Below are positions 1 through 64,000 of a DNA stretch of 64,000 nt, piece by piece. The notes beneath the pieces were generated by a model. It did not search any database and was not told the DNA's origin. It saw only the letters and a list, made by a program, of their open reading frames with translations. The translations under genes and the position numbers were made by a program. Position 1 is the stretch's first letter, and each line of letters opens with the position of its first letter. The stretch is from an uncultured Bacilli bacterium (GTDB lineage: Bacteria; Bacillota_I; Bacilli_A; RF39; UBA660). Where the stretch lies: NCBI GenBank assembly GCA_944363785.1, contig CALVVF010000007.1:1-64000 (forward strand), given 5' to 3'.

Positions 1-105
1 TTGGTCAATTAACATTTTAAGGCATTAATCGCTTTTTGTATACCATCTTAGTCTCACATCAATTGTAACTCAACAAACAAAAAAACATAAATTCCAATAA
101 TCCCA

Positions 106-134
106 TTGAACTTTTCTCTATTCTATATTATATT
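106..134 (+). promoter_or_regulatory. putative tRNA promoter
   Basis: TTGAAC at 106-111 and TATATT at 129-134 with a 17-base spacer lie just before the tRNA at 143. The predicted start point is within a few bases of the mature 5' end. Confidence 0.5.
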
Positions 135-142
135 AGTAATAT

Positions 143-219
143 GTCCATATAGCTCAGTAGGATAGAGTGTTTCCCTCCGAAGGAAAAGGTCGTGGGTTCG
201 ATTCCCGCTATGGACACCA
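143..219 (+). tRNA. tRNA-Arg (anticodon CCG)
   Basis: A full cloverleaf can be folded. The acceptor GTCCATA (143-149) pairs with TATGGAC (209-215). The anticodon stem TTTCC/GGAAA encloses the loop CTCCGAA, giving anticodon CCG, which reads the arginine codon CGG. The T-loop is GTTCGAT-like and CCA is encoded (217-219). It stands alone, with its own promoter and terminator. Confidence 0.95.
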
Positions 220-258
220 TAGGAAAATTAGTCGAACTGATCGACTTTAAATAAAAAT

Positions 259-285
259 AAGGTTAATTTCAGTTAACCTTTTTTG
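259..285 (+). terminator. rho-independent terminator after tRNA-Arg
   Basis: AAGGTTAA and TTAACCTT form an 8-bp stem with a 6-base loop, followed by a T run. Confidence 0.85.
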
Positions 286-390
286 TATACTTGAAAGAAA
301 GTCAATAGTTTTACAGATAATAAAGAAAAAGCTAGATAACAATGAGATATCAGAAAAATATATGTAATAATAATTAACTTAGAAAAATAA

Positions 391-424
391 AATTAAAAAT
401 CCAGTTACAAAATGTAGCTGGATT
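391..424 (-). terminator. terminator of the 161-aa gene
   Basis: On the minus strand AATCCAGCTAC pairs with GTAACTGGATT (one G-U) around a 5-base loop, followed by TTTAATTTT. It overlaps the stop codon of the gene ending at 423. Confidence 0.75.
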
Positions 425-908
425 ATTTGCTTTTATGGGAAATAGTTTTGGATAAAACCCGAGTTTCTTCTGAAGGACAAATAGGTTCCCATATTAAATG
501 ATTTCTATCCTGTTGTAACAAAGTATCTAAAGAAAAAGGATTACCATGTTCATCAATTTGCTTTAGAACTTGAATTCTATCCGGAGCTATTGCCTGTTCT
601 GTATACCAATCACCAAATAATTGCCATGAATCATTATCCGTTATAGTAAAATCAATATTTTCTAAATCAAAGCGTAACAATTTCAATAGTCTTGGATTTA
701 CACCCTTATATAGAAATTCTCGCCAAGTATCAAAAAGTAATAAAGCAGGAAAAAAATATATAGCTTCCCTACTATCACCAATTTTCCTACTTCTCTTCCC
801 GCACTTGGGTAATAGTCCTTCCCCTCTTATTAATTTTAAATGATTAGATGTCGTTAGATGGTATCCATGTAACTGGAAATTACTTATTTTTTCAGCCGAT
901 AAAATCAT
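423..908 (-). CDS. orphan protein with ADP-ribosyltransferase-like features
   Basis: This 161-aa soluble protein has no recognised name. The start is supported by GGAGG six bases upstream of the ATG. Residues 16-60 read YHLTT...L..I..EGLLP...KRS..IGD....IYFF, which resembles the N-terminal half of the ART/DarT-like fold (a His in the first strand, then GL.P, then a Tyr/Phe strand). A later segment, YTEQAIAPDRIQVL, resembles the E...I.P..I end of such folds. NAD+ use is inference from these motifs alone. It is monocistronic, has its own terminator and no antitoxin-like neighbour, so an alternative is an uncharacterised conserved protein without catalytic activity. Confidence 0.6.
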   Translation of the reverse strand: MILSAEKISNFQLHGYHLTTSNHLKLIRGEGLLPKCGKRSRKIGDSREAIYFFPALLLFDTWREFLYKGVNPRLLKLLRFDLENIDFTITDNDSWQLFGDWYTEQAIAPDRIQVLKQIDEHGNPFSLDTLLQQDRNHLIWEPICPSEETRVLSKTISHKSK

Positions 909-1264
909 ATATACCTCCGTACGAATGAATAAATTACTTTAATTACCGCTTATTTCAATATAATTCTCTTTTGATAACCGATTAGATTTATACCCTTTTC
1001 TTATTATTTGATTAACCTTCTCCTATTACAACACCCGTTCGATTACCTTAGGTGATGATGAAAAACACTAGTTACATATATCTTCAATAAATCGTTTACC
1101 TTCTATCTATATTATACAATTTTTTCTCTTGTTTACCAACATTATTTTTTTTCATTAGTCAACTGCCTATTTCTAATAATAGAAAAACATTTCTGGTAAA
1201 AAATATCTCTTAAGGATATTTTCTCTAAATAATAGCCTTTTTATGGAGAAAAAAATATTGTTTA
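909..1264. other. intergenic region without a gene
   Basis: About 420 bases separate the divergent genes at 908 and 1332. The stretch is very AT-rich, with stop codons in all frames. Apart from the ribosome-binding site of the left gene and the promoter at 1265-1293, I see no conserved element, tRNA or clear hairpin. Confidence 0.6.
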
Positions 1265-1293
1265 TTGACAATACTAACTTTTTATATTATAGT
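1265..1293 (+). promoter_or_regulatory. promoter of the corA-like gene
   Basis: A perfect TTGACA (1265-1270) is followed 17 bases later by TATAGT (1288-1293). A second TATAAT at 1301 lacks a well-spaced -35. Confidence 0.7.
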
Positions 1294-1331
1294 TAGCACG
1301 TATAATATAGACAATAATCGAGGTGCGAAAG

Positions 1332-2282
1332 ATGATTAAAATATTAAAAAATACGGTTTCTGATGAACAAACAAAACTTCGTTCTTGTGAACAATTAGAA
1401 AAAGATTCTTGGATTAATTTGATTCACCCTACAAACGAAGAAATTAAACGTGTAGCTAGTGAAGTGGGTATCGATTCTCATATGATCTCTCAAGTATTAG
1501 TAGAAAAAGAATTACCAAGAATTAAGAAAAACGATAACGCAGTACTAGTCGTTATCGATATTCCTTACACTAAAGATAAAAGAGTAAAAAACAAATATGT
1601 TACTTATCCTTTAGGAATTATTTTATCCGATAATTCTTATATCGTGACAGTATCCTTAGTGGAACACGAATTTTTAAGAAAAATTGAAGAAGAAGAAAAT
1701 ACAGAATTCTATACCGATCGAAAAGTTAGATTTTTAATTCAAATGTTGTTGAAGTCAGCTGAGGTGTACCTATCGACATTGAACCTTATCGATGACGACA
1801 TACAAAAACTAGAAAAAGATACTTATTACTCGACGAACAATAAACAATTACTCAATTTCTTAAACATACAAAAAACGCTTGTTTATTTCATTACTTCTTT
1901 ACAAGCGAATAGTAGTGTATTAGAAAAATTACATAAAGAAGATATCTTACCGATCAGTAAAGAAAACAAATCGTTATTAGAAGATGCGATGATCGAAAAT
2001 AAACAATGTATAGAAACAAGTACTGTTTACCGAGAAATCTTATCTTCTACAATCGATACTTACGGAACGATTATTTCTAATAATCTAAACGTAATCATGA
2101 AATTCTTAGCGGGTATCACGATCGTCTTTTCCATTCCTACAATGATTGCTTCTTTCTTAGGGATGAATGTACCATTAGGTATTATTGGAAAAAGCGAATT
2201 ATCCTTCTTCTTTATCTGTGTTGTTTCATTAATTATTTCTATTTTACTCGCTAGATGGTTAAAGAAGAAAAATATGTTATAA
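1332..2282 (+). CDS. corA: CorA-family magnesium/divalent cation transporter
   Basis: About 316 aa. CorA proteins form pentameric channels that admit Mg2+ or Co2+ through the membrane. The N-terminal 250 residues are soluble and charged, as in the CorA funnel domain. Two membrane helices close the protein, and the family signature GMN lies at about residues 277-279 at the end of the first helix. The short C-terminus is basic (ARWLKKKNML). The ATG at 1332 is preferred because GAGGTG six bases upstream is the ribosome-binding site; the in-frame GTG at 1323 lies inside it. Single gene with its own promoter and terminator. The exact ion is not visible in the sequence. Confidence 0.9.
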   Translation: MIKILKNTVSDEQTKLRSCEQLEKDSWINLIHPTNEEIKRVASEVGIDSHMISQVLVEKELPRIKKNDNAVLVVIDIPYTKDKRVKNKYVTYPLGIILSDNSYIVTVSLVEHEFLRKIEEEENTEFYTDRKVRFLIQMLLKSAEVYLSTLNLIDDDIQKLEKDTYYSTNNKQLLNFLNIQKTLVYFITSLQANSSVLEKLHKEDILPISKENKSLLEDAMIENKQCIETSTVYREILSSTIDTYGTIISNNLNVIMKFLAGITIVFSIPTMIASFLGMNVPLGIIGKSELSFFFICVVSLIISILLARWLKKKNML

Positions 2283-2312
2283 GAGGATTTACCTTTCTAA
2301 ATCTTCTTTTTT
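2281..2312 (+). terminator. terminator after corA-like gene
   Basis: An 11-bp stem (2281-2291 with 2298-2308, one G-U pair), 6-base loop and T run lie directly after the stop codon. Confidence 0.8.
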
Positions 2313-2936
2313 AATGATAAAAATATTCTTTTCTTGATAAAAAGCATAGAAAATATCTTCAATATTTACTTTTTCTTCGGTTAAGGTTTTCTGTAACCAT
2401 TTTTCCGTTTTTTGAATTTGTTTTAGAGTATCTTCTTGAATTTTACCATCTAAAATAAGAGGTAAAGGGTAATCGCCAAAACGATTATCTTTTTTCTTGA
2501 ATACACTCAATTTCCCACTAGTTTCCAAAATAGCATAATCAACCTCTTCGATACTTTTAATATGTTGTTCTCTTAGTTGAGTTAATAAATCATCTATGTT
2601 GTAGCGTTGCTTCACCATTTCTTTAAAATTGATTTTCCCACGATTGATCATCACAGAGGGTGTTCCATCAAAAGCATCCCTTACTTTTTGATTTTTTAAT
2701 GAATAATAAGCCATTCCCACTTGAATGAATACCAATACCACAATAGGAATAATCGATAAAAAGACACTCTCCTCACGATTATCGATCGATATAGCCGCAA
2801 GTTCCGCAATCAAAATAGAAACAATTAAATCGACAATACCTAGTTGTCCTACCTCTCTTTTCCCCATGAAACGATATAAAAGTGTAATAATAACATAAAA
2901 AAGAATAGTCCTTTCTAATACGATGAAATAATCCAT
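2289..2936 (-). CDS. DUF421 (YetF/YrbG-type) membrane protein
   Basis: About 215 aa. Three membrane segments lie in the first 80 residues, followed by the typical DUF421 soluble domain with NRGKI, an acidic patch and the LSVF strand. DUF421 proteins are common in spore-formers, where several copies occur; some act in spore membranes, but this copy cannot be assigned a step. In B. subtilis the paralogue yrbG lies beside the tgt/queA/ruv block, as here. The ATG at 2936 follows AGGTGAGG; the upstream GTG at 2945 is part of that ribosome-binding site. Confidence 0.85.
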   Translation of the reverse strand: MDYFIVLERTILFYVIITLLYRFMGKREVGQLGIVDLIVSILIAELAAISIDNREESVFLSIIPIVVLVFIQVGMAYYSLKNQKVRDAFDGTPSVMINRGKINFKEMVKQRYNIDDLLTQLREQHIKSIEEVDYAILETSGKLSVFKKKDNRFGDYPLPLILDGKIQEDTLKQIQKTEKWLQKTLTEEKVNIEDIFYAFYQEKNIFIIKKEDLER

Positions 2937-3011
2937 ATTCCTCACCTATCTTTATTATGAGGTTTGTCATATTTTTTTATACAGTATCATAGTTTTTACT
3001 AGGTGAAAAAT

Positions 3012-3375
3012 ATGGCATTTATGAAATATATTAAAGTCTTTCTCTATATACTAATTCCCTTATTCTTATTCAATATCCTTATATCTTTACTATACTACTT
3101 TAACATAATCCCAACTAACATAGTGAATTATTTTAAATTAATCATGATCAGTATAGCTATGTTAATTGGCGGAATTTATATCGGCACAAAAGCAACCAAG
3201 AAAGGTTGGCTAGAAGGACTAAAAGTAGGATTAGAAATGATCATTATTCTTTTTCTATTCAGTTACTTAGGATTTGACCAAGGAATTAGTATTAAAACAA
3301 TAGTCTATTATTTAATTCTCCTTGCTTCTTCCACATTAGGAAGTATGATTGGGATCAGTAGAAAAAAGCAAAATT

Positions 3376-3377
<2 letters not shown>
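3012..3377 (+). CDS. TIGR04086 family membrane protein (YrzE-like)
   Basis: About 121 aa with four hydrophobic segments, the charged loop KATKKGW between helices 2 and 3 and a basic tail SRKK. This matches the TIGR04086/YrzE family, small integral membrane proteins of unknown function found near tgt-queA-ruvAB in Bacilli. Here the gene is inverted relative to tgt. The start at 3012 follows AGGTGA; the upstream GTG at 3003 is inside the ribosome-binding site. Confidence 0.8.
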
Positions 3378-5708
<2,331 letters not shown>

Positions 5709-5727
5709 AAAGAACACCCCCTATTGT

Positions 5728-5751
5728 CACTTATTCAACTATGAATAAGTG
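5728..5751 (-). other. perfect hairpin before the 392-aa gene
   Basis: CACTTATTC and GAATAAGTG form a perfect 9-bp stem with a 6-base loop, about 10 bases before the GGGGG ribosome-binding site of the gene starting at 5708. No T run follows, so it is not an ordinary terminator. It could be an operator or an mRNA stem. Confidence 0.4.
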
Positions 5752-5854
5752 CCTATTTCTAACGATGATATTTCTCTAATCTTTCTTTTTGACGATTATA
5801 GCTAAGTACTTTTTAAATCCAGTTCTATATAATTTTATCGCAATAAAAGCACTC

Positions 5855-6880
5855 TTATTTAATTAACATACTATCTCCAAAGGAGAAAAAGCGATATTTG
5901 GCAGCAACTGCCTGATGATAAGCTTCTAAGACATGTTCTCTACCAGCAAAAGCACTAACCAACATAATCAAGGTTGATTTAGGTAAATGAAAATTAGTAA
6001 TTAGCATGTCAATTGCTTGAAAAGAATAACCAGGATAGATAAAAATATCTGTTGTCCCATAACAAGCTTTAAACTGATGATATTTATTCATAACTGTCTC
6101 TAAGGTTCTAACACTAGTTGTTCCTACAGCAATAATCTTTTTTCCCTGTTCTTTTGTCTTATTCAAAATATCCGCAGTCTCTTGGCTCATTTCATAATAC
6201 TCGGTATGCATTTTATGTTCCTGAATATTTTCTACTTGAACAGGACGAAAAGTACCAAGTCCAACATGAAGAGTAACATACGCAATATTTATTTTTTTTT
6301 CTTTAACTTTTTCTAGTAATTCTTTCGTAAAATGAAGCCCAGCCGTAGGAGCAGCAGCACTTCCTAAAACTTTAGCATACACGGTATTATAACGAGTCTG
6401 ATCACTTAACTTTTCATGAATATAAGGAGGTAATGGCATCGTTCCCAACTCTTCCAAAATTTCTAATAGAATGCCATCATAAATCAATCGATACCGACGA
6501 ATTCCTTCCTCTTTTTCTTCTATACATTCAGCTTTTAATTTTCCTTCACCAAAAGAAACAATTGTTCCCTTATGTACTCGTTTAGCTGGCTTAGTTAAAC
6601 ACTCCCAAACATCATTTTGCATATCTTTGAGTAATAATACTTCAATTACCGCATTCGTTTCCTCTTTTATCCCAATCAATCTAGCCGGCAAAACTTTAGT
6701 ATTATTCAACACTAATGTATCACCTGGTTCCATATAGGATATAACATCTGGAAACTGATGATGTTCTATTTCTCCTGTATTCTTATCTAATACCATTAAC
6801 CTTGAACCATCTCTTTTTTCGAGTGGTGTTTGCGCAATTAACTCAGCTGGTAATTCATAATCAAAATCTTCTAGTTGCAT
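5855..6880 (-). CDS. queA: S-adenosylmethionine:tRNA ribosyltransferase-isomerase
   Basis: 341 aa, full length. QueA transfers and isomerises the ribosyl group of SAM onto preQ1-modified tRNA to give epoxyqueuosine. Visible family blocks are [11 protein letters not shown] at the N-terminus, [34 protein letters not shown], the [10 protein letters not shown] strand and [12 protein letters not shown] near the end. It follows ruvB and a 189-aa unknown gene in the same direction, as in the classical ruvAB-queA-tgt block. Confidence 0.97.
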
Positions 6881-6893
6881 AATTTCCCTCTTT

Positions 6894-7463
6894 CTACTTT
6901 CTTATTGTGTCCATTAATTGATAATAATCTTTCTGATAAATCTCTGTCGCAATTTTATCAAGAAATTCCTCTTTATGTGCCTTTGTAATTCTCTTTGCTT
7001 TATACGTACGATAGATATACTCTAAAATTTCAGTTCTAACATCAACTTCTAAAGTTTTAAATCTAGCCGCATGAATCGCTTTAGCATTTCCGACAACCGG
7101 TAACATTTTACTCATTTCTTTAATTGTTTTATTCTTAAAATAATCAGCGAGCATGAACAATGTAGCCTCTTCTAGTAATTTAATTTCTACTTTACCATTT
7201 TCAATTAAACTAGCCAAAGTAATAATATAAATATATTTCTCTTTTAAAGGAATCATTAATTCATCAACATAATCAATAAATGTCAAAATCTTTTGTTGTT
7301 CTTCCTCTTCTTCAATCAATAAGACTGGTAAACAATTCCATTTTTTAATATTATCATAATCTTTGACTATAGAAAAGTCTTCAGATACTGCTTCATTAAT
7401 ATCATCAATAATTTTTCCTAATGGTACACCACTTAATACCTTTTCAACTTCTACTTTTCTCAT
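6894..7463 (-). CDS. hypothetical helical protein between ruvB and queA
   Basis: 189 aa and predominantly charged alpha-helical, with no signal peptide or membrane segment. A run of acidic residues (EEEEEQQ) occurs near residue 55. No named family recognised. It sits 13 bases before queA and 21 bases after ruvB, so it is part of this operon. AGGAG precedes the ATG at 7463. Confidence 0.7.
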
Positions 7464-7484
7464 CCTTTTTATTCTCTCCTTTTA

Positions 7485-8492
7485 TTAATTAAAAATCGTA
7501 TTTTGATATTCTATTTTTAAATGTTCATAAGCCAAATGGGTAGCCACTCTACCACGGGGAGTACGTTTTAAAAATCCTTGTTGTAGTAAATACGGTTCAC
7601 AAACATCTTCTAAAGTTGCGACTTCTTCTCCAATCGCAGAAGCTACTGACTCAATTCCAACTGGGCCACCACGAAATTTTTGAATAATAGCAAGTAGGAA
7701 CTGATGATCCGTCTCATCTAACCCTTTTTCGTCAATTTTTAAACGATCCAAAGCTTTTTTGGTAATAGGAAGATCGATTACCCCACTTCCTTCTACTAAG
7801 GCAAAATCACGCACACGTTTAAATAAGCGATTAGCAATACGAGGTGTACCTCTACTACGACTAGCTAGTTCTAAAGCAGCTTGATCTTCAATGGGAACCC
7901 CTAATACTCGTGAAGTTCTCTTTACAATCGACATTAATTCATCCATGGTATAATACTGTAATTTTTCAATAATTCCAAAGCGATCACGTAAAGGTGAAGT
8001 CAAATCTCCTGCCCTAGTTGTCGCACCAACTAAAGTAAATGGTGGTAAATTAATCCGGATACTTCTGGTATTTCCCTCTCCACCAATAATAATTTCTAAC
8101 ATATAGTCTTCCATAGCAGGATATAAAATTTCTTCAATATAGGAAGGCATACGATGAATTTCATCAATAAATAAAACATCATTAGGCTCTAATGTCGATA
8201 AAATAGCCGCCAAATCTCCGGACTTTTCAATACTTGGTCCACTAGCTGTCCTTAGATTTACTCCCAATTCATTAGCAATAATATTAGCAAGTGTCGTTTT
8301 TCCTAACCCCGGTGGTCCATATAACAATACATGGTCAAGAGATTCACCCCGCATTTTAGCCGCTTCAATATATACTTTAATATTCTGTTTTACATCTTCT
8401 TGTCCAATATACTCATCGATTCGTTCTGGACGAATATTAGTATCAGCATCTTCTTCGTCTAAAACTTCTCCCGACATGATTTTCTCTTCCAT
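7485..8492 (-). CDS. ruvB: Holliday junction branch migration DNA helicase
   Basis: About 335 aa. RuvB is the AAA+ motor that, with RuvA, drives branch migration of Holliday junctions. Walker [10 protein letters not shown], Walker B DEIH, sensor TTRAGDL and [12 protein letters not shown] are present, and the C-terminal winged-helix domain ends with [10 protein letters not shown]. The ATG at 8492 follows GGAGGTGA; the in-frame ATG at 8513 is upstream of that site and adds residues not typical for RuvB. Confidence 0.97.
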
Positions 8493-8520
8493 ACTTTCAC
8501 CTCCTATAAACAACTATCTA

Positions 8521-9078
8521 CTATTTTAATAATAATTTTAAAGCTTCTTTCACTTGAACTTCAATAGATAAACTACTATCTACTTTACTAACAATGGCTT
8601 TTACTTCCTTTTCTTTGTAACCTAATCCCTTTAATACTTCTATTAACTCCTCATAACCATTAGATAAGTTGCCAATGTCTCCTGTTATTTGTGTTTTTCC
8701 TTTCAAATCTAAAATGATCTGTTTAGCAAGTTTCTCACCAATTTTAGGGAATTTTTTTAAATATAAAATATTTTCTCTTTCGATAGCATCGATAATACCA
8801 GCTATAGAGCCAGTTGCCAAAATAGGAAGAGCCATACGTGGTCCTAACCCTTTTACGGCAATTAATTTTAAAAACATTTCTTTTTCTTCTTGAGTTTTAA
8901 ACCCATATAAACTATTTTCATCCTCACGTATATATTGATAAAGATAAATCTTGTATTCCTGATTCAAATCAAAAGCATAAGGATTCGGAGTATTGATTTG
9001 ATAACCGATTCCAGCTGTCTCTACAACAATGTAACTCGCTTCAATATCCGTTACTTTTCCTATCATATAATTGTACAT
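8521..9078 (-). CDS. ruvA: Holliday junction DNA helicase subunit RuvA
   Basis: About 185 aa. RuvA is the tetrameric junction-recognition partner of RuvB, encoded just downstream. It starts MYNYMIGKV and shows the OB-fold domain I, then YQYIREDENSLYGF, the helix-hairpin-helix motifs VKGLGPRMAL and FPKIGEKLAKQI, and the small C-terminal domain III (LKGLGYKEKEV). The ATG at 9078 follows GGAAGG; the GTG at 9096 is six codons upstream of it. Confidence 0.96.
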   Translation of the reverse strand: MYNYMIGKVTDIEASYIVVETAGIGYQINTPNPYAFDLNQEYKIYLYQYIREDENSLYGFKTQEEKEMFLKLIAVKGLGPRMALPILATGSIAGIIDAIERENILYLKKFPKIGEKLAKQIILDLKGKTQITGDIGNLSNGYEELIEVLKGLGYKEKEVKAIVSKVDSSLSIEVQVKEALKLLLK

Positions 9079-9314
9079 AGTATTCCTTCCTTTCACTATT
9101 GTTATTATATAATAAATTATCCATTTTTAAAATAGAGATAGTAAAATTATTTCACATATAAAAATTATATTTTCAGCTTTTCTTCATAATTATCATTCTA
9201 TTTTCAATTTTTCAAAACAAATCGTAACAAAAGAATAAAATAAACAAAAAGTTATCACATTCACGAATAAATTTCTCAACCTAAAAACAGTTTTTTCAAA
9301 TAACTAACAAAATA

Positions 9315-9353
9315 TAGAAAAAAGACTATCAACAACATATTTGTCAATAGTCT
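9315..9353 (-). terminator. terminator of rpsU
   Basis: AGACTAT/ATAGTCT plus ACAA/TTGT form a stem with a two-base internal mismatch, followed on the minus strand by a T7 run. The rest of 9079-9379 is AT-rich and shows no gene. Confidence 0.75.
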
Positions 9354-9379
9354 AAAAGATCACACAATAGATTTAAAAA

Positions 9380-9583
9380 TTAATCTCTATTAGTTCTATT
9401 TGCTCTATTTCTTTTACGGGCATTTTTGATGCCTTCTTTTTTAGCATTTCTTCTTTTTACTCCGGGTTTATCATAACCTTCTCTTTTTTTGCATTCAGAA
9501 GGGACTCCATCTCTAGCAACTTTTTGTTTAAATTTCTTTAGTGCAAATTCTAGATTCCCGTTTTTTACTGGCACTTGTGTCAT
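9380..9583 (-). CDS. rpsU: small ribosomal subunit protein bS21
   Basis: 67 aa, very basic, typical S21 length. The blocks NGNLEFALKKFKQ, DGVPSECKKRE and KPGVKRRNAKKE are diagnostic. The protein sits near the anti-Shine-Dalgarno end of 16S rRNA and helps initiation. Monocistronic with a strong terminator; GGAGGG precedes the ATG. Confidence 0.96.
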   Translation of the reverse strand: MTQVPVKNGNLEFALKKFKQKVARDGVPSECKKREGYDKPGVKRRNAKKEGIKNARKRNRANRTNRD

Positions 9584-9657
9584 TATTTCCCCTCCTTCCG
9601 CATTTACTACAATAGATTATAGCGCAATTTTCTACATATTTCAACATATTTTTACAT

Positions 9658-10026
9658 TCATTTAATAAAATTTCGTGGGTTGTAAAATAGATTTTTTGAT
9701 CTTTGCCCCTCTACAACAAAATTTTCTTGCAATGAATCGAAAGCAGTATCGATCAAAGTTCCAATTTCTGAATCCCACTCAGCCTGTTTTTTTACTTCTA
9801 CTTTCAGATTTTGAATTAACTGATCAACCTCTTTTTTCTTTTCTGTTCTAATGATGGCTTCCCTAATTAATTCAAGAGAATCTTCATCATCAATATAACG
9901 ATTTAAAACCTGACATTCTTTTTCATTTAATAAAGAAGGGTTATAGCTACTTACTTTTTTTATATAATTTTCTAAATCATATTTCAATATTAATATTCTT
10001 AGATCATAAAAATTATTCTCATTCAC
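9658..10026 (-). CDS. hypothetical protein beside the bacteriocin genes
   Basis: About 122 aa, soluble, charged and helical. No family recognised. The start is taken as GTG at 10026, seven bases after AGGAGTGG; the in-frame ATG at 10113 would place the peptide's terminator inside the gene. It has its own promoter (10049-10077) and follows the terminator of the peptide operon, so it is a separate transcript. Its position suggests an immunity or regulatory role, but nothing in the sequence proves this. Confidence 0.6.
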   Translation of the reverse strand: MNENNFYDLRILILKYDLENYIKKVSSYNPSLLNEKECQVLNRYIDDEDSLELIREAIIRTEKKKEVDQLIQNLKVEVKKQAEWDSEIGTLIDTAFDSLQENFVVEGQRSKNLFYNPRNFIK

Positions 10027-10048
10027 TTTTATTCCACTCCTATTTTCT

Positions 10049-10077
10049 ATTATATAAAAAGCAGACACAAAAGTAAA
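10049..10077 (-). promoter_or_regulatory. promoter of the 122-aa gene
   Basis: On the minus strand TTTACT (10072-10077) is followed 17 bases later by TATAAT (10049-10054). Confidence 0.55.
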
Positions 10078-10079
10078 GA

Positions 10080-10105
10080 AAGGAAATGAAGCTAAGCATT
10101 TCCTT
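10080..10105 (-). terminator. terminator of the bacteriocin operon
   Basis: AAGGAAATG and CATTTCCTT form a 9-bp stem with an 8-base loop, followed on the minus strand by a pyrimidine/T-rich tail. It overlaps the stop of the 52-aa gene. Confidence 0.7.
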
Positions 10106-10262
10106 ATGAACAAATCATAATATAATAACGAAAAGCAGTTCCAATATGTCTTCCAAAATTAAACAAAGCCATTACGATATAAAAAAGTAATGTTACTATG
10201 ACAGGAAAACTGATAATCGTTGTTAACCCTATTCCTATTTTTTTTACGATTTCTTTTTTCAT
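10104..10262 (-). CDS. 52-aa membrane peptide, bacteriocin companion or immunity candidate
   Basis: A short gene starting MKKEIVKK. It has one long hydrophobic segment (about residues 9-33) and ends FGRHIGTAFR...MICS. There is no double-glycine leader. The C-terminal motif GR-x-[IF]-G-[ST]-A-[IF]-R and the MICS end echo the neighbouring 55-aa peptide (LGRSFGSAIR...MCSV). It starts one base after that gene's stop (TAATATG) with only a weak ribosome-binding site, which implies translational coupling. It may be the immunity protein, a second leaderless component or a regulator; the shared motif supports a direct partnership. Confidence 0.6.
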   Translation of the reverse strand: MKKEIVKKIGIGLTTIISFPVIVTLLFYIVMALFNFGRHIGTAFRYYIMICS

Positions 10263-10263
10263 A

Positions 10264-10431
10264 TTATACAGAACACATCTTATTATCAGCTAATCTTCGA
10301 ATAGCAGAACCAAAACTTCTTCCCAAAGAAGCGATTGTTTTGACTATTGTAGAAATAGAATTAATTAGTGTCCCTGTAATATCTATTCCACCTTCTACGG
10401 CTAATAATTCTTTTTCACCTAATACTTGCAT
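10264..10431 (-). CDS. double-glycine leader bacteriocin precursor (55 aa)
   Basis: The peptide begins MQVLGEKELLAVEGG, a textbook double-glycine leader (hydrophobic at -4, -7 and -12, cleaved after GG). The predicted mature 40-aa core starts at IDITG and ends with a cationic amphipathic part containing LGRSFGSAIRR and MCSV. GGAGGAG precedes the ATG. It lies in the operon of a C39-peptidase ABC exporter, the enzyme class that cuts such leaders. Class II bacteriocin is the likely type; a peptide pheromone is the main alternative. Confidence 0.8.
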   Translation of the reverse strand: MQVLGEKELLAVEGGIDITGTLINSISTIVKTIASLGRSFGSAIRRLADNKMCSV

Positions 10432-10446
10432 TTTTCTCCTCCTTAT

Positions 10447-10587
10447 CTAATCACATTTGATTGGTCTTGTAATCCCATCAAAAACACCAATAATAAATAT
10501 CGCGGCAGCAACTATGCCACACACTCCCCATAAACTAAGGCCTCCTCCTTGAATATTTTCTAACTCTAACTCATTTAATACTTTCAT
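10447..10587 (-). CDS. double-glycine leader bacteriocin precursor (46 aa)
   Basis: The leader MKVLNELELENIQGG is followed by a 31-residue core starting GLSLWGVCG. The core has a hydrophobic helix, two cysteines (core positions 8 and 30) that could form a disulphide, and the end TRPIKCD. GGAG precedes the ATG at 10587. It lies 16 bases before the 55-aa precursor, so the two may act as a two-peptide (class IIb-like) bacteriocin. Confidence 0.8.
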   Translation of the reverse strand: MKVLNELELENIQGGGLSLWGVCGIVAAAIFIIGVFDGITRPIKCD

Positions 10588-10588
10588 A

Positions 10589-11008
10589 TTACTCCTTTCT
10601 TATTGTCTGATATATACTTTTAGCTATTGTAGATTTAGTTAATAATAGTTTACCCTTTATTAGATTGGCAGAATCAGAAAAGTTTTCAATGTTTAAATAT
10701 ATAGGAACTTTATCTGTCTCTTTTCCTAATTCAGATGAGACTATCTGATATCGATATTTTTCTTGATCAATAGTAATATGTCCTATCTCTTGAATTTTCT
10801 CAATATCAGAAACAGAAATTTTAGTCACGTAACCATTCTCTGTTTTAACTAACTCTACATCACATTCCTTTTTCACCTCTAGAAAAAAGAATGTATACAA
10901 TACTCCTATTATTAAAATAACTACTTTCCAGTTAATGCGATATAACTTCGGTATAGGCAACTCATTATGATGAATAGTATCAAAAGTGGTATACATCGTT
11001 CTATTCAT
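10589..11008 (-). CDS. small membrane accessory protein of the bacteriocin exporter
   Basis: About 139 aa. A short cytoplasmic N-terminus is followed by one membrane helix (about residues 25-43) and a small beta-rich extracytoplasmic part. The architecture looks like a shortened HlyD/LagE-type membrane-fusion accessory protein without the coiled coil. The ATG at 11008 follows GGGGAG and overlaps the end of the transporter gene by 8 bases, so expression is coupled. The role in export is inferred from position and topology. Confidence 0.65.
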   Translation of the reverse strand: MNRTMYTTFDTIHHNELPIPKLYRINWKVVILIIGVLYTFFFLEVKKECDVELVKTENGYVTKISVSDIEKIQEIGHITIDQEKYRYQIVSSELGKETDKVPIYLNIENFSDSANLIKGKLLLTKSTIAKSIYQTIRKE

Positions 11009-13079
11009 TACTAATCTCCCCATTTAGAAGATGATACCTCTTCGTAAAAAGATCATTATTATGATATCTATGAGAAATCATAATAAAAGTTTTATCAGGA
11101 TATTTTTGAAATAAATCCGATAATATTTCCTTCTCTTTTTTAATATCTATTTCATTCATACTCTCATCAAAAATGTAATATTCAGCATTTTTCAATAATG
11201 CCCTAGCTAATATAATTCGTTGCCTTTCACCCCCACTGATATTAAAACCATTTTCTTCCAATAACATCTGATAAGACAAGGGACTTCGTGAAACCACTTC
11301 ATCTATTCTACATAATTTACAAACTTCTAGGAATTCCTCTTGGCTTTCTTCTTCAGTTAAACAAATATTTTCATAAACAGATCCTGTAAATAATTGTTCA
11401 CTTTGGGAAATATAACATATTCTATTTCGTAAACTATGTAACGAATAATTTTTCAATTCATGATTATTTATCATTATCTTACCTTGATCGTACTTTAATA
11501 TTCCTGTTAACAATCGTGCAAGAGTACTCTTTCCACTCCCACTTGAACCATAAATTAAAATACGTTCACCCTTTTTAACACACATATTAATATTTTTTAA
11601 GATTTGTTCTTTACCGTTATAAGTATACTGAATATGATCTAAAATAATATTCTCAATACTACCAATTTGTTGTATTATGCCCGCCTCCAAATTTTCCGGT
11701 ATAACATCATAAAGTTCATTTAATCTCTCAATCGCTACCTTCATCTCCTGATATTCAATTGCTAAATCGATTATATTTCGAATAGGAGATAAAAAATATA
11801 CCATAATAGACTGGTAGGTTAATAAAATGCCTAAGGTCATAGATCCTTGTTGAACAAAAATACTTCCTACTATCAATACTAAAAAGGTCCCGTATTCTTC
11901 TATGATATTTCTTAATAATATTTGATAGGCATAAATCGTATTATAGTTATAACTTGTCCTAGTATAATCCGCATATTTTTGTGAAAAAATATCCGTTATT
12001 CGTGACTCTACATGTAATTCTTTAATCGTTTCTATTCCAGAAATAGACTCCGTTAAATAGGATGTAGCCTGAGCAGATTTCTCTTTACCCTTTTTTATAT
12101 ACTTTTCCAGTATTTTTCTAAATAACTGCATACATAACAATAATAGTACAAAAATAAATAAAACGATTATTGTTAATTTCCAATTTAAAATAAAAAGTGT
12201 GAATAAAGACAAAAGAATAAATAATAGATCGATAGTTGAATATATAAATACTTTAGATAGTGTATTTTTTACTACTTCGACATCTTGTATTCTAGAAATA
12301 ATTTCACCAGTAGTTCTATTTTTATAATAGAGATGAGGAAGTGATAGTACATGATGATAAATATCCAAGATCATTTCTTTACTCAATGTATGATCCAAAT
12401 AATTAAATAAAAGATTACGTTGAAATTCTAAAAATACTTTAGTGATAATTACTAGAGTAAAAAAAGCAAGTAAATATAAAAGATTAGAAGAGGAAGAATA
12501 CGGAATAATATATTCTAATAAAAGCTCAAATTGAAAAGATGTTAATATACTTAAAATAGTAAATACTAAAGAAAATATAAAAATAGTCATAATCATCACT
12601 TTGTTGGTAAATACAAACTCGATTATTTTCTTTTTGAGCTGATGAGTATTTTCAATAATGTCTAATTTTCTTCTAGGAGTGCAAAGTAGAAATACTCCTG
12701 TTGAAACCTGTTCAAACTCTGAGTATTTTACTTTTTTTAACCCTGTAGCTGGGTCAGCAATTAATAATTGTTGTCTTTTTCCATTTATTTTGTAGATGAC
12801 GATAAAATGCGAATAGCTGGAATCAATCACTATATGCGCTATACATGGTAAATCTGTATCTTTCAAATCCGTAATTTTTCCCTTTACTCCTAATACTTCC
12901 AAACCACACTGTTCTCCCGCTTTTTTCAAATTACTAGCATTTACTCCTCTTTTGGTAGTTTTAGAAAGCTCCCTTAAATACTCTTTTGAAACACTACCAC
13001 CATAAAACTTAAGAACCATTAAAAGAGAACATACTCCACAATCTTTTAAGCCTTCTTGTTGTACAAATGGATATTTCAT
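11001..13079 (-). CDS. bacteriocin-processing ABC transporter with C39 peptidase
   Basis: About 692 aa. Residues 1-130 form a C39 cysteine peptidase: QQEGLKDCGVCS with Cys14, SHFIVIY with the His, and IADPATG with the Asp. Six membrane helices follow, then an ATPase domain with Walker A GSSGSGKST, signature ISGGERQR, Walker B YYIFDES and the H-loop SHR. Such proteins cut double-glycine leaders and export the peptide. Two substrates lie downstream in the same operon. The ATG at 13079 is spaced eight bases from AGGAAG; the GTG at 13088 overlaps that site. Confidence 0.95.
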   Translation of the reverse strand: MKYPFVQQEGLKDCGVCSLLMVLKFYGGSVSKEYLRELSKTTKRGVNASNLKKAGEQCGLEVLGVKGKITDLKDTDLPCIAHIVIDSSYSHFIVIYKINGKRQQLLIADPATGLKKVKYSEFEQVSTGVFLLCTPRRKLDIIENTHQLKKKIIEFVFTNKVMIMTIFIFSLVFTILSILTSFQFELLLEYIIPYSSSSNLLYLLAFFTLVIITKVFLEFQRNLLFNYLDHTLSKEMILDIYHHVLSLPHLYYKNRTTGEIISRIQDVEVVKNTLSKVFIYSTIDLLFILLSLFTLFILNWKLTIIVLFIFVLLLLCMQLFRKILEKYIKKGKEKSAQATSYLTESISGIETIKELHVESRITDIFSQKYADYTRTSYNYNTIYAYQILLRNIIEEYGTFLVLIVGSIFVQQGSMTLGILLTYQSIMVYFLSPIRNIIDLAIEYQEMKVAIERLNELYDVIPENLEAGIIQQIGSIENIILDHIQYTYNGKEQILKNINMCVKKGERILIYGSSGSGKSTLARLLTGILKYDQGKIMINNHELKNYSLHSLRNRICYISQSEQLFTGSVYENICLTEEESQEEFLEVCKLCRIDEVVSRSPLSYQMLLEENGFNISGGERQRIILARALLKNAEYYIFDESMNEIDIKKEKEILSDLFQKYPDKTFIMISHRYHNNDLFTKRYHLLNGEISNE

Positions 13080-13136
13080 CTTGATCACTTCCTATTACTA
13101 ATTATGTAAAAAAAGAAAGAGAAAACTCACTTTAAT

Positions 13137-13170
13137 AGAAAAAAAGTTTAGAACTAAATCTAAACTTTTT
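13137..13170 (-). terminator. terminator/attenuator upstream of the C39 exporter
   Basis: A perfect 12-bp inverted repeat (13141-13152 with 13159-13170, 6-base loop), giving CTTTTTTTC on the minus strand. It lies about 60 bases before the exporter start and does not follow any annotated minus-strand gene. Confidence 0.65.
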
Positions 13171-13310
13171 AAACTTCTCAAAGTTAAAATCCTTACAATA
13201 TAACGAATTTTCTCTACCGGCTACATGAATAATTTTCCACTTCATATTCTTTGTTTAATATCTCTTTTCGTCATTATTATAAGTCAAATTATGAACTATA
13301 AATCGGGGGT

Positions 13311-13338
13311 TTTGTAACCTGATATACTATGTTAAAAT
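13311..13338 (+). promoter_or_regulatory. promoter of the yigZ-like gene
   Basis: TTTGTA (13311-13316), 16-base spacer, TAAAAT (13333-13338), about 50 bases before the gene. Confidence 0.45.
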
Positions 13339-13394
13339 AGTATTATATTCAAATAAAGAAACTGATTATTTAATAACTGAATGAGGGAGGTATT

Positions 13395-13979
13395 ATGTAT
13401 TCAATCGAGAAAGAAACACAATTTACATTAGAAATTAAAAAATCCAAATTTATTGCTTGCTTATTTCCTATTTTTGATCAATCAGAAATTAATCTCTATT
13501 TAGAACAAGTAAAAAAAGAATATCCTAATGCCACTCATTATTGCTATGCCTATTCTCTTTTTTCTAAAAGTAAATATTCCGATGATCACGAACCACATGG
13601 TACAGCAGGAGCTCCCATATTAAATGTGATAGAAAAGAAAAATTTGGATTGTCTTTTATGTGTTGTCATTCGCTATTTTGGTGGAATCAAATTAGGAGCA
13701 AATGGCCTTGTTAGAGCATATTCTAAAGTAACTAGCCAAGCCTTAGAAACAGCTTCAGTCATTGAATTAATTCCCTCTTATATCATAAAAGTTGTTCTAA
13801 GTTATGAACAGAGAAATGCCTTTCTGCTACTAGCTAAGTCATACCGAATTTTAGATACCACTTATGAAGAAAAAATTACATATCAATTAGAAATTCCTAC
13901 TGATGATTTACCATTATTCAAAGAATATAATCCTGAAATTTTAGGAAATCGTTACATGAAAAAAACAACTTTCGCTTAG
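13395..13979 (+). CDS. YigZ/IMPACT family protein (UPF0029)
   Basis: 194 aa. The diagnostic blocks are KSKFIACL, HYCYAY, SDDHEPHGTAGAPIL and VVIRYFGGIKLGANGLVRAY. The family has an N-terminal UPF0029 fold with a ribosomal S5-like core and a smaller C-terminal domain. It is linked to translation control (IMPACT/YIH1 in eukaryotes), but the bacterial function is unsettled. GGGAGG precedes the ATG. It stands between two minus-strand units. Confidence 0.9.
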   Translation: MYSIEKETQFTLEIKKSKFIACLFPIFDQSEINLYLEQVKKEYPNATHYCYAYSLFSKSKYSDDHEPHGTAGAPILNVIEKKNLDCLLCVVIRYFGGIKLGANGLVRAYSKVTSQALETASVIELIPSYIIKVVLSYEQRNAFLLLAKSYRILDTTYEEKITYQLEIPTDDLPLFKEYNPEILGNRYMKKTTFA

Positions 13980-13990
13980 AGAGTTGTTTT
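13962..13990. terminator. bidirectional terminator between convergent genes
   Basis: AAAACAACT (13962-13970) and AGTTGTTTT (13982-13990) form a 9-bp stem flanked by A and T runs. It overlaps the ends of both genes. Confidence 0.7.
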
Positions 13991-14912
13991 ATTCTAGGTT
14001 TTTCTGTAAATCTTTTAGACTTTGAAGAATTTCATTAGTTCGTTTGATTTCTGCTTCCATTTCAGCAACATTAGTTGTATTATGGGTAACAACTGGCTCA
14101 TGTTGGATTCCATAAACAGGAGAAATCATCGGACTACTCTTAAATCTAGTTGTTCTTGGCATCGGTGTAACATTTCGTTCCGGTTTTACTTCTGAAACAG
14201 GAACAGAAACTTTTTCCGGTTGCACACTTACCGGTTCTACAACTGGTATTTTTTCTTCTTTTACTTCTGCTTGAGAATGATATAATTCTTCTAAATTAAT
14301 TGGTAAACTATCATCATTCATATATTGTATTTTCTCATTTTCATTATATAATTTATCAAATTTTTCTTTCAATTCCACATAACTGATAATGGCATTTTGT
14401 TCCTGTTCTTCTTCGAATTTAGCATATTTATCGATTGCTTGTTCATCATGTACTGCTTTTTCAAGTTCTCTCGTAATTGCCTCAACATCAATCTGAGCTT
14501 GAGTTTTTTCAAGTTCTTCTTCATGATAAGTCTCTTCGACTGTCTCTACTACCAACTGACTATGATCAATTTCATTCGTCTTTACAACTTCTTCAACTGG
14601 ATCATTTTCTAAAACTTCTATTTCTTCTTGAACAACAGCTTGTTTTTTTTCTACTGGAGCTATCTCTGGTTGTTTAACTGCCTTTTTAATGCTTTCTTCT
14701 TGTTCAGCCTTTTCTGCTTCCATTCGTAGATTATTCAAGCGTTTAGATAACTTTCTACTATCAAACAAATTATCCTTTTTTCTGCTGTTTATTTTATCAA
14801 CAACCAAAATCACTACGATCAAAATGATCACAGCAATAATTAAACCATAAACTAAAATAAGTTCTTTACTAATATTATTTCCAATAATACTACTAATACT
14901 ACAAATATTCAC
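13989..14912 (-). CDS. membrane-anchored coiled-coil protein
   Basis: About 307 aa. One strong membrane helix (about residues 19-38) is followed by a long, charged, Glu/Lys/Val-rich tail with low-complexity and coiled-coil character and no enzymatic motif. The extreme C-terminus (about the last 25 residues) is again helical. A cytoplasmic scaffold or division/cell-shape helper is conceivable from topology only. The start is taken as GTG at 14912, eight bases after GGGGTG; this places the gene just after rsmE in the same operon. Confidence 0.65.
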   Translation of the reverse strand: MNICSISSIIGNNISKELILVYGLIIAVIILIVVILVVDKINSRKKDNLFDSRKLSKRLNNLRMEAEKAEQEESIKKAVKQPEIAPVEKKQAVVQEEIEVLENDPVEEVVKTNEIDHSQLVVETVEETYHEEELEKTQAQIDVEAITRELEKAVHDEQAIDKYAKFEEEQEQNAIISYVELKEKFDKLYNENEKIQYMNDDSLPINLEELYHSQAEVKEEKIPVVEPVSVQPEKVSVPVSEVKPERNVTPMPRTTRFKSSPMISPVYGIQHEPVVTHNTTNVAEMEAEIKRTNEILQSLKDLQKNLE

Positions 14913-14919
14913 TACCGAT

Positions 14920-15636
14920 TCACCCCATATCCTGATAACGTACAGCACTCATAATAAAAAGTCCCGCCGTTTCTGTTCTTAATACTGTATTTCCTAACGA
15001 CACCTGTAAAAACCCAGCCTCTACTAATTTTCTTTCTTCTTGTTCACTCAAACCACCCTCGGGTCCTATTACAAATAACATTGTAGCACTATTTGGAATG
15101 TTTGATAACAATTTTTTAAGATTTTTCTGTTTTTCTGCTACTGAGCAAATAATCTTGACATCGTAATTGTCTAACGCAATTAATTCATTCAAAGAAAATA
15201 TCTTCTCTATCTTAACAAGCTCATTACGTTTCGATTGTTCTGATGCTTCTTTGATAATTTTTTGCCATCTAAGAATTTTCTTATCAAACTGTTTATCTAC
15301 TTTTACTACAGAGCGTTCTGCACAAAAAGGAAGGATCTCATACACACCTAACTCTGTAGCTTTTTGCAGAATATAATCCATCTTCTGTTCTTTAACCAAT
15401 GCCTGTGCTAAAGCAACTTTTCGCATTCCCACACCATTTTCCGTTAATTGTTCAATCACTTTAGCTTCCACTTGTTCATCCAAAGTCTCAATACGAGCTA
15501 AATAAACTTTTTTATCACAAACAATCTCGATTGTATCCCCAATTTTCATTCGCATTACTTTCTTTATGTGATAACTATCTTCTTGTCCTAAAATAAATGT
15601 ATCCTCTTGCTTTCTTTCTACAAAGTACCTCTGCAT
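14920..15636 (-). CDS. rsmE: 16S rRNA m3U1498 methyltransferase
   Basis: 238 aa, family length. RsmE methylates U1498 of 16S rRNA using SAM. An N-terminal PUA-like domain is followed by a SPOUT domain with KMDYILQKATELG, AERSV, FVIGPEGGLS and LGNTVLRTETA, which form the knotted SAM pocket. The usual upstream partner prmA is absent here. Confidence 0.95.
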   Translation of the reverse strand: MQRYFVERKQEDTFILGQEDSYHIKKVMRMKIGDTIEIVCDKKVYLARIETLDEQVEAKVIEQLTENGVGMRKVALAQALVKEQKMDYILQKATELGVYEILPFCAERSVVKVDKQFDKKILRWQKIIKEASEQSKRNELVKIEKIFSLNELIALDNYDVKIICSVAEKQKNLKKLLSNIPNSATMLFVIGPEGGLSEQEERKLVEAGFLQVSLGNTVLRTETAGLFIMSAVRYQDMG

Positions 15637-15717
15637 ATTCTCACCTATATTCAGTTTACCGAATAATTACTAGAATGTAAACCATTTCTAAAGAAAAAAA
15701 CAAACTAATTATTCCAA

Positions 15718-15745
15718 TAAAAAAGAAGAGAACGAAATCTCTTCT
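15718..15745 (-). terminator. terminator of lepB
   Basis: AGAAGAGA and TCTCTTCT form an 8-bp stem, loop of six, with a T run on the minus strand. It overlaps the lepB stop. Confidence 0.85.
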
Positions 15746-16265
15746 ATTTTACATTGCCAAAGCGAGATAAAGGAAAAAGAATAAATTGAGCATGTCCTAA
15801 AATATCATCCTTTGGTACAACACCTATGATTCTACTATCGACCGAGTCTTCACGATTATCTCCCATAACAAAGTAATAATCATCAGGAATCTTTTCCAGA
15901 CTAAAATCCTCTAATTGAAAATCATAAGTAATTCCCTTTCCATAAGGATCTTTAACTTCTTGATGATCAATATATAGTTTGTTGTCCTTATATTCGATAT
16001 GTTCACCAGGCAAACCAATCACTCTTTTGATTAACTTAGTGCCCCCTGATTCTAAGACTACAATATCAAAACGATCAATCTCGCTAAAACGATAACTAAT
16101 TTTATCTAAAATCATTAAATCATTTTCATGTAACGTACTTTCCATACTCCCTCCATTTACCAAAATAGGAGAAAATAAGAATTGTTTAATCAAAATGACA
16201 ACGACAATAATAATAAGATAAGGTAATATTTCTAATCCTATTTTCTTTATTTTCTTTCCATCCAT
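15744..16265 (-). CDS. lepB: signal peptidase I
   Basis: 173 aa, typical of the short Gram-positive SipS/SipT type. One N-terminal membrane helix (about 11-29) is followed by the box GGSMEST with the catalytic serine, KLIKRVIGLPGE with the catalytic lysine, and VMGDNREDSVDSR (box E). The enzyme cleaves secretory signal peptides outside the membrane. It lies directly after rplS, the usual Bacilli order, but with a terminator between them. Confidence 0.96.
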   Translation of the reverse strand: MDGKKIKKIGLEILPYLIIIVVVILIKQFLFSPILVNGGSMESTLHENDLMILDKISYRFSEIDRFDIVVLESGGTKLIKRVIGLPGEHIEYKDNKLYIDHQEVKDPYGKGITYDFQLEDFSLEKIPDDYYFVMGDNREDSVDSRIIGVVPKDDILGHAQFILFPLSRFGNVK

Positions 16266-16278
16266 AGCCTGTACCTAA

Positions 16279-16305
16279 AGAAAAAAATAAGACAACGTCT
16301 TATTT
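16279..16305 (-). terminator. terminator of rplS
   Basis: AAATAAGAC and GTCTTATTT form a 9-bp stem with a 3-base loop and a following T run on the minus strand. It overlaps the rplS stop. Confidence 0.85.
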
Positions 16306-16647
16306 ATCTCTTCTTTCTTTAATCTTATATTGACCTACTAAGCCTCTTAAGAAATTTAATTTAGCACGTCTTACTTTACCTTTACGAACAACGGTAATCT
16401 TTGCGATTTTTGGCGAATGAATTGGGAAAATTCTCTCTACACCAATTCCTGAAGACATTTTTCTTACTGTAAATGTTTCAGAAACTCCACCATTACGACG
16501 ACCGATTACAACACCTTCGAAAGATTGAATTCTTTCGCGCTTTCCTTCGATAATCTTAACGTCAACCTTTACTGTATCCCCTACACGAAATTCAGGAATA
16601 TTAGGGTTAAGCTGTTTGGCATTAATTTTGTCTATAACATTTGCCAT
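16300..16647 (-). CDS. rplS: large ribosomal subunit protein bL19
   Basis: 115 aa. The blocks [38 protein letters not shown]-like [13 protein letters not shown] and [10 protein letters not shown] are diagnostic of L19. The protein lies at the 30S-50S interface. AAGGAG precedes the ATG at 16647. Confidence 0.97.
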
Positions 16648-16734
16648 ATACGATATCTCCTTTCCTTGTTTTTTCCAGTAATCATATCACAATATATTTA
16701 TTTTATGAAAGACATCGGATTACTAACGAGTTAA

Positions 16735-16763
16735 ATTATAACATAATCAAGAACAGAATGCAA
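16735..16763 (-). promoter_or_regulatory. rplS promoter with structured leader
   Basis: On the minus strand TTGCAT (16758-16763), a 17-base spacer and an extended -10 TGTTATAAT (-10 at 16735-16740) are visible. The roughly 80-base leader holds AGTAATC and GATTACT, which can pair, so it may be an L19-type autoregulatory leader; that part is weak. Confidence 0.55.
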
Positions 16764-16910
16764 TTCTTTTTTTACCAAATTAACTTACATCCTTTTATCT
16801 GTCCATTAGCAAATACCTCTTACTACAAATTACTATTTAGAATAAAATTATAAATTTGATTCTTAATCATTATCTTCCAAGATTTTTATATCAAAAAAAT
16901 TCTAGTACAT

Positions 16911-16936
16911 AAAAAGAAAGCCTCTACCTAGCTTTC
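16911..16936 (-). terminator. terminator of the trmD operon
   Basis: GAAAGC and GCTTTC stem, 9-base loop, then TTTTT on the minus strand; it overlaps the end of the gene at 16924. Confidence 0.65.
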
Positions 16937-17394
16937 CCTTCAGTTTTTTCATTCTCGTAATAATTGAGATAATTTTGTTCCAAATAATAAAGTCGTAATT
17001 TTAACTCTTGTTCTAAAATATCTAATTTCTTCATCACCAAAGAAAATTCTTCTTCTTCCATATATTTTCGATACTTAGTATAAGCCTCTAATCGCAATTT
17101 ACTAATTTCGTTTAACCCCTCACGATAAGCAGTTCCTGCTTCATCGTTATCGCCACTTTCAAAAATAACATTTAATAATTTAAGTAATCGTTCAAATTTT
17201 AAATTTACTTTTTTAGTAGCGACTTTATTCATCAACGTTGGGTTAATAATAACTACTTTATTAACATTAATCGCATCTTTAATTTTAATATTCTTTTTTG
17301 GGGACAAGTCATAGCCGTGCATTTTATCATATTCAAAATATGTAATTGTTGGATCATTTTTTTCTTTGACAATCAAGTATTTTTTATCAAGCAT
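16924..17394 (-). CDS. hypothetical protein downstream of trmD
   Basis: About 156 aa, soluble and lysine-rich, with a predicted C-terminal coiled coil (about residues 95-150, repeated LRLEAY/LEQELKLRLYYLEQ-like heptads). No family recognised. It is the last gene of the rimM-trmD operon. The ATG at 17394 follows AGAGGTGG; the GTG at 17403 is inside that site. Confidence 0.65.
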   Translation of the reverse strand: MLDKKYLIVKEKNDPTITYFEYDKMHGYDLSPKKNIKIKDAINVNKVVIINPTLMNKVATKKVNLKFERLLKLLNVIFESGDNDEAGTAYREGLNEISKLRLEAYTKYRKYMEEEEFSLVMKKLDILEQELKLRLYYLEQNYLNYYENEKTEGKAR

Positions 17395-17405
17395 CCTAGC
17401 CACCT

Positions 17406-18071
17406 CTACTTTTCTATTAAGTCTGGTCTTCTCTCTACAGTTCTATTATACCTCATTTCTTGCCGATATTGTTCAATTTTTTTATGATCGCCGGAAAGTA
17501 AGACATCTGGGACTTTCATTCCTCGATAAACACTAGGTTTTGTATAAGTTGGATAATCCAATAAACGGTCATTAAAACTGTCATTTAAATGACTATCTTC
17601 GGCAATTACACCTGGTAATAAACGAGTAATCGAATCGACAAGCACCATAGCAGGAATTTCCCCACCGGTTAGTACATAATCTCCAATCGAAATTTCTTGA
17701 TCGCAAATTGTTCTAATCCGCTCATCAAAGCCTTCATAGTGACCACAAATAAGAATTAGATGTTTAACCTTAGAAAGTTCATAAGCTTTTTCTGAACGAT
17801 AAGGAACACCATCAGGAGTAAGCAAAACTACTTGACTATCTTCTGTTCGAATGGCATCAACACAGTCAAAAATAGGTTGGCAAGTAAGAACCATGCCATT
17901 ACCGCCCCCATATGGGGTATCATCTACTTTTTGATGAGGATCAAGAGAATAATCGCGAAAATTAACTAATCTAACTTCAACTGCACCTTTTTCAATCGCT
18001 CGCTTAATAATTGAATGATTCAAAACCCCACTAAACATCTCAGGAAACAATGTTACTATATCAATTTTCAT
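17406..18071 (-). CDS. trmD: tRNA (guanine-37-N1)-methyltransferase
   Basis: 221 aa. TrmD methylates G37 of tRNAs reading CNN codons and prevents frameshifting. The SPOUT knot motifs YGGGNGMVL, LICGHYEGFDERI and SIGDYVLTGGEIPAM are present, as is DSITRLLPGV. It overlaps the rimM stop by four bases (ATGA), the standard coupling. Confidence 0.98.
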   Translation of the reverse strand: MKIDIVTLFPEMFSGVLNHSIIKRAIEKGAVEVRLVNFRDYSLDPHQKVDDTPYGGGNGMVLTCQPIFDCVDAIRTEDSQVVLLTPDGVPYRSEKAYELSKVKHLILICGHYEGFDERIRTICDQEISIGDYVLTGGEIPAMVLVDSITRLLPGVIAEDSHLNDSFNDRLLDYPTYTKPSVYRGMKVPDVLLSGDHKKIEQYRQEMRYNRTVERRPDLIEK

Positions 18072-18571
18072 TCAAATAACCCCACAACTGGCACTAATTC
18101 TAATTTTTTCTCAGTCCAATCTAATCCTAAGATCAACTCTTTTTCAAAAGGAACTAAGACCTTCTTCGTTATCGTATCCACAACAAATAATTTCTTTCCT
18201 AATGCTCCTGTACGAACATCGATTATCGTCCCCTGAAGTTGTTGGTTATAATAAACCCCTAATCCAATATAATCTTGATCTAAATACTCATCTTCTGCAA
18301 GAGATAAATCCGTTCTTTTCACATAGACATAAAGCCCTTTAAAACGTAATACTTGGTTAATATCCGTATACCCCTCCATAGTAATCATCTCAAAGTTTTT
18401 ATGATGGCGATAAGTTTTTACACAAACCTCTTCTTTCTTTCGGCCGATATAAAGTTTCATCTTAGGAACAAATACTTTATCTTTATATTCAAAATCAGAA
18501 AGAATTCTAATTTCTCCCTTAATTCCATGAGTATTTACAATTTTTCCTACATAGATATATTCTTCATTCAT
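18068..18571 (-). CDS. rimM: ribosome maturation factor RimM
   Basis: 167 aa. The N-terminal RimM domain has VGKIVNTHGIKGEIRI, and the C-terminal PRC-barrel has the GLGVYYN...GTIIDV and PFEKELILGLD strands. It binds S19 during 30S head maturation. Overlaps trmD (downstream) and touches the SpoU gene (upstream), so this is a tight operon. Confidence 0.95.
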   Translation of the reverse strand: MNEEYIYVGKIVNTHGIKGEIRILSDFEYKDKVFVPKMKLYIGRKKEEVCVKTYRHHKNFEMITMEGYTDINQVLRFKGLYVYVKRTDLSLAEDEYLDQDYIGLGVYYNQQLQGTIIDVRTGALGKKLFVVDTITKKVLVPFEKELILGLDWTEKKLELVPVVGLFE

Positions 18572-19317
18572 TACTTTTCACCCCTATCCAATTCATAAAG
18601 TAAAATACTAGTTGCAACCGCAACATTTAAGCTCTCTACACTACTATCCATCTGAATATAAAGATATTGATCACATAAAGAAAGAACTTCCTTAGATACA
18701 CCGTTTCCCTCATTACCAACCACTAAAGCATATTTTGTTTTAGCAGTAGCAGATAGCGTACGTACATCATCCCCAGCTTCAACTCTCGTCCCATAAATCG
18801 GAATATTTTTCTTTTTTAATTCTGGAATAATCGTTAGTAAATCAGCCTCAATCACTTGAAGATGAAATAACATTCCTTGGGTAGAACGAAGTACTTTAGC
18901 ATTGTATAAATCGACACTTCTAGAACCAAGAACAACAGTATCAACATGAAAAGCTTTCGCGCTACGTAAAATCGTTCCTAAATTTCCCGGATCTTGTACT
19001 TCATCGATTAGCAAAAGCTTATCTCCCATTTTATTTTTTTCTTGTACTTGTTTACGACAAAGTGCCAAAATAGAAATAGGAGTATCTAACTGAGATATTT
19101 TTTTCATAATTTCTTCCGTTACATATACTTTTGGAACATCAAGTGCACAATTCGTCTCATTGGTCAAAATAACTTCCTCAATAATTCCTGCTTTATATGC
19201 TTCTAACACAAGGTGCTCTCCTTCTACTAAAAACATGCCCCAACGATCACGATATTTCTTTTCGTGTAATTTCCGGTACTTTTTTACCCGCTCATTTTCT
19301 AAACTAGTAATAACCAA
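18571..19317 (-). CDS. SpoU/TrmH family RNA methyltransferase (YsgA-like)
   Basis: 248 aa. A short N-terminal substrate-binding domain (VKKYRKLHEKKYR, FLVEGEHLV) precedes a SpoU domain with LLIDEVQDPGNLGTILRSA, VVGNEGNGV and VESLNVAVATSI, the three SPOUT motifs. It probably 2'-O-methylates rRNA. In B. subtilis the homologue ysgA is beside sspI, and sspI is also nearby here (20102). Confidence 0.92.
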   Translation of the reverse strand: MVITSLENERVKKYRKLHEKKYRDRWGMFLVEGEHLVLEAYKAGIIEEVILTNETNCALDVPKVYVTEEIMKKISQLDTPISILALCRKQVQEKNKMGDKLLLIDEVQDPGNLGTILRSAKAFHVDTVVLGSRSVDLYNAKVLRSTQGMLFHLQVIEADLLTIIPELKKKNIPIYGTRVEAGDDVRTLSATAKTKYALVVGNEGNGVSKEVLSLCDQYLYIQMDSSVESLNVAVATSILLYELDRGEK

Positions 19318-19332
19318 AGATACCCCTCCTCT

Positions 19333-19980
19333 CTAATAATTTTTCATTTTATTTCTAATTTCACGATAATTAGGATAATTACTCTCTACTACTTTCCAAA
19401 ATCTAGCGGAATGATTTAACTCAATAAAATGACTAAGTTCATGAACAATTACATAATCCAAACAATCAGGATCTTTTTTAATTAACTCTAAATTTAAGGT
19501 AACTCGTTTCAACTTAGCATTACAAACACCCCAACGAGAAGTCATCTTACGAATAGTTAAGGTAGGATAAGGAATTTTACGATCAAAATTCTGATACCAA
19601 TACTCTAAACGATTAGCAAATAACTCTTGGGCTTGTTTCTTATACCATTTATCTAAATCTGCTTCCTCTACATCATGCCCAATAAACACTTTTTCCGTTC
19701 CTAATGAAATCTCCTTACCAGTTGTTCGAATTTCATCATACTTTTTTCCTAAAAAAGAAAAACCACTATTTTCTTGTTGTTTGTAAAGCTGTTTTTCATA
19801 CATACTAACAATTGCCTTCATATTCTCTTCAATCGTATGTTTAATTTGTCGATCAGAAACTAAACGATTAGTAGATACATATAACTTTAAATCTTTTTTC
19901 ACTCGTAAATAAGTATTTTTAACACCCTTTTTCTTTTCAATAACAACATCGTAATAATTGTCTCCTATTTTAATCTGCAC
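19333..19980 (-). CDS. YgjP/WLM-type metallopeptidase-like protein (DUF45)
   Basis: 215 aa. The C-terminal part has TSRWGVCNAK, LNLELIKKDPDCLDYVIVHEL and HELSHFIELNHSARFW, with the HExxH-like zinc motif (HELSH) and a downstream His. This matches the DUF45/UPF0056-type YgjP family. Substrate unknown. It heads the SpoU-rimM-trmD operon and is separated by 15 bases from the SpoU gene. Confidence 0.88.
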   Translation of the reverse strand: MQIKIGDNYYDVVIEKKKGVKNTYLRVKKDLKLYVSTNRLVSDRQIKHTIEENMKAIVSMYEKQLYKQQENSGFSFLGKKYDEIRTTGKEISLGTEKVFIGHDVEEADLDKWYKKQAQELFANRLEYWYQNFDRKIPYPTLTIRKMTSRWGVCNAKLKRVTLNLELIKKDPDCLDYVIVHELSHFIELNHSARFWKVVESNYPNYREIRNKMKNY

Positions 19981-20051
19981 GATATCACCTAATTTCTTTC
20001 CTATTATATCATAGTTTTAAAAAGATGTGCACCAATAGTCAATAATTTAAC

Positions 20052-20081
20052 GTATAAAAAAATTTTGAAACTACCAAAATA
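20052..20081 (+). promoter_or_regulatory. possible sigma-G-type promoter of sspI
   Basis: GTATA (20052-20056), an 18-base spacer and CAAAATA (20075-20081) agree with the forespore sigma-G consensus (GHATR / CATNHTA) except for one base. The expected timing for an sspI gene is forespore expression. Confidence 0.4.
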
Positions 20082-20101
20082 TAAGTAGAAAGGATGATAT
20101 T

Positions 20102-20314
20102 ATGAATTTAGATATTAGAAGTCACATAATCAATAACTTTAAAGGAGATGATATCCAAGTTTTAAAAGAAGCAATCGAAGAAAGTATCAAAAATAACGAT
20201 GAAATTACTCTACCTGGAATGGGTGTTTTTTTCGAATTAGTATGGCAAAAAGCAGATGATGACTTAAAAAATAAGATGTTAAAAATATTAGAAGAATGTG
20301 TAAAACAAAATTAA
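20102..20314 (+). CDS. sspI: small acid-soluble spore protein I
   Basis: 70 aa, matching SspI length. The blocks LDIRSHIINN, the conserved ITLPGMGVFFELVW and LKNKMLKILEECV align with Bacillus SspI (LPGLGVLFEVIW). SspI is a minor spore core protein. GAAAGGATG precedes the ATG. This gene is direct evidence that the organism is, or recently was, an endospore-former of the Bacilli type. Confidence 0.92.
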   Translation: MNLDIRSHIINNFKGDDIQVLKEAIEESIKNNDEITLPGMGVFFELVWQKADDDLKNKMLKILEECVKQN

Positions 20315-20335
20315 AAAGTATAAAATTTATTTATA

Positions 20336-20377
20336 CAAAAAGGCTGCCTCTCTTACATAAAGTAGGCAGTTTTTTTA
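20336..20377. terminator. bidirectional terminator sspI / SleB-like gene
   Basis: CTGCCT (20344-20349) and AGGCAG (20364-20369) stem with a T7 run on the plus strand and an A-rich flank giving T residues on the minus strand. Confidence 0.8.
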
Positions 20378-22336
20378 AGCGGATAAAGAATGTTTACTTT
20401 CTTCTTCAATCGTCTCTCCATAGACATCAAAAATCTGATTTATATCTGTTACTTGGGCAATGTCATAGGAATGAACACGATCTAATTTTTCTGCTAGATG
20501 ATGGTATTTGTTTCCTCCGGAGGTAAGTTGATATTTTTTTTCTCCTGAGGAAGAGTAATTAGAGCTACCAGCACTTTTAAATTCGACGTAATCATTGTTT
20601 CTAATTCCTCCGAAGAAGCAATCACGAGCGGCTTTTACTACTTCAGCATTATCAAAGGAATGACTACTAGCGGCTTTAGATGCGGCTGCTCTAACAGAAG
20701 AGTTTTGCCATACTACGAACTGTCCTTGTGTAGTAGCTACTTCTAACGGAGTATCTCCGCCCCAACCACCATCTTCACAGCGGTTAGCGATAACAGAAGC
20801 AACCCCTAAAGCATCTTCATAAGTTTTGTTGGATTCCGCATTAACGATCACAACTAATTTATAAAAATCTTCTTCACTCATCGGATAAGTAGTGTTTCCT
20901 GTTGTATAATGATAACCTTGTTGGATCGTATTTTGTTCATTAACTACTGTGGTTGGATGAGATAATGTACTAAAAGAAGCAGTAGAAGCATCATAAGATG
21001 ATTTAGTATCAGCAGTAACTACTTCTTGAGAAGATTCAGTAGAAGAATGAGCCATCTGTAAACTAGAATAATTATCATCTACCTTGGTTTCTTCTACTAC
21101 CGAATTCTCCCCTTTTCCTAAATTTTCTTCTTCATTAGATTTTATAAGTGGTTCGGTACTCACTACACTTTTAGCTGCCAAAGATACTTCCTCATCAACG
21201 GGTAAAGAATTACCACTAATTGTCGTATCTAAAGTACTCTCCGTAGTACTAAGCGTATCCGAAGTTGTTTCATCAAAACTTTCTTTAACATCAGCGATTT
21301 CAGAATCAAAAGTAGAACCATCTGGAGTAGATTTTTCTTCATTATCAGTAGTTGAAACCGTCTCTTTTAAAGTCGTTTCTACTGACGAAGATTCTTGCTT
21401 TTCATAATCAGCAACAGGAGATTGTTGTTTTGACGGTTCAGTATCTACTACCGGGTTGTCCACGTTTTCTACACCTGAAGAAGAAGTATCTTGAACGGTT
21501 GGATTTTCTACTACTTGAATTGGCATAGTGTTCGTTTCTGACTGTTCAGTTGCTTGCGTCTGCACAGTTTCGTCTGGTTGAGAATGAAGTAAATCTAAAT
21601 GACTACCCTCTTCTACCTCAGACTTAGTCGTATCAGTTTGTTCTTTAGAACCATCAAATGTCGTAGAGAAAAAAGAGTTTACTGAAGTATCTTCCTTAAT
21701 GGAATCTAAATTACTCTCTGTTCTACTAGTTTCTTGACTACCCAATACCTTGGCTATCAATTCTTCCGTTTCCGTTGGAGAAGAAACAGCAGAAGAAAAG
21801 GAAGGCTCAGAATGTTTTGGGGCTATTTCTGCTTCTATCCCAGGTTTATTCATAGCAAACAAAGGGAACTTTTCTAAAGTATGTAAAACAGCAGCTAAAG
21901 AAGCAGGAACAAGTACAGCAATTCCTACCCGAAGTGCCACTTTTTTTATTTTCTTTATTTTAGAAAATAAACTAGACTTACGATTGACTTTTAAATTTCT
22001 TACACCAGCTAATTGCTTCCTCCTGTTTTCTGATACTTTTCGATCCACAGCACTATAGAAAGAAGAAAATAACCTTTCTCCTTTAAAGGCATGATAATCT
22101 TCAATTTCTAAACTACCCATATTACGATAATTAGTCTGTAGACTTTTTCCATTATATTCTACTTTTTCTAACTCCGCCGTCGCAGCCCGAATAAATTTTT
22201 CTATTTTTTCTTCTTCAACAGTAAATTTCACTTCAGTCAATTTACCATGATTATAATAATGAACATATAAAATTGGGCGATAATTTTTCCTTTGTTTAAT
22301 TACTATTTTAACTTGATCATACTCTACAACACTCAC
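20375..22336 (-). CDS. membrane-anchored SleB-like cell-wall hydrolase
   Basis: About 653 aa in four parts. Residues 1-130 are cytoplasmic and charged with no recognised fold. A membrane helix lies at about 135-155. A 330-residue Ser/Thr/Glu/Val-rich low-complexity linker follows. The C-terminal 180 residues form a SleB/Hydrolase_2 domain (VIVNAES as the catalytic-glutamate region, ALGVASVIANR, QFVVW and CFFGG). The family contains lytic transglycosylases of spore cortex and vegetative wall. The start is uncertain: GTG at 22336 has the best spacing to AGGAGTGA, while an ATG lies at 22345. Confidence 0.85.
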   Translation of the reverse strand: MSVVEYDQVKIVIKQRKNYRPILYVHYYNHGKLTEVKFTVEEEKIEKFIRAATAELEKVEYNGKSLQTNYRNMGSLEIEDYHAFKGERLFSSFYSAVDRKVSENRRKQLAGVRNLKVNRKSSLFSKIKKIKKVALRVGIAVLVPASLAAVLHTLEKFPLFAMNKPGIEAEIAPKHSEPSFSSAVSSPTETEELIAKVLGSQETSRTESNLDSIKEDTSVNSFFSTTFDGSKEQTDTTKSEVEEGSHLDLLHSQPDETVQTQATEQSETNTMPIQVVENPTVQDTSSSGVENVDNPVVDTEPSKQQSPVADYEKQESSSVETTLKETVSTTDNEEKSTPDGSTFDSEIADVKESFDETTSDTLSTTESTLDTTISGNSLPVDEEVSLAAKSVVSTEPLIKSNEEENLGKGENSVVEETKVDDNYSSLQMAHSSTESSQEVVTADTKSSYDASTASFSTLSHPTTVVNEQNTIQQGYHYTTGNTTYPMSEEDFYKLVVIVNAESNKTYEDALGVASVIANRCEDGGWGGDTPLEVATTQGQFVVWQNSSVRAAASKAASSHSFDNAEVVKAARDCFFGGIRNNDYVEFKSAGSSNYSSSGEKKYQLTSGGNKYHHLAEKLDRVHSYDIAQVTDINQIFDVYGETIEEESKHSLSA

Positions 22337-22396
22337 GTTGATCATCACTCCTATTATTATATTGATTTAATTATAACATAACTATGCAAATTATAC

Positions 22397-22425
22397 TTGA
22401 CTTTTTTATTCAATCATTGTACAAT
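22397..22425 (+). promoter_or_regulatory. tRNA-Arg promoter
   Basis: TTGACT (22397-22402), 17-base spacer, TACAAT (22420-22425), 20 bases before the mature tRNA. Confidence 0.75.
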
Positions 22426-22445
22426 TTAAGTGTTCATGAAAAAAT

Positions 22446-22522
<77 letters not shown>

Positions 22523-22531
22523 TAAGAACCA

Positions 22532-22559
22532 AAATACTGATATTATATCAGTATTTTTT
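22532..22559 (+). terminator. terminator after tRNA-Arg
   Basis: An 11-bp perfect stem (22532-22542 with 22546-22556), 3-base loop, T run. Confidence 0.9.
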
Positions 22560-22604
22560 CATTTCCGCAATATATTTCTATTTGAAACTTTTACTATAAA
22601 TACA

Positions 22605-22630
22605 AAGAAAAAAACTAAATTTACTTAGTT
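22605..22630 (-). terminator. terminator of gerM
   Basis: AACTAA and TTAGTT form a short 6-bp stem, followed on the minus strand by TTTTTTTC; it overlaps the gerM stop. Confidence 0.55.
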
Positions 22631-23575
22631 CTTTTCTTCATTTCTCTCTATCCTTTCAATTTCAACCCCATCTGCTTCTAATAAAACCGTATCTACATCA
22701 TAATTATCAAAAACAGAATAAGCAATACTATAAGAAACCTCTTCTAAAACCTTATCTTGATTAAAAATACTATGATTAAAATTTAACAACATCAACTCAT
22801 CTTCAATTTGATAATCGATCAATTCCGTATCCTGGTCTAAAAAAGACATCAAACTACTTTCATAAATATAATTACTCGCTAAACTCTCAATAATAATATC
22901 GATCTTTTCACGATCATCATTCATATAACGAGTAACAGGAACATAATAATTCTCATCATCAATCTGATCGATATAATAAAGAGTCACTTTTTGAATACTG
23001 TTTCGATGATCAATATCGTATACCTTATTAATCCCAAAGTCTTTATCGATAACTTCTGGGATTTTTTTCTTACTGTTTGGTAATTCTTGAACTAATGTCC
23101 CCTCAATCTTTAAAGTTACGCCTTCTATCTCTTCTAAATTTAAAATACTATAAACAATTCCTTCAACGACTCTTTCTTCTAAATCAGGTATACCTTGAAA
23201 TAATTCTTTAGAAAAATCTAATGTCGCAATATGATCAGTAATACTTACTTGATTTAACTTTGTATTAGCAGGAATAATTCCACTTAAACCAACTGGCAAC
23301 TTCTCACTCTTTTTAATCGTTAAATAGTCGATAATTCCTCGGATCTTTCCTTCCAATGTTTCTGACTCTAATAAAACATTCGTCTTCACTAAATAATGAT
23401 TTGGTCCTAACAAATAAATTTCATTTGTTCCCAAAGAAACAACATATTCAACATCTAAATCGACATCCAGATAATCACGATTATTGATCTTTTCCGGTAT
23501 AATATAAATGGCAAATAACGTAAAAAGTGTAAAAGTAGTAACCAAAATTTTTCTTAGTGCCTTTCTAAAGAGCAT
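22625..23575 (-). CDS. gerM: GerM-like spore protein with two GerMN domains
   Basis: 316 aa. An N-terminal membrane helix (about 8-26, no lipobox cysteine) is followed by two GerMN repeats. The first (about 70-165) contains LPVGLSGIIPANTKLNQV and ATLDFSKELF; the second (about 190-310) contains VTRYMNDDREKI and LLNFNHSIF. In Bacillus GerM is needed for sporulation and germination and is a lipoprotein in the engulfment complex; here it appears to be anchored by a helix. It lies just downstream of gerE. Confidence 0.88.
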   Translation of the reverse strand: MLFRKALRKILVTTFTLFTLFAIYIIPEKINNRDYLDVDLDVEYVVSLGTNEIYLLGPNHYLVKTNVLLESETLEGKIRGIIDYLTIKKSEKLPVGLSGIIPANTKLNQVSITDHIATLDFSKELFQGIPDLEERVVEGIVYSILNLEEIEGVTLKIEGTLVQELPNSKKKIPEVIDKDFGINKVYDIDHRNSIQKVTLYYIDQIDDENYYVPVTRYMNDDREKIDIIIESLASNYIYESSLMSFLDQDTELIDYQIEDELMLLNFNHSIFNQDKVLEEVSYSIAYSVFDNYDVDTVLLEADGVEIERIERNEEKN

Positions 23576-23672
23576 ATAATCACCCTAATAAATATTATGA
23601 AATAGATAATAATTTAGGACAAAAGAATTTTATTTTCTTTCTATCTTCATACCCTTCCCAAATTTAGTATAT

Positions 23673-23733
23673 TAAAAAAGCACATATCTCATATGTACTT
23701 TTTCCTTTTAAAAAAGATAAACATCGGTTTATC
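23673..23733 (-). terminator. tandem terminators after gerE
   Basis: Two hairpins follow on the minus strand: GATAAAC/GTTTATC (23716-23733) with a T6 run, then GTACATAT/ATATGTGC (23680-23698) with another T6 run. The first overlaps the gerE stop. Confidence 0.8.
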
Positions 23734-23941
23734 CTAATAAACTAATTTCTTTCAACCGCAACAATTCCACTAAAGCACCAGAGCGTCCCACTACGCCAAG
23801 TTTTTGAATTACATTTGAAATATGGTTTCGTACTGTTTTTTCACTAATGTTCAATTCTACGGCTATCTCTTTAGTTGTCTTATTTAAAAGCAATAAAGAG
23901 AAAACTTCTTGTTCTCTATTGGTTAAAATTTTTGTACTCAC
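23729..23941 (-). CDS. gerE: spore coat transcription regulator GerE
   Basis: 70 aa, a stand-alone LuxR-type HTH without a receiver domain, exactly the GerE architecture. The blocks LTNREQEVFSLL, KTTKEIAVELNISEKTVRNHI and QKLGVVGRS match GerE very closely. It binds DNA and controls late sigma-K coat genes in the mother cell. The start codon is GTG after GGAG. A minus-strand CATAAAATA (23982-23990) resembles the sigma-K -10 box, but no well-placed -35 AC is seen. Confidence 0.93.
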   Translation of the reverse strand: MSTKILTNREQEVFSLLLLNKTTKEIAVELNISEKTVRNHISNVIQKLGVVGRSGALVELLRLKEISLLG

Positions 23942-24021
23942 ACTTTCACTCCTTCTATTTAATACACATAATTACTCATAGTATTTTATGTAATTAATGA
24001 TTAAATAGATAGTGAATATGC

Positions 24022-24543
24022 CTATTTTTCAAATTTTACTGTAACATAAACTTTCTCCGTAAATTCCTCTTGAACACTCTTCATAATCTGGTTAGCTAAA
24101 CTACTATCATGATCTTTTTTTATCGCTACTACTTTGACTTCATTATTATCTATCTTAACAAAATTATCTAAGGAGAACTTTTCTTTTATCTTCTCTTCTA
24201 ATGCTTCTTCTTTGCCTTTGATATCTGTCAAATACTTAATTTGTTCATAGGCAGTATTTTTCTCTTCAGCAGTAGCTTCTTCATTAGTTAGTGTAGCCCG
24301 TAAATCCGTCATCATCTCTTCTCGTTCTTCTTCTAAAGAAACACGCATCGCAACTAAGACTTCACTTTCCGTAATGTTTACTTCCACATCGGTATCTTCT
24401 CCATCAGCTTCTCCACTTGTTTTTTCTGTATAATCACTATTATTCGTTAATAATAACTCATTTGGCATCGTAATATAATAAACACTTAATACCAAAATTA
24501 AACTAAATAAAGTCAAAAACCATAAACTTTGTTTATTGATCAT
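24022..24543 (-). CDS. spoIIIAH: stage III sporulation protein SpoIIIAH-like
   Basis: About 173 aa. It starts MINKQSLWFLTLFSLI and has VLSVYYITMP, the hallmark N-terminal helix of SpoIIIAH. An acidic linker precedes the C-terminal YscJ/FliF-like ring domain (about 75-173, KVVAIKKDHDSSLANQIMK). SpoIIIAH is the mother-cell half of the SpoIIQ-SpoIIIAH channel around the forespore. The rest of the spoIIIA operon is not here, so the gene has been separated from its usual cluster. The ATG at 24543 is spaced eight bases from GGAG. Confidence 0.88.
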   Translation of the reverse strand: MINKQSLWFLTLFSLILVLSVYYITMPNELLLTNNSDYTEKTSGEADGEDTDVEVNITESEVLVAMRVSLEEEREEMMTDLRATLTNEEATAEEKNTAYEQIKYLTDIKGKEEALEEKIKEKFSLDNFVKIDNNEVKVVAIKKDHDSSLANQIMKSVQEEFTEKVYVTVKFEK

Positions 24544-24579
24544 ATTCATTTCTCCTTTTGATATACTCTATGAAGAAAT

Positions 24580-24611
24580 AAAAAAGAATATTCTTTTTAA
24601 CTGAATATTCT
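24580..24611 (-). terminator. terminator of efp
   Basis: AGAATATTC and GAATATTCT form a perfect 9-bp stem, 9-base loop, then a T run on the minus strand. Confidence 0.85.
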
Positions 24612-24634
24612 AATACTTATTTAATAATTATTTT

Positions 24635-25192
24635 TTATGCACGTGAAGAATACTTACCATCTTTCGTTGTTACTAAGATCTTTTCACCTTCACCAATAAA
24701 TAATGGTACTTTAATTACTAAACCATTCTCTAATGTTGCATCTTTCATCGCACCAGTAGAAGTATTTCCCTTTACAGCTGGTTCTGAATGAGCAACAGTA
24801 TATTCGATTTTATCAGGTAAAGAAATACCGATGATCTCGCCCTCATAAGAAGTAATACTTACTACTAAATTTTCTTTTAAATACTTAGCATCATCACCTA
24901 AACTAGAACGATCTAATTCAATTTGATCATATGTTTCCATATTCATGAAATAATAAGTATTTCCCATCTCATATAAGAATTGCATATCACGACGTTCAAT
25001 TCTTGCGGTTTCTACTTTAATTCCTGAGTTAAATGTTTTTTCGATTGTTGAACCTGTTCTTAAATTTTTTAACGTCGTACGAACAAAAGCTGCACCTTTA
25101 CCAGGCTTTACATGTTGGAATTCCATAACTTGATAAATATCATTATCTAATTTAATTGTAATTCCTGTTTTAAAATCATTAACATTAATCAA
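24635..25192 (-). CDS. efp: translation elongation factor P
   Basis: 185 aa, standard three-barrel EF-P. KPGKGAAFVRT contains the tip loop with the modifiable Lys, followed by TFNSGIKVETA, the DAKYLKENL region and the C-terminal GTSTGAMKDATLENG-type signature (NTSTGAMKDATLENG). It relieves stalling at polyproline. GGAGGGG precedes the ATG. Confidence 0.97.
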   Translation of the reverse strand: MINVNDFKTGITIKLDNDIYQVMEFQHVKPGKGAAFVRTTLKNLRTGSTIEKTFNSGIKVETARIERRDMQFLYEMGNTYYFMNMETYDQIELDRSSLGDDAKYLKENLVVSITSYEGEIIGISLPDKIEYTVAHSEPAVKGNTSTGAMKDATLENGLVIKVPLFIGEGEKILVTTKDGKYSSRA

Positions 25193-25208
25193 AAGAAGCC
25201 CCTCCTTC

Positions 25209-25376
25209 CTATTTTCGTTTAGTCATTGTTTTCCTCAGTGTCTTAGTTTTCCCTTGCTTTACTGATTGCGAAGCACGACGATTAGATTCTTTTGGATCCA
25301 TTCGGTACATAGAACCTTGTGCCTGTATTTCAATCAATTTTTTATAGTCTACCCAACACTGAAATTGTTCTAACAT
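25209..25376 (-). CDS. short basic protein between rpmG and efp
   Basis: A 55-aa frame starting MLEQFQCWVDYKKLIE and ending in a very basic tail (KTKTLRKTMTKRK). No family recognised. It is flanked at 16-17 bases by rpmG and efp in the same direction and preceded by GGGG, so it is likely translated. The basic tail suggests RNA or ribosome association, but this is only composition. Confidence 0.5.
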   Translation of the reverse strand: MLEQFQCWVDYKKLIEIQAQGSMYRMDPKESNRRASQSVKQGKTKTLRKTMTKRK

Positions 25377-25392
25377 TATCTATATTCACCCC

Positions 25393-25557
25393 TTATTTTT
25401 TTTCTTTATGTGTAGTGTGTTTACGACAATGTGCACAATATTTACGAATTTCTAAACGGTCTGGTGTATTCTTAACATTCTTACTAATTCTATAATTTTC
25501 ACGATTACACTCTGTACAAACTAAAGTTTTGTTTTGTCTATTACCAACTTTTGCCAT
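25393..25557 (-). CDS. rpmG: large ribosomal subunit protein bL33
   Basis: 54 aa, too short for usual gene-length cut-offs. [37 protein letters not shown] and CAHCRKHT show the zinc-binding CxxC pair version of L33. GGAGGG precedes the ATG. Confidence 0.95.
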
Positions 25558-25657
25558 TTCCTTCCCTCCTTGTTTCCTATATGTATTCTATCAGAAAAGA
25601 AGAGAAAAAGCAAAACATTTTCATATCTTTTTACAATAAAACCAAAAAATTCTGTTT

Positions 25658-27673
25658 TTAAAGTTCCCCATAAAAATAATAATTAGAAATATAACGGGCA
25701 ATTCTACGATTAACATAGCTATGAAAATCAATTCCAGTTCCCGTATCTTCCACATCTGGTGAAGTAACAGTAATACTCATCTCAGGTTGTTCAAAAGGGG
25801 CATAACCAACAAAAGCATTAGAAACCGTCGCTGTATCGATTTTACCATCCTGATCGGTATCTATGAAACTCTCACTTGTTCCTGTTTTCCCAGCTGGATT
25901 AGGTGCATTTCCCATTACGTTTTTCCCAAGTCCGATCGTCATAACTGCTCGAAAGCCCTCTTGAATACGATTTAAATACTCTTCTTTTGTATCTACAGTA
26001 TTTAAAATAATCGGTTCTACTTCATAGGCAAGTTTACCTAAACCTTCTTTATTCGTTGGCTCATAGACCGCTTTTAACAAATGCGGTTGCAGTCTTTTCC
26101 CATCAGAAGCAATAGTCGTAATATACTGAGATAATTGAATGGGTGTATAAGTGTCGTATTGTCCGATAGCGTAATTAAGCAAGAATTCTGGTTTTTGACT
26201 AGTGCCAATATAGCCTAAACTTTCAATAGGTAAATCGATTCCTGTTTTGACACCAAGTCCGAAATCAGAAAAAGTTTTTCGATATATTTGAAAAGCCGTA
26301 GGATCGATCACCAAAGGTTCATTATAACGATAATTTCCCTTACCGACACGAATAGCTACTTTAAATTGATAAACATTAGACGACTCAGCTAAAGCAATAA
26401 TATCATTTAAAGATCCCACGCGATGAGAAGAACATTTAGCAGGAATCGACTTGATTTTAATACACTCATCCGTCATCACTTCTCCCATTTGTAGTACCCC
26501 AGTATTGTACCCAACTAACATCGAGGCTCCTTTGACCACACTGCCTGGTGCCATCGGATCAGTAAGCGCATAAGCAGAGATATCTATCCCTTTATAACCA
26601 TTTCCATCCTTGATAATTTGTCGACCGGACAAGGCTAATATTTCTCCTGTATTTGGTTCTTGAATAATCGCATAAGTCTTTGATAAATACCTAGTATTGG
26701 CTTCCTTTTTTGCTCGTATCAATTCCCGATCAATCAACTGATCAACCGCCATTTGTAAATCAATATCGATCGTAAGGACAATATCATTCCCACGAACCGC
26801 ATCACTTACTTTCTCTAATGAATGATTATCTATTCTTCGATACTTAGCCTTAGTCCCTTTTAATAAATACTCATATTGCTTCTCTAAATTACTAACCCCA
26901 ACGATATCGTTTAAGGCATACCCAGACTGTAAATAATAATCCTTATCTTCCTTAGGTACAGAATTAATACTTCCTAAAATACTACGTAAAGTATCTCCAT
27001 ATAGATACTCCCTCTCCCAAGTAATTTTCGTATTAAAACCAGACAAATATTCACTGTTTTCTGAAAAATATGAATACTCTTCATCCGTTACTCCTTCATC
27101 TTTAATCATCTTTTGTTCATAAGAATAGCCTCTATTCATCAAATAATATAAATAAGCTGCCTTCTTATCTACTTCTTGATAAACAGAAAGATCAGCATCT
27201 GTAATACGAGAAATCTTTAAACTTTCAATATCATTAGGAGTTAACTCTCTCCTTTTCAACTTTTCATACTCTTCGGCCGTAATTCTAGAAGAAGCTTCTT
27301 TCGCATGTTGAACCAACCAAAATTCTTTTAAATTACGTGTAGTTAGTTTCTCATAAGGTAAAGAAATCTTATCAATAACTTGGTAAGCAAGTTCAATTTC
27401 CTCTAAGCTACTTCGATCATCATCTTTTTGATAATAGATGACAGGAACCGATACATTATCGACCAACAACTTATAATTGCGATCATAAATTTTTCCCCGG
27501 GGTGCACTTTCTCCTTCGACAATAATTTCTGTTAAAGAAGCAAGCTTTTCTTGATAAACATCACGTTTAAAATAAATGGTTCTAACTAACGTAACTGCCA
27601 GTACTAAAAATAAAACTATGACCAAAATCTCTATCCACCAGATTCGCCTTTCAATTATCTTATCTTTTTTCAC
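25658..27673 (-). CDS. class B penicillin-binding protein (transpeptidase)
   Basis: 671 aa. N-terminal membrane helix (about 13-30), PBP dimerisation domain with APRGKIYDRN, then the transpeptidase domain with SVVK (catalytic Ser), SSN and KTGTSE. Cross-links peptidoglycan outside the membrane. No PASTA domain is present, so it fits the PBP2/MrdA or SpoVD-like group. No rodA/ftsW partner is adjacent, so elongation versus sporulation cannot be decided. The start is GTG at 27673 after GGTGAT. Confidence 0.93.
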   Translation of the reverse strand: MKKDKIIERRIWWIEILVIVLFLVLAVTLVRTIYFKRDVYQEKLASLTEIIVEGESAPRGKIYDRNYKLLVDNVSVPVIYYQKDDDRSSLEEIELAYQVIDKISLPYEKLTTRNLKEFWLVQHAKEASSRITAEEYEKLKRRELTPNDIESLKISRITDADLSVYQEVDKKAAYLYYLMNRGYSYEQKMIKDEGVTDEEYSYFSENSEYLSGFNTKITWEREYLYGDTLRSILGSINSVPKEDKDYYLQSGYALNDIVGVSNLEKQYEYLLKGTKAKYRRIDNHSLEKVSDAVRGNDIVLTIDIDLQMAVDQLIDRELIRAKKEANTRYLSKTYAIIQEPNTGEILALSGRQIIKDGNGYKGIDISAYALTDPMAPGSVVKGASMLVGYNTGVLQMGEVMTDECIKIKSIPAKCSSHRVGSLNDIIALAESSNVYQFKVAIRVGKGNYRYNEPLVIDPTAFQIYRKTFSDFGLGVKTGIDLPIESLGYIGTSQKPEFLLNYAIGQYDTYTPIQLSQYITTIASDGKRLQPHLLKAVYEPTNKEGLGKLAYEVEPIILNTVDTKEEYLNRIQEGFRAVMTIGLGKNVMGNAPNPAGKTGTSESFIDTDQDGKIDTATVSNAFVGYAPFEQPEMSITVTSPDVEDTGTGIDFHSYVNRRIARYISNYYFYGEL

Positions 27674-27742
27674 TTTATCACCATTTATAGTTTGTGACTA
27701 TTTAATAGAAAATTACATAAAATTTATTAGGTGATGAAAAAA

Positions 27743-28000
27743 ATGTATAAAATGCTGATCAAACAGTGGATACCAAAAATTCAAAAACAAGACATGGAAA
27801 ATTTTTTAAAAAAGAATAACTTTCCAGTATCGGATGAAGAACTGGATATTCTCTACTATTATTTAAAAAATAGATGGGAAGATGTCTATGAAGGGAAAAA
27901 AAGTGTTTTTCAAGAATTAAAAGCCAAGCTAAATCCTACCCTTTATCAAAATCTATATCAGTTATATATCGAAACGAAACAAAAACTAAATCTAAATTAG
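27743..28000 (+). CDS. DUF2624-like small protein beside nfo
   Basis: About 85 aa, helical and charged, with KQDMENFLKKNNFPVSDEEL and YLKNRWEDVY. Length, pattern and position opposite nfo resemble B. subtilis YqfT (DUF2624), which lies beside yqfS (nfo); this match is by eye and tentative. The ATG at 27743 has the best spacing to AGGTGA. Confidence 0.6.
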   Translation: MYKMLIKQWIPKIQKQDMENFLKKNNFPVSDEELDILYYYLKNRWEDVYEGKKSVFQELKAKLNPTLYQNLYQLYIETKQKLNLN

Positions 28001-28013
28001 TAACCAAAGGACA

Positions 28014-28040
28014 AAAAAAGATGTTTTCTCAAACATCTTT
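28014..28040. terminator. bidirectional terminator between DUF2624-like gene and nfo
   Basis: AAAGATGTTT and AAACATCTTT form a 10-bp stem with a 4-base loop and A-run/T flanks. Confidence 0.75.
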
Positions 28041-28925
28041 CTATTTCTGACTTTCTTCTTTTACTTGTTCTCGTAAGTTTGGGTTAAATTGTTGCTCTTT
28101 AATCATCGCAATTTCACAACGATAAGGTGCATATTCCCGATCGATATAAGGCGTTTCTAATATTTTAGGAACGTCACTTAAAAGTGGATGATAAACAACT
28201 CGTAATAGGGAATCAAAACCGATCGTTCCAAACCCAATATTCTCATGTCGATCTTTATGAGAAGCTAAAGGATTTTTACTATCGTTTACATGAACACAAC
28301 CGATCTTATCGATTCCGATGATCTGATCAAATTCAGCCAATACTTGATCAAAGTTTTCTACCGAATACCCCGCATCATTTAAATGACAAGTATCTAAACA
28401 TATACCGAGGCGATCATTTTCGTAAACACCATCTAGAATTGTCTTTAATTCTTGAAATGTCTTACCTAGTTCTGTTCCTTTTCCGGCCATTGTTTCTAAA
28501 AGGATTTTAGTCTTGCCTCGATATTCGATAAATACCGTATTTAATCCCTCGATAATATTATGTAATCCTTGTTCAATCCCAACACCTACATGACTACCTG
28601 GATGAAGGACCAAATAAGACATGCCAAGTTGATCACATCGTTTTAATTCTTCCGTTAAAAAACGAACACTAAATTCTAAATGATCACGATTAGCTAAATT
28701 AATAATATACGGTGCATGAACAATAACCTTTTCGCGATCTATATGATGAAGTTCCATCAAACGATAAGCTTCTGAGGTCAATTCATAAGAAATTTCACTA
28801 CGATTGGTATTCTGAGGAGCTCCAGTATAGAACATAAACGTATTAGCTCCATAGGAAATTGCTTCCTCTGTAGACTTTACCAATTGCTTATCCTTGTTAA
28901 AGGAAACATGACAACCGATTAACAT
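28041..28925 (-). CDS. nfo: deoxyribonuclease IV (AP endonuclease)
   Basis: About 294 aa. Nfo cleaves DNA 5' of abasic sites using three metal ions. IGCHVSF, VIVHAPYIINLA, LVLHPGSHVG, LLETMAGKG, GICLDTCHL, VHVNDSK and HENIGFG are the metal-ligand blocks in order. The ATG at 28925 is nine bases after AGGAG and directly follows the pilin gene. Nfo is used in spore DNA repair in Bacillus, fitting the spore context. Confidence 0.96.
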   Translation of the reverse strand: MLIGCHVSFNKDKQLVKSTEEAISYGANTFMFYTGAPQNTNRSEISYELTSEAYRLMELHHIDREKVIVHAPYIINLANRDHLEFSVRFLTEELKRCDQLGMSYLVLHPGSHVGVGIEQGLHNIIEGLNTVFIEYRGKTKILLETMAGKGTELGKTFQELKTILDGVYENDRLGICLDTCHLNDAGYSVENFDQVLAEFDQIIGIDKIGCVHVNDSKNPLASHKDRHENIGFGTIGFDSLLRVVYHPLLSDVPKILETPYIDREYAPYRCEIAMIKEQQFNPNLREQVKEESQK

Positions 28926-28937
28926 CTTATCCAACTC

Positions 28938-29537
28938 CTAACCACTACAACGTTCTCCACTATAAATCGTTACATCCCAGTCTTCAAGTTCACCAGATAC
29001 TTGTTTGGCTTGAACATCTTCTAATCCTTTAATCGTAGGAAGAGTTGTCTTTGCTCCATTTTCTATGCCACACAAAGATTGTACCGTTACTTCCATTCGG
29101 TTCTTCGCATTTTTGATGATGTCTTGACGACCAAATTCTCCTTCTTTCTTCATAGGAAGGGCATACCCATTCTTATCCTGAGAAGTAATATAATAACTGT
29201 ATTTTGGATCTTCGCCCGTACCAGAATTAACTACTGCCACATAACTTTTACTGTCTACCCATTCACTACCAAACGGAGAAGTGGTACTTCCTTTTTCAAG
29301 TGGTATAACATCAAAGGATAGAATGGTTACTTCATTCTTATCAAGTGGAGCTTGATACTCCCCAGAAATAATCAGTTTACGAGCACCATCCAAATATTCA
29401 TCCATGACAACAACATAAGATTCTTTCTTTGAATTAACGATATAATTAGAAACAGCTGGAACAGCAATAGAAAGTAATACACCTAATATCACAATAACAG
29501 CCAATAATTCGACCATAGTAAACCCATTTTTCTTCAT
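28938..29537 (-). CDS. type IV pilin-like protein, copy 1
   Basis: About 199 aa. The N-terminus MKKNGFTMVELLAVIVI is a class III (prepilin) signal, cut between G and F and carrying the Glu at mature position 5. An about 20-residue hydrophobic helix is followed by a soluble pilin domain that ends with two cysteines (SLCGIE, ERCSG). GGGGAG precedes the ATG. The most divergent of the four copies; it ends just before nfo without a terminator. Confidence 0.9.
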   Translation of the reverse strand: MKKNGFTMVELLAVIVILGVLLSIAVPAVSNYIVNSKKESYVVVMDEYLDGARKLIISGEYQAPLDKNEVTILSFDVIPLEKGSTTSPFGSEWVDSKSYVAVVNSGTGEDPKYSYYITSQDKNGYALPMKKEGEFGRQDIIKNAKNRMEVTVQSLCGIENGAKTTLPTIKGLEDVQAKQVSGELEDWDVTIYSGERCSG

Positions 29538-29592
29538 CAATATCTCCCCTATTCCTACATATAACTATAGCATAAACTTCTAAAAAAAGGAA

Positions 29593-29622
29593 GAAAAAAA
29601 CTACTATTCAACCGAACAGTAG
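29593..29622 (-). terminator. terminator of pilin copy 2
   Basis: CTACTGTTC and GAATAGTAG pair (one mismatch-type wobble) around GGTT, followed by T7 on the minus strand. Confidence 0.8.
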
Positions 29623-29645
29623 CTTCTTTTTTTATACTAAATTAA

Positions 29646-30245
29646 TTATTCGTAAACTACATCAACTGTGATTGCTCCATCAGATGAAACAATTTCAAGA
29701 TGAGATGGAACATTTCCTGCTGCATCTACTTTATTTAGTGAGTTAGCACCTTCAGCAGGAGCAGCTAGACCTGTATTTACTCTAACTACTTGACCATTAC
29801 CTAACTCATCAGCATTGACAATACGAGCTACACTTGAATTAGTTGCATCTCCGATAGCGTATTTACCATCAAAAGCAGTTACATAGTAAACATAGATTGG
29901 GTTTTCGTTAGTACCTTCGTTAACGATAACTACATAAGAGTTAGCTGCTTTCCATTCGTTACCGTACGCACTAGTCGTCCCACCTTTCTCTAGTAAATCT
30001 TTCAACTGACTAAAGCTAATAACTGTTGCATGATTACTATCTGATGGATAATCGAAAGTTTGCATGATTGATGCATTTCTAGCAGCATCTACATACATTT
30101 TAACAGTATCGATATAACCACTCTTCTTAGAAGTATTAATGTAGTTACTTACTGCAGGTACAGCAATTGCAAGTAATACAGCTAAGATAACGATAACTGC
30201 CAATAGTTCGATTAGGGTAAAACCTTTTCTGTTTAACTTCATCAT
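29646..30245 (-). CDS. type IV pilin-like protein, copy 2
   Basis: About 199 aa. Prepilin signal KGFTLIELLAVIVILAV followed by a soluble domain. It is near-identical to copy 3 through about residue 90 (NYINTSKKSGYIDTVKMYV, FDYPSD, KGGTTSAYGNEW), then diverges. No cysteine pair. Own terminator and an intergenic gap, so each copy can be expressed singly. The near-identity to copy 3 indicates recent tandem duplication. Confidence 0.92.
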   Translation of the reverse strand: MMKLNRKGFTLIELLAVIVILAVLLAIAVPAVSNYINTSKKSGYIDTVKMYVDAARNASIMQTFDYPSDSNHATVISFSQLKDLLEKGGTTSAYGNEWKAANSYVVIVNEGTNENPIYVYYVTAFDGKYAIGDATNSSVARIVNADELGNGQVVRVNTGLAAPAEGANSLNKVDAAGNVPSHLEIVSSDGAITVDVVYE

Positions 30246-30365
30246 ATAAAATTCACTCCTCTCTATTTTTACTACACCAGTATATCACACCGTAAAATGT
30301 ACCGTCAATAATATTTCCCAGCATTTTCCAACTTGACATCTGCATTGTAAAGAGCATTTTCAAAA

Positions 30366-30393
30366 GAAAAAAACTATTGATAAAATCAATAGT
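30366..30393 (-). terminator. terminator of pilin copy 3
   Basis: ACTATTGAT and ATCAATAGT form a perfect 9-bp stem with a T7 run on the minus strand. Confidence 0.85.
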
Positions 30394-30410
30394 CTAAATC
30401 ATCATACCTC

Positions 30411-31004
30411 TTAGTATACGGCATCGATTGTGATAGTACCTGAACCATCAATTGCGATGTATGAAGCTTCCCCAGTTGGTTGTTGTCTTTCAAACTTATC
30501 AGCTGTATCTGGAGTTGCTAAACCGTTATTTACTCTTACTACATTGCCATTACCTAATTCATCAGCATTGACAACACGAGCATAGCTTGTATTACCTGAT
30601 ACTTCACCGATAGCATATTTACTATCATATGCAGCTACATAGTAAACATATTTTGGTTCTTCATTAGAAGCACCTTCGTTAACGATAACTACATAAGAGT
30701 TAGCAGCTTGCCATTCATTACCGTATGCACTAGTAGTTCCACCTTTTTCTAGTAAATCTTTCAATTTATCAAAACCGATTACTGTTGCATGATTCCTATC
30801 TGATGGATAATCGAAAGTTTGCATAATTGATGCATTTCTAGCAGCGTCTACATACATTTTAACAGTATCGATATAACCGCTCTTCTTAGAAGTATTAATA
30901 TAGTTACTTACAGCAGGTACAGCAATTGCAAGTAGTACAGCTAAAATAACGATAACTGCTAATAACTCGATTAAGGTAAACCCTTTCTTATTCAATTTTT
31001 TCAT
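30411..31004 (-). CDS. type IV pilin-like protein, copy 3
   Basis: About 197 aa. Starts MKKLNKKGFTLIELL. The ATG at 31004 follows GAGAGGAG; the frame is open 28 codons further but without a ribosome-binding site, and pilin signals are short. Strongly similar to copy 2 in the first half, while the last 60 residues differ. Likely the same fibre subunit type with a variable surface half. Confidence 0.92.
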   Translation of the reverse strand: MKKLNKKGFTLIELLAVIVILAVLLAIAVPAVSNYINTSKKSGYIDTVKMYVDAARNASIMQTFDYPSDRNHATVIGFDKLKDLLEKGGTTSAYGNEWQAANSYVVIVNEGASNEEPKYVYYVAAYDSKYAIGEVSGNTSYARVVNADELGNGNVVRVNNGLATPDTADKFERQQPTGEASYIAIDGSGTITIDAVY

Positions 31005-31091
31005 GTAAAATCTCCTCTCTCCTATTATTACAATATCATCATAGCACATCCCCATTTTTTCGTCAATAATTTTACAGCCAGTTAACATCTT

Positions 31092-31124
31092 AAAAAAAAT
31101 ACTTCTCTAAATATTTAGAGAAGT
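31092..31124 (-). terminator. terminator of pilin copy 4
   Basis: A perfect 12-bp palindromic hairpin (31101-31124) is followed by A-T8 on the minus strand. Confidence 0.9.
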
Positions 31125-31143
31125 AAAAGGAAAAGGAAGAATT

Positions 31144-31650
31144 CTATTCACTACAAACACGAATACTTCCATTTACTCCAGTAATAGATTTTATTTGATC
31201 ATCAGATAACGAAGTGACATCATTATCTACATAAGTAAGACGATCATCATCATCCAATTTTTCCTTTTGCGTCAAAGTAATTCCACGACTTGTCCCACCA
31301 TTAGTAACTCCCATTAGATGAACATAATAAACAAGAGTATCATTCTTACGAACGACAGCTACAAAAGAATTATCTTCATCATAGGGATTACCATCTGGAT
31401 CTTTAGCCAAATCTTCATTGTCAACACAAGCCAAATTAATTCGTACAATTTCGTTACTAGTTGGCTTAGAAACCTTATTTCCTATCTCGTATTCAGCTAA
31501 AGATAAAAACTTCTTTGCATCCGCAATATAAGTATCTTTTTTGCTCTTATCTAAGGAAGAAATAACATTCGGAACCGCAATAGTCAAGATAATCGCTAAA
31601 ATTACAATAACCGCTAAAAGCTCTACTAACGTAAATCCATTCTTCTTCAT
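31144..31650 (-). CDS. type IV pilin-like protein, copy 4
   Basis: 168 aa, the shortest copy. Prepilin signal MKKNGFTLVELLAVIVIL, helix to about residue 30, then a globular domain with Cys (NLACVDNED) and a C-terminal VCSE, which could form the terminal disulphide seen in ComGC/PilA-type pilins. First gene of the array in the direction of transcription. Confidence 0.9.
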   Translation of the reverse strand: MKKNGFTLVELLAVIVILAIILTIAVPNVISSLDKSKKDTYIADAKKFLSLAEYEIGNKVSKPTSNEIVRINLACVDNEDLAKDPDGNPYDEDNSFVAVVRKNDTLVYYVHLMGVTNGGTSRGITLTQKEKLDDDDRLTYVDNDVTSLSDDQIKSITGVNGSIRVCSE

Positions 31651-31705
31651 CTCATTCTCTCCTTACTATAATAAATTATAGTATAAATAACAGTTAATTT
31701 CAATA

Positions 31706-31741
31706 TAAAAACTCATCCTTTACTAATGTAAAAGATGAGTT
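31706..31741 (-). terminator. terminator of the ABC exporter operon
   Basis: AACTCATC.TTTTAC and GTAAA.GATGAGTT form a long stem around ATTA, with a T-rich tail on the minus strand. Confidence 0.85.
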
Positions 31742-31746
31742 CTTTC

Positions 31747-33609
31747 TTATCCGACATCTTCAAATTGTGAATTATATAAATTTGCATAGAAGCCGTTTTG
31801 TTTTAATAATGTTTCATGATTACCTTGTTCGATGATATCGCCATCTTTCATAACCAAAATCAAATCAGCATTACGAATAGTTGAAAGACGATGGGCAATA
31901 ATGAAACTAGTTCTACCTTCCATCAAATGATCCATTGCTTTTTGAATTAAGATTTCTGTTCTAGTATCTACAGATGAAGTGGCTTCATCTAAAATTAAAA
32001 TTTGTGGATCATTTAATATTACACGAGCAATCGTAAGTAATTGTTTTTGACCACCTGATATATTATCCGACTCCTCGTTAATGACCATATCATAACCTTC
32101 TGGTAATGTACGGATAAAGTGATCGACATGAGCAGCGATTGCGGCATCTTCTACTTGTTCATCAGTGGCATCTAACTTACCATAGCGAATATTTTCACGA
32201 ACGGTATCAGAATAGAGCCATGTATCTTGTAAAACCATACCGAACATGCTTCGTAAATCATTACGATCAAAATCTTTAATATCATGTCCATCTACTTTGA
32301 TCGCACCACTGTTGACATCATAGAAACGCATCAACAATTTAACAATTGTCGTTTTTCCTGCTCCCGTTGGACCGACGATAGCTACTTTCATACCCGGTTT
32401 AATCGTCGCATTAAAATCATGAATGATCACTTGGTCTGGACGATAACCGAATTTAACATGTTCGAAAGTGATGTTACTCTTCAATCCTTTAGTAGAAACA
32501 GGATGACTAACTGTAGGTGTTTCCTCCTCTTCCTCTAAGAATTCGAATACTCTTTCAGCTGCTGCTGCCATCGCTTGAAGTAAATTCATAATCTGAGCAG
32601 CTTGTGATAATGGTTGAGTAAAGCTTCTTACATATTGAGTGAACGATAAAATATCCCCTACTTGAATTCGATTTTGAATAACAAGCCAGCCACCTAAGAT
32701 AGAAACAGCAACATACCCTAAGTTACCGATAAACGTCATAATTGGGTGCATCATCATCGATAAGAATTGACTCTTCCAAGCGGAGTTATATAGAGTTTTA
32801 TTCATCTCTTTAAACTTAGCTAATTCTTTTTCTTCACCATTAAATAACTTAACCACATCGTGACCAGAATAGATTTCTTCTATTTGACCGTTTACATGTC
32901 CTAAATATTCTTGTTGTTGAATAAAGTATTTTTGACTTTTCTTCACGATAAGCATCACGAATATAAATGAGAACGGAATAATTAATAAAGTAACTAAAGT
33001 CATTAATGGACTGATCGTAAGCATCATGACAATGACACCAACGGCTAACGTAAACGAAGAGATAACTTGCGTTAAACTCTGATCTAAGTTTTGACTTACT
33101 GTATCGACATCGTTAGTAATACGAGATAATACTTCACCAGTTGTTCTCGATTCGAAATATTTAAGTGGCATACGATGAATTTTTTCTGAAATTTGTTTTC
33201 TTAATCCATAGGTGATATTTTGACTGACTCCAGCCATAATCCAACCTTGAATATAAGAAAATAACATACTAATTCCATATAAGCCAAGTAATGTCAATAA
33301 TATTCCGGCAATCTTATCGAACTGAATTCCCGCTGAAGTACCGGTTACTCTACCGATTAATCCATTATAGATCTCCGTTGTAGCATTTCCTAAAATTTTT
33401 GGACCAATAATAGAGAAAATAGCACTTCCTACTGAGAATAAAATCACTAAAAAGATAAGAATTTTATATTGTGATAAGTGTTTGAGTAACTTTTTCATTG
33501 TTCCGCCAAAATCTTTGGCTTTTTCATAAGAGGCATTAGCTCCACCCTTAGGTCCATGTCCTGAACCATGACGAGGAGATTTCATTGTTTTTTCTGTGTT
33601 CTTACTCAT
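31747..33609 (-). CDS. ABC exporter half-transporter B (multidrug type)
   Basis: 620 aa. A Gly/Lys-rich N-terminal tail (residues 1-35) is followed by six membrane helices and an ATPase domain with Walker A GPTGAGKTT, signature NISGGQKQ, Walker B ILILDEATSSVD and the H-loop. The Walker B glutamate is intact. It overlaps its partner by eight bases, so the two form a heterodimeric exporter of the YheI/YheH or LmrCD kind. The substrate is unknown. Confidence 0.93.
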   Translation of the reverse strand: MSKNTEKTMKSPRHGSGHGPKGGANASYEKAKDFGGTMKKLLKHLSQYKILIFLVILFSVGSAIFSIIGPKILGNATTEIYNGLIGRVTGTSAGIQFDKIAGILLTLLGLYGISMLFSYIQGWIMAGVSQNITYGLRKQISEKIHRMPLKYFESRTTGEVLSRITNDVDTVSQNLDQSLTQVISSFTLAVGVIVMMLTISPLMTLVTLLIIPFSFIFVMLIVKKSQKYFIQQQEYLGHVNGQIEEIYSGHDVVKLFNGEEKELAKFKEMNKTLYNSAWKSQFLSMMMHPIMTFIGNLGYVAVSILGGWLVIQNRIQVGDILSFTQYVRSFTQPLSQAAQIMNLLQAMAAAAERVFEFLEEEEETPTVSHPVSTKGLKSNITFEHVKFGYRPDQVIIHDFNATIKPGMKVAIVGPTGAGKTTIVKLLMRFYDVNSGAIKVDGHDIKDFDRNDLRSMFGMVLQDTWLYSDTVRENIRYGKLDATDEQVEDAAIAAHVDHFIRTLPEGYDMVINEESDNISGGQKQLLTIARVILNDPQILILDEATSSVDTRTEILIQKAMDHLMEGRTSFIIAHRLSTIRNADLILVMKDGDIIEQGNHETLLKQNGFYANLYNSQFEDVG

Positions 33610-35848
33610 CCTCTAATTCCTCCTTTGATAATTGACTAGCGGCGATTTCTTTATAGATATCACACGTTTTTAATAACTGTTTATGGGTTCCTTTTCCTAC
33701 AATCTTACCTTCGTGTAAAACGATGATTTGATCAGCATGAAGGATAGTACTGATTCGTTGAGCGACAATCAAAACCGTAGAACCCTTAGTTTCTTTATTC
33801 AATGCTTTTCTAAGTTCAGCATCCGTTTTGAAGTCCAAGGCCGAGAAACTGTCATCGAAAATATAAATTTCTGGATCAGTCGCTACCGCACGAGCAATAG
33901 ATAAACGTTGTTTTTGTCCACCAGAGACATTGGTTCCTCCTTGAGAAATTGGTGAGGAATACTTTTTACTCTTTTCTAAAATAAAGCTTTCTGCTTGAGC
34001 GATTCTAGCTGCTCGTTCAACCTCCTCAGTAGTAATATCTTCTTTTCCATAACCGATATTAGAACGAATTGTTCCGGAGAATAAGATTCCTTTTTGTGGG
34101 ACAAAACCAATCTTCGTATGTAAATCATGTAAAGTTACATCCTTAATATTTACACCATCTACTAGAATTTCTCCATCTGTAACATCGAAGAAACGAGGAA
34201 TCAAGTTAACTAAAGTACTCTTACCACTACCCGTTGAACCGATGAAAGCAGTTGTCTTACCTGGTTCTGCGGTAAAGGTAATATCCGTTAAGACATCTTC
34301 ATCAGAATCTGGATACTTAAAGCTAACGTCCTTAAATTCTACTAAACCACCGATTCGTTTACTAAATGATTTAGGATGTTCTGGATCTTGAACAGCAGGT
34401 TCTGTATTTAAAATATCCGCAATACGTCCTGCCGATACATTAGCACGTGGGAACATAATCGAGAACATAGCTACCATTAAGAAAGCCATAACGATTTGCA
34501 TTGTATATTGAATAAAGGCAAGCATATCACCGACTTGCATAATACCTTGATCGATACCATGAGCACCTTTCCATACGATTAAAATACTGATCGTATTCAT
34601 GACAAACATCATCGTTGGCATAAGCATAGCCATCGAACGATTGACAAAAAGAGTGGTCTTTTTCAAACTACGGTTAGCATCATCGAATCGTTTTTCTTCT
34701 TTCTTTTGATTACTAAACGCACGAATAACCGGAATTCCATTTAAAATTTCACGGGTTACTTGGTTTAGTTTATCAATTAATTTTTGTACTTTCTTGAATT
34801 TTGGCATAACAAGACCAAACATTAAGACCATTAAAGACATAACCGCAACTACAGCTACAGCAATAATCCAAGCCATTGATGAGTTTGCATTTAATGCCTT
34901 AATTACACCACCAATACCGATGATTGGGGCATAAAACAAGATACGTAGCGTAAATACCATTACCATTTGTACTTGTTGAATATCGTTTGTTGTACGAGTA
35001 ATTAACGAAGCTACACCAAATTGTTTAAATTCTGTAGTACCAAAACTCATCGTCTTCTTAAATACATCATTTCTTAGATCTTGGGCAAGTCTTGCTGCTG
35101 TTCTAGCACCAATAAATCCGACACTGATCGTCGTTAACATACTAAGTAAAGCAATTCCTAACATCTTAGCTCCAGAAATAAAGATGTATTTGGTTTGCAT
35201 ATTATCGGTATTCATACCGATCGCTTGATACTCTGCTTTGACAGAAGCAATCGCACTTTGAGAAGCAATCGAATCAGGAAGTGAAGCAAACTGCTCATTA
35301 GCAGCTTCTTGCATTTTTTCCATCTCTTCTTCTGGCATTGCCTTCAAGATTTCTATCAAAGACATTTCCTGCATTTCCTTAGGTAAATTCTCTTTAATTT
35401 GTGCTTCTATTTTTTGTCCTTCTTCACTATCTGAAGTTAACATATAGTGAATAAGTAAAGGTTCTGTCAACATATCTTCTAACTCTTCTTTTTCATCAGA
35501 GCTAATATCTTCTAATAAATATAATGCTTCTTCTTCTAAAGCTGGATACTTTTTAACCAAATCTTCGTATTCCTCTTGATCTAGAGTATCTTTATCTATT
35601 AAACGATACTGTTCTAAGACTTCATCTTTACTTTTTTCATCGACAAAAAGTAAAACATCATCTAATTCTTGTTGTCTCATCACTTCAGGAACAGCACTTT
35701 CAATCCCACCTTGTTGTACACCAACATTGATAATTCTAGAGATATAATCTGGTAACGATAAATCACATATAGCTTGAACTACCAATAAAGCAACAATAAG
35801 TAAAATAGAAAGAGCTGACTTTTTCAAATAACTAAATACTTTTAACAC
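33602..35848 (-). CDS. ABC exporter half-transporter A with large extracellular insertion
   Basis: 748 aa, about 150 longer than usual. Between membrane helices 1 and 2 lies a roughly 170-residue, very acidic helical insertion (about residues 40-220, rich in Glu/Asp/Met) that should be extracellular. The ATPase domain has GSTGSGKST, TNVSGGQKQR and Walker B IYIFDDSFSALD. The catalytic Glu after Walker B is Asp here, as in the degenerate site of heterodimeric exporters. The start is GTG after AAGGAG; it is 1 base after tetR. Confidence 0.93.
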   Translation of the reverse strand: MLKVFSYLKKSALSILLIVALLVVQAICDLSLPDYISRIINVGVQQGGIESAVPEVMRQQELDDVLLFVDEKSKDEVLEQYRLIDKDTLDQEEYEDLVKKYPALEEEALYLLEDISSDEKEELEDMLTEPLLIHYMLTSDSEEGQKIEAQIKENLPKEMQEMSLIEILKAMPEEEMEKMQEAANEQFASLPDSIASQSAIASVKAEYQAIGMNTDNMQTKYIFISGAKMLGIALLSMLTTISVGFIGARTAARLAQDLRNDVFKKTMSFGTTEFKQFGVASLITRTTNDIQQVQMVMVFTLRILFYAPIIGIGGVIKALNANSSMAWIIAVAVVAVMSLMVLMFGLVMPKFKKVQKLIDKLNQVTREILNGIPVIRAFSNQKKEEKRFDDANRSLKKTTLFVNRSMAMLMPTMMFVMNTISILIVWKGAHGIDQGIMQVGDMLAFIQYTMQIVMAFLMVAMFSIMFPRANVSAGRIADILNTEPAVQDPEHPKSFSKRIGGLVEFKDVSFKYPDSDEDVLTDITFTAEPGKTTAFIGSTGSGKSTLVNLIPRFFDVTDGEILVDGVNIKDVTLHDLHTKIGFVPQKGILFSGTIRSNIGYGKEDITTEEVERAARIAQAESFILEKSKKYSSPISQGGTNVSGGQKQRLSIARAVATDPEIYIFDDSFSALDFKTDAELRKALNKETKGSTVLIVAQRISTILHADQIIVLHEGKIVGKGTHKQLLKTCDIYKEIAASQLSKEELEDE

Positions 35849-35849
35849 A

Positions 35850-36470
35850 CTACTTCTCCTTTCTCAATACTCCATATCGAATGATATCTAGTTTTTGATT
35901 ATAAATTCTAGACTCTTTTTCAAGTTCATTAGGATTCATTAACGAATAAGTAATTGAACTCATACTAACAAGCATAACCAAAGAAAAAGCCTGTAATAAT
36001 TCTTCATCGTTAGAGTAACGATATAACTCCTTATTGATATGCTTGATTAAGTCCTCATGTCTTTTCCTAATGACTTCTTTAGGAGGCTTTAATGATACCT
36101 TTCTATCCGTAGTATAACGCATATTCAAAAACATATTTTTAAATAGTGAGTGTTTTTTTCCTTGTAAACAAGCATGTAAAAGATGATCATGTAACTTTTG
36201 CCATCCACAAATAAAATCACCCTGATTTTCATCTAAATAGGAAAGAAGACGACAATAAAGTTTATGAATATATTTTTCTAAAATATAGAAATATAGATCT
36301 TCTTTATCTTGAAAATACATATAGAAGCTACCCCTAGGAATACCTGCTTCTTGAATAATTTGATTGATGGATGCAGAAGAAAAATCTACACGTGAAAATT
36401 CTCTTTCTGCAGCTTCTATCAAGGATTTTTGTTTATCACTCGCTAAATTTAAAAATGTTTTTGATGGCAT
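35850..36470 (-). CDS. TetR-family repressor of the ABC exporter
   Basis: 206 aa. The N-terminal TetR HTH has INQIIQEAGIPRGSFYMYF. The C-terminal ligand domain is unique. First gene of the exporter operon, preceded by AAGGAGG. Two TGACA-N3-TGTCA palindromes in its promoter make autoregulation and induction by an exporter substrate the likely mode. Confidence 0.92.
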   Translation of the reverse strand: MPSKTFLNLASDKQKSLIEAAEREFSRVDFSSASINQIIQEAGIPRGSFYMYFQDKEDLYFYILEKYIHKLYCRLLSYLDENQGDFICGWQKLHDHLLHACLQGKKHSLFKNMFLNMRYTTDRKVSLKPPKEVIRKRHEDLIKHINKELYRYSNDEELLQAFSLVMLVSMSSITYSLMNPNELEKESRIYNQKLDIIRYGVLRKEK

Positions 36471-36484
36471 CTTAATCCTCCTTA

Positions 36485-36536
36485 TGACAATCTGTCACAC
36501 CAATACATTATATGATGACACCTTGTCATATGTCAA
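36485..36536 (-). promoter_or_regulatory. tetR-ABC promoter with two operators
   Basis: On the minus strand: TTGACA (36531-36536), 18-base spacer, TATAAT (36507-36512). Two perfect 13-bp palindromes TGACA-N3-TGTCA occur at 36516-36528 (inside the spacer) and at 36485-36497 (downstream). Their centres are 31 bp apart, three helical turns, as expected for two dimers on the same DNA face. Confidence 0.88.
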
Positions 36537-36566
36537 GAAAAAAGATAAGATTTTTTAATCTTATCT
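36537..36566 (-). terminator. terminator of the superoxide dismutase gene
   Basis: AGATAAGATT and AATCTTATCT form a 10-bp stem with a T6 run on the minus strand. It abuts the tetR promoter. Confidence 0.9.
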
Positions 36567-37185
36567 AAGATAAATTGTCTATAAGAAGTTGATACCATTC
36601 ATTTACTTGTTCATAATCTATTTTTTCTAACAATCCTTGAATATAAGTTCTTCGATTATTTCCATAATCAACGTAATACGCATGTTCCCAAACATCGATG
36701 GCTAAAATCGGTATATAGGAAAAAGAATATGGGCTATCCTGATTAGGAAAATTCAATAATTTTAATTCTTTATTGGTATCTACCACCAAGAAAACATAAC
36801 CGGAGCCAATCAAATGATCAGCATAATTTACAATTTGTGCTTTAAATTGTTCGATCCCACCAAACTTGTCGACTAAAGCGCTTCGTAATGGTTCCATTAT
36901 TTCTTTCTCTTTAGGACTTAAAGATTGAAAATAAATCTCATGATTAACTGCCCCACTTGCTTGATATAAAATTTCTGCCTGATCCTCTAAAGGAAATTCA
37001 TCAAGATGATTAAATAAGTCTGTGATAGGATAACGATAATCAAAATTATTTTTCTGTAAAACCGTATTTAATTTTTTTAAATATCGTAAATAATGATCCT
37101 CGTAATGTCTACACATCGTCTGTTTAGAAATAATCGGTTCTAAATCGTAAAAACGATAAGGTAAAGTTATCGGTTGGTACATCAT
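36565..37185 (-). CDS. sodA: Fe/Mn superoxide dismutase family protein
   Basis: 206 aa. It dismutates superoxide if active. Metal ligands align by eye with E. coli SodA: His27 in KQTMCRHYEDH, the His of AVNHEIYF, and Asp and His of DVWEHAYYVDY. Gly before AVNH and the NQDS segment favour the Mn type. Departures from consensus are Phe for the conserved Trp after NH, and GSGYVFLV for GSGWxWLV. It is therefore a divergent SOD; activity is likely but unproven. Confidence 0.85.
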   Translation of the reverse strand: MMYQPITLPYRFYDLEPIISKQTMCRHYEDHYLRYLKKLNTVLQKNNFDYRYPITDLFNHLDEFPLEDQAEILYQASGAVNHEIYFQSLSPKEKEIMEPLRSALVDKFGGIEQFKAQIVNYADHLIGSGYVFLVVDTNKELKLLNFPNQDSPYSFSYIPILAIDVWEHAYYVDYGNNRRTYIQGLLEKIDYEQVNEWYQLLIDNLS

Positions 37186-37206
37186 ATCACTCCTCTAATC
37201 ATTATA

Positions 37207-37254
37207 TGAGAAAAAAAGAAAGAAATTCCCACTTGATCAGTTTAATTTCTTTCT
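37207..37254 (-). terminator. terminator of the 153-aa gene
   Basis: AGAAAGAAATT and AATTTCTTTCT (37217-37227 and 37244-37254) form an 11-bp stem with a T7 run on the minus strand. Confidence 0.8.
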
Positions 37255-37698
37255 CTTTGTTAATTGTTCTAAAGATTCGATTTGACAAGTAACGGTATTA
37301 GAAAAATGTCCCGTTCCTAGATTTAGCTTTAACCATTCTCCCAAATTCACTTGGTCAAAATAAGGTCTTTCACATGCAAAGTCAATGACTTGAAGAAACT
37401 GTTGATATTTATTTACTTCTTCTTGAACTGGCTTAGAAGAAAAAATATTCATCTCAGAAAGTAGTTGGATATCTTTTTCTAAAGTCTGATAAAACTCCCC
37501 TAAGGAAACTTTTAAATCAATATCACCACATTCGATATGACTAGCTAATTGTTCAAAATCTTCAGTCCCACCGATTGCTTGAAAAACCGGATAGTCACCT
37601 ATTTGTCTACATAAATGAAACTTTAATAACAGTAAAAGTACAACATTTCCTGCTTTTAACTGTTCTAATTCTTCTACTCTATCCTTAATATTTTCCAT
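37237..37698 (-). CDS. hypothetical protein downstream of rnhB
   Basis: 153 aa, soluble and mostly helical, with no recognised motif. It ends in a basic tail (LTKRKKLN). Last gene of the rbgA-transglycosylase-rnhB unit (14 bases after rnhB), with a terminator behind it. Confidence 0.65.
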   Translation of the reverse strand: MENIKDRVEELEQLKAGNVVLLLLLKFHLCRQIGDYPVFQAIGGTEDFEQLASHIECGDIDLKVSLGEFYQTLEKDIQLLSEMNIFSSKPVQEEVNKYQQFLQVIDFACERPYFDQVNLGEWLKLNLGTGHFSNTVTCQIESLEQLTKRKKLN

Positions 37699-37712
37699 CT
37701 TCTTGTCCTCCT

Positions 37713-38345
37713 CTACTCATCCTCTTCACTTTTAACTACATATTTTTTAACTGGGGCAAACGATTTACGATGAAACTCTAATATACCATATTTTTCTAAA
37801 GCTTCTAAATGTTTTTTGGTTCCGTATCCTTTATGCTCTTTAAAACCATACTCAGGATATTTCTGATCCAATTCATACATCATTCTATCCCTTGTAACTT
37901 TAGCAACAACACTAGCAGCAGCAATCGAAATACTCTTAGCATCCCCCTTGATAATCGACGTATGAGGAATCGCTAAGTCTTCTAGTTTCATCGCATCGAT
38001 TAAGACATGCTCAGGTTGAATCGGACTTTTTTCGATCGCTTCATACATCGCTAATTTCGTTGCTTCGTAAATATTCACATCATCGATTACTTTTTCATCT
38101 TTAATTCCAAGAGAAACACTTAATGCATGTTCCATGATATAATCATAAAACTTCTCTCTTTTTTTCTCAGACAATTTCTTAGAATCAGTAAGACCTTCTA
38201 AAACAAAGTCTTGGGGTAAGATGACACAAGCAACAACAACCGGTCCAATTAACGGTCCTCTTCCTACCTCATCTACCCCGGCAACTAAACGAATACCTTG
38301 CTCGTATAATTCATGTTCATATTGATATAAATCTATTTCCTGCAT
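37713..38345 (-). CDS. rnhB: ribonuclease HII
   Basis: 210 aa. [15 protein letters not shown] carries the DE pair, then [13 protein letters not shown], a KGDAKS(I) Asp and [14 protein letters not shown]; the C-terminal AxxKYG block is present. It removes ribonucleotides from DNA. It overlaps the transglycosylase stop by one base. Close to rbgA as in B. subtilis (ylqF-rnhB). Confidence 0.97.
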
Positions 38346-39415
38346 TATTTACTAACCTTCATTCCTATATCTTGAGCATCGACCATATTTGCATCATTAT
38401 AGATTGTATTTTGCTTCTCCATTGCTTTAGCTACATAATCCACAGAAATTTCATTCTCTCGCCAATCAATCCAACCATTATAACAACCATATACTTCTTC
38501 ATCACGGACAACACCATATTTTTCTTGACAAAGAGAGATAATATCCGAAATAATCTCCGCACTTGCCCGAATATTAGTCTCCGCATCATAACGAATCATA
38601 TCTGGTGTCGTATTTAATCGTTGACACAAAGTATCAAAATTCATTTCATTAATCTGCATAATCCCATAATCTTTTGTATAGCTAACGATCCCATCATTAT
38701 TAAATTTACCATCTGACTCAACATCCGCAATAGTAATTAAATAACGAAAAGGAATATTGTATTCTTCCGCAATTTTCTTCATCAAACGTTGTGTATCTAA
38801 ACTAATATTCGGTTGATTATAAACCAGTTCAACAGTTTCCGTTTGATTTTCACTTATTTCTGTATAAGTTTGATGGGAAGAAGAATAAGAAGGGGCATAT
38901 TTTTCTTCATCTGGCTCATTAACTGTCGGTTCAGCTTCAACAGAAACAGTAGTAATCGCTCTTTCTGTTTTCATCACCTCATGAGCCGCAAAAGCAAGCG
39001 AAGTAGTGGTCAATACCGCACAAAGACCAACGACTAAACCCACTTTATTAATTTCTTTCGCTTTAGCTAATAAAGAAGGAGAAGCCGGTTTAAAACTTTC
39101 TACCTCCTTTGGCTCAGTAAGTTCCAGATAAGCCCGTTTAAAAAAAGAAGATAAAACCGGAATTCGACGTAGTTTTGAATACTGATCGAAACAGAGTTTA
39201 CGATTTAACTGTTTAGATGGTGGCAAGCAAAAAGTTAAACAATCGCCATCTAAATAAGCTTGTTCAATTTCACTAGTTCCATCTCTTAATAGATTTTTTA
39301 AAATCTCTTCATTCTGGATAATCTTCTCTTCAATTACTTGATTATCGATTACATGTCTTAATAAAACCATATTACTTTCTGGTAATTTAGAAAAATATAT
39401 AACTTCCTCACGCAT
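38345..39415 (-). CDS. membrane-anchored lytic transglycosylase (SLT domain)
   Basis: About 356 aa. Residues 1-130 are cytoplasmic, with no recognised fold; one membrane helix (about 140-162) follows, then a short linker and an SLT-type domain (about 210-330) with [11 protein letters not shown] (catalytic Glu), DYGIMQIN and CYNGW. It cleaves the glycan strands of the wall. The layout (cytosolic domain, helix, extracellular lytic domain) parallels the SleB-like protein at 20375-22336. The ATG at 39415 follows GAGAGGA. Confidence 0.88.
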
Positions 39416-39433
39416 AATTAATCCTCTCATTTT

Positions 39434-40315
39434 CTAGTTATTATTCAACCGATCTAAGGTAATACCCCCAAAATTATTTTCTTTCATATCTCGTAAAATA
39501 ATTTGGTAAGTTTTATCATAATCAATTATACCACCTTTTTTTAATGCCCCTCTACGTTTAGCGATCTCTTCTAGAATATTTTCCTCACTATCTAAACTAA
39601 CTAATTTATAACGTTCCTTTAGACGTTCTGGATAAAGTCGTTTTAACAAGTCAAGAACAAACATAGCTAACATCTCAGGATCGACTAATTCTTCTTTAAT
39701 CGAAGATAGACAAGCTAAAATTTTAGCTTGATATTGATCATCTAATTTTGGCCATAAAATACCTGGAGAATCTAAAAGTTCTATGCCTTGACCAATTCTT
39801 ATCCAACTTAAATTTCTAGTCACACCTGGACGGTTCCCCGTATTAACCACTTTCTTCTTGACCAAACTATTGATTAACGTACTCTTTCCTACATTAGGTG
39901 TTCCTATAACTAAAGCTCTGATATTTCTTGGTTTTAAGCCCTTATCCTTTCGTATCTGTTGCATCTTTTCTAAAAGTCGATTGCTTTCCTTTATAATTTT
40001 ATCAGTAGCCCCAGTTTGATTTAACATAACCGGAATGACAGTGTAGCCCTGTTCTTGATAATAAGCTAAAATCTTATCCGTTTCTTCCTTATCACAAAGA
40101 TCATACTTCGTCACTACTAATATCCTAGGCTTGTCCTTTAACAAAGAATCAATATCCTTTACTTTAGAACTAAGTGGCATCCTAGCATCTACTACTTCGT
40201 ATACAATATCGATAAGATCTATTTTTTCTTTAATCTCCCGTCTTGCTTTAGCCATATGGCCGGGATATGAGTTGATACCAATTTTATTAACCCCCATATT
40301 ATCTTCTTTATTCAT
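39434..40315 (-). CDS. rbgA: ribosome biogenesis GTPase A
   Basis: 293 aa. A circularly permuted GTPase that acts in late 50S assembly: PGHMAKARREI, VVDARMPLS, G4 TKYDL, then G1 GTPNVGKST, G2/G3 as GVT and DSPGILWP. The ANTAR-like C-terminal domain follows. It lies upstream of rnhB, as in Bacilli. The ATG at 40315 follows GGGAGG. The ICE ends only tens of bases upstream of this gene. Confidence 0.96.
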   Translation of the reverse strand: MNKEDNMGVNKIGINSYPGHMAKARREIKEKIDLIDIVYEVVDARMPLSSKVKDIDSLLKDKPRILVVTKYDLCDKEETDKILAYYQEQGYTVIPVMLNQTGATDKIIKESNRLLEKMQQIRKDKGLKPRNIRALVIGTPNVGKSTLINSLVKKKVVNTGNRPGVTRNLSWIRIGQGIELLDSPGILWPKLDDQYQAKILACLSSIKEELVDPEMLAMFVLDLLKRLYPERLKERYKLVSLDSEENILEEIAKRRGALKKGGIIDYDKTYQIILRDMKENNFGGITLDRLNNN

Positions 40316-40362
40316 AAAAATTCTACCTCCCTTTTTTATTAATGCGAAAATATTTCTAACTA

Positions 40363-40371
40363 ATTATACCA
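40363..40371 (-). promoter_or_regulatory. extended -10 promoter at the ICE/rbgA junction
   Basis: TGGTATAAT on the minus strand (-10 hexamer 40363-40368) overlaps the recombinase stop codon and points at rbgA 48 bases away. No good -35 is present, but TGn-extended -10 elements can do without one. Confidence 0.5.
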
Positions 40372-41956
40372 TATTATTTTTACTTTTAAGATATTTAAGT
40401 GTATCTTCATATTGATCTTTATATAAAAAAGAAATTTCAACTTCATCTTTGTCGCCAACATAAATGTTATCGATAAATTCATTAATAATACTTCTAGTTA
40501 TATTAGTAAACTTTTTTTGATGTTTTAATTTTTTTATCCAATCCAGATTATTTTGCGTAAATTTGCTTGATTCTATTTTTTCTTTTTCTTGTTTTAATTT
40601 GTTGGTTTCATATAAATAATCATTTTTAAATTCCTCAAAATCCTCTTGTGAAATTATATCATTTTGATAATCCTTAATTAAATCACTTAACAAATTTTCA
40701 TACTGAGATATTTGTTTATTGATCTCTACTATTTTTATTTTTTTTACTTCCTCATTATAATCAATTCTTGAATACGAAACAATTTCATCAATGCGTTTAT
40801 CAATATCACATATAAGTTCAATATATTGATTTATAGCATTTAATACAATATTATCTAATTTTCTTTCTGTTATATGATGTTTACTACACTGTTTTGTTTT
40901 TAAATATGTACTGCAATAATAAAATGCTTGCAATTTTCCTCTTTTTGTTCTAGTTATCCTGTAAAGACTTTTACCACAATCAGAGCATTTTAAGAAACCA
41001 GAGTATGTATGATAAGAACCATTTTTATTTGCTTTAACATTTCTATTATATAAAATGTTTTGAACTTGATAAAAAATATCTTCACGAATTATAGCATCAT
41101 GATGATTTTTAAATACTACCCATTCTCCTTCAGCGACCCTGACGAAGTTATGTGCCTTATGATTAAGTCTTGTTCGCTTTCCTTGTACTAAAGTTCCAAT
41201 ATATGTTTCATTTGTTAAAATAGCATCCAACATATAGATAGTCCATTTTGTACGAGGATTACATACTTCTGCACCAATTCTATCTCTCATATAAATACTT
41301 GGTGTTAATATATGATTATTGTTTAATTCCTCTTTTATTTCTTGTTTACTTTTACCTCTTAATACTAATTCAAAAATTCTCTTAACAACAGTAGCAGCAT
41401 CAGGATCGACTATTATCTTATGACAATCTTTTTCATCTTTAATATATCCATATGGTGCATATTTACCTATAAAATTACCAGCTTTCTTACTTGCTGACAA
41501 TGCGGTTCTAAGTTTTATAGATGAATCTTTAGAGTAATTTTCATTGATTAAATTCTTAAAAGGGATTTCAAGCGAATCCATAAGACGAGGATTATTTAAG
41601 GAATCAACATTATCATTAACAGAAATAAATCTTAATTTATAAGAAGGAACTATCTTATCAATAAAATTACCTACTTGTATATAATTTCTTCCTAATCTTG
41701 ATAAATCCTTAACAATTACTCCACTAATTTTTTTTGTTTCTATATCATTTAACATTTCTTTATATCCAGGTCTATTAAAATCTGTTCCAGTATAACCATC
41801 ATCCACATAACACTTAAAAAGTGTAATGTCCTTTTTATCGTTTAAATAATATTCAATAATTTTTCTTTGATTAACTACACTGTTGGACTGTTCATTATCT
41901 TTACCTTTTTCATCAGCTGACAGTCTCAGATACACTCCAAACTTCCATTTTTTCAC
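40364..41956 (-). CDS. large serine recombinase, second copy
   Basis: 530 aa. Serine resolvase catalytic domain with GVYLRLSADE (catalytic Ser) and GVIVKDLSRLGRN, recombinase domain with TNETYIGTLVQGK, a zinc ribbon (CSDCGKS...C...C) and a C-terminal coiled coil. It integrates or excises the element. GTG start after GGAGG. It overlaps the first recombinase by 44 bases, so the two are coupled, and it ends right at the host junction. Confidence 0.95.
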   Translation of the reverse strand: MKKWKFGVYLRLSADEKGKDNEQSNSVVNQRKIIEYYLNDKKDITLFKCYVDDGYTGTDFNRPGYKEMLNDIETKKISGVIVKDLSRLGRNYIQVGNFIDKIVPSYKLRFISVNDNVDSLNNPRLMDSLEIPFKNLINENYSKDSSIKLRTALSASKKAGNFIGKYAPYGYIKDEKDCHKIIVDPDAATVVKRIFELVLRGKSKQEIKEELNNNHILTPSIYMRDRIGAEVCNPRTKWTIYMLDAILTNETYIGTLVQGKRTRLNHKAHNFVRVAEGEWVVFKNHHDAIIREDIFYQVQNILYNRNVKANKNGSYHTYSGFLKCSDCGKSLYRITRTKRGKLQAFYYCSTYLKTKQCSKHHITERKLDNIVLNAINQYIELICDIDKRIDEIVSYSRIDYNEEVKKIKIVEINKQISQYENLLSDLIKDYQNDIISQEDFEEFKNDYLYETNKLKQEKEKIESSKFTQNNLDWIKKLKHQKKFTNITRSIINEFIDNIYVGDKDEVEISFLYKDQYEDTLKYLKSKNNMV

Positions 41957-43622
41957 GATTATTTACTACCTCCTTTTCTAAAAATGCTAATAATTGTTCA
42001 TACTCATCATGATATTTAAATATAACTTCAACTTTACAATCACTAAAAACTATTATTTTTTCAATTAAATCTTCGACAACACTTCTAGTCAATTTTTTAA
42101 TTTTTTTATTTCTTTTATAATGTTCAATCCAATAATCATCTTTCTTTAACATCTTAACAGTTTCTTTATAAGTAGAAGTATAAAGTTCTATATTACTATT
42201 TAAAAGTTCAATCTTTTGATTATACTCTTCATACAGTTTTGAAAACTCGGATTTATCAATCCTATTGAACTTCCAATCTTTATATATTTCTTTTTTCTTT
42301 TCTTTTAAAGCATTTATTTTAATTTCTGCTATTTGTATACTTTCCTTATATTCTTTTTCCAACTTGTTTTTATCATTTTTAAAATATAACTTTGATATGC
42401 TCTTATCTAATTCTATTACAAGTTTTATTTGAAGCTTTACTGCCTCTAATATCACATTTTCTAATAAATCAGTTTTTATCTTATGTGAACTGCAATTATT
42501 GTGTCTTGACAAGTAACTCAAACAAAAATAATTAGAACAATTTCTATTTCCTCTAAAGTCATCTTGTTTAACCATTGCACCACCACAATCAGAACATTTA
42601 ATAATGCCTCTAAATAAAGACATATTTAATGGTTTAGAATGTGCTTTTTCATTTAATTTGATTTGTTCTTGGACTTTTTCAAAATCTTCTTTTGAGATTA
42701 TTGCTTCATGTGTTTTTTCGCATCTAACCCAATCCTCTTTTTTTACATTGATAGCTTTTTTACTTCCAAATTCTTTTCTCTTTGTCTTCAATTGTACTAA
42801 ATTGCCAATGTATGTCTCATTAGTTAAAATTCTACCTATCGTGGTAGTTCCCCAATAATATCTAGATTCAAGTGAAAATGGCTCCAAACTTAAATTTGCT
42901 TTTTTTCTTCTACTTATTTCCTTTCGGCACAATATTCCTTGCGAATTTAAATACTTACAGATTTTAATCCTGCCATCTCCTTCTAATGCCATTTTAAAAA
43001 TCTCTCGAATTATTTTTGCTTCTTTTTCATCAATTACTAGATGGTGCTTATCATTTGGATCCAAAGCATATCCATAGGGTGTTGTACCAGCAACAAATTG
43101 CCTATTTCTAGCCATTGAATCATAAGCACTAGCAACCTTTTTTGAAAGGTCTCTTGAAACACCTTCATTAACTAAATTTTTAATCGGAACATTTAAACTT
43201 CTTATAGACTCTGGATTGTTAAATGAATCAACATCATCATTTACAGCAATTATTCTAATGCTATGTAATGGAAATATTTCTTCTATATATTTTCCAACTT
43301 CTAAATGATTCCTTCCTAATCTTGATAAATCTTTAACAATAATCCCATTAACTTTTCCAGATAAAACATCATTCATAAGTCGTTTAAAATTTGGTCTATT
43401 GAAATTTGTTCCAGTATAACCATCATCCACATAATAATCTACTATTTCAATATTTTCAGATAGCTTTTCTAAGTGTGCTTCAATTAAATGTTTTTGATTA
43501 ATTATAGTATTAGATTCTGTATCATCACCATCATCGAATGATCTTCTGGTATAGACACCAAATAGCCATTTACGATTTTTTAATTCTTCTCTACTGAGCT
43601 TTTTTCTGCCTCTACCAGCCAC
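41913..43622 (-). CDS. large serine recombinase, first copy
   Basis: 569 aa. Same layout: GVYTRRSFDD (catalytic Ser), GIIVKDLSRLGRN, TNETYIGNLVQLK, zinc ribbon CSDCGGA...C, coiled coil. The paralogues are diverged; the basic N-terminus (MAGRGRKKLSREELKNRK) is unique to this copy. GTG start after GGAGGTGA. Confidence 0.95.
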   Translation of the reverse strand: MAGRGRKKLSREELKNRKWLFGVYTRRSFDDGDDTESNTIINQKHLIEAHLEKLSENIEIVDYYVDDGYTGTNFNRPNFKRLMNDVLSGKVNGIIVKDLSRLGRNHLEVGKYIEEIFPLHSIRIIAVNDDVDSFNNPESIRSLNVPIKNLVNEGVSRDLSKKVASAYDSMARNRQFVAGTTPYGYALDPNDKHHLVIDEKEAKIIREIFKMALEGDGRIKICKYLNSQGILCRKEISRRKKANLSLEPFSLESRYYWGTTTIGRILTNETYIGNLVQLKTKRKEFGSKKAINVKKEDWVRCEKTHEAIISKEDFEKVQEQIKLNEKAHSKPLNMSLFRGIIKCSDCGGAMVKQDDFRGNRNCSNYFCLSYLSRHNNCSSHKIKTDLLENVILEAVKLQIKLVIELDKSISKLYFKNDKNKLEKEYKESIQIAEIKINALKEKKKEIYKDWKFNRIDKSEFSKLYEEYNQKIELLNSNIELYTSTYKETVKMLKKDDYWIEHYKRNKKIKKLTRSVVEDLIEKIIVFSDCKVEVIFKYHDEYEQLLAFLEKEVVNNREKMEVWSVSETVS

Positions 43623-43702
43623 TCTAAATCACCTCCAAAGAAATAATAGTATTTTTGTTGATTATTTACGATGGTGCAAATATTTAAATCCCAGAGTTGA
43701 TT

Positions 43703-43978
43703 TTATCTATATAGTCTTTTTAAAACATTAGTCAAACAATCATCAGCAGTCATATTAGATTTATCGGAAAAACTAATTTTTACAATGACTCCATCGCATT
43801 TAAAAATATATGGATTTTTTGTTTTACATAAAAAATCAAGTATCCTTTCGTTACTTGATTTTCTTTTATCAATTTTTATTGTCGATATTTCATCTACATC
43901 CTTATCTTGTATTGTTTTTACATCTGTTTTTTTACATTCCATTAATTTCTCTTTTAATTTTACATAATCATACTTCAT
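43703..43978 (-). CDS. small ICE protein, TnpW-like C-terminus
   Basis: 91 aa. The C-terminal 40 residues (PYIFKCDGVIVKISFSD...NVLKRLYR) resemble the pattern of TnpW-type proteins that accompany large serine recombinases; the first half is Lys/Asp-rich. Assignment by eye, low to moderate certainty. Directly upstream of the recombinases. Confidence 0.5.
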   Translation of the reverse strand: MKYDYVKLKEKLMECKKTDVKTIQDKDVDEISTIKIDKRKSSNERILDFLCKTKNPYIFKCDGVIVKISFSDKSNMTADDCLTNVLKRLYR

Positions 43979-44029
43979 TATTTTTTATCCTTTCCTAAAA
44001 GTTTTAATATTGTTTTAATAAATTCTTCC

Positions 44030-44230
44030 CTAGTTACTTTCATCTTCATTTTCATCATTAATCTCCTTTGCACTAACCGAATCACATTCAATATTCTTTC
44101 CTACAGAAATAAAAAAAGTAATTACATTTGCAATTACCTCTTTTTCACTATGTCCATATAGCACAATTTCTTGTTTTTGATTATCGCTTACATACGTATT
44201 CAAATATCTTTTTAAATTTTTTAATATCAT
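44030..44230 (-). CDS. small hypothetical ICE protein
   Basis: 66 aa with a beta-strand-like middle (NVITFFISVG) and a very acidic end (NDENEDESN). No family recognised. It lies between two other small regulator-like genes in the recombinase-end operon. Confidence 0.45.
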   Translation of the reverse strand: MILKNLKRYLNTYVSDNQKQEIVLYGHSEKEVIANVITFFISVGKNIECDSVSAKEINDENEDESN

Positions 44231-44257
44231 TTTTATCCTCCTCCATTTTTCAATCTA

Positions 44258-44716
44258 TTAAAAAACTTGATTAATAATTTTATCGAACCCTAAATATAAT
44301 GAAAATTTAATCACTGCACTTTTTCTTATTTTATTTAGCTCTTTGCTACATAAATTGAATTTTGAAATAATAAACTCATCTTTACTCTTGTCAATAAAGG
44401 TATTATAAAATATTTTCTTTTCCATATCATTTAATTTATTAAAAGCAATAGTAAATTTTTTTATACACGCTTTAGCTTTGCATTCATTATTATAGTCTCT
44501 TATTATAAAAGACTCTATTTTGGAATTTGGTAGTTTACCAGAATAACTACTATAATTAAGTTCATAATTTGGTGTTATACTAATTCCAGTTTCATAATCA
44601 CCAATAGTTATTTGTAATGTCTCAATCAAGTTAATAAAAATCTCTACCAATTTTTTATAACTTATATAATCAAATTGTTCAACAATATACTGTTTTAAAT
44701 AATCATTGTTTTTCAA
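44258..44716 (-). CDS. sigma-70 region 4/ArpU-like regulator
   Basis: About 152 aa. The C-terminal part (LNDMEKKIFYNTFID, FIISKFNLCSKELNKIRKSA, FSLYLGF) has the region 4/ArpU-like HTH pattern used by phage and ICE late regulators. The start is taken as TTG at 44716, six bases after GGAGG; an ATG upstream (44734) sits in front of that site. Confidence 0.55.
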   Translation of the reverse strand: MKNNDYLKQYIVEQFDYISYKKLVEIFINLIETLQITIGDYETGISITPNYELNYSSYSGKLPNSKIESFIIRDYNNECKAKACIKKFTIAFNKLNDMEKKIFYNTFIDKSKDEFIISKFNLCSKELNKIRKSAVIKFSLYLGFDKIINQVF

Positions 44717-44785
44717 TTTAATTCCTCCTTCCATACAAAAAAAGAGCAAAAAGCACATAATGCAATTTACTCTTTTAAAAGACAA

Positions 44786-44992
44786 ATATTTTGGGAAGAA
44801 AAGGATATACTTTTAATACAGACTTTTAAATCCAACCACTTAGTCAAATACCACATACCATCACATCCCAAAAATAAATATATTGCTGACTATGATAGCA
44901 TTTAGCATTTACAAATGCAATTACAAATTTATGTAATAAGTCTTGTATATCTTTTCCTTACTCCTTTCTGTATAGCTACTGCTATTATAATC
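44786..44992 (-). other. structured 5' leader of the recombinase-end operon
   Basis: About 275 untranslated bases lie between the promoter (44993-45020) and the TTG start at 44716. Visible hairpins: GCATTT-AC-AAATGC (44905-44918), ATTACA/TGTAAT around AATTTA (44920-44937) and a long-range pair TTTTGGGA/TCCCAAAA (44789-44796 with 44866-44873). No gene is seen here. Confidence 0.45.
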
Positions 44993-45020
44993 ATTATAAC
45001 GCCTATCAATATATTTTCAA
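44993..45020 (-). promoter_or_regulatory. promoter of the recombinase-end operon
   Basis: TTGAAA (45015-45020), 16-base spacer, TATAAT (44993-44998), on the minus strand. Confidence 0.65.
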
Positions 45021-45171
45021 TACCCAAAATTATCTATGCTTTTTTTCTCATTTTTTTCTCTTTTTTTCCTATTCATTCTTGTATTTAAAGGCTTTGTTTC
45101 ATTTTAAGTCAAAAAAAATAATGCCGATTATTACTAAATTTTAGCAAAAACCGGCATACTGAAAAGTATAA

Positions 45172-45378
45172 TTAACCATGAATTTTTGAGTTTTGTAGTG
45201 TTTGAGATGGTTCATAGATTAACAACTGATTAATATCACATTCTAAAACATAACAAAATTTAGCAAGTGTTACTCCATCATACCAGTAACAATCATTGTT
45301 GTAATATTTTCTGACAGTTTCATATCTGACCTTTGCAAATCTACTCATCTCATTGATTGTTATCATTTTATCATCCAT
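45172..45378 (-). CDS. XRE/Cro-type HTH regulator
   Basis: At least 68 aa. MITINEMSRFAKVRYETVRKYY is the second and third helix of a Cro/CI-like HTH. The first helix (IGINLKKLMDDK) reads in frame upstream of the ATG at 45378, back to position 45435, where ACG lies seven bases after GGAGG. The true start is probably non-ATG (see finding). It lies next to an inverted-repeat operator, which suggests autoregulation. Confidence 0.75.
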   Translation of the reverse strand: MDDKMITINEMSRFAKVRYETVRKYYNNDCYWYDGVTLAKFCYVLECDINQLLIYEPSQTLQNSKIHG

Positions 45379-45456
45379 TAACTTCTTAAGATTAATACCT
45401 ATACTACCATATTCATTTTTAATTATTCTTTTCGTGCTAGTACCTCCTTCTAATCA

Positions 45457-45483
45457 TTGGTACTAACAAAAAAGTAGTACCAA
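45457..45483. promoter_or_regulatory. probable operator of the XRE regulator
   Basis: TTGGTACTA and TAGTACCAA form a perfect 9-bp inverted repeat with a 9-base spacer. A third half-site TAGTACC at 45438-45444 touches the ribosome-binding site. Confidence 0.7.
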
Positions 45484-45598
45484 TCTCAAATAGACTAATA
45501 CTACCATCTATTATTAAATAATTATACTTATCAGTAATCTTCAACACTACAGTAAAAGTATATCACACATATCGATTTAAAAAAAGTACATTTTTCTA

Positions 45599-45976
45599 TT
45601 AAAAACATCTTATAAGTTTTTGAGAAATTTTTGACAAATCATTATCTTTAATAATATTCTCAAGAAAATAATAATATTCCAATGCTTTATTATGATCACT
45701 AAAATGTTTTCTAAGAATGTTAGAATATAGATATTCATTATCCGTTAAGTTTATAAAAACATCATAATTGTTATCATAAACACAGCAATAAACATAAAAT
45801 GTAAATTCATTTATTATTCTGTTGTTCTTATATAATATTTTCATAGAAATATCATTTTCATCAATAAACAAGTCTAGTAAATCATTTAAATCATTTGAAG
45901 GCATAGATTCGTTACTATTATATAAATATTTTTTTTCGATTTTCTTATCGTTAAGAATCTTTAGCAAATTATTCAT
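45599..45976 (-). CDS. hypothetical ICE protein
   Basis: About 125 aa, acidic, soluble, rich in Asn, Tyr and Asp. No family recognised. The ATG at 45976 is spaced from AAGGTGA; the GTG at 45985 is inside that site. Confidence 0.55.
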   Translation of the reverse strand: MNNLLKILNDKKIEKKYLYNSNESMPSNDLNDLLDLFIDENDISMKILYKNNRIINEFTFYVYCCVYDNNYDVFINLTDNEYLYSNILRKHFSDHNKALEYYYFLENIIKDNDLSKISQKLIRCF

Positions 45977-46040
45977 TAATATCACCTTAAATATATCAAT
46001 TAAAAAATATTATATAGCCATTAGATTAGTATTGCAACTG

Positions 46041-46337
46041 TTAAAAAATGGAAGAAAAACTATCTGACATAAGCTTAATTAACTTAAATCGTTTTAATTT
46101 ATTGAATAACCAAATAACAACACTAATTTCTATAACGCTTAAAACGATTGCAACTTCTATAGCAAAACCAGGACTCATAACAGTTAAAGCAAAATCATAA
46201 GGTATATTCATAAAATCACAATACGAACATCCAAGTTTATAAAATTGTAAAGTTAAGAGAAATTGTATCACAGCTAAAGTCGTCACAAAAGCAGCTTTAA
46301 GAAAACTTATGACAGCATCTTCAAAAGTAATATACAT
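46041..46337 (-). CDS. small membrane protein beside the divergent repressor
   Basis: 98 aa with a long hydrophobic stretch near residues 13-32 and a second near 55-75, a Cys pair (GCSYCDF) and a basic tail. Divergent from the two-HTH repressor at 46476, so it may be under its control. No family recognised. Confidence 0.55.
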   Translation of the reverse strand: MYITFEDAVISFLKAAFVTTLAVIQFLLTLQFYKLGCSYCDFMNIPYDFALTVMSPGFAIEVAIVLSVIEISVVIWLFNKLKRFKLIKLMSDSFSSIF

Positions 46338-46475
46338 AAATATTCACCTTCTTTCTAATCGTAAAATATTGTCTATTTTAGCTTGATATTATTATTATAT
46401 CATCATTTTACCAAATAACCCAGCATTTTAGCAATACACCACAATTAAATGGGAAAATTAATATTGGTGATAACA

Positions 46476-46901
46476 ATGTTAATAAATAATAATTTAAAAA
46501 GTTGTAGAGAGGAACTTGAAATTACTCAAGAGGAATTAGGAAAAGTATTAGGTGTTTCAAGAAAAACAGTTACAGGTTGGGAAAACAACTATGATTCAAT
46601 GCCACTGACAAAATTAGTTAAATTTTCAAACTTATATAAATATTCCATTGATTATATCTTAGGTTTATCTAATGAAAATAATTTTCAAAAAATAGATAAA
46701 ATAGATAAAAAGAATATTGGTAAGAATTTAAAGATACTTAGAACTAATCTTAAAATGACTCAACAACAACTTTCTGATGAATGTATGATTTCTCAAACGA
46801 CTTATAGTAATTATGAAACCGGACAATATTTAATAACAACACTTACATTATATACGATCTGCTATAAACATAACATATCCATATACCAAATATTAAAATA
46901 A
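46476..46901 (+). CDS. regulator with two tandem HTH (XRE) domains
   Basis: About 141 aa. The first HTH (LEITQEELGKVLGVSRKTV) and second HTH (LKMTQQQLSDECMISQTTY) each occupy about 60 residues, joined by an Asp/Lys-rich linker. Such double-HTH proteins can bind a palindrome as one chain. The ATG at 46476 is six bases after TTGGTGA. The only plus-strand gene of the ICE part. Confidence 0.85.
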   Translation: MLINNNLKSCREELEITQEELGKVLGVSRKTVTGWENNYDSMPLTKLVKFSNLYKYSIDYILGLSNENNFQKIDKIDKKNIGKNLKILRTNLKMTQQQLSDECMISQTTYSNYETGQYLITTLTLYTICYKHNISIYQILK

Positions 46902-46923
46902 AAAAAGCATTCTTCAATGCTCA
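46901..46923 (-). terminator. terminator of the hsd operon
   Basis: AGCATT/AATGCT stem with GAAG loop, followed on the minus strand by T7 and an AT-rich tail. Confidence 0.65.
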
Positions 46924-47514
46924 TTAAAATCTGGAAATTTTTCCAGTTTTTTTCTTAATCTTAGATAATAATTGGTAAATATCCTCTTTTAATTTAAATT
47001 GTATAACATATTGACCTTTCTTATAGGTTTTTTTATTTGAAATATTGTACGGATCTACGTCTGTTATACTTTTTTCTGTTATTCTATATTGTCTGGAATC
47101 AAATAAACTATCCATATAAATTGTACCTTGTATCATAGAATACGCTATAATAGGACGATTCTTTTGGGAAACAATGTAATCTATCAAATCAAGTTCTTCT
47201 GGAGTTAGTGTGTCTAACACATTATGTATGTATTCAATATTTTGTTCTTCCAACTCTCGATTATATTTGTTTTGCTCAATTGTCATATTTAATCTATTTA
47301 TTATTTTTTTACAAAAATAAATAAATATTTCGATAATAAATAAAATTAAACAAAATAACGAAAATAAATACAAATTTTTACCTAGCTTTACGATAATATC
47401 TAAATCATATGGAGTTTTATAATATATCAATGCAGTTAAAACCACAGACAACAACGAAGGAAGAAAATGTTTTTCTATAAATTCTTTTACTATATCAACA
47501 ATCTTTTCAACCAT
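46924..47514 (-). CDS. two-helix membrane protein coupled to hsdS (SieB-like)
   Basis: 196 aa. Two membrane helices (about 16-32 and 45-70), then a cytosolic part with LTPEELDLIDYIVSQKNR and GTIYMDSLFDSRQYRI. Topology resembles superinfection-exclusion (SieB) proteins, which stop phage development from the inner membrane; the family match is by eye only. Its start overlaps hsdS by eight bases, so it is part of the restriction operon. An anti-phage accessory role is plausible. Confidence 0.55.
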   Translation of the reverse strand: MVEKIVDIVKEFIEKHFLPSLLSVVLTALIYYKTPYDLDIIVKLGKNLYLFSLFCLILFIIEIFIYFCKKIINRLNMTIEQNKYNRELEEQNIEYIHNVLDTLTPEELDLIDYIVSQKNRPIIAYSMIQGTIYMDSLFDSRQYRITEKSITDVDPYNISNKKTYKKGQYVIQFKLKEDIYQLLSKIKKKTGKISRF

Positions 47515-48973
47515 TATAATTTTCCTTAACTAAGTTTTCAATTTCATCACAAAGTGGTAAAAGAAGTTCTAATTTATCTACAATACGTTGTTGTTCCTCT
47601 AGTGAAGGTAAAGGAATGTACATTTCCATAACATGCTCAAGTTTCAAATTAGATTGAGCAGATCCCCCTCCTTTGCTTGATACGGTATTATGAAAGTAGA
47701 AAGAATTGATTACATAATAAAGATACCTTGAAAAATCATAATTGATTGGAATAAGTTTCAAAACTCGCTGATTTAATAAAGCATAATCTTCGTACTCATA
47801 TATTGCAGTTTTTCCTAATGGTTCAGGATTATCAGACTGTGATGACAAACACATTAAGAAATCCCCTTTATTAATTTTTGATTTTAACATTTTAGGAGTC
47901 GGATTTTCAACAAATACTGTTTTACTATTAATTTCAACAAACTTTTTCATTATATTTTGACTTTTGATTACAGGGTATCCTTTACCACTTTTAGATGTTT
48001 CGGACGGCTTGTATGAATAACCATTTTGGTAATCAAATAACATACCCAACTTTACCCATTTCCAATTTGATGGTATTTGAAATGGATACTCTTCTTTATT
48101 AATTGTTAAATTAAACTTTTTATAATTATTTTTTAATTTTATTTTTTCAGGTATAATTCTATCAATATCCGAATCATTAATATCTTGCTGTGATAATTTA
48201 CCATGGATAGCATAATCGATAATTGATCTTTTCATATTTTCTGGAAACTTGCTTTTTAAAATTTGAAGTTCTTCCTCTATTGGTTTTATTTCATCCAACT
48301 TTGCAAATAATTCTTCTATTTTATCTACAATACGTTGTTGTTCTTCTAATGGTGGAAGTGGTAATATTGTATTTTTAATTGCATCTAATACCCAATTTTT
48401 ATTTCCTACGCCACGAGTATTATCTTTTACTTGCTTTTGAACAATAGGAGATAATAAAAAGTAATACAAAAATTTGTTATTAATTTTAGTTTTATTAAAT
48501 TTTAATAAAGCCACACTAACAAACAAGCTAAATTCTTCATAACAATCTACAATTGCTGGAACACCAGTAGTACCAACTTTTGATATTAGAATATCACCAT
48601 ATTCAGGATTACATCTCGCATATAATTTTTCATGTTCTTCTTTTTCTATAAACTTAGTGTTTTCAAACTTAATTTTTCCACTACTAATATCTTTAACTGA
48701 TAAAAATGGAATTCCTCCCAATGAATACTTTGGAGTACTATGCGTTCCATCAGTTATTTTTGTGCAAATATCTTCCAATTTTACCCATACCCATGATTTT
48801 GGTATATTAAAAGGATAATCAATAATTCCAACATATTTATATCTTTTATTTTCCTTCTTATCACTTAGTATTTTAATTAATTCTTGATAAGCATCTTCAT
48901 TTTCTTTTTGTTCTACCAATTTTCCTTCAGTAGATAGATTTAAGATTGCATTTTTTAACTCATCAACTATCAT
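47507..48973 (-). CDS. hsdS: type I restriction enzyme specificity subunit
   Basis: 488 aa. Two target-recognition domains (about 50-200 and 290-450), each followed by a conserved helix (LPPLEEQQRIVDKIEELF and LPSLEEQQRIVDKLELLL). It chooses the DNA sequence methylated and cut. The two conserved ends share a 24-bp identical direct repeat. It overlaps hsdM by four bases (ATGA). Confidence 0.95.
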   Translation of the reverse strand: MIVDELKNAILNLSTEGKLVEQKENEDAYQELIKILSDKKENKRYKYVGIIDYPFNIPKSWVWVKLEDICTKITDGTHSTPKYSLGGIPFLSVKDISSGKIKFENTKFIEKEEHEKLYARCNPEYGDILISKVGTTGVPAIVDCYEEFSLFVSVALLKFNKTKINNKFLYYFLLSPIVQKQVKDNTRGVGNKNWVLDAIKNTILPLPPLEEQQRIVDKIEELFAKLDEIKPIEEELQILKSKFPENMKRSIIDYAIHGKLSQQDINDSDIDRIIPEKIKLKNNYKKFNLTINKEEYPFQIPSNWKWVKLGMLFDYQNGYSYKPSETSKSGKGYPVIKSQNIMKKFVEINSKTVFVENPTPKMLKSKINKGDFLMCLSSQSDNPEPLGKTAIYEYEDYALLNQRVLKLIPINYDFSRYLYYVINSFYFHNTVSSKGGGSAQSNLKLEHVMEMYIPLPSLEEQQRIVDKLELLLPLCDEIENLVKENYNG

Positions 48974-50457
48974 TTTAAGTCACCTATTTGTTCAATAATT
49001 TTCTTCAACTTATCATCTAACTGTTTTTCCAATTTTTCTCTCTTTGTAATAAAATTTTCCATTGTTTCTTGTGGGGATAGTATTATTTCTTCTTTTTTTG
49101 GATAACCGCATTGATCTAAATTATAGTTTAATTCAATAATATCTTCAATTGAATATCTTTTAGCCTTCCATGTTTCAGTTAGTGATTCGTCTTCCTTTTT
49201 GTCCTTTATTTCTATTCTATTATTCCACCAATTAATTACATTATTAAAATGTTTTAATTCAACAGGTTTTGTTTTACTAAATGCTTTATATCCTTCAGGT
49301 AAATCCATTCTATAAAACCACATTTCTTTAGTAGGTCCTGTTTTGTCAAAAAATAATAGATTAGTTGCAATCGAAGTATATGGTGCAAAAATTGAACCAG
49401 GCAATCTTATAATAGTGTGCAGATTACATTCCTCTAATAATTTCTTCTTAATTGCTACTTTTGTATTATCTACTCCAAATAAAAATCCATCTGGTAAAAC
49501 TATTCCTACTCGCCCACTGTCCTTCAATCGATAAAGAATCTCAATCATAAATAAATCAGCAGTTTCCGAATCTCTCAACTCAGTGGGAAAATTTTGCTGT
49601 ATAGACTTTTTTTCTGTTCCACCATAAGGAGGATTCATTAATATAACATCAAACTTGTCTTTTTCTTCATAATCTCTAACATTTTTTTCTAAGGAGTTTC
49701 CTCTAATGATTTGAGGCTCATTTATGTCATGCAACAACATATTTGTTGTACACAATAAATAAGGAAGAGATTTTTTTTCAACACCATAAAAGGAATGTTG
49801 CAATGTTTCATTGCTTGCAGTATTATTAACTGTTTCTTTCATATGATTAAGTGCAGAAACTAAAAAACCACCAGTTCCACATGCAAAATCAGCAACACTT
49901 TCTCCTATTTTAGGATCAACCATTTTAACAACAAAATCTGTAACAGCCCTAGGAGTATAAAACTCTCCAGATTTTCCTGCTGATTGCAAATCTTTCAAAA
50001 TAGTTTCATATATCTCATTAAACGCATGTCTTACTTTAAAGTCTGTCAAATCGATTTCATTTAATACATTTACAACCTGTCTAATTAAAACTCCATCTTT
50101 CATGTAGTTATTCAAATCAGTAAACACTTCTTTAACTAATCTACCTCTAACATCAGTATTTTCATCTACCTCAAGTTCTTTTAAGGTAGCAAATAATTGA
50201 ATTATAAACGAAGACATTTCTTCTCCGGTTATAGCTTTTCCATCTTTGCTATCTGGTGCCCAATTTCTCCATCTATATTCCTCTGGTATAATAGATTTAT
50301 AATTATCTTCAAGAATTTCCCATTCCATTTCTTTAGCGTCATATAATTTAAGAAATAACATCCATACAATCTGTTCAATTCTTTGAGCATCGCCATTAAC
50401 GCCAGCGTCTTGTCGCATAATATCTTGAAGTCTTTTTATCATTGTTCCTATATTCAT
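48970..50457 (-). CDS. hsdM: type I restriction enzyme methyltransferase subunit
   Basis: 495 aa. N6-adenine methyltransferase: FACGTGGFLVSA (SAM site) and NPPYGG (catalytic). The N-terminal helical domain (GVNGDAQRIEQIVWMLFLK) and LPGSIFAPYTSIATNLLF are also diagnostic. It forms M2S1 with HsdS and can act alone as a methylase. Confidence 0.96.
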   Translation of the reverse strand: MNIGTMIKRLQDIMRQDAGVNGDAQRIEQIVWMLFLKLYDAKEMEWEILEDNYKSIIPEEYRWRNWAPDSKDGKAITGEEMSSFIIQLFATLKELEVDENTDVRGRLVKEVFTDLNNYMKDGVLIRQVVNVLNEIDLTDFKVRHAFNEIYETILKDLQSAGKSGEFYTPRAVTDFVVKMVDPKIGESVADFACGTGGFLVSALNHMKETVNNTASNETLQHSFYGVEKKSLPYLLCTTNMLLHDINEPQIIRGNSLEKNVRDYEEKDKFDVILMNPPYGGTEKKSIQQNFPTELRDSETADLFMIEILYRLKDSGRVGIVLPDGFLFGVDNTKVAIKKKLLEECNLHTIIRLPGSIFAPYTSIATNLLFFDKTGPTKEMWFYRMDLPEGYKAFSKTKPVELKHFNNVINWWNNRIEIKDKKEDESLTETWKAKRYSIEDIIELNYNLDQCGYPKKEEIILSPQETMENFITKREKLEKQLDDKLKKIIEQIGDLK

Positions 50458-50466
50458 TTTAACCTC

Positions 50467-52785
50467 CTAGCTATACAAAGCTTTCTCAATGTTAGAGATA
50501 ACATTAAGGTATTTATCTTTTCCACCAAATAAATTAACGATAGGAACTAGTCCTCCGAATTTATTAAAATTTTTCACTTCTAAAGTCCTTATATTTTCTA
50601 ATTCTAAAACATCCTGATTTTTATATGTCTCTAACAATTCATTAATTACACTCTTTTGTGAATCATTGTATTCATTTATAAGATTACTGTTTTTCACTTT
50701 CTCAATTCTATCTTCTTTGGATACAACTTCTACACCATAAGCCATATTAGACAAAATATCAAATATATCTATATTGTCATTTGCTTTATCATATAAAGCA
50801 TCAATCATTACGCCTTCATTAAACAAATGATTTAAAAAATCTTTCTTAGAATCTGCTCTATACCATTCTTGTTCAAAATCTTCATATCTTTCATAAACTC
50901 TTTTTAAATTTCTACCAGAATATTCTACTATAGATTCAGTTATTAATCTTCCATCAGCATCATAGTATTTTACAGTTTCATTTATGATAGATACAGGGAC
51001 ATTATTTATATAAACTTTTTTAGATTGTCCATCTTCAACATCTCCACTTATCGGAGGCTTAATTGTTGTATCAGTTATCCCAAAATCTTTTCCTGTCTTT
51101 GGTTCTTGACCATTTCCTCCATCTACATCTAAAACCACTTCTGCAGGTCCATTAAAATTAGGATCAGCAAACTTTTCTGAATTATTTCTAAAGTCCATTA
51201 TTGTAAAATATTCTTTGCCTTTATTTGGAAGAAGTCTTGTCCCTCTACCTATAATTTGTTTAAATTCAGTCATACTTTGAATTTCTACATCTAATACTAT
51301 CAATTTTACTGTCTTAGTATCAACACCTGTAGATAATAATTTTGAAGTCGTTGCAATTACAGGATATATTGTATTTGAATCAATAAAGTCATCAAGTTTT
51401 GCTTTACCAACAACGTCATTACTAGTAATTCTAACGACATAGTTTGGATTTAATTGCATTAAGTCTCTATTTTCTTCAGCTAAAGCGTTTCTCATTCTTA
51501 AAGCATGTTCTGTGTCGACACAGAAAACAATAGCTCTTGCCATTCTATCTGTTGATTTCATATATTCAGCAATTCTTTTAGCAACTACTTTTGTTCTTTC
51601 ATCAATAACGATTGTTCTGTCAAAGTCGTGCATTGTGTATTCTTTATCTTCAACTTCATAGCCATCCTCATCTAGCTTTCCTCTTTCAGGCCTATAACCT
51701 TCCAAGTCTCTATCCAAACTAACTCTAACAACTTTATAAGGTGCAAGGAATCCATCCTCTATACCTTGTTTTAAAGAATATGTATAAATAGGTTCCCCAA
51801 AATAAGTTATATTTGAAACATCTACTGTTTCCTTTGGTGTAGCTGTCATACCAATTTGAGTCGCATCACTAAAATAAGTTAATATCTCATGCCAGTTAGA
51901 ATCATCTTTAGCACTGCTTCTATGACACTCATCAACAATAATCAAATCAAAAAAGTCGGGTTTAAATTGCTTATATACTTCTTCTTCATTATTTCTTAAT
52001 TGATGATACAATGACATATAAATTTCGTAAGAAGAATCCATATTTCTATGTTCAATTTTAGTCATAACCTTTTGAAACGGTTTAAAATCATTCTGCATTG
52101 TTTGATCTATCAAAACATTTCTATCAGCTAAATACAAAATTTTTTTCATCTTCCCAGATTTATGTAGTCTATGTATTATTTGAAATGCGGTAAATGTCTT
52201 ACCTGTTCCAGTAGCCATAACCAGCAATATTCTCTTTTGCCCTTTAGAAATGGCTTCTATTGTTTTGTTAATTGCTATTCTTTGATAATATCGTGGGGTT
52301 TTATTTATATCCATAAAATAATATGGTTCTGTGATTAATGACTCCTGCTCCGGAGTAATTTCTTTTTCTTTTAAATATCTTTCCCATAGTTGTTTAGGAG
52401 TCGGAAATTCTTCCAATTTAAGTTCTCTTTCTTCACCAGTAATCATATCATGTTCAAAAAATCCATCACCATTTGATGAATAAGCAAATGGAATATCTAA
52501 ATCGTAAGCATAATCCATTCCTTGCTGTATTCCATGAGATATTGGTACTTTATTATCTTTTGCTTCAACTATTGCAATAGGCAAATTAGATTTATAAGAT
52601 AAAAGATAATCAACTTTCTTTCCTTTACCTCTTTGAGCAACATTTTCCCTTACATTTATTTTTCCAGCAGTATAATAATATTCGCATCGAATTTGGTTTT
52701 TTATATCCCAATCTGCTGCTTGTAATGCCGGAGTAATATATTTTAATTTTATATCTTCTTCTGTTAATTCTTTTTTATTTAACAT
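50467..52785 (-). CDS. hsdR: type I restriction enzyme R subunit
   Basis: 772 aa. N-terminal nuclease motif IVEAKDNK (PD-ExK type), Walker A MATGTGKTF, DECH box, TATP motif, C-terminal helicase domain and a tail binding HsdMS. It translocates DNA and cuts it after meeting another complex. Shorter than EcoR124-type HsdR (about 1,000 aa), matching the short helicase-nuclease group. Confidence 0.94.
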   Translation of the reverse strand: MLNKKELTEEDIKLKYITPALQAADWDIKNQIRCEYYYTAGKINVRENVAQRGKGKKVDYLLSYKSNLPIAIVEAKDNKVPISHGIQQGMDYAYDLDIPFAYSSNGDGFFEHDMITGEERELKLEEFPTPKQLWERYLKEKEITPEQESLITEPYYFMDINKTPRYYQRIAINKTIEAISKGQKRILLVMATGTGKTFTAFQIIHRLHKSGKMKKILYLADRNVLIDQTMQNDFKPFQKVMTKIEHRNMDSSYEIYMSLYHQLRNNEEEVYKQFKPDFFDLIIVDECHRSSAKDDSNWHEILTYFSDATQIGMTATPKETVDVSNITYFGEPIYTYSLKQGIEDGFLAPYKVVRVSLDRDLEGYRPERGKLDEDGYEVEDKEYTMHDFDRTIVIDERTKVVAKRIAEYMKSTDRMARAIVFCVDTEHALRMRNALAEENRDLMQLNPNYVVRITSNDVVGKAKLDDFIDSNTIYPVIATTSKLLSTGVDTKTVKLIVLDVEIQSMTEFKQIIGRGTRLLPNKGKEYFTIMDFRNNSEKFADPNFNGPAEVVLDVDGGNGQEPKTGKDFGITDTTIKPPISGDVEDGQSKKVYINNVPVSIINETVKYYDADGRLITESIVEYSGRNLKRVYERYEDFEQEWYRADSKKDFLNHLFNEGVMIDALYDKANDNIDIFDILSNMAYGVEVVSKEDRIEKVKNSNLINEYNDSQKSVINELLETYKNQDVLELENIRTLEVKNFNKFGGLVPIVNLFGGKDKYLNVISNIEKALYS

Positions 52786-52821
52786 AAAACAACACCACTC
52801 TTTAAGAACACATTTTTAATA

Positions 52822-52830
52822 ATTATACCA
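52822..52830 (-). promoter_or_regulatory. extended -10 promoter of hsdR
   Basis: TGGTATAAT on the minus strand (hexamer 52822-52827), about 37 bases before hsdR, placed after the terminator of the upstream operon. Confidence 0.5.
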
Positions 52831-52859
52831 TAAATAAACGATTTCCACTATAGCTCATA

Positions 52860-52915
52860 AACAAAAAAAGAAGTTTTAAATCTCTTATATTGCAATTAAT
52901 TATAAACTTCTTTTT
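52860..52915 (-). terminator. terminator of the SWIM-macro-GmrSD operon
   Basis: AAAAAGAAGTTT (52865-52876) and AAACTTCTTTTT (52904-52915) form a 12-bp stem with a 27-base loop and a T run on the minus strand. It covers the stop of the nuclease gene. Confidence 0.75.
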
Positions 52916-54995
52916 CAGATTCTAATTTTATTAAATCAAAATCAAAATATTTTTTCATCATATCTATAAATTTATTTGTATCATTTTTTAAACAAATTGT
53001 CCTTACATATACTGATAAATTATTACAGTCTAATTTTGTATAAGTATATTCTTCATTATTTTCATTTTTAATTAGTTCATGTGAATACATTTTAAAATCT
53101 CTTATTTCCTTTGGAATAGAATAATAATCTTTTATATTATTGGCATTTATATAATCCTTTAAAATACTTAAAACTAGACCCTTGTTTGTTAAATATTCAT
53201 TATTATATTGCCATTTATGTAATGAATTAGCTTTTTGTTCTTCTTCTATAATTTTATCTATATCATCTTCAGATATATCTAACATATTTTCTATTAATCC
53301 AATTAAATATTTTTGTCTATCAACTATATGAGAAACATCCCAATCAACATCACCTTTATTATAATTATCAATTATTGTTTTTGTTGTATCAAAAGCTGTT
53401 ACACCTGACTCATTTTTATCTTTTCCTTGATAAATATTCATCTTTACATTCATACCATGATTCAATGCCTCTTCATTTTTACTTCCAAGAAGTAAAGCCA
53501 AATTTCCTAATTTATGAATGTATGTTTTAGCTAAAGCAACATCATCAATATTCTTCCATTCATCTAATCTTTTATCAAATTGTTGTGGTAATATATGGTC
53601 GATATGGATTGAATTATTAATCTTATAAAATCCAACATTGGTTTTTTCTCTGATTTCATACTCAATAGACAACATTAAAGCTTTCAAAAAATTTTGGCCA
53701 TAAACATCATCATTCAAATTTTGATAAACATCTCTTATTAATCTTTTTCCATAAATAAACTTATCAAGCATCTCATTTATTTCATCAATAGTTTTTTTGT
53801 CGACTATCGCATCGATTAAATTGAAAGACGTTTGTTTTATTCCATTTAACGTTTTGCCAGAAATCCATGAAATATAGAAAAATCTTCTCATAGATTGAAA
53901 CAATTCTTCTTTATCTGGATAATCAACTTGATATGCACTCGCTAAAGCAGTCATAACATATGCTTGCCATGGGATATATCTTAAACTATATATTACAGGC
54001 AATGTAGATTTATATACCTTTTCTAAATTATCAGCAAAAGACTTCATCTCATCAACTAAAGATACCACTTCAGATGATTGAATAATCTTTTTTAATTCGT
54101 CTGTAACTTGTCTTTTAGGATTACTTTTAAGTTTATAATATTCAAAATAAACCATGAAATCATCAATTGTAAATTCATAATCATTACTTATTTTTTCAAT
54201 AGATTTCCAGTTATAATTGAATGTTGCTTTATCATTTTCATTATATCTATCATTTGAATCGTATTTATCAAGTATATATGATTTAATAATATCAGAAATA
54301 GAAAGTTCTAAACCTCTATCATTTAAAACTAAAAATAATTTAATGGCAAACGATTGATTTGTACATATCGTTTTTATAATATTAGTTTTAAATAAAATGA
54401 AATTGACAAAACCATCTAAAACGGATTGACCTTCGGATTTTAACAACTCATTAAATTTATCATAGAAAAATTTTGCAGTATTTACAAACTTATACTCAGG
54501 ATCATCTTTTTTCAAATTAGCTTGAGTAGGATATTTAAAATTTTCATAATTATCTTGATTTATTATTGCTTTTTTAAATGAAGTATTGTAATTAGGATCT
54601 ATCTGCAATTGCAATCTATTAATTCCTTCATCAAAATAAATTAATTGCTTAATTTTTTGCAAATTACCTTTTAATAAAATATCAGAGTTTTTATTAATAT
54701 CAGGGAATGTTTTAGCTAATACATTTAACATTATCATCAATGTTGTTATTCTCTGCTGACCATCAACTAATTCATGGTGTCCTTTACCATCATCAACTAC
54801 TACTATCGATCCCAAAAAATAACATTCCTCAGGAGTATTAATGTATGATTCGTATAAATCGCTCCACAATTCTTCTAATTGTTCATTCACCCAACTATAC
54901 TGTCTTTGATAATTTGGAATAACATATATTGCTTGGCAAGAAAATAAATCACTTATAGTTTGATTCTCTGGTTTAAATGTTTGATTGTTGTTCAT
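52896..54995 (-). CDS. GmrSD-type DUF262/DUF1524 nuclease
   Basis: About 699 aa. N-terminal DUF262 domain with IPNYQRQYSW and the DGQQRITT nucleotide motif (about 20-90); a central helical part; C-terminal DUF1524 HNH-like domain with HIDHILPQQF and HKLGNLALLLGS (about 470-520); a further tail of about 150 aa. GmrSD proteins are type IV restriction enzymes that cut modified (for example glucosylated) phage DNA. Both catalytic blocks are intact. The ATG at 54995 lies nine bases after GGATGG and overlaps the macro gene's end. Confidence 0.9.
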   Translation of the reverse strand: MNNNQTFKPENQTISDLFSCQAIYVIPNYQRQYSWVNEQLEELWSDLYESYINTPEECYFLGSIVVVDDGKGHHELVDGQQRITTLMIMLNVLAKTFPDINKNSDILLKGNLQKIKQLIYFDEGINRLQLQIDPNYNTSFKKAIINQDNYENFKYPTQANLKKDDPEYKFVNTAKFFYDKFNELLKSEGQSVLDGFVNFILFKTNIIKTICTNQSFAIKLFLVLNDRGLELSISDIIKSYILDKYDSNDRYNENDKATFNYNWKSIEKISNDYEFTIDDFMVYFEYYKLKSNPKRQVTDELKKIIQSSEVVSLVDEMKSFADNLEKVYKSTLPVIYSLRYIPWQAYVMTALASAYQVDYPDKEELFQSMRRFFYISWISGKTLNGIKQTSFNLIDAIVDKKTIDEINEMLDKFIYGKRLIRDVYQNLNDDVYGQNFLKALMLSIEYEIREKTNVGFYKINNSIHIDHILPQQFDKRLDEWKNIDDVALAKTYIHKLGNLALLLGSKNEEALNHGMNVKMNIYQGKDKNESGVTAFDTTKTIIDNYNKGDVDWDVSHIVDRQKYLIGLIENMLDISEDDIDKIIEEEQKANSLHKWQYNNEYLTNKGLVLSILKDYINANNIKDYYSIPKEIRDFKMYSHELIKNENNEEYTYTKLDCNNLSVYVRTICLKNDTNKFIDMMKKYFDFDLIKLESEKEVYN

Positions 54996-54999
54996 ATTA

Positions 55000-55743
55000 C
55001 TAATCCATCCTTTCAATTAATATTTTAATTTGTTCTTTTGTTACTTCAAAATTTTCTAAAGTATATTGTAAACAAATAAGTTTTTCTGATAAACACAAAT
55101 CATCTAATTCTTTATTTTTTACAAAATTGGCATATTTCTTTTTTATGTCATTTTCAATTAGATTATTTTCATTTAAGTATATAAGTATTTCTTTTGGTAC
55201 CAAATTCATTAAATCCTTTTTTAAATATAGAGCATTTATTTCTAAAAATGGTTTTAAATATATATCTTTATAAATTGGATACAAATTATTGAAATATAAG
55301 TTTACATCATTAATTTTACAAAAATTATTTAAAAGAGATATAAGTGGTTTGGCAATATCTTCATGTTTATATCCATGAACCCCCGTACCCAAACTACAAA
55401 CAAGTACATTTTTGTAACCTTTTTCTATTATAACTTCTAACATTTTTTTGTATGTAAATAACAATTCATCAATTGAATTCCTTGCTTCATAATATTTCGG
55501 AGCTAATACATGGATAATATCCATATTTAAATTAAAACCCGGTGTAACTCTTACCTCTCCTGGTTTCATATCTGTTTTATATATTTGTTTACAGTATTCT
55601 AACAATTTGTTTCCTGCATTTCTATAAATAACTCCACAAATTCCACTACCATTTATCATATATTTATTAGCAGCATTAACAATAGCATCTTTATCTTTAG
55701 AATTTAATATGTAATCTCCACTTAGAAGATATAACTTTCCCAT
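55000..55743 (-). CDS. macro-domain protein
   Basis: About 247 aa. Residues 1-165 form a macro domain: YLLSGDYILNSK, AIVNAANKYMINGSGICGVIY (ADP-ribose loop), GEVRVTPGF and VCSLGTGVHGYKHED. Macro domains bind or hydrolyse ADP-ribose on proteins or nucleic acid. The last 80 residues form a charged helical extension unknown to me. It overlaps the downstream GmrSD gene, and the SWIM gene ends 20 bases upstream, implying a joint function. The ATG at 55743 follows AGGTGG; the GTG at 55752 is inside that site. Confidence 0.88.
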   Translation of the reverse strand: MGKLYLLSGDYILNSKDKDAIVNAANKYMINGSGICGVIYRNAGNKLLEYCKQIYKTDMKPGEVRVTPGFNLNMDIIHVLAPKYYEARNSIDELLFTYKKMLEVIIEKGYKNVLVCSLGTGVHGYKHEDIAKPLISLLNNFCKINDVNLYFNNLYPIYKDIYLKPFLEINALYLKKDLMNLVPKEILIYLNENNLIENDIKKKYANFVKNKELDDLCLSEKLICLQYTLENFEVTKEQIKILIERMD

Positions 55744-55763
55744 AATTACCACCTACAATTTTA

Positions 55764-56795
55764 CTATTTATTATCCAAAAAATATTTTACCTGTTTTGTT
55801 AATTTCTCATCTTCAGAATCCTCTAATATTTCCCAGTTATATTTATCATTTTTATCTAATATAGGAATTAATTCAAGTTCTCCATAATTATTGATTATTT
55901 CAAAATTCTGTTCAACGATTCCTAAACATAACAAATATTCAAAATCTATAATTCTCTCAAGTAAATTCTTATTAGGATTTTTATACATTATTTTATAAAA
56001 TCTATTACCTTTATTATTCCTAATAGCAAGAATAACAGCGTAAATATGTTTACAATAAAACTCACATGGACAAGTACAATACACTTGCATTTTTTTATCT
56101 TTTTCAATGTACTTTATTATTACAACATATTTTTCAGAACCATTTACAATGGCAAAATATCTGTCATCTATTTTCTCTAAAAATTCAACTCTATCTTCCT
56201 CGTAATATTTTTTTCCTCTTTCAACAATTTGAAAACGAAACAATTTATCAATATCACCATTAAACAAATCAAAATCAAACTCTTCTTTATATTCATACAT
56301 TTCTGTACTTCCAGTTAGCTTTGCTAAAATTTTATATAGAAAAACTTCATATGTTCTCGGCATATTTCTAAAAATAAATATAAATAAATCTGTTAAATTG
56401 GCTAAACATTTAGGCATATATTTTTTAAAAGATATGCTAATATTATCAGAATCTTTTGTTTTAATATTGGCATTAAAAATAACAACATCTTTATCAGTCA
56501 AAAACTCATCAATGTAATGAGCATCAACTTTATAATCTGAATAAGTATTCTCAATAAGATGTATAACTTTACTGTCGATGTATTGGCATGATAGATATTT
56601 TTCAATACTTTTATCTTTTATATCATCTAAATCAAACCAACTAAGTTTATAAGTTCCATATTTTTTTGATTTGGTTATAATCATATATAAATTATATCCT
56701 GAATAATTTAATAACTCTAATTCTAAAAAAACTTTATCTTTTTTGTAATATTTTTTGATTAGAGATATTTTTTCATTATCTTTAATAGACTTCAT
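55764..56795 (-). CDS. SWIM zinc-finger protein
   Basis: 343 aa. A SWIM motif (MQVYCTCPCEFYCKHIYAV, C-x-C...C-x-H) lies at about residue 240, after a beta-rich region (YFAIVNGSEKYVVIIKYIEKD). The N-terminal 200 residues resemble no family known to me. SWIM fingers bind DNA or protein and occur with SNF2 helicases and transposases. First gene of the macro-GmrSD operon, so it may be the sensor or regulator of that set. Confidence 0.8.
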   Translation of the reverse strand: MKSIKDNEKISLIKKYYKKDKVFLELELLNYSGYNLYMIITKSKKYGTYKLSWFDLDDIKDKSIEKYLSCQYIDSKVIHLIENTYSDYKVDAHYIDEFLTDKDVVIFNANIKTKDSDNISISFKKYMPKCLANLTDLFIFIFRNMPRTYEVFLYKILAKLTGSTEMYEYKEEFDFDLFNGDIDKLFRFQIVERGKKYYEEDRVEFLEKIDDRYFAIVNGSEKYVVIIKYIEKDKKMQVYCTCPCEFYCKHIYAVILAIRNNKGNRFYKIMYKNPNKNLLERIIDFEYLLCLGIVEQNFEIINNYGELELIPILDKNDKYNWEILEDSEDEKLTKQVKYFLDNK

Positions 56796-56817
56796 TACTC
56801 CATCTCCATATATACAA

Positions 56818-56826
56818 ATTATACCA
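56818..56826 (-). promoter_or_regulatory. extended -10 promoter of the SWIM operon
   Basis: TGGTATAAT on the minus strand (hexamer 56818-56823), about 25 bases before the ATG and just after the terminator of the polymerase operon. Confidence 0.55.
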
Positions 56827-56827
56827 T

Positions 56828-56861
56828 GAAAAAAGCGAATCTAAAATAATCTGATTCACTT
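56828..56861 (-). terminator. terminator of the polymerase-YolD operon
   Basis: AAGTGAATC and GATTCGCTT form a 9-bp stem (one G-U), 11-base loop, then T6 on the minus strand. Confidence 0.75.
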
Positions 56862-56902
56862 TATATAATTATAATTTATATTAAGTACAACAATTATAAA
56901 AT

Positions 56903-57349
56903 TCATTCATTATTTTTCTCATTATCTAATAAAATTTTATTAAAATCACTTTGCCAGGTGATACTAATAATATCATCAAAGTAAACGTTTGTATTGTCAG
57001 CAAAAATAAGACATTTATTAAAATTGTCAACCTTTTTAATTATACTCGTTAACGACTTATATATACCACCACTCTTTTTATTATCTCGAACAAAATATTT
57101 AATTGTAATTTCTGGATGGACTTTTATATTATTCTTTATAAAATTTATTTTTTGATTTAAATCATTTTTTAATTCATCACTCAGTTCTACCTTTGTTTCG
57201 GTTAACCTTGCAGTTTCCTCTATTGCATCATCATAACCTGTTAATGCAGCAAAAGGTGCAAACTGTGCTGCTCTATTATATAAACTCATCGGCTTTCTTG
57301 TTTTAGAAACATGATGTGGCAAATCAATAATATCGTCATATTTATTCAT
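56903..57349 (-). CDS. YolD-like protein
   Basis: 148 aa. [23 protein letters not shown] is the YolD-like signature; the C-terminal half carries a beta-rich fold. YolD-type proteins accompany Y-family polymerases of the UvrX type in Bacilli and mobile elements and are thought to be accessory or regulatory. It overlaps the polymerase by eight bases. GGAGGACATC precedes the ATG. Confidence 0.85.
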
Positions 57350-58844
57350 GATGTCCTCCTATCTGCTTATTCCTTTCAATCGCAGTTGCACCTTCTGTCA
57401 AATTCATTCCCTTTAAGATAGCATTTTTTCCATATTTGTTTTTTATTTGCAAAATGACTTTTTGTATTTCTTTTTCTTTATTCTCATCATCTTTTTGTTT
57501 TGCTTCTTCTATCTCCTTTTTTTTATAATCAGTGAACAAATTAATTTGTTCCACTTTTTTATTAGTCTGAACTTTATCTTCACAAATCAATTTACTTACC
57601 GTTAGATTTAGCTTTCTAATTAACAGAATAGGATTAGAAATTTTATCAAACAAATTCACAAAGCTTTCCATAATAATACTAGACGAAGAAGTATAATGCT
57701 CTAAATTAACTGTTCCATGAGAATGCTTTGGTATTTTTCTTCCATACGAATCTAAAGTTATTTCTCCAAAATATTTATTAAAAATATCGGGATTAGTTAA
57801 ATTTTCAATATCATAATTTATGGTTAAAACCAATTGTTTTGTTAGAAATTTCTTATTTACTAGATCAAGAGCCAAATTATCCGCCATCTCTTGTACAATA
57901 ATTTTTGCTTTTTTATTATCATATGGCTCATGCAAAACTTGTCCAGAACTAAGCGATGTTTCAGTCGGTTTATAACTTTTAGCAATTTCAATTGTACAAG
58001 GTTCCCATCCCCAAGCATGATCAATCAATAATTCCGCATTAACACCAAATAATTTGTATAATAAATCTTCATTATAATGAGAACATCTTGCAACATCCCC
58101 CATAGTGTTCATATTATTTTTAGCAAGTTTATTAGCTATTCCTTTACCAACACGCCAAAAATCAGTTATTGGCTTATGGTCCCACAATTTCTTTCTAAAA
58201 GTCATCTCATCTAGACCAGCAATTCTAACTCCAAATTCATTCGGTTTACATTTTTTAGCCACAATATCCATTGCCACCTTTGCTAAAAACATATTCGTCC
58301 CTATTCCCGCAGTAGCAGTGATACCAGTTGTTTCATATACGTCTTTAATCATTTTCGTAACTAATTGTCTCGGTGTACATTTGTAAAGTGAAATATAATC
58401 AGTTATATCAATAAATACCTCATCTATTGAATAAACAAGAATATCCTCTGGTGCAATATATTTCAAATAAATATTATAAATATTTGTGCTGTATTTCATA
58501 TAATAAGCCATTCTAGGTGGAGCTACAATAAAATCTAATTCCAAATTTTTATTTTTCTTTAATTCTTCATCCAAATATGATTTTCCACTAAACTTTCTAT
58601 AGTTATTTAATTTTCTCCTTTGAAGGTTTATCTCCTTTACTTTTTGTTTAACTTCAAAAAGTCTAGCTCTTCCTCCCAAACCATATTGTTTTAATGATGG
58701 ACTAATTGCTAAACATACAGTTTTATCTGTTCTTGATTCATCAGCAACAACTAAATTTGTTTTTAATGGATCTAACTTCCTTTCAACGCACTCAACAGAA
58801 GCATAAAAACTTTTTAAATCAATACACATAAAAATTCTTCCCAT
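57342..58844 (-). CDS. Y-family DNA polymerase (UvrX/DinB-like)
   Basis: About 500 aa. [19 protein letters not shown] (first catalytic Asp and steric-gate region), [10 protein letters not shown] (catalytic DE pair), [18 protein letters not shown] and the C-terminal little-finger domain. Translesion synthesis; UvrX group members on elements are SOS-induced. The tail after about 440 is charged and may bind the clamp or partner. Start ATG at 58844 after GGTGAT. Confidence 0.94.
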
Positions 58845-58860
58845 CTGTATCACCAAAATA

Positions 58861-58883
58861 ATTATATCACGAACATTTGTTCA
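58861..58883 (-). promoter_or_regulatory. LexA/SOS box in the polymerase promoter
   Basis: CGAAC-ATTT-GTTCA (58870-58883, on the plus strand) fits the Firmicutes LexA box CGAAC-N4-GTTCG with one mismatch. It covers the spacer between TTTAAA and an extended -10 TGATATAAT (58861-58866) on the minus strand. Confidence 0.85.
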
Positions 58884-58927
58884 TTTAAAGATATTTTTTA
58901 AAACAAAAAAATGGCTAGTCAACTTAA

Positions 58928-60529
58928 TTAACTAGCCAAGTTAGCTTGAAAATACACAAATTGCGAACTATTTTTCCAATTATATGTATTCCAAACATCT
59001 ATATTATCCGTACTAGGATCAACCATTTTAATTTCATTACCAACAACATTCATCACTGCAACCCAATGCTGACCTGTATCTCCTAACACTTCCATAGCTA
59101 TATAATATCCCTGTTCTTGATATGTTTTTATTAGTTTTAATTTTTCATTTTTACTTTTTCCAGCTAAAGTTACTCTACCTTTATATTGAAAATTAGGAAT
59201 TATTTTCGTAATGGCAGCATATTGTAAATTACCATTATTATCAAATCCATTATTGTTATTTAAATTTTCAACAAAAATACCAGGATTAAAAGGGAGTATT
59301 GTATTATTAACATTAGATTTTTGTATTAAAATTGCCACAGATGTAACTAGACAACCAATATCACTAATTGTTTTCCCTGAATTACCAATTTGTATATTTG
59401 ACCAACTTGCATTTTTCTGCCTCCAGTAAATATAATCTCCTGTTTCAGAGCCATACAATAGATGACTCCACATATCATCATATTCTGAACTAGTTAATTC
59501 TTTAACTTGTTCTTTTTGGTCATCACTAAAACTATAATTATTCATGATTTCTTCTAAAGATTTTGATGTGACTTTTACATATAATATAGTTTTTCCCTGC
59601 CCATTAACTGGATTATTATTAAATTCTGGTGGACTACTTTCATTTGCATTTTCTTCATTTCTAACTTCAGTAATGATTGTATTAAAATCATAAAAAACAG
59701 TCTTTAATCTTCTAACGTTTTTATCGTCTAAATACATTACAATCTCAGCATCTTCCGAATTATCATTAGCATATTTTACAGAATAAACCGCAATTACTTC
59801 TTTCCAATTAGAATAGGTTGATTCAAAAACTATTTCATCTGCTTGTGATAAAAGCCTTTGTGATTCTACATTTCTATAAACCTCTTGATTAATCTCACTA
59901 ATAACACTAGTCATAGTTCTACTATTTGAATCATTGGAAAAAAAGATACCAAAAATTGAACCTAATAAGGCGGCAATTAGACATATAACAATAATTACTA
60001 TCATCACAATTGCTCCACCGCTTGCCAATAAGCCAATAAGCGAGCTTAAAGCACTTATTAATGCTTTAACTCCTAAAATAACACCTTTGAATATAGCCAT
60101 TACTGCTCTTCGTGTAGTTCTTGCCATACTTATGGCTAGTCTTTTAGCTTGAATAGCCATTTGTTTACTTCGTTGTGCTGCCTTTTTTGTATTATTCATT
60201 ATATTTTTAGCATTAGCTACCTTTGTTTTAATTTTACTTGTACCAGCAGTATTCTTTATATTTCGTCTTTTAATTTTATTTATTAAACTAGTTTTTCCTT
60301 TGTTTACTAGTTTACCAGCTCCATGGATTGTCTCATCTTTAATTCTGTTACTATAATATTTTATTTTGTCTGATCCATATTCATTTATATTATTATTGTT
60401 TGAATTTATTTCGTTTGATTTATCATTTAGATAAACAATAGGATCTTTAATTCTCTCAGTCCACGCACTAGCTTTATTAAGCGTTTTAATTCCCTTACGA
60501 GAACTATCTTTTGTTTTTATGTCTTTCAC
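58928..60529 (-). CDS. conjugation membrane protein with C39-like peptidase domain
   Basis: 533 aa. A basic N-terminal cytosolic part (1-150), one or two hydrophobic helices (about 160-200), an extracytoplasmic middle, and a C-terminal cysteine-peptidase domain (about 365-533) with SDIGCLVTSVAI (Cys), HWVAVMNV (His) and MVDPS (Asp). This looks like C39_2 rather than the NlpC/P60 or CHAP wall hydrolase typical of ICEs. It probably opens the wall or processes a peptide during conjugation. GTG start, coupled to virB4. Confidence 0.75.
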   Translation of the reverse strand: MKDIKTKDSSRKGIKTLNKASAWTERIKDPIVYLNDKSNEINSNNNNINEYGSDKIKYYSNRIKDETIHGAGKLVNKGKTSLINKIKRRNIKNTAGTSKIKTKVANAKNIMNNTKKAAQRSKQMAIQAKRLAISMARTTRRAVMAIFKGVILGVKALISALSSLIGLLASGGAIVMIVIIVICLIAALLGSIFGIFFSNDSNSRTMTSVISEINQEVYRNVESQRLLSQADEIVFESTYSNWKEVIAVYSVKYANDNSEDAEIVMYLDDKNVRRLKTVFYDFNTIITEVRNEENANESSPPEFNNNPVNGQGKTILYVKVTSKSLEEIMNNYSFSDDQKEQVKELTSSEYDDMWSHLLYGSETGDYIYWRQKNASWSNIQIGNSGKTISDIGCLVTSVAILIQKSNVNNTILPFNPGIFVENLNNNNGFDNNGNLQYAAITKIIPNFQYKGRVTLAGKSKNEKLKLIKTYQEQGYYIAMEVLGDTGQHWVAVMNVVGNEIKMVDPSTDNIDVWNTYNWKNSSQFVYFQANLAS

Positions 60530-62859
60530 TATTCTTCCCCTGGTTTAGTAGTCATCAATTTATATAATTCTAAATCATGAGGGAAATGATTTTCAAATGG
60601 TACTAGATTACGTCCTACTTTTAAAAGTCCTTCACCTGCTCCAACATTAGTTATATAACTTAATTGTAACTCTGAAATATTTAATAATTTCGCTAATTCA
60701 AGACGATCAGTTGAGGCTTGATTTAACATAACAATAAATTCAGAGTTTGCAAGCATAGTTTTTGCAGTATGAGACTGTAATAAATCTTCCACATTTTGTG
60801 TAATCCCTGTAGCATAAGCTCCATATTTTCTAACACGTTTCCATAAAGTAAATAAGAAATTAGCAGAATATTCATGTTGAAATAATAAATATATTTCATC
60901 TATGAAAATATATGTACTTCTTCCTTTATTTCTATTAGCTGTAATTCTATTTAAAATACTATCTAAAACAACAAGCATACCTATAGGAAGTAATTGTTTT
61001 CCTAAATCTAAGATATCATAACATATAATACGATTATTTGTATCAACATTAGTATTTTTAGCAAATGTATTTAAAGATCCATCTGTAAACAATTCGATAG
61101 CAAGGGCAATTTGCTTTGCCTCTTCCTCTGGTTGTTTTAATAATTCTTCTCTAAAGTCTTGTAAAGTTGGTGGAACACCTTGATAATTTCCCTGTTGGTA
61201 CACTCTATAAACTTTGGCAGTACATCTATCTATAATTGATTTTTCTTTTGGGCCTAAAGACTTTTCACCCATTAAATGTTCACACAAAGATAAAATAAAT
61301 TCAGACTTTAATATTACAGGATTCGCACCATCACCATATTCACTATTTAAATCCATTGCATTTATATGATTTTCACTTGTAGCAGATATATGAATTACTT
61401 CTCCACCTAATGCTTTTACCAACCTGCTTTCTTCTCGCTCTGGATCAACAATAATGATATCTGCTGTAGGATCACGTAATGCAATAGAAACTATTTCATT
61501 TTTTGCAGTAAAAGACTTACCACTTCCACTAACACCTAATATAAAAGAATTACCATTTAGTAGTTGTCTTCTATCTGCAATTATCATATTTTTAGATATA
61601 ACATTTAAACCATAATATATTCCATTTTCATGATTAATTTCTTGTACTCTAAATGGTGTAAAAACAGCTAATGATTCAGTTGTTAATGTTCTTAATGTAT
61701 TTATTTTTCTTACTCCATAAGGTAAAACCGTATTTAATCCATCCATTTGTTGATACTTTAATACCGCTAACTGACACAAATGTTTTCTAGCAGTAGATAA
61801 TAAAGATTCTGTATCTAGATTTAATTGTTCTAAAGTCTTAGCAGTATGAACCATAGTAATAACGCATACAAACATTCTTTGGTCTCTCGTAGTAAGATCA
61901 TCTAGAAATTCTTTCGATTCTTTTCTTTGTTGCTCCAAATCATAAGGAATAACAGCACTAAAATTGTTATTGTTATTTTGTCTGCGTTGCCAATTAGTAA
62001 TATTAGTTTCTACACCTAATCTTCTGTTTTCCACCTCACGTATCGCTTCATCCATGGGGATTGGTATTATATCAATAGATAGAAGCATACTTCTATCCAT
62101 ATCTGTCAATTCTGCAACCATATCATCTTTTATATAATTAGCATACTCTTTCAAGTATAATACACGTCCATATCTATTTCCATATTCGAAATAATCTTTT
62201 TCAAAAGATAAAGAATCTGAACATATATAATCTTTAAAGGAATGCCCTTTTCTCATATTGTCTATCATATCAAAATTAAAAATAGATTCCTCTCCCACTC
62301 TATAAAAATCGTGTATTACTCTTAATCTTTCATTTGCACTTAATGATTCGACTTTTGAACCGAGTTCACGAAAACGATTATTTAATTCAGCAGAAATCCG
62401 AGTAAAATATTGTCTAGCCTCATCTAGACTATTTTTATTTATAGATATAGTAAGAAATTTCTCTTGAACCATTGAATTAGAATTTGTTGCCTGCTCAATT
62501 AACATCCTATTATATTCATCACGGTACTTGTCTAAATTATCATTCGCTTTTGGCAATAATATATTCTTCTCAAAATCTACTTTATTTAATCTTCTATTTA
62601 GAATTGTTATTTTTGACGTCGCACTAGAATCAAGTGAATTTAATAATTCAGAATAATTTAAAAACATTGCTTCTTTATCATTTCTAGAAGCAACTGCATA
62701 ATTAATATCAGTAAATCTATAAGTTTTACTATATTTATCTTTACCTAATAAAAAAATACCATCTTTCCATATTCTATTTACTGGTATGGTATCTTGAATA
62801 CTTTTAGGTATATTAAATTCTTCTTTATCTCTTTTAAATAGATTCCTTATCGTTTTCAT
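60529..62859 (-). CDS. VirB4-family conjugation ATPase
   Basis: 776 aa. An N-terminal TraE/ConE-like domain is followed by a RecA-like ATPase with Walker A GVSGSGKSFTAK (about 445), Walker B TYIFIDEIYLLF and TGITQNVEDLL. It drives the type IV secretion apparatus at the membrane. It overlaps the prgI gene by 26 bases. Confidence 0.94.
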   Translation of the reverse strand: MKTIRNLFKRDKEEFNIPKSIQDTIPVNRIWKDGIFLLGKDKYSKTYRFTDINYAVASRNDKEAMFLNYSELLNSLDSSATSKITILNRRLNKVDFEKNILLPKANDNLDKYRDEYNRMLIEQATNSNSMVQEKFLTISINKNSLDEARQYFTRISAELNNRFRELGSKVESLSANERLRVIHDFYRVGEESIFNFDMIDNMRKGHSFKDYICSDSLSFEKDYFEYGNRYGRVLYLKEYANYIKDDMVAELTDMDRSMLLSIDIIPIPMDEAIREVENRRLGVETNITNWQRRQNNNNNFSAVIPYDLEQQRKESKEFLDDLTTRDQRMFVCVITMVHTAKTLEQLNLDTESLLSTARKHLCQLAVLKYQQMDGLNTVLPYGVRKINTLRTLTTESLAVFTPFRVQEINHENGIYYGLNVISKNMIIADRRQLLNGNSFILGVSGSGKSFTAKNEIVSIALRDPTADIIIVDPEREESRLVKALGGEVIHISATSENHINAMDLNSEYGDGANPVILKSEFILSLCEHLMGEKSLGPKEKSIIDRCTAKVYRVYQQGNYQGVPPTLQDFREELLKQPEEEAKQIALAIELFTDGSLNTFAKNTNVDTNNRIICYDILDLGKQLLPIGMLVVLDSILNRITANRNKGRSTYIFIDEIYLLFQHEYSANFLFTLWKRVRKYGAYATGITQNVEDLLQSHTAKTMLANSEFIVMLNQASTDRLELAKLLNISELQLSYITNVGAGEGLLKVGRNLVPFENHFPHDLELYKLMTTKPGEE

Positions 62860-63211
62860 CTTTTACTCCTTTCTTCTTTTCTTTTGGCTTATTATAAATT
62901 AACTCATAATAAAAATTCTTTGCATTAAATTCTAAATGTCTAGGCACTAAAATTTCTGACTTGATCCACGCTAATACAAACTGTTCTGCTGGCATACCAT
63001 TATATTTTAAAAATCCAATAGCAGCAAAAGGCACAACTCCAAGCATACAAACCCAGGATAAAGTTTCAATTCCTAAATATGGCTTTAATAGAAAATATAG
63101 AACAACAGCTACAACACATCCTAAAATACTAAAAACAAATTGTCTTAAATTAAGTCCAAAATAAATACTTTCAGTATAATTTCTTATTTCCTTATTTATC
63201 TTAACTTCCAT
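62834..63211 (-). CDS. prgI: PrgI family conjugation protein
   Basis: 125 aa. It opens with EVKINKEIRNYTESIYFGL, has two membrane helices (about 27-65) and a charged C-terminus. PrgI/VirB3-type proteins anchor next to VirB4 in Gram-positive conjugation systems. Confidence 0.88.
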   Translation of the reverse strand: MEVKINKEIRNYTESIYFGLNLRQFVFSILGCVVAVVLYFLLKPYLGIETLSWVCMLGVVPFAAIGFLKYNGMPAEQFVLAWIKSEILVPRHLEFNAKNFYYELIYNKPKEKKKGVKDENDKESI

Positions 63212-63240
63212 AAACTTTCACCTCCAACAAAAAAAGATAA

Positions 63241-63687
63241 TTACTCATTATCTTCTTCATATTCATATTCTCTTACAAATTCAACAAATTCAGCATCTTC
63301 ATTTAGATATTTTCCTTTTTTAACAACGCATTGTAAGGTCTCTTGTGTTAATTTATTGATTAGTTCTTCTATTGGTTTCGGATAACACCCACGCTTATCG
63401 CCAAAATAAGATTCCATCAAATCATTTAACAAGAAGCAATCCCAATCTATCTCTACTGTGTTTGTTTTACCATCTTCTGTACGTTCAATTTCATAAGTTT
63501 TAAAATCTACTAAGTCTCTACTAAGACTAGTTTTTTCTTCCTTATTAATTTCTTCTAAAACAATCTTATACAAATTTTGTAAAGCTGTTTTAACATTTGG
63601 AGAATACCCATTCTTGCCAATTAAATAATAAGCTATAATATCATATAATTCATGATTGGATTCATTAATAGCATTACGTATTTTCAT
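63241..63687 (-). CDS. hypothetical ICE conjugation-region protein
   Basis: 148 aa, soluble, acidic tail (EYEYEEDNE). No recognised family. It lies 29 bases upstream of prgI in the conjugation operon. Confidence 0.6.
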   Translation of the reverse strand: MKIRNAINESNHELYDIIAYYLIGKNGYSPNVKTALQNLYKIVLEEINKEEKTSLSRDLVDFKTYEIERTEDGKTNTVEIDWDCFLLNDLMESYFGDKRGCYPKPIEELINKLTQETLQCVVKKGKYLNEDAEFVEFVREYEYEEDNE

Positions 63688-63745
63688 TTTTTACTCCTTC
63701 CTATAATAGGATAATACAAAAAATGATAAAAATAAAATGTGCGAT

Positions 63746-64000
63746 TTATCTTTCCATATCTTTATTACTTTTATTAAGTCCTTCTAATTTATTAGATTCT
63801 TTAACAGCATGGCTTTGAATATCAGGATTTTCCTTTGTATCATTATAAAAATCAATAATACTTTGATCCAAAATATGATTATCCTTTTTTAATACTTGTT
63901 TTCTTTCATTTAAGAACTCGTTCGTATATTCCAAAGCAATTTGTTCATCAATTCTTAAATCCTTTGGATTCAAACCTAAGTCAATGCAAAGTAGTGCTTG
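63746..64000 (-). CDS. partial ICE protein cut by window edge
   Basis: The frame is open from the stop at 63746 through the last base, at least 85 codons; the first in-window start candidate is a TTG at 63973, but the frame reads on (LLCIDLGLNPKDLRI). The visible C-terminus is acidic/lysine-rich and helical (HAVKESNKLEGLNKSNKDMER). No family can be assigned from the fragment; by position it belongs to the conjugation or mobilisation genes. Confidence 0.55.
   Translation of the reverse strand, partial: QALLCIDLGLNPKDLRIDEQIALEYTNEFLNERKQVLKKDNHILDQSIIDFYNDTKENPDIQSHAVKESNKLEGLNKSNKDMER

Follow-up and report, generated by a model that had tools for sequence, protein, structure and literature searches.

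Three adjacent genes of an uncultured Bacilli bacterium with a small genome, coding for a SWIM zinc-finger protein, a macro-domain protein and a GmrSD-family nuclease, raise the question whether they form one defence system or whether the nuclease works alone and its neighbours are accessories or mere passengers. They lie in the window, i.e., the whole stretch of 64,000 nucleotides analysed here, and an earlier note on this DNA had read them as an operon that either defends against phages ADP-ribosylating host targets or DNA, or encodes a self-regulating nuclease. The best explanation, judged about equally likely to be right or wrong, is an ICE-borne HEC-06-like GmrSD restriction nuclease with optional, apparently transferable SWIM and macro accessories that would tune or trigger it. 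The trio as a unit is narrow; the pairing of a helper with GmrSD is the interesting part.

Table 1. Features of the cassette and of the adjoining restriction operon, in coordinates of the window.
Feature	Position	Strand	Remarks
SWIM zinc-finger protein	55764..56795	-	343 aa
Macro-domain protein	55000..55752	-	250 aa; likely ATG start at 55743
GmrSD-family nuclease	52896..54995	-	699 aa from ATG 54995; listed ORF reaches TTG 55016
Candidate promoter, TTTAGA-16-TATAAT, TG-extended	56818..56845	-	consensus scan; kept in L079
Candidate terminator: A/U-rich 13-bp stem, large loop, then T-run	52862..52916	-	fold z -2.4
EcoAI-family type I RM operon hsdR-hsdM-hsdS with 196-aa protein	46924..52785	-	NF046051 E=0 for HsdR; context, outside the cassette

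The three co-directional open reading frames are intact and lie on the minus strand at the coordinates given earlier (Table 1), and their domain calls are Pfam matches, all above curated cut-offs. The claimed spacing of 20 bases between the SWIM and macro genes likewise agrees with the 20 nt from the SWIM stop to the macro ATG. An overlap of the macro and GmrSD genes, as had also been claimed, arises only from the TTG at 55016; the GmrSD reading frames of several relatives begin at the equivalent of the ATG at 54995 (MNNNQTFKP), which favours a gap of 4 nt instead. The promoter reported at 56818 is present as a site, but promoter-like matches in this AT-rich DNA occur at chance level (46 in the consensus scan vs 43.7 expected by chance). 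Similarly, the terminator placed at 52860-52915 corresponds to a hairpin at ~52862-52916 that folds better than shuffles (-12.3 kcal/mol), whereas a strict scan found no terminator within 52700-57000; the weak A/U-rich hairpin is plausible as the operon terminator. Just upstream of the operon (~56827-56857), a GAATC/GATTC hairpin with a T-run was read from the sequence, which probably insulates the operon from the YolD-like and UmuC genes.

The cassette is cargo of an ICE, which the earlier note had missed. This element spans 40364 to ~64000 and has integrated 5' of ylqF, where two large serine recombinases (40364-43622) adjoin that gene. It further carries a VirB4-type ATPase (60529-62859) as well as a Y-family polymerase (UmuC) and a YolD-like gene; gene names beyond the Pfam-scanned ones were taken from reading the sequences. 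The cassette sits between the UmuC genes and the EcoAI-family hsdRMS operon. A second species (locus L079) holds the same ICE segment, ~98% identical over the cassette. Between these otherwise nearly identical ICE copies, the hsdS products (47507-48973 vs L079:12044-13375) share 31% protein identity, which suggests that the specificity subunit was exchanged. Four consecutive genes in the window's chromosomal part (28938-31650) feature prepilin-type N-termini (GFT.(V/I)ELLAVIVIL).

The GmrSD protein combines GmrSD_N (PF03235, DUF262; 4.2e-33) with GmrSD_C (PF07510, DUF1524; 2e-12). Numbered from the TTG, the DUF262 motif DGQQR occupies residues 85-89, and the HNH of DUF1524 reads DH474ILP ... 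GN505 ... KN514. DGQQR, H474, N505 and N514 are invariant in 14 homologues; neither catalytic motif is disrupted. Among PDB entries, DndI (9jfl, 1.3e-20) gives the best match by sequence. An AlphaFold model was mediocre (62), with BrxU ranking first, without significance, in a fold search; the predicted structure adds nothing beyond the sequence. All three cassette genes are maintained by purifying selection, with dN/dS below 0.3: 0.07 and 0.09 for GmrSD vs L079 and L081, 0.17 and 0.19 for the macro gene vs L079 and L098, and 0.22 and 0.12 for the SWIM gene vs L079 and L081.

Compared with known systems, the cassette shares with HEC-06 (Hma-embedded candidate 6) a single polypeptide bearing DUF262 and HNH, and residues 8-571 match positions 1-556 of 569 of the corresponding PADLOC profile (1.2e-49). 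HEC-06, which has been reported as antiviral and functional alone (PMC12988326; PMC11411939), often occurs alone, whereas the cassette enzyme has SWIM and macro genes upstream and a C-terminal extension of ~110 aa (residues 590-706) outside the profile; the region 586-706 matched no Pfam family. The type IV enzymes GmrSD, BrxU and Eco94GmrSD likewise feature GmrSD_N with DGQQR, GmrSD_C with HNH, and adjoining type I RM genes, but the protein described here is of low sequence similarity, is accompanied by accessory genes and is known from sequence alone. The two-protein TgvAB of V. cholerae, located in a type I RM locus, also joins a GmrSD-like protein to a partner gene. However, TgvA carries DUF262, while the partners in the cassette are SWIM and macro proteins, which are non-obligatory in relatives and match one Pfam family each; neither of them carries DUF262. 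The DUF262 and HNH architecture is moreover shared with DndI and SspE, although the genes inspected around the cassette include none for dnd/ssp phosphorothioation. Finally, DarTG and macro-Thoeris place a macro domain in a defence setting, as here, but the window's genome lacks DarT (no PF14487 match in the whole genome), the cassette protein is MacroD-like with altered catalytic loops and matches the DarG model only at 4.6e-4, and no TIR domain, the ThsB partner, was matched by Pfam among the nine cassette and neighbouring proteins scanned.

Whether the helpers belong to the nuclease was approached through 14 GmrSD loci, collected by a profile search of genome contigs with a GmrSD alignment. 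The full trio occurs only in the window and L079. At locus L081, from genome G001 of the window's genus, the SWIM gene (71% identical) lies directly upstream of GmrSD with neither a macro gene nor a macro remnant. At L080, an intact GmrSD gene (92%, dN/dS 0.06) directly follows what is left of the macro gene, a decayed 3' fragment that corresponds to residues ~197-250 and bears a frameshift and stops, in a genome without an intact close macro gene. The remaining loci have neither a SWIM gene nor a closely related macro gene adjacent and mostly lie by type I RM genes. An HsdR-like gene directly precedes GmrSD in 6 of the 14 loci, and a type I RM setting was seen for the window, L086-L090 and L092, in agreement with the enrichment of GmrSD genes in type I RM loci (PMC4619093).

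Intact GmrSD genes without helpers, together with the one behind the macro remnant, imply that neither helper is obligatory. This bears on another reading: the genes might form an obligate tripartite unit or a toxin-antitoxin system, with the macro and/or SWIM protein restraining a toxic nuclease. Such a design would suit the tight operon with its helpers translated first, and the DUF262-HNH relative DndI, if left unchecked, harms the cell that makes it (PMC11662687). Yet in most of the 14 loci a GmrSD gene of the same subfamily is intact without an adjacent SWIM gene or this macro type, and that of L080 has outlived its macro gene, which leaves this reading highly improbable. For the same reason, the self-regulating or antitoxin role of the macro protein put forward earlier, taken strictly, is contradicted.

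The same observations lend weight to a passive-cargo origin, according to which a stand-alone HEC-06-type GmrSD shares only a promoter with SWIM and macro genes that were shuffled in by ICE and RM islands. Most GmrSD relatives lack both helpers and follow HsdR or HsdM, the SWIM gene is usually a solo chromosomal gene, many macro genes are mobile cargo, and the intact enzyme of L080 stands behind its decayed neighbour. Against this, the SWIM-GmrSD pair of L081 has been retained despite divergence (71%/77%), and both helpers reappear immediately before members of a second subfamily, GmrSD(B), which shares ~25% identity over the N-domain with the window type, GmrSD(A). At L097 (G518), the tailed macro gene (71%) overlaps by 8 nt a GmrSD(B) gene whose 829-aa product has a DUF5655 tail; genes for a methyltransferase and a type IIG enzyme come next. 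At L149 (G767), a SWIM gene (82% identical, truncated by the contig end) lies 25 nt upstream of a GmrSD(B) that is 84.5% identical to that of L097, and genes resembling the methyltransferase/IIG pair again follow downstream. Each helper thus stands immediately before nucleases of two GmrSD subfamilies, and passive cargo is regarded as possible, though somewhat doubtful.

The functional link between helper and GmrSD is supported by these three arrangements, namely SWIM with GmrSD (L081), SWIM with GmrSD(B) (L149) and tailed macro with GmrSD(B) (L097). With regard to co-occurrence elsewhere, on which the earlier note had let its proposal depend, the exact trio recurs only as the near-identical ICE copy, while pairs do recur. 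A recurrence by chance at the genome-wide rate is unlikely; Macro occurs in 92 and GmrSD_N in 178 of 392 sampled genomes of the phylum. A null model based on defence islands is harder to exclude, given the few lineages: the helper-GmrSD pairs stem from ~4 loci, all helper-bearing loci lie in DNA that is mobile or rich in RM genes, a setting in which neighbouring genes are reshuffled, and, since L149 and L097 carry the same GmrSD(B)-methyltransferase-IIG unit, the number of independent partner-swap events may be one. No further GmrSD(B) copies were found in 21 relatives of G518.

Other candidates for the same arrangement were set aside. At L085 (G488), a distant macro gene (~32-35%) and an 80-aa ORF precede GmrSD, which is a weak parallel only; apart from it, no shorter macro relative lies beside GmrSD among the ~40 loci listed. 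Among the matches listed for the 392 phylum genomes, macro-GmrSD adjacency was confined to the window, G252 (L093) and G238 (L094), and the latter two bear a different macro protein of ~320 aa beside an 'RSGSMSG' (vWA-like) protein. In these two other families of the class, the macro/'RSGSMSG' genes adjoin or lie near GmrSD (L093:3704-7606, L094:4008-8956), possibly as a separate macro-GmrSD association. Scans of viral contigs with macro, GmrSD and SWIM alignments revealed no relatives, and a search of a literature library found no paper joining GmrSD with a macro domain and ADP-ribosylation.

The SWIM protein owes its name to a zinc module (Pfam SWIM, 9e-7) with the ligands C240-T-C242...C248-K-H250 (CTCPCEFYCKH), and this CxCxnCxH set is kept in L079 and L081. 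Its N-terminal 180 aa matched no Pfam family, and the AlphaFold model was too poor for use (pLDDT 46). In a sample of 367 genomes of the family, relatives of at least 60% identity are few, including solo copies without GmrSD in L101 and L102 (63-64% identity); a search of plasmids with the SWIM query returned nothing. More remote members of the SWIM family in L020, L022 and L023, located by htpG, have lost the zinc ligands and retained a conserved chromosomal position.

The macro protein is MacroD-like (Pfam Macro 4e-25; PDB profile match to OiMacroD 4e-22). Its ribose-binding NxxN loop is present as NAAN, loop 1 reads NAANKYMINGSGICGVIY and loop 2 SLGTGVHGY. In all four tailed proteins, loop 1 features GSGICG instead of GGGVDG and loop 2 GTGVHGY/GTGIHGY instead of TGVYGY, whereby the MacroD catalytic Asp is replaced by Cys and the Tyr by His; the corresponding residues of OiMacroD, D40 and Y134, were examined by mutation and structure (PMC5413906). 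Because of these replacements, the protein is more likely a reader of ADP-ribose than an eraser. Some viral macro domains strip ADP-ribose from proteins via other key residues (PMC5288732), which leaves hydrolysis by the tailed proteins conceivable. A C-terminal tail of ~85 aa is missing from most relatives, and the region 164-250 matched no Pfam family. Beyond the window, the 367-genome sample contained only two full-length tailed relatives, those of L097 (71%) and L098 (G559, 64%), and tblastn searches of phages and plasmids returned distant macro domains only, none of them tailed.

The macro protein might instead be an independent ADP-ribosyl hydrolase that guards the ICE or its host against ADP-ribosylation, be it by toxins or by enzymes of phages, and has nothing to do with the nuclease. 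Mobile DNA in the family often carries macro genes, and the tailed macro gene of L098, which occurs without GmrSD, is found near an ADP-ribosylglycohydrolase gene (L098:3882-7154). The exchanged Asp and Tyr, the missing DarT and the pairing of the macro gene with GmrSD in two settings speak against this role, which is considered unlikely. The defence suggested in the earlier note, aimed at phages that ADP-ribosylate host targets or DNA, likewise finds no backing, nor does ADP-ribosylated DNA as the target, as there is no DarT in the genome, the MacroD residues are replaced and the operon contains no ADP-ribosyltransferase. The hsdR gene of L098 is 92% identical to that of the window. Short macro genes of the GSGVCG type (L074, L110, L112, L114 and L115) recur near a conserved HTH gene with variable neighbours, in some of these loci also with a small serine recombinase, a pattern reminiscent of cargo slots in a small integrative element.

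In the favoured model of a restriction nuclease with optional accessories, the effector would be the HEC-06-like GmrSD, whose DUF262 NTPase/sensor half would control the HNH DNase half. Judging from its family and context, the most likely task of the enzyme is to restrict modified DNA that arrives with phages or MGEs and to complement the adjacent type I RM system. The SWIM and tailed macro proteins would be optional partners, encoded upstream, through which GmrSD nucleases are tuned or triggered. The zinc module of the former probably binds nucleic acid or protein, and the latter would act as a reader binding ADP-ribose or a related nucleotide. Physical coupling, ligand and type of DNA attacked are inferred, not observed. 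A bolder version, in which SWIM and tailed macro form an interchangeable sensor layer and the nuclease is licensed by the macro protein once this has read a signal derived from NAD or an ADP-ribosylated target arising from infection, appears improbable; if it were true, ADP-ribose chemistry would gate type IV restriction.

Restriction nucleases of the GmrSD type are widespread, but little is known of how they are regulated. Should the helpers be inert, the cassette would be an example of how shuffling by mobile elements mimics a multi-gene defence system. With two unrelated accessory genes upstream of distantly related GmrSDs, modular control of type IV restriction can be tested on a concrete case, and recognition of ADP-ribose is possibly linked to DNA restriction.
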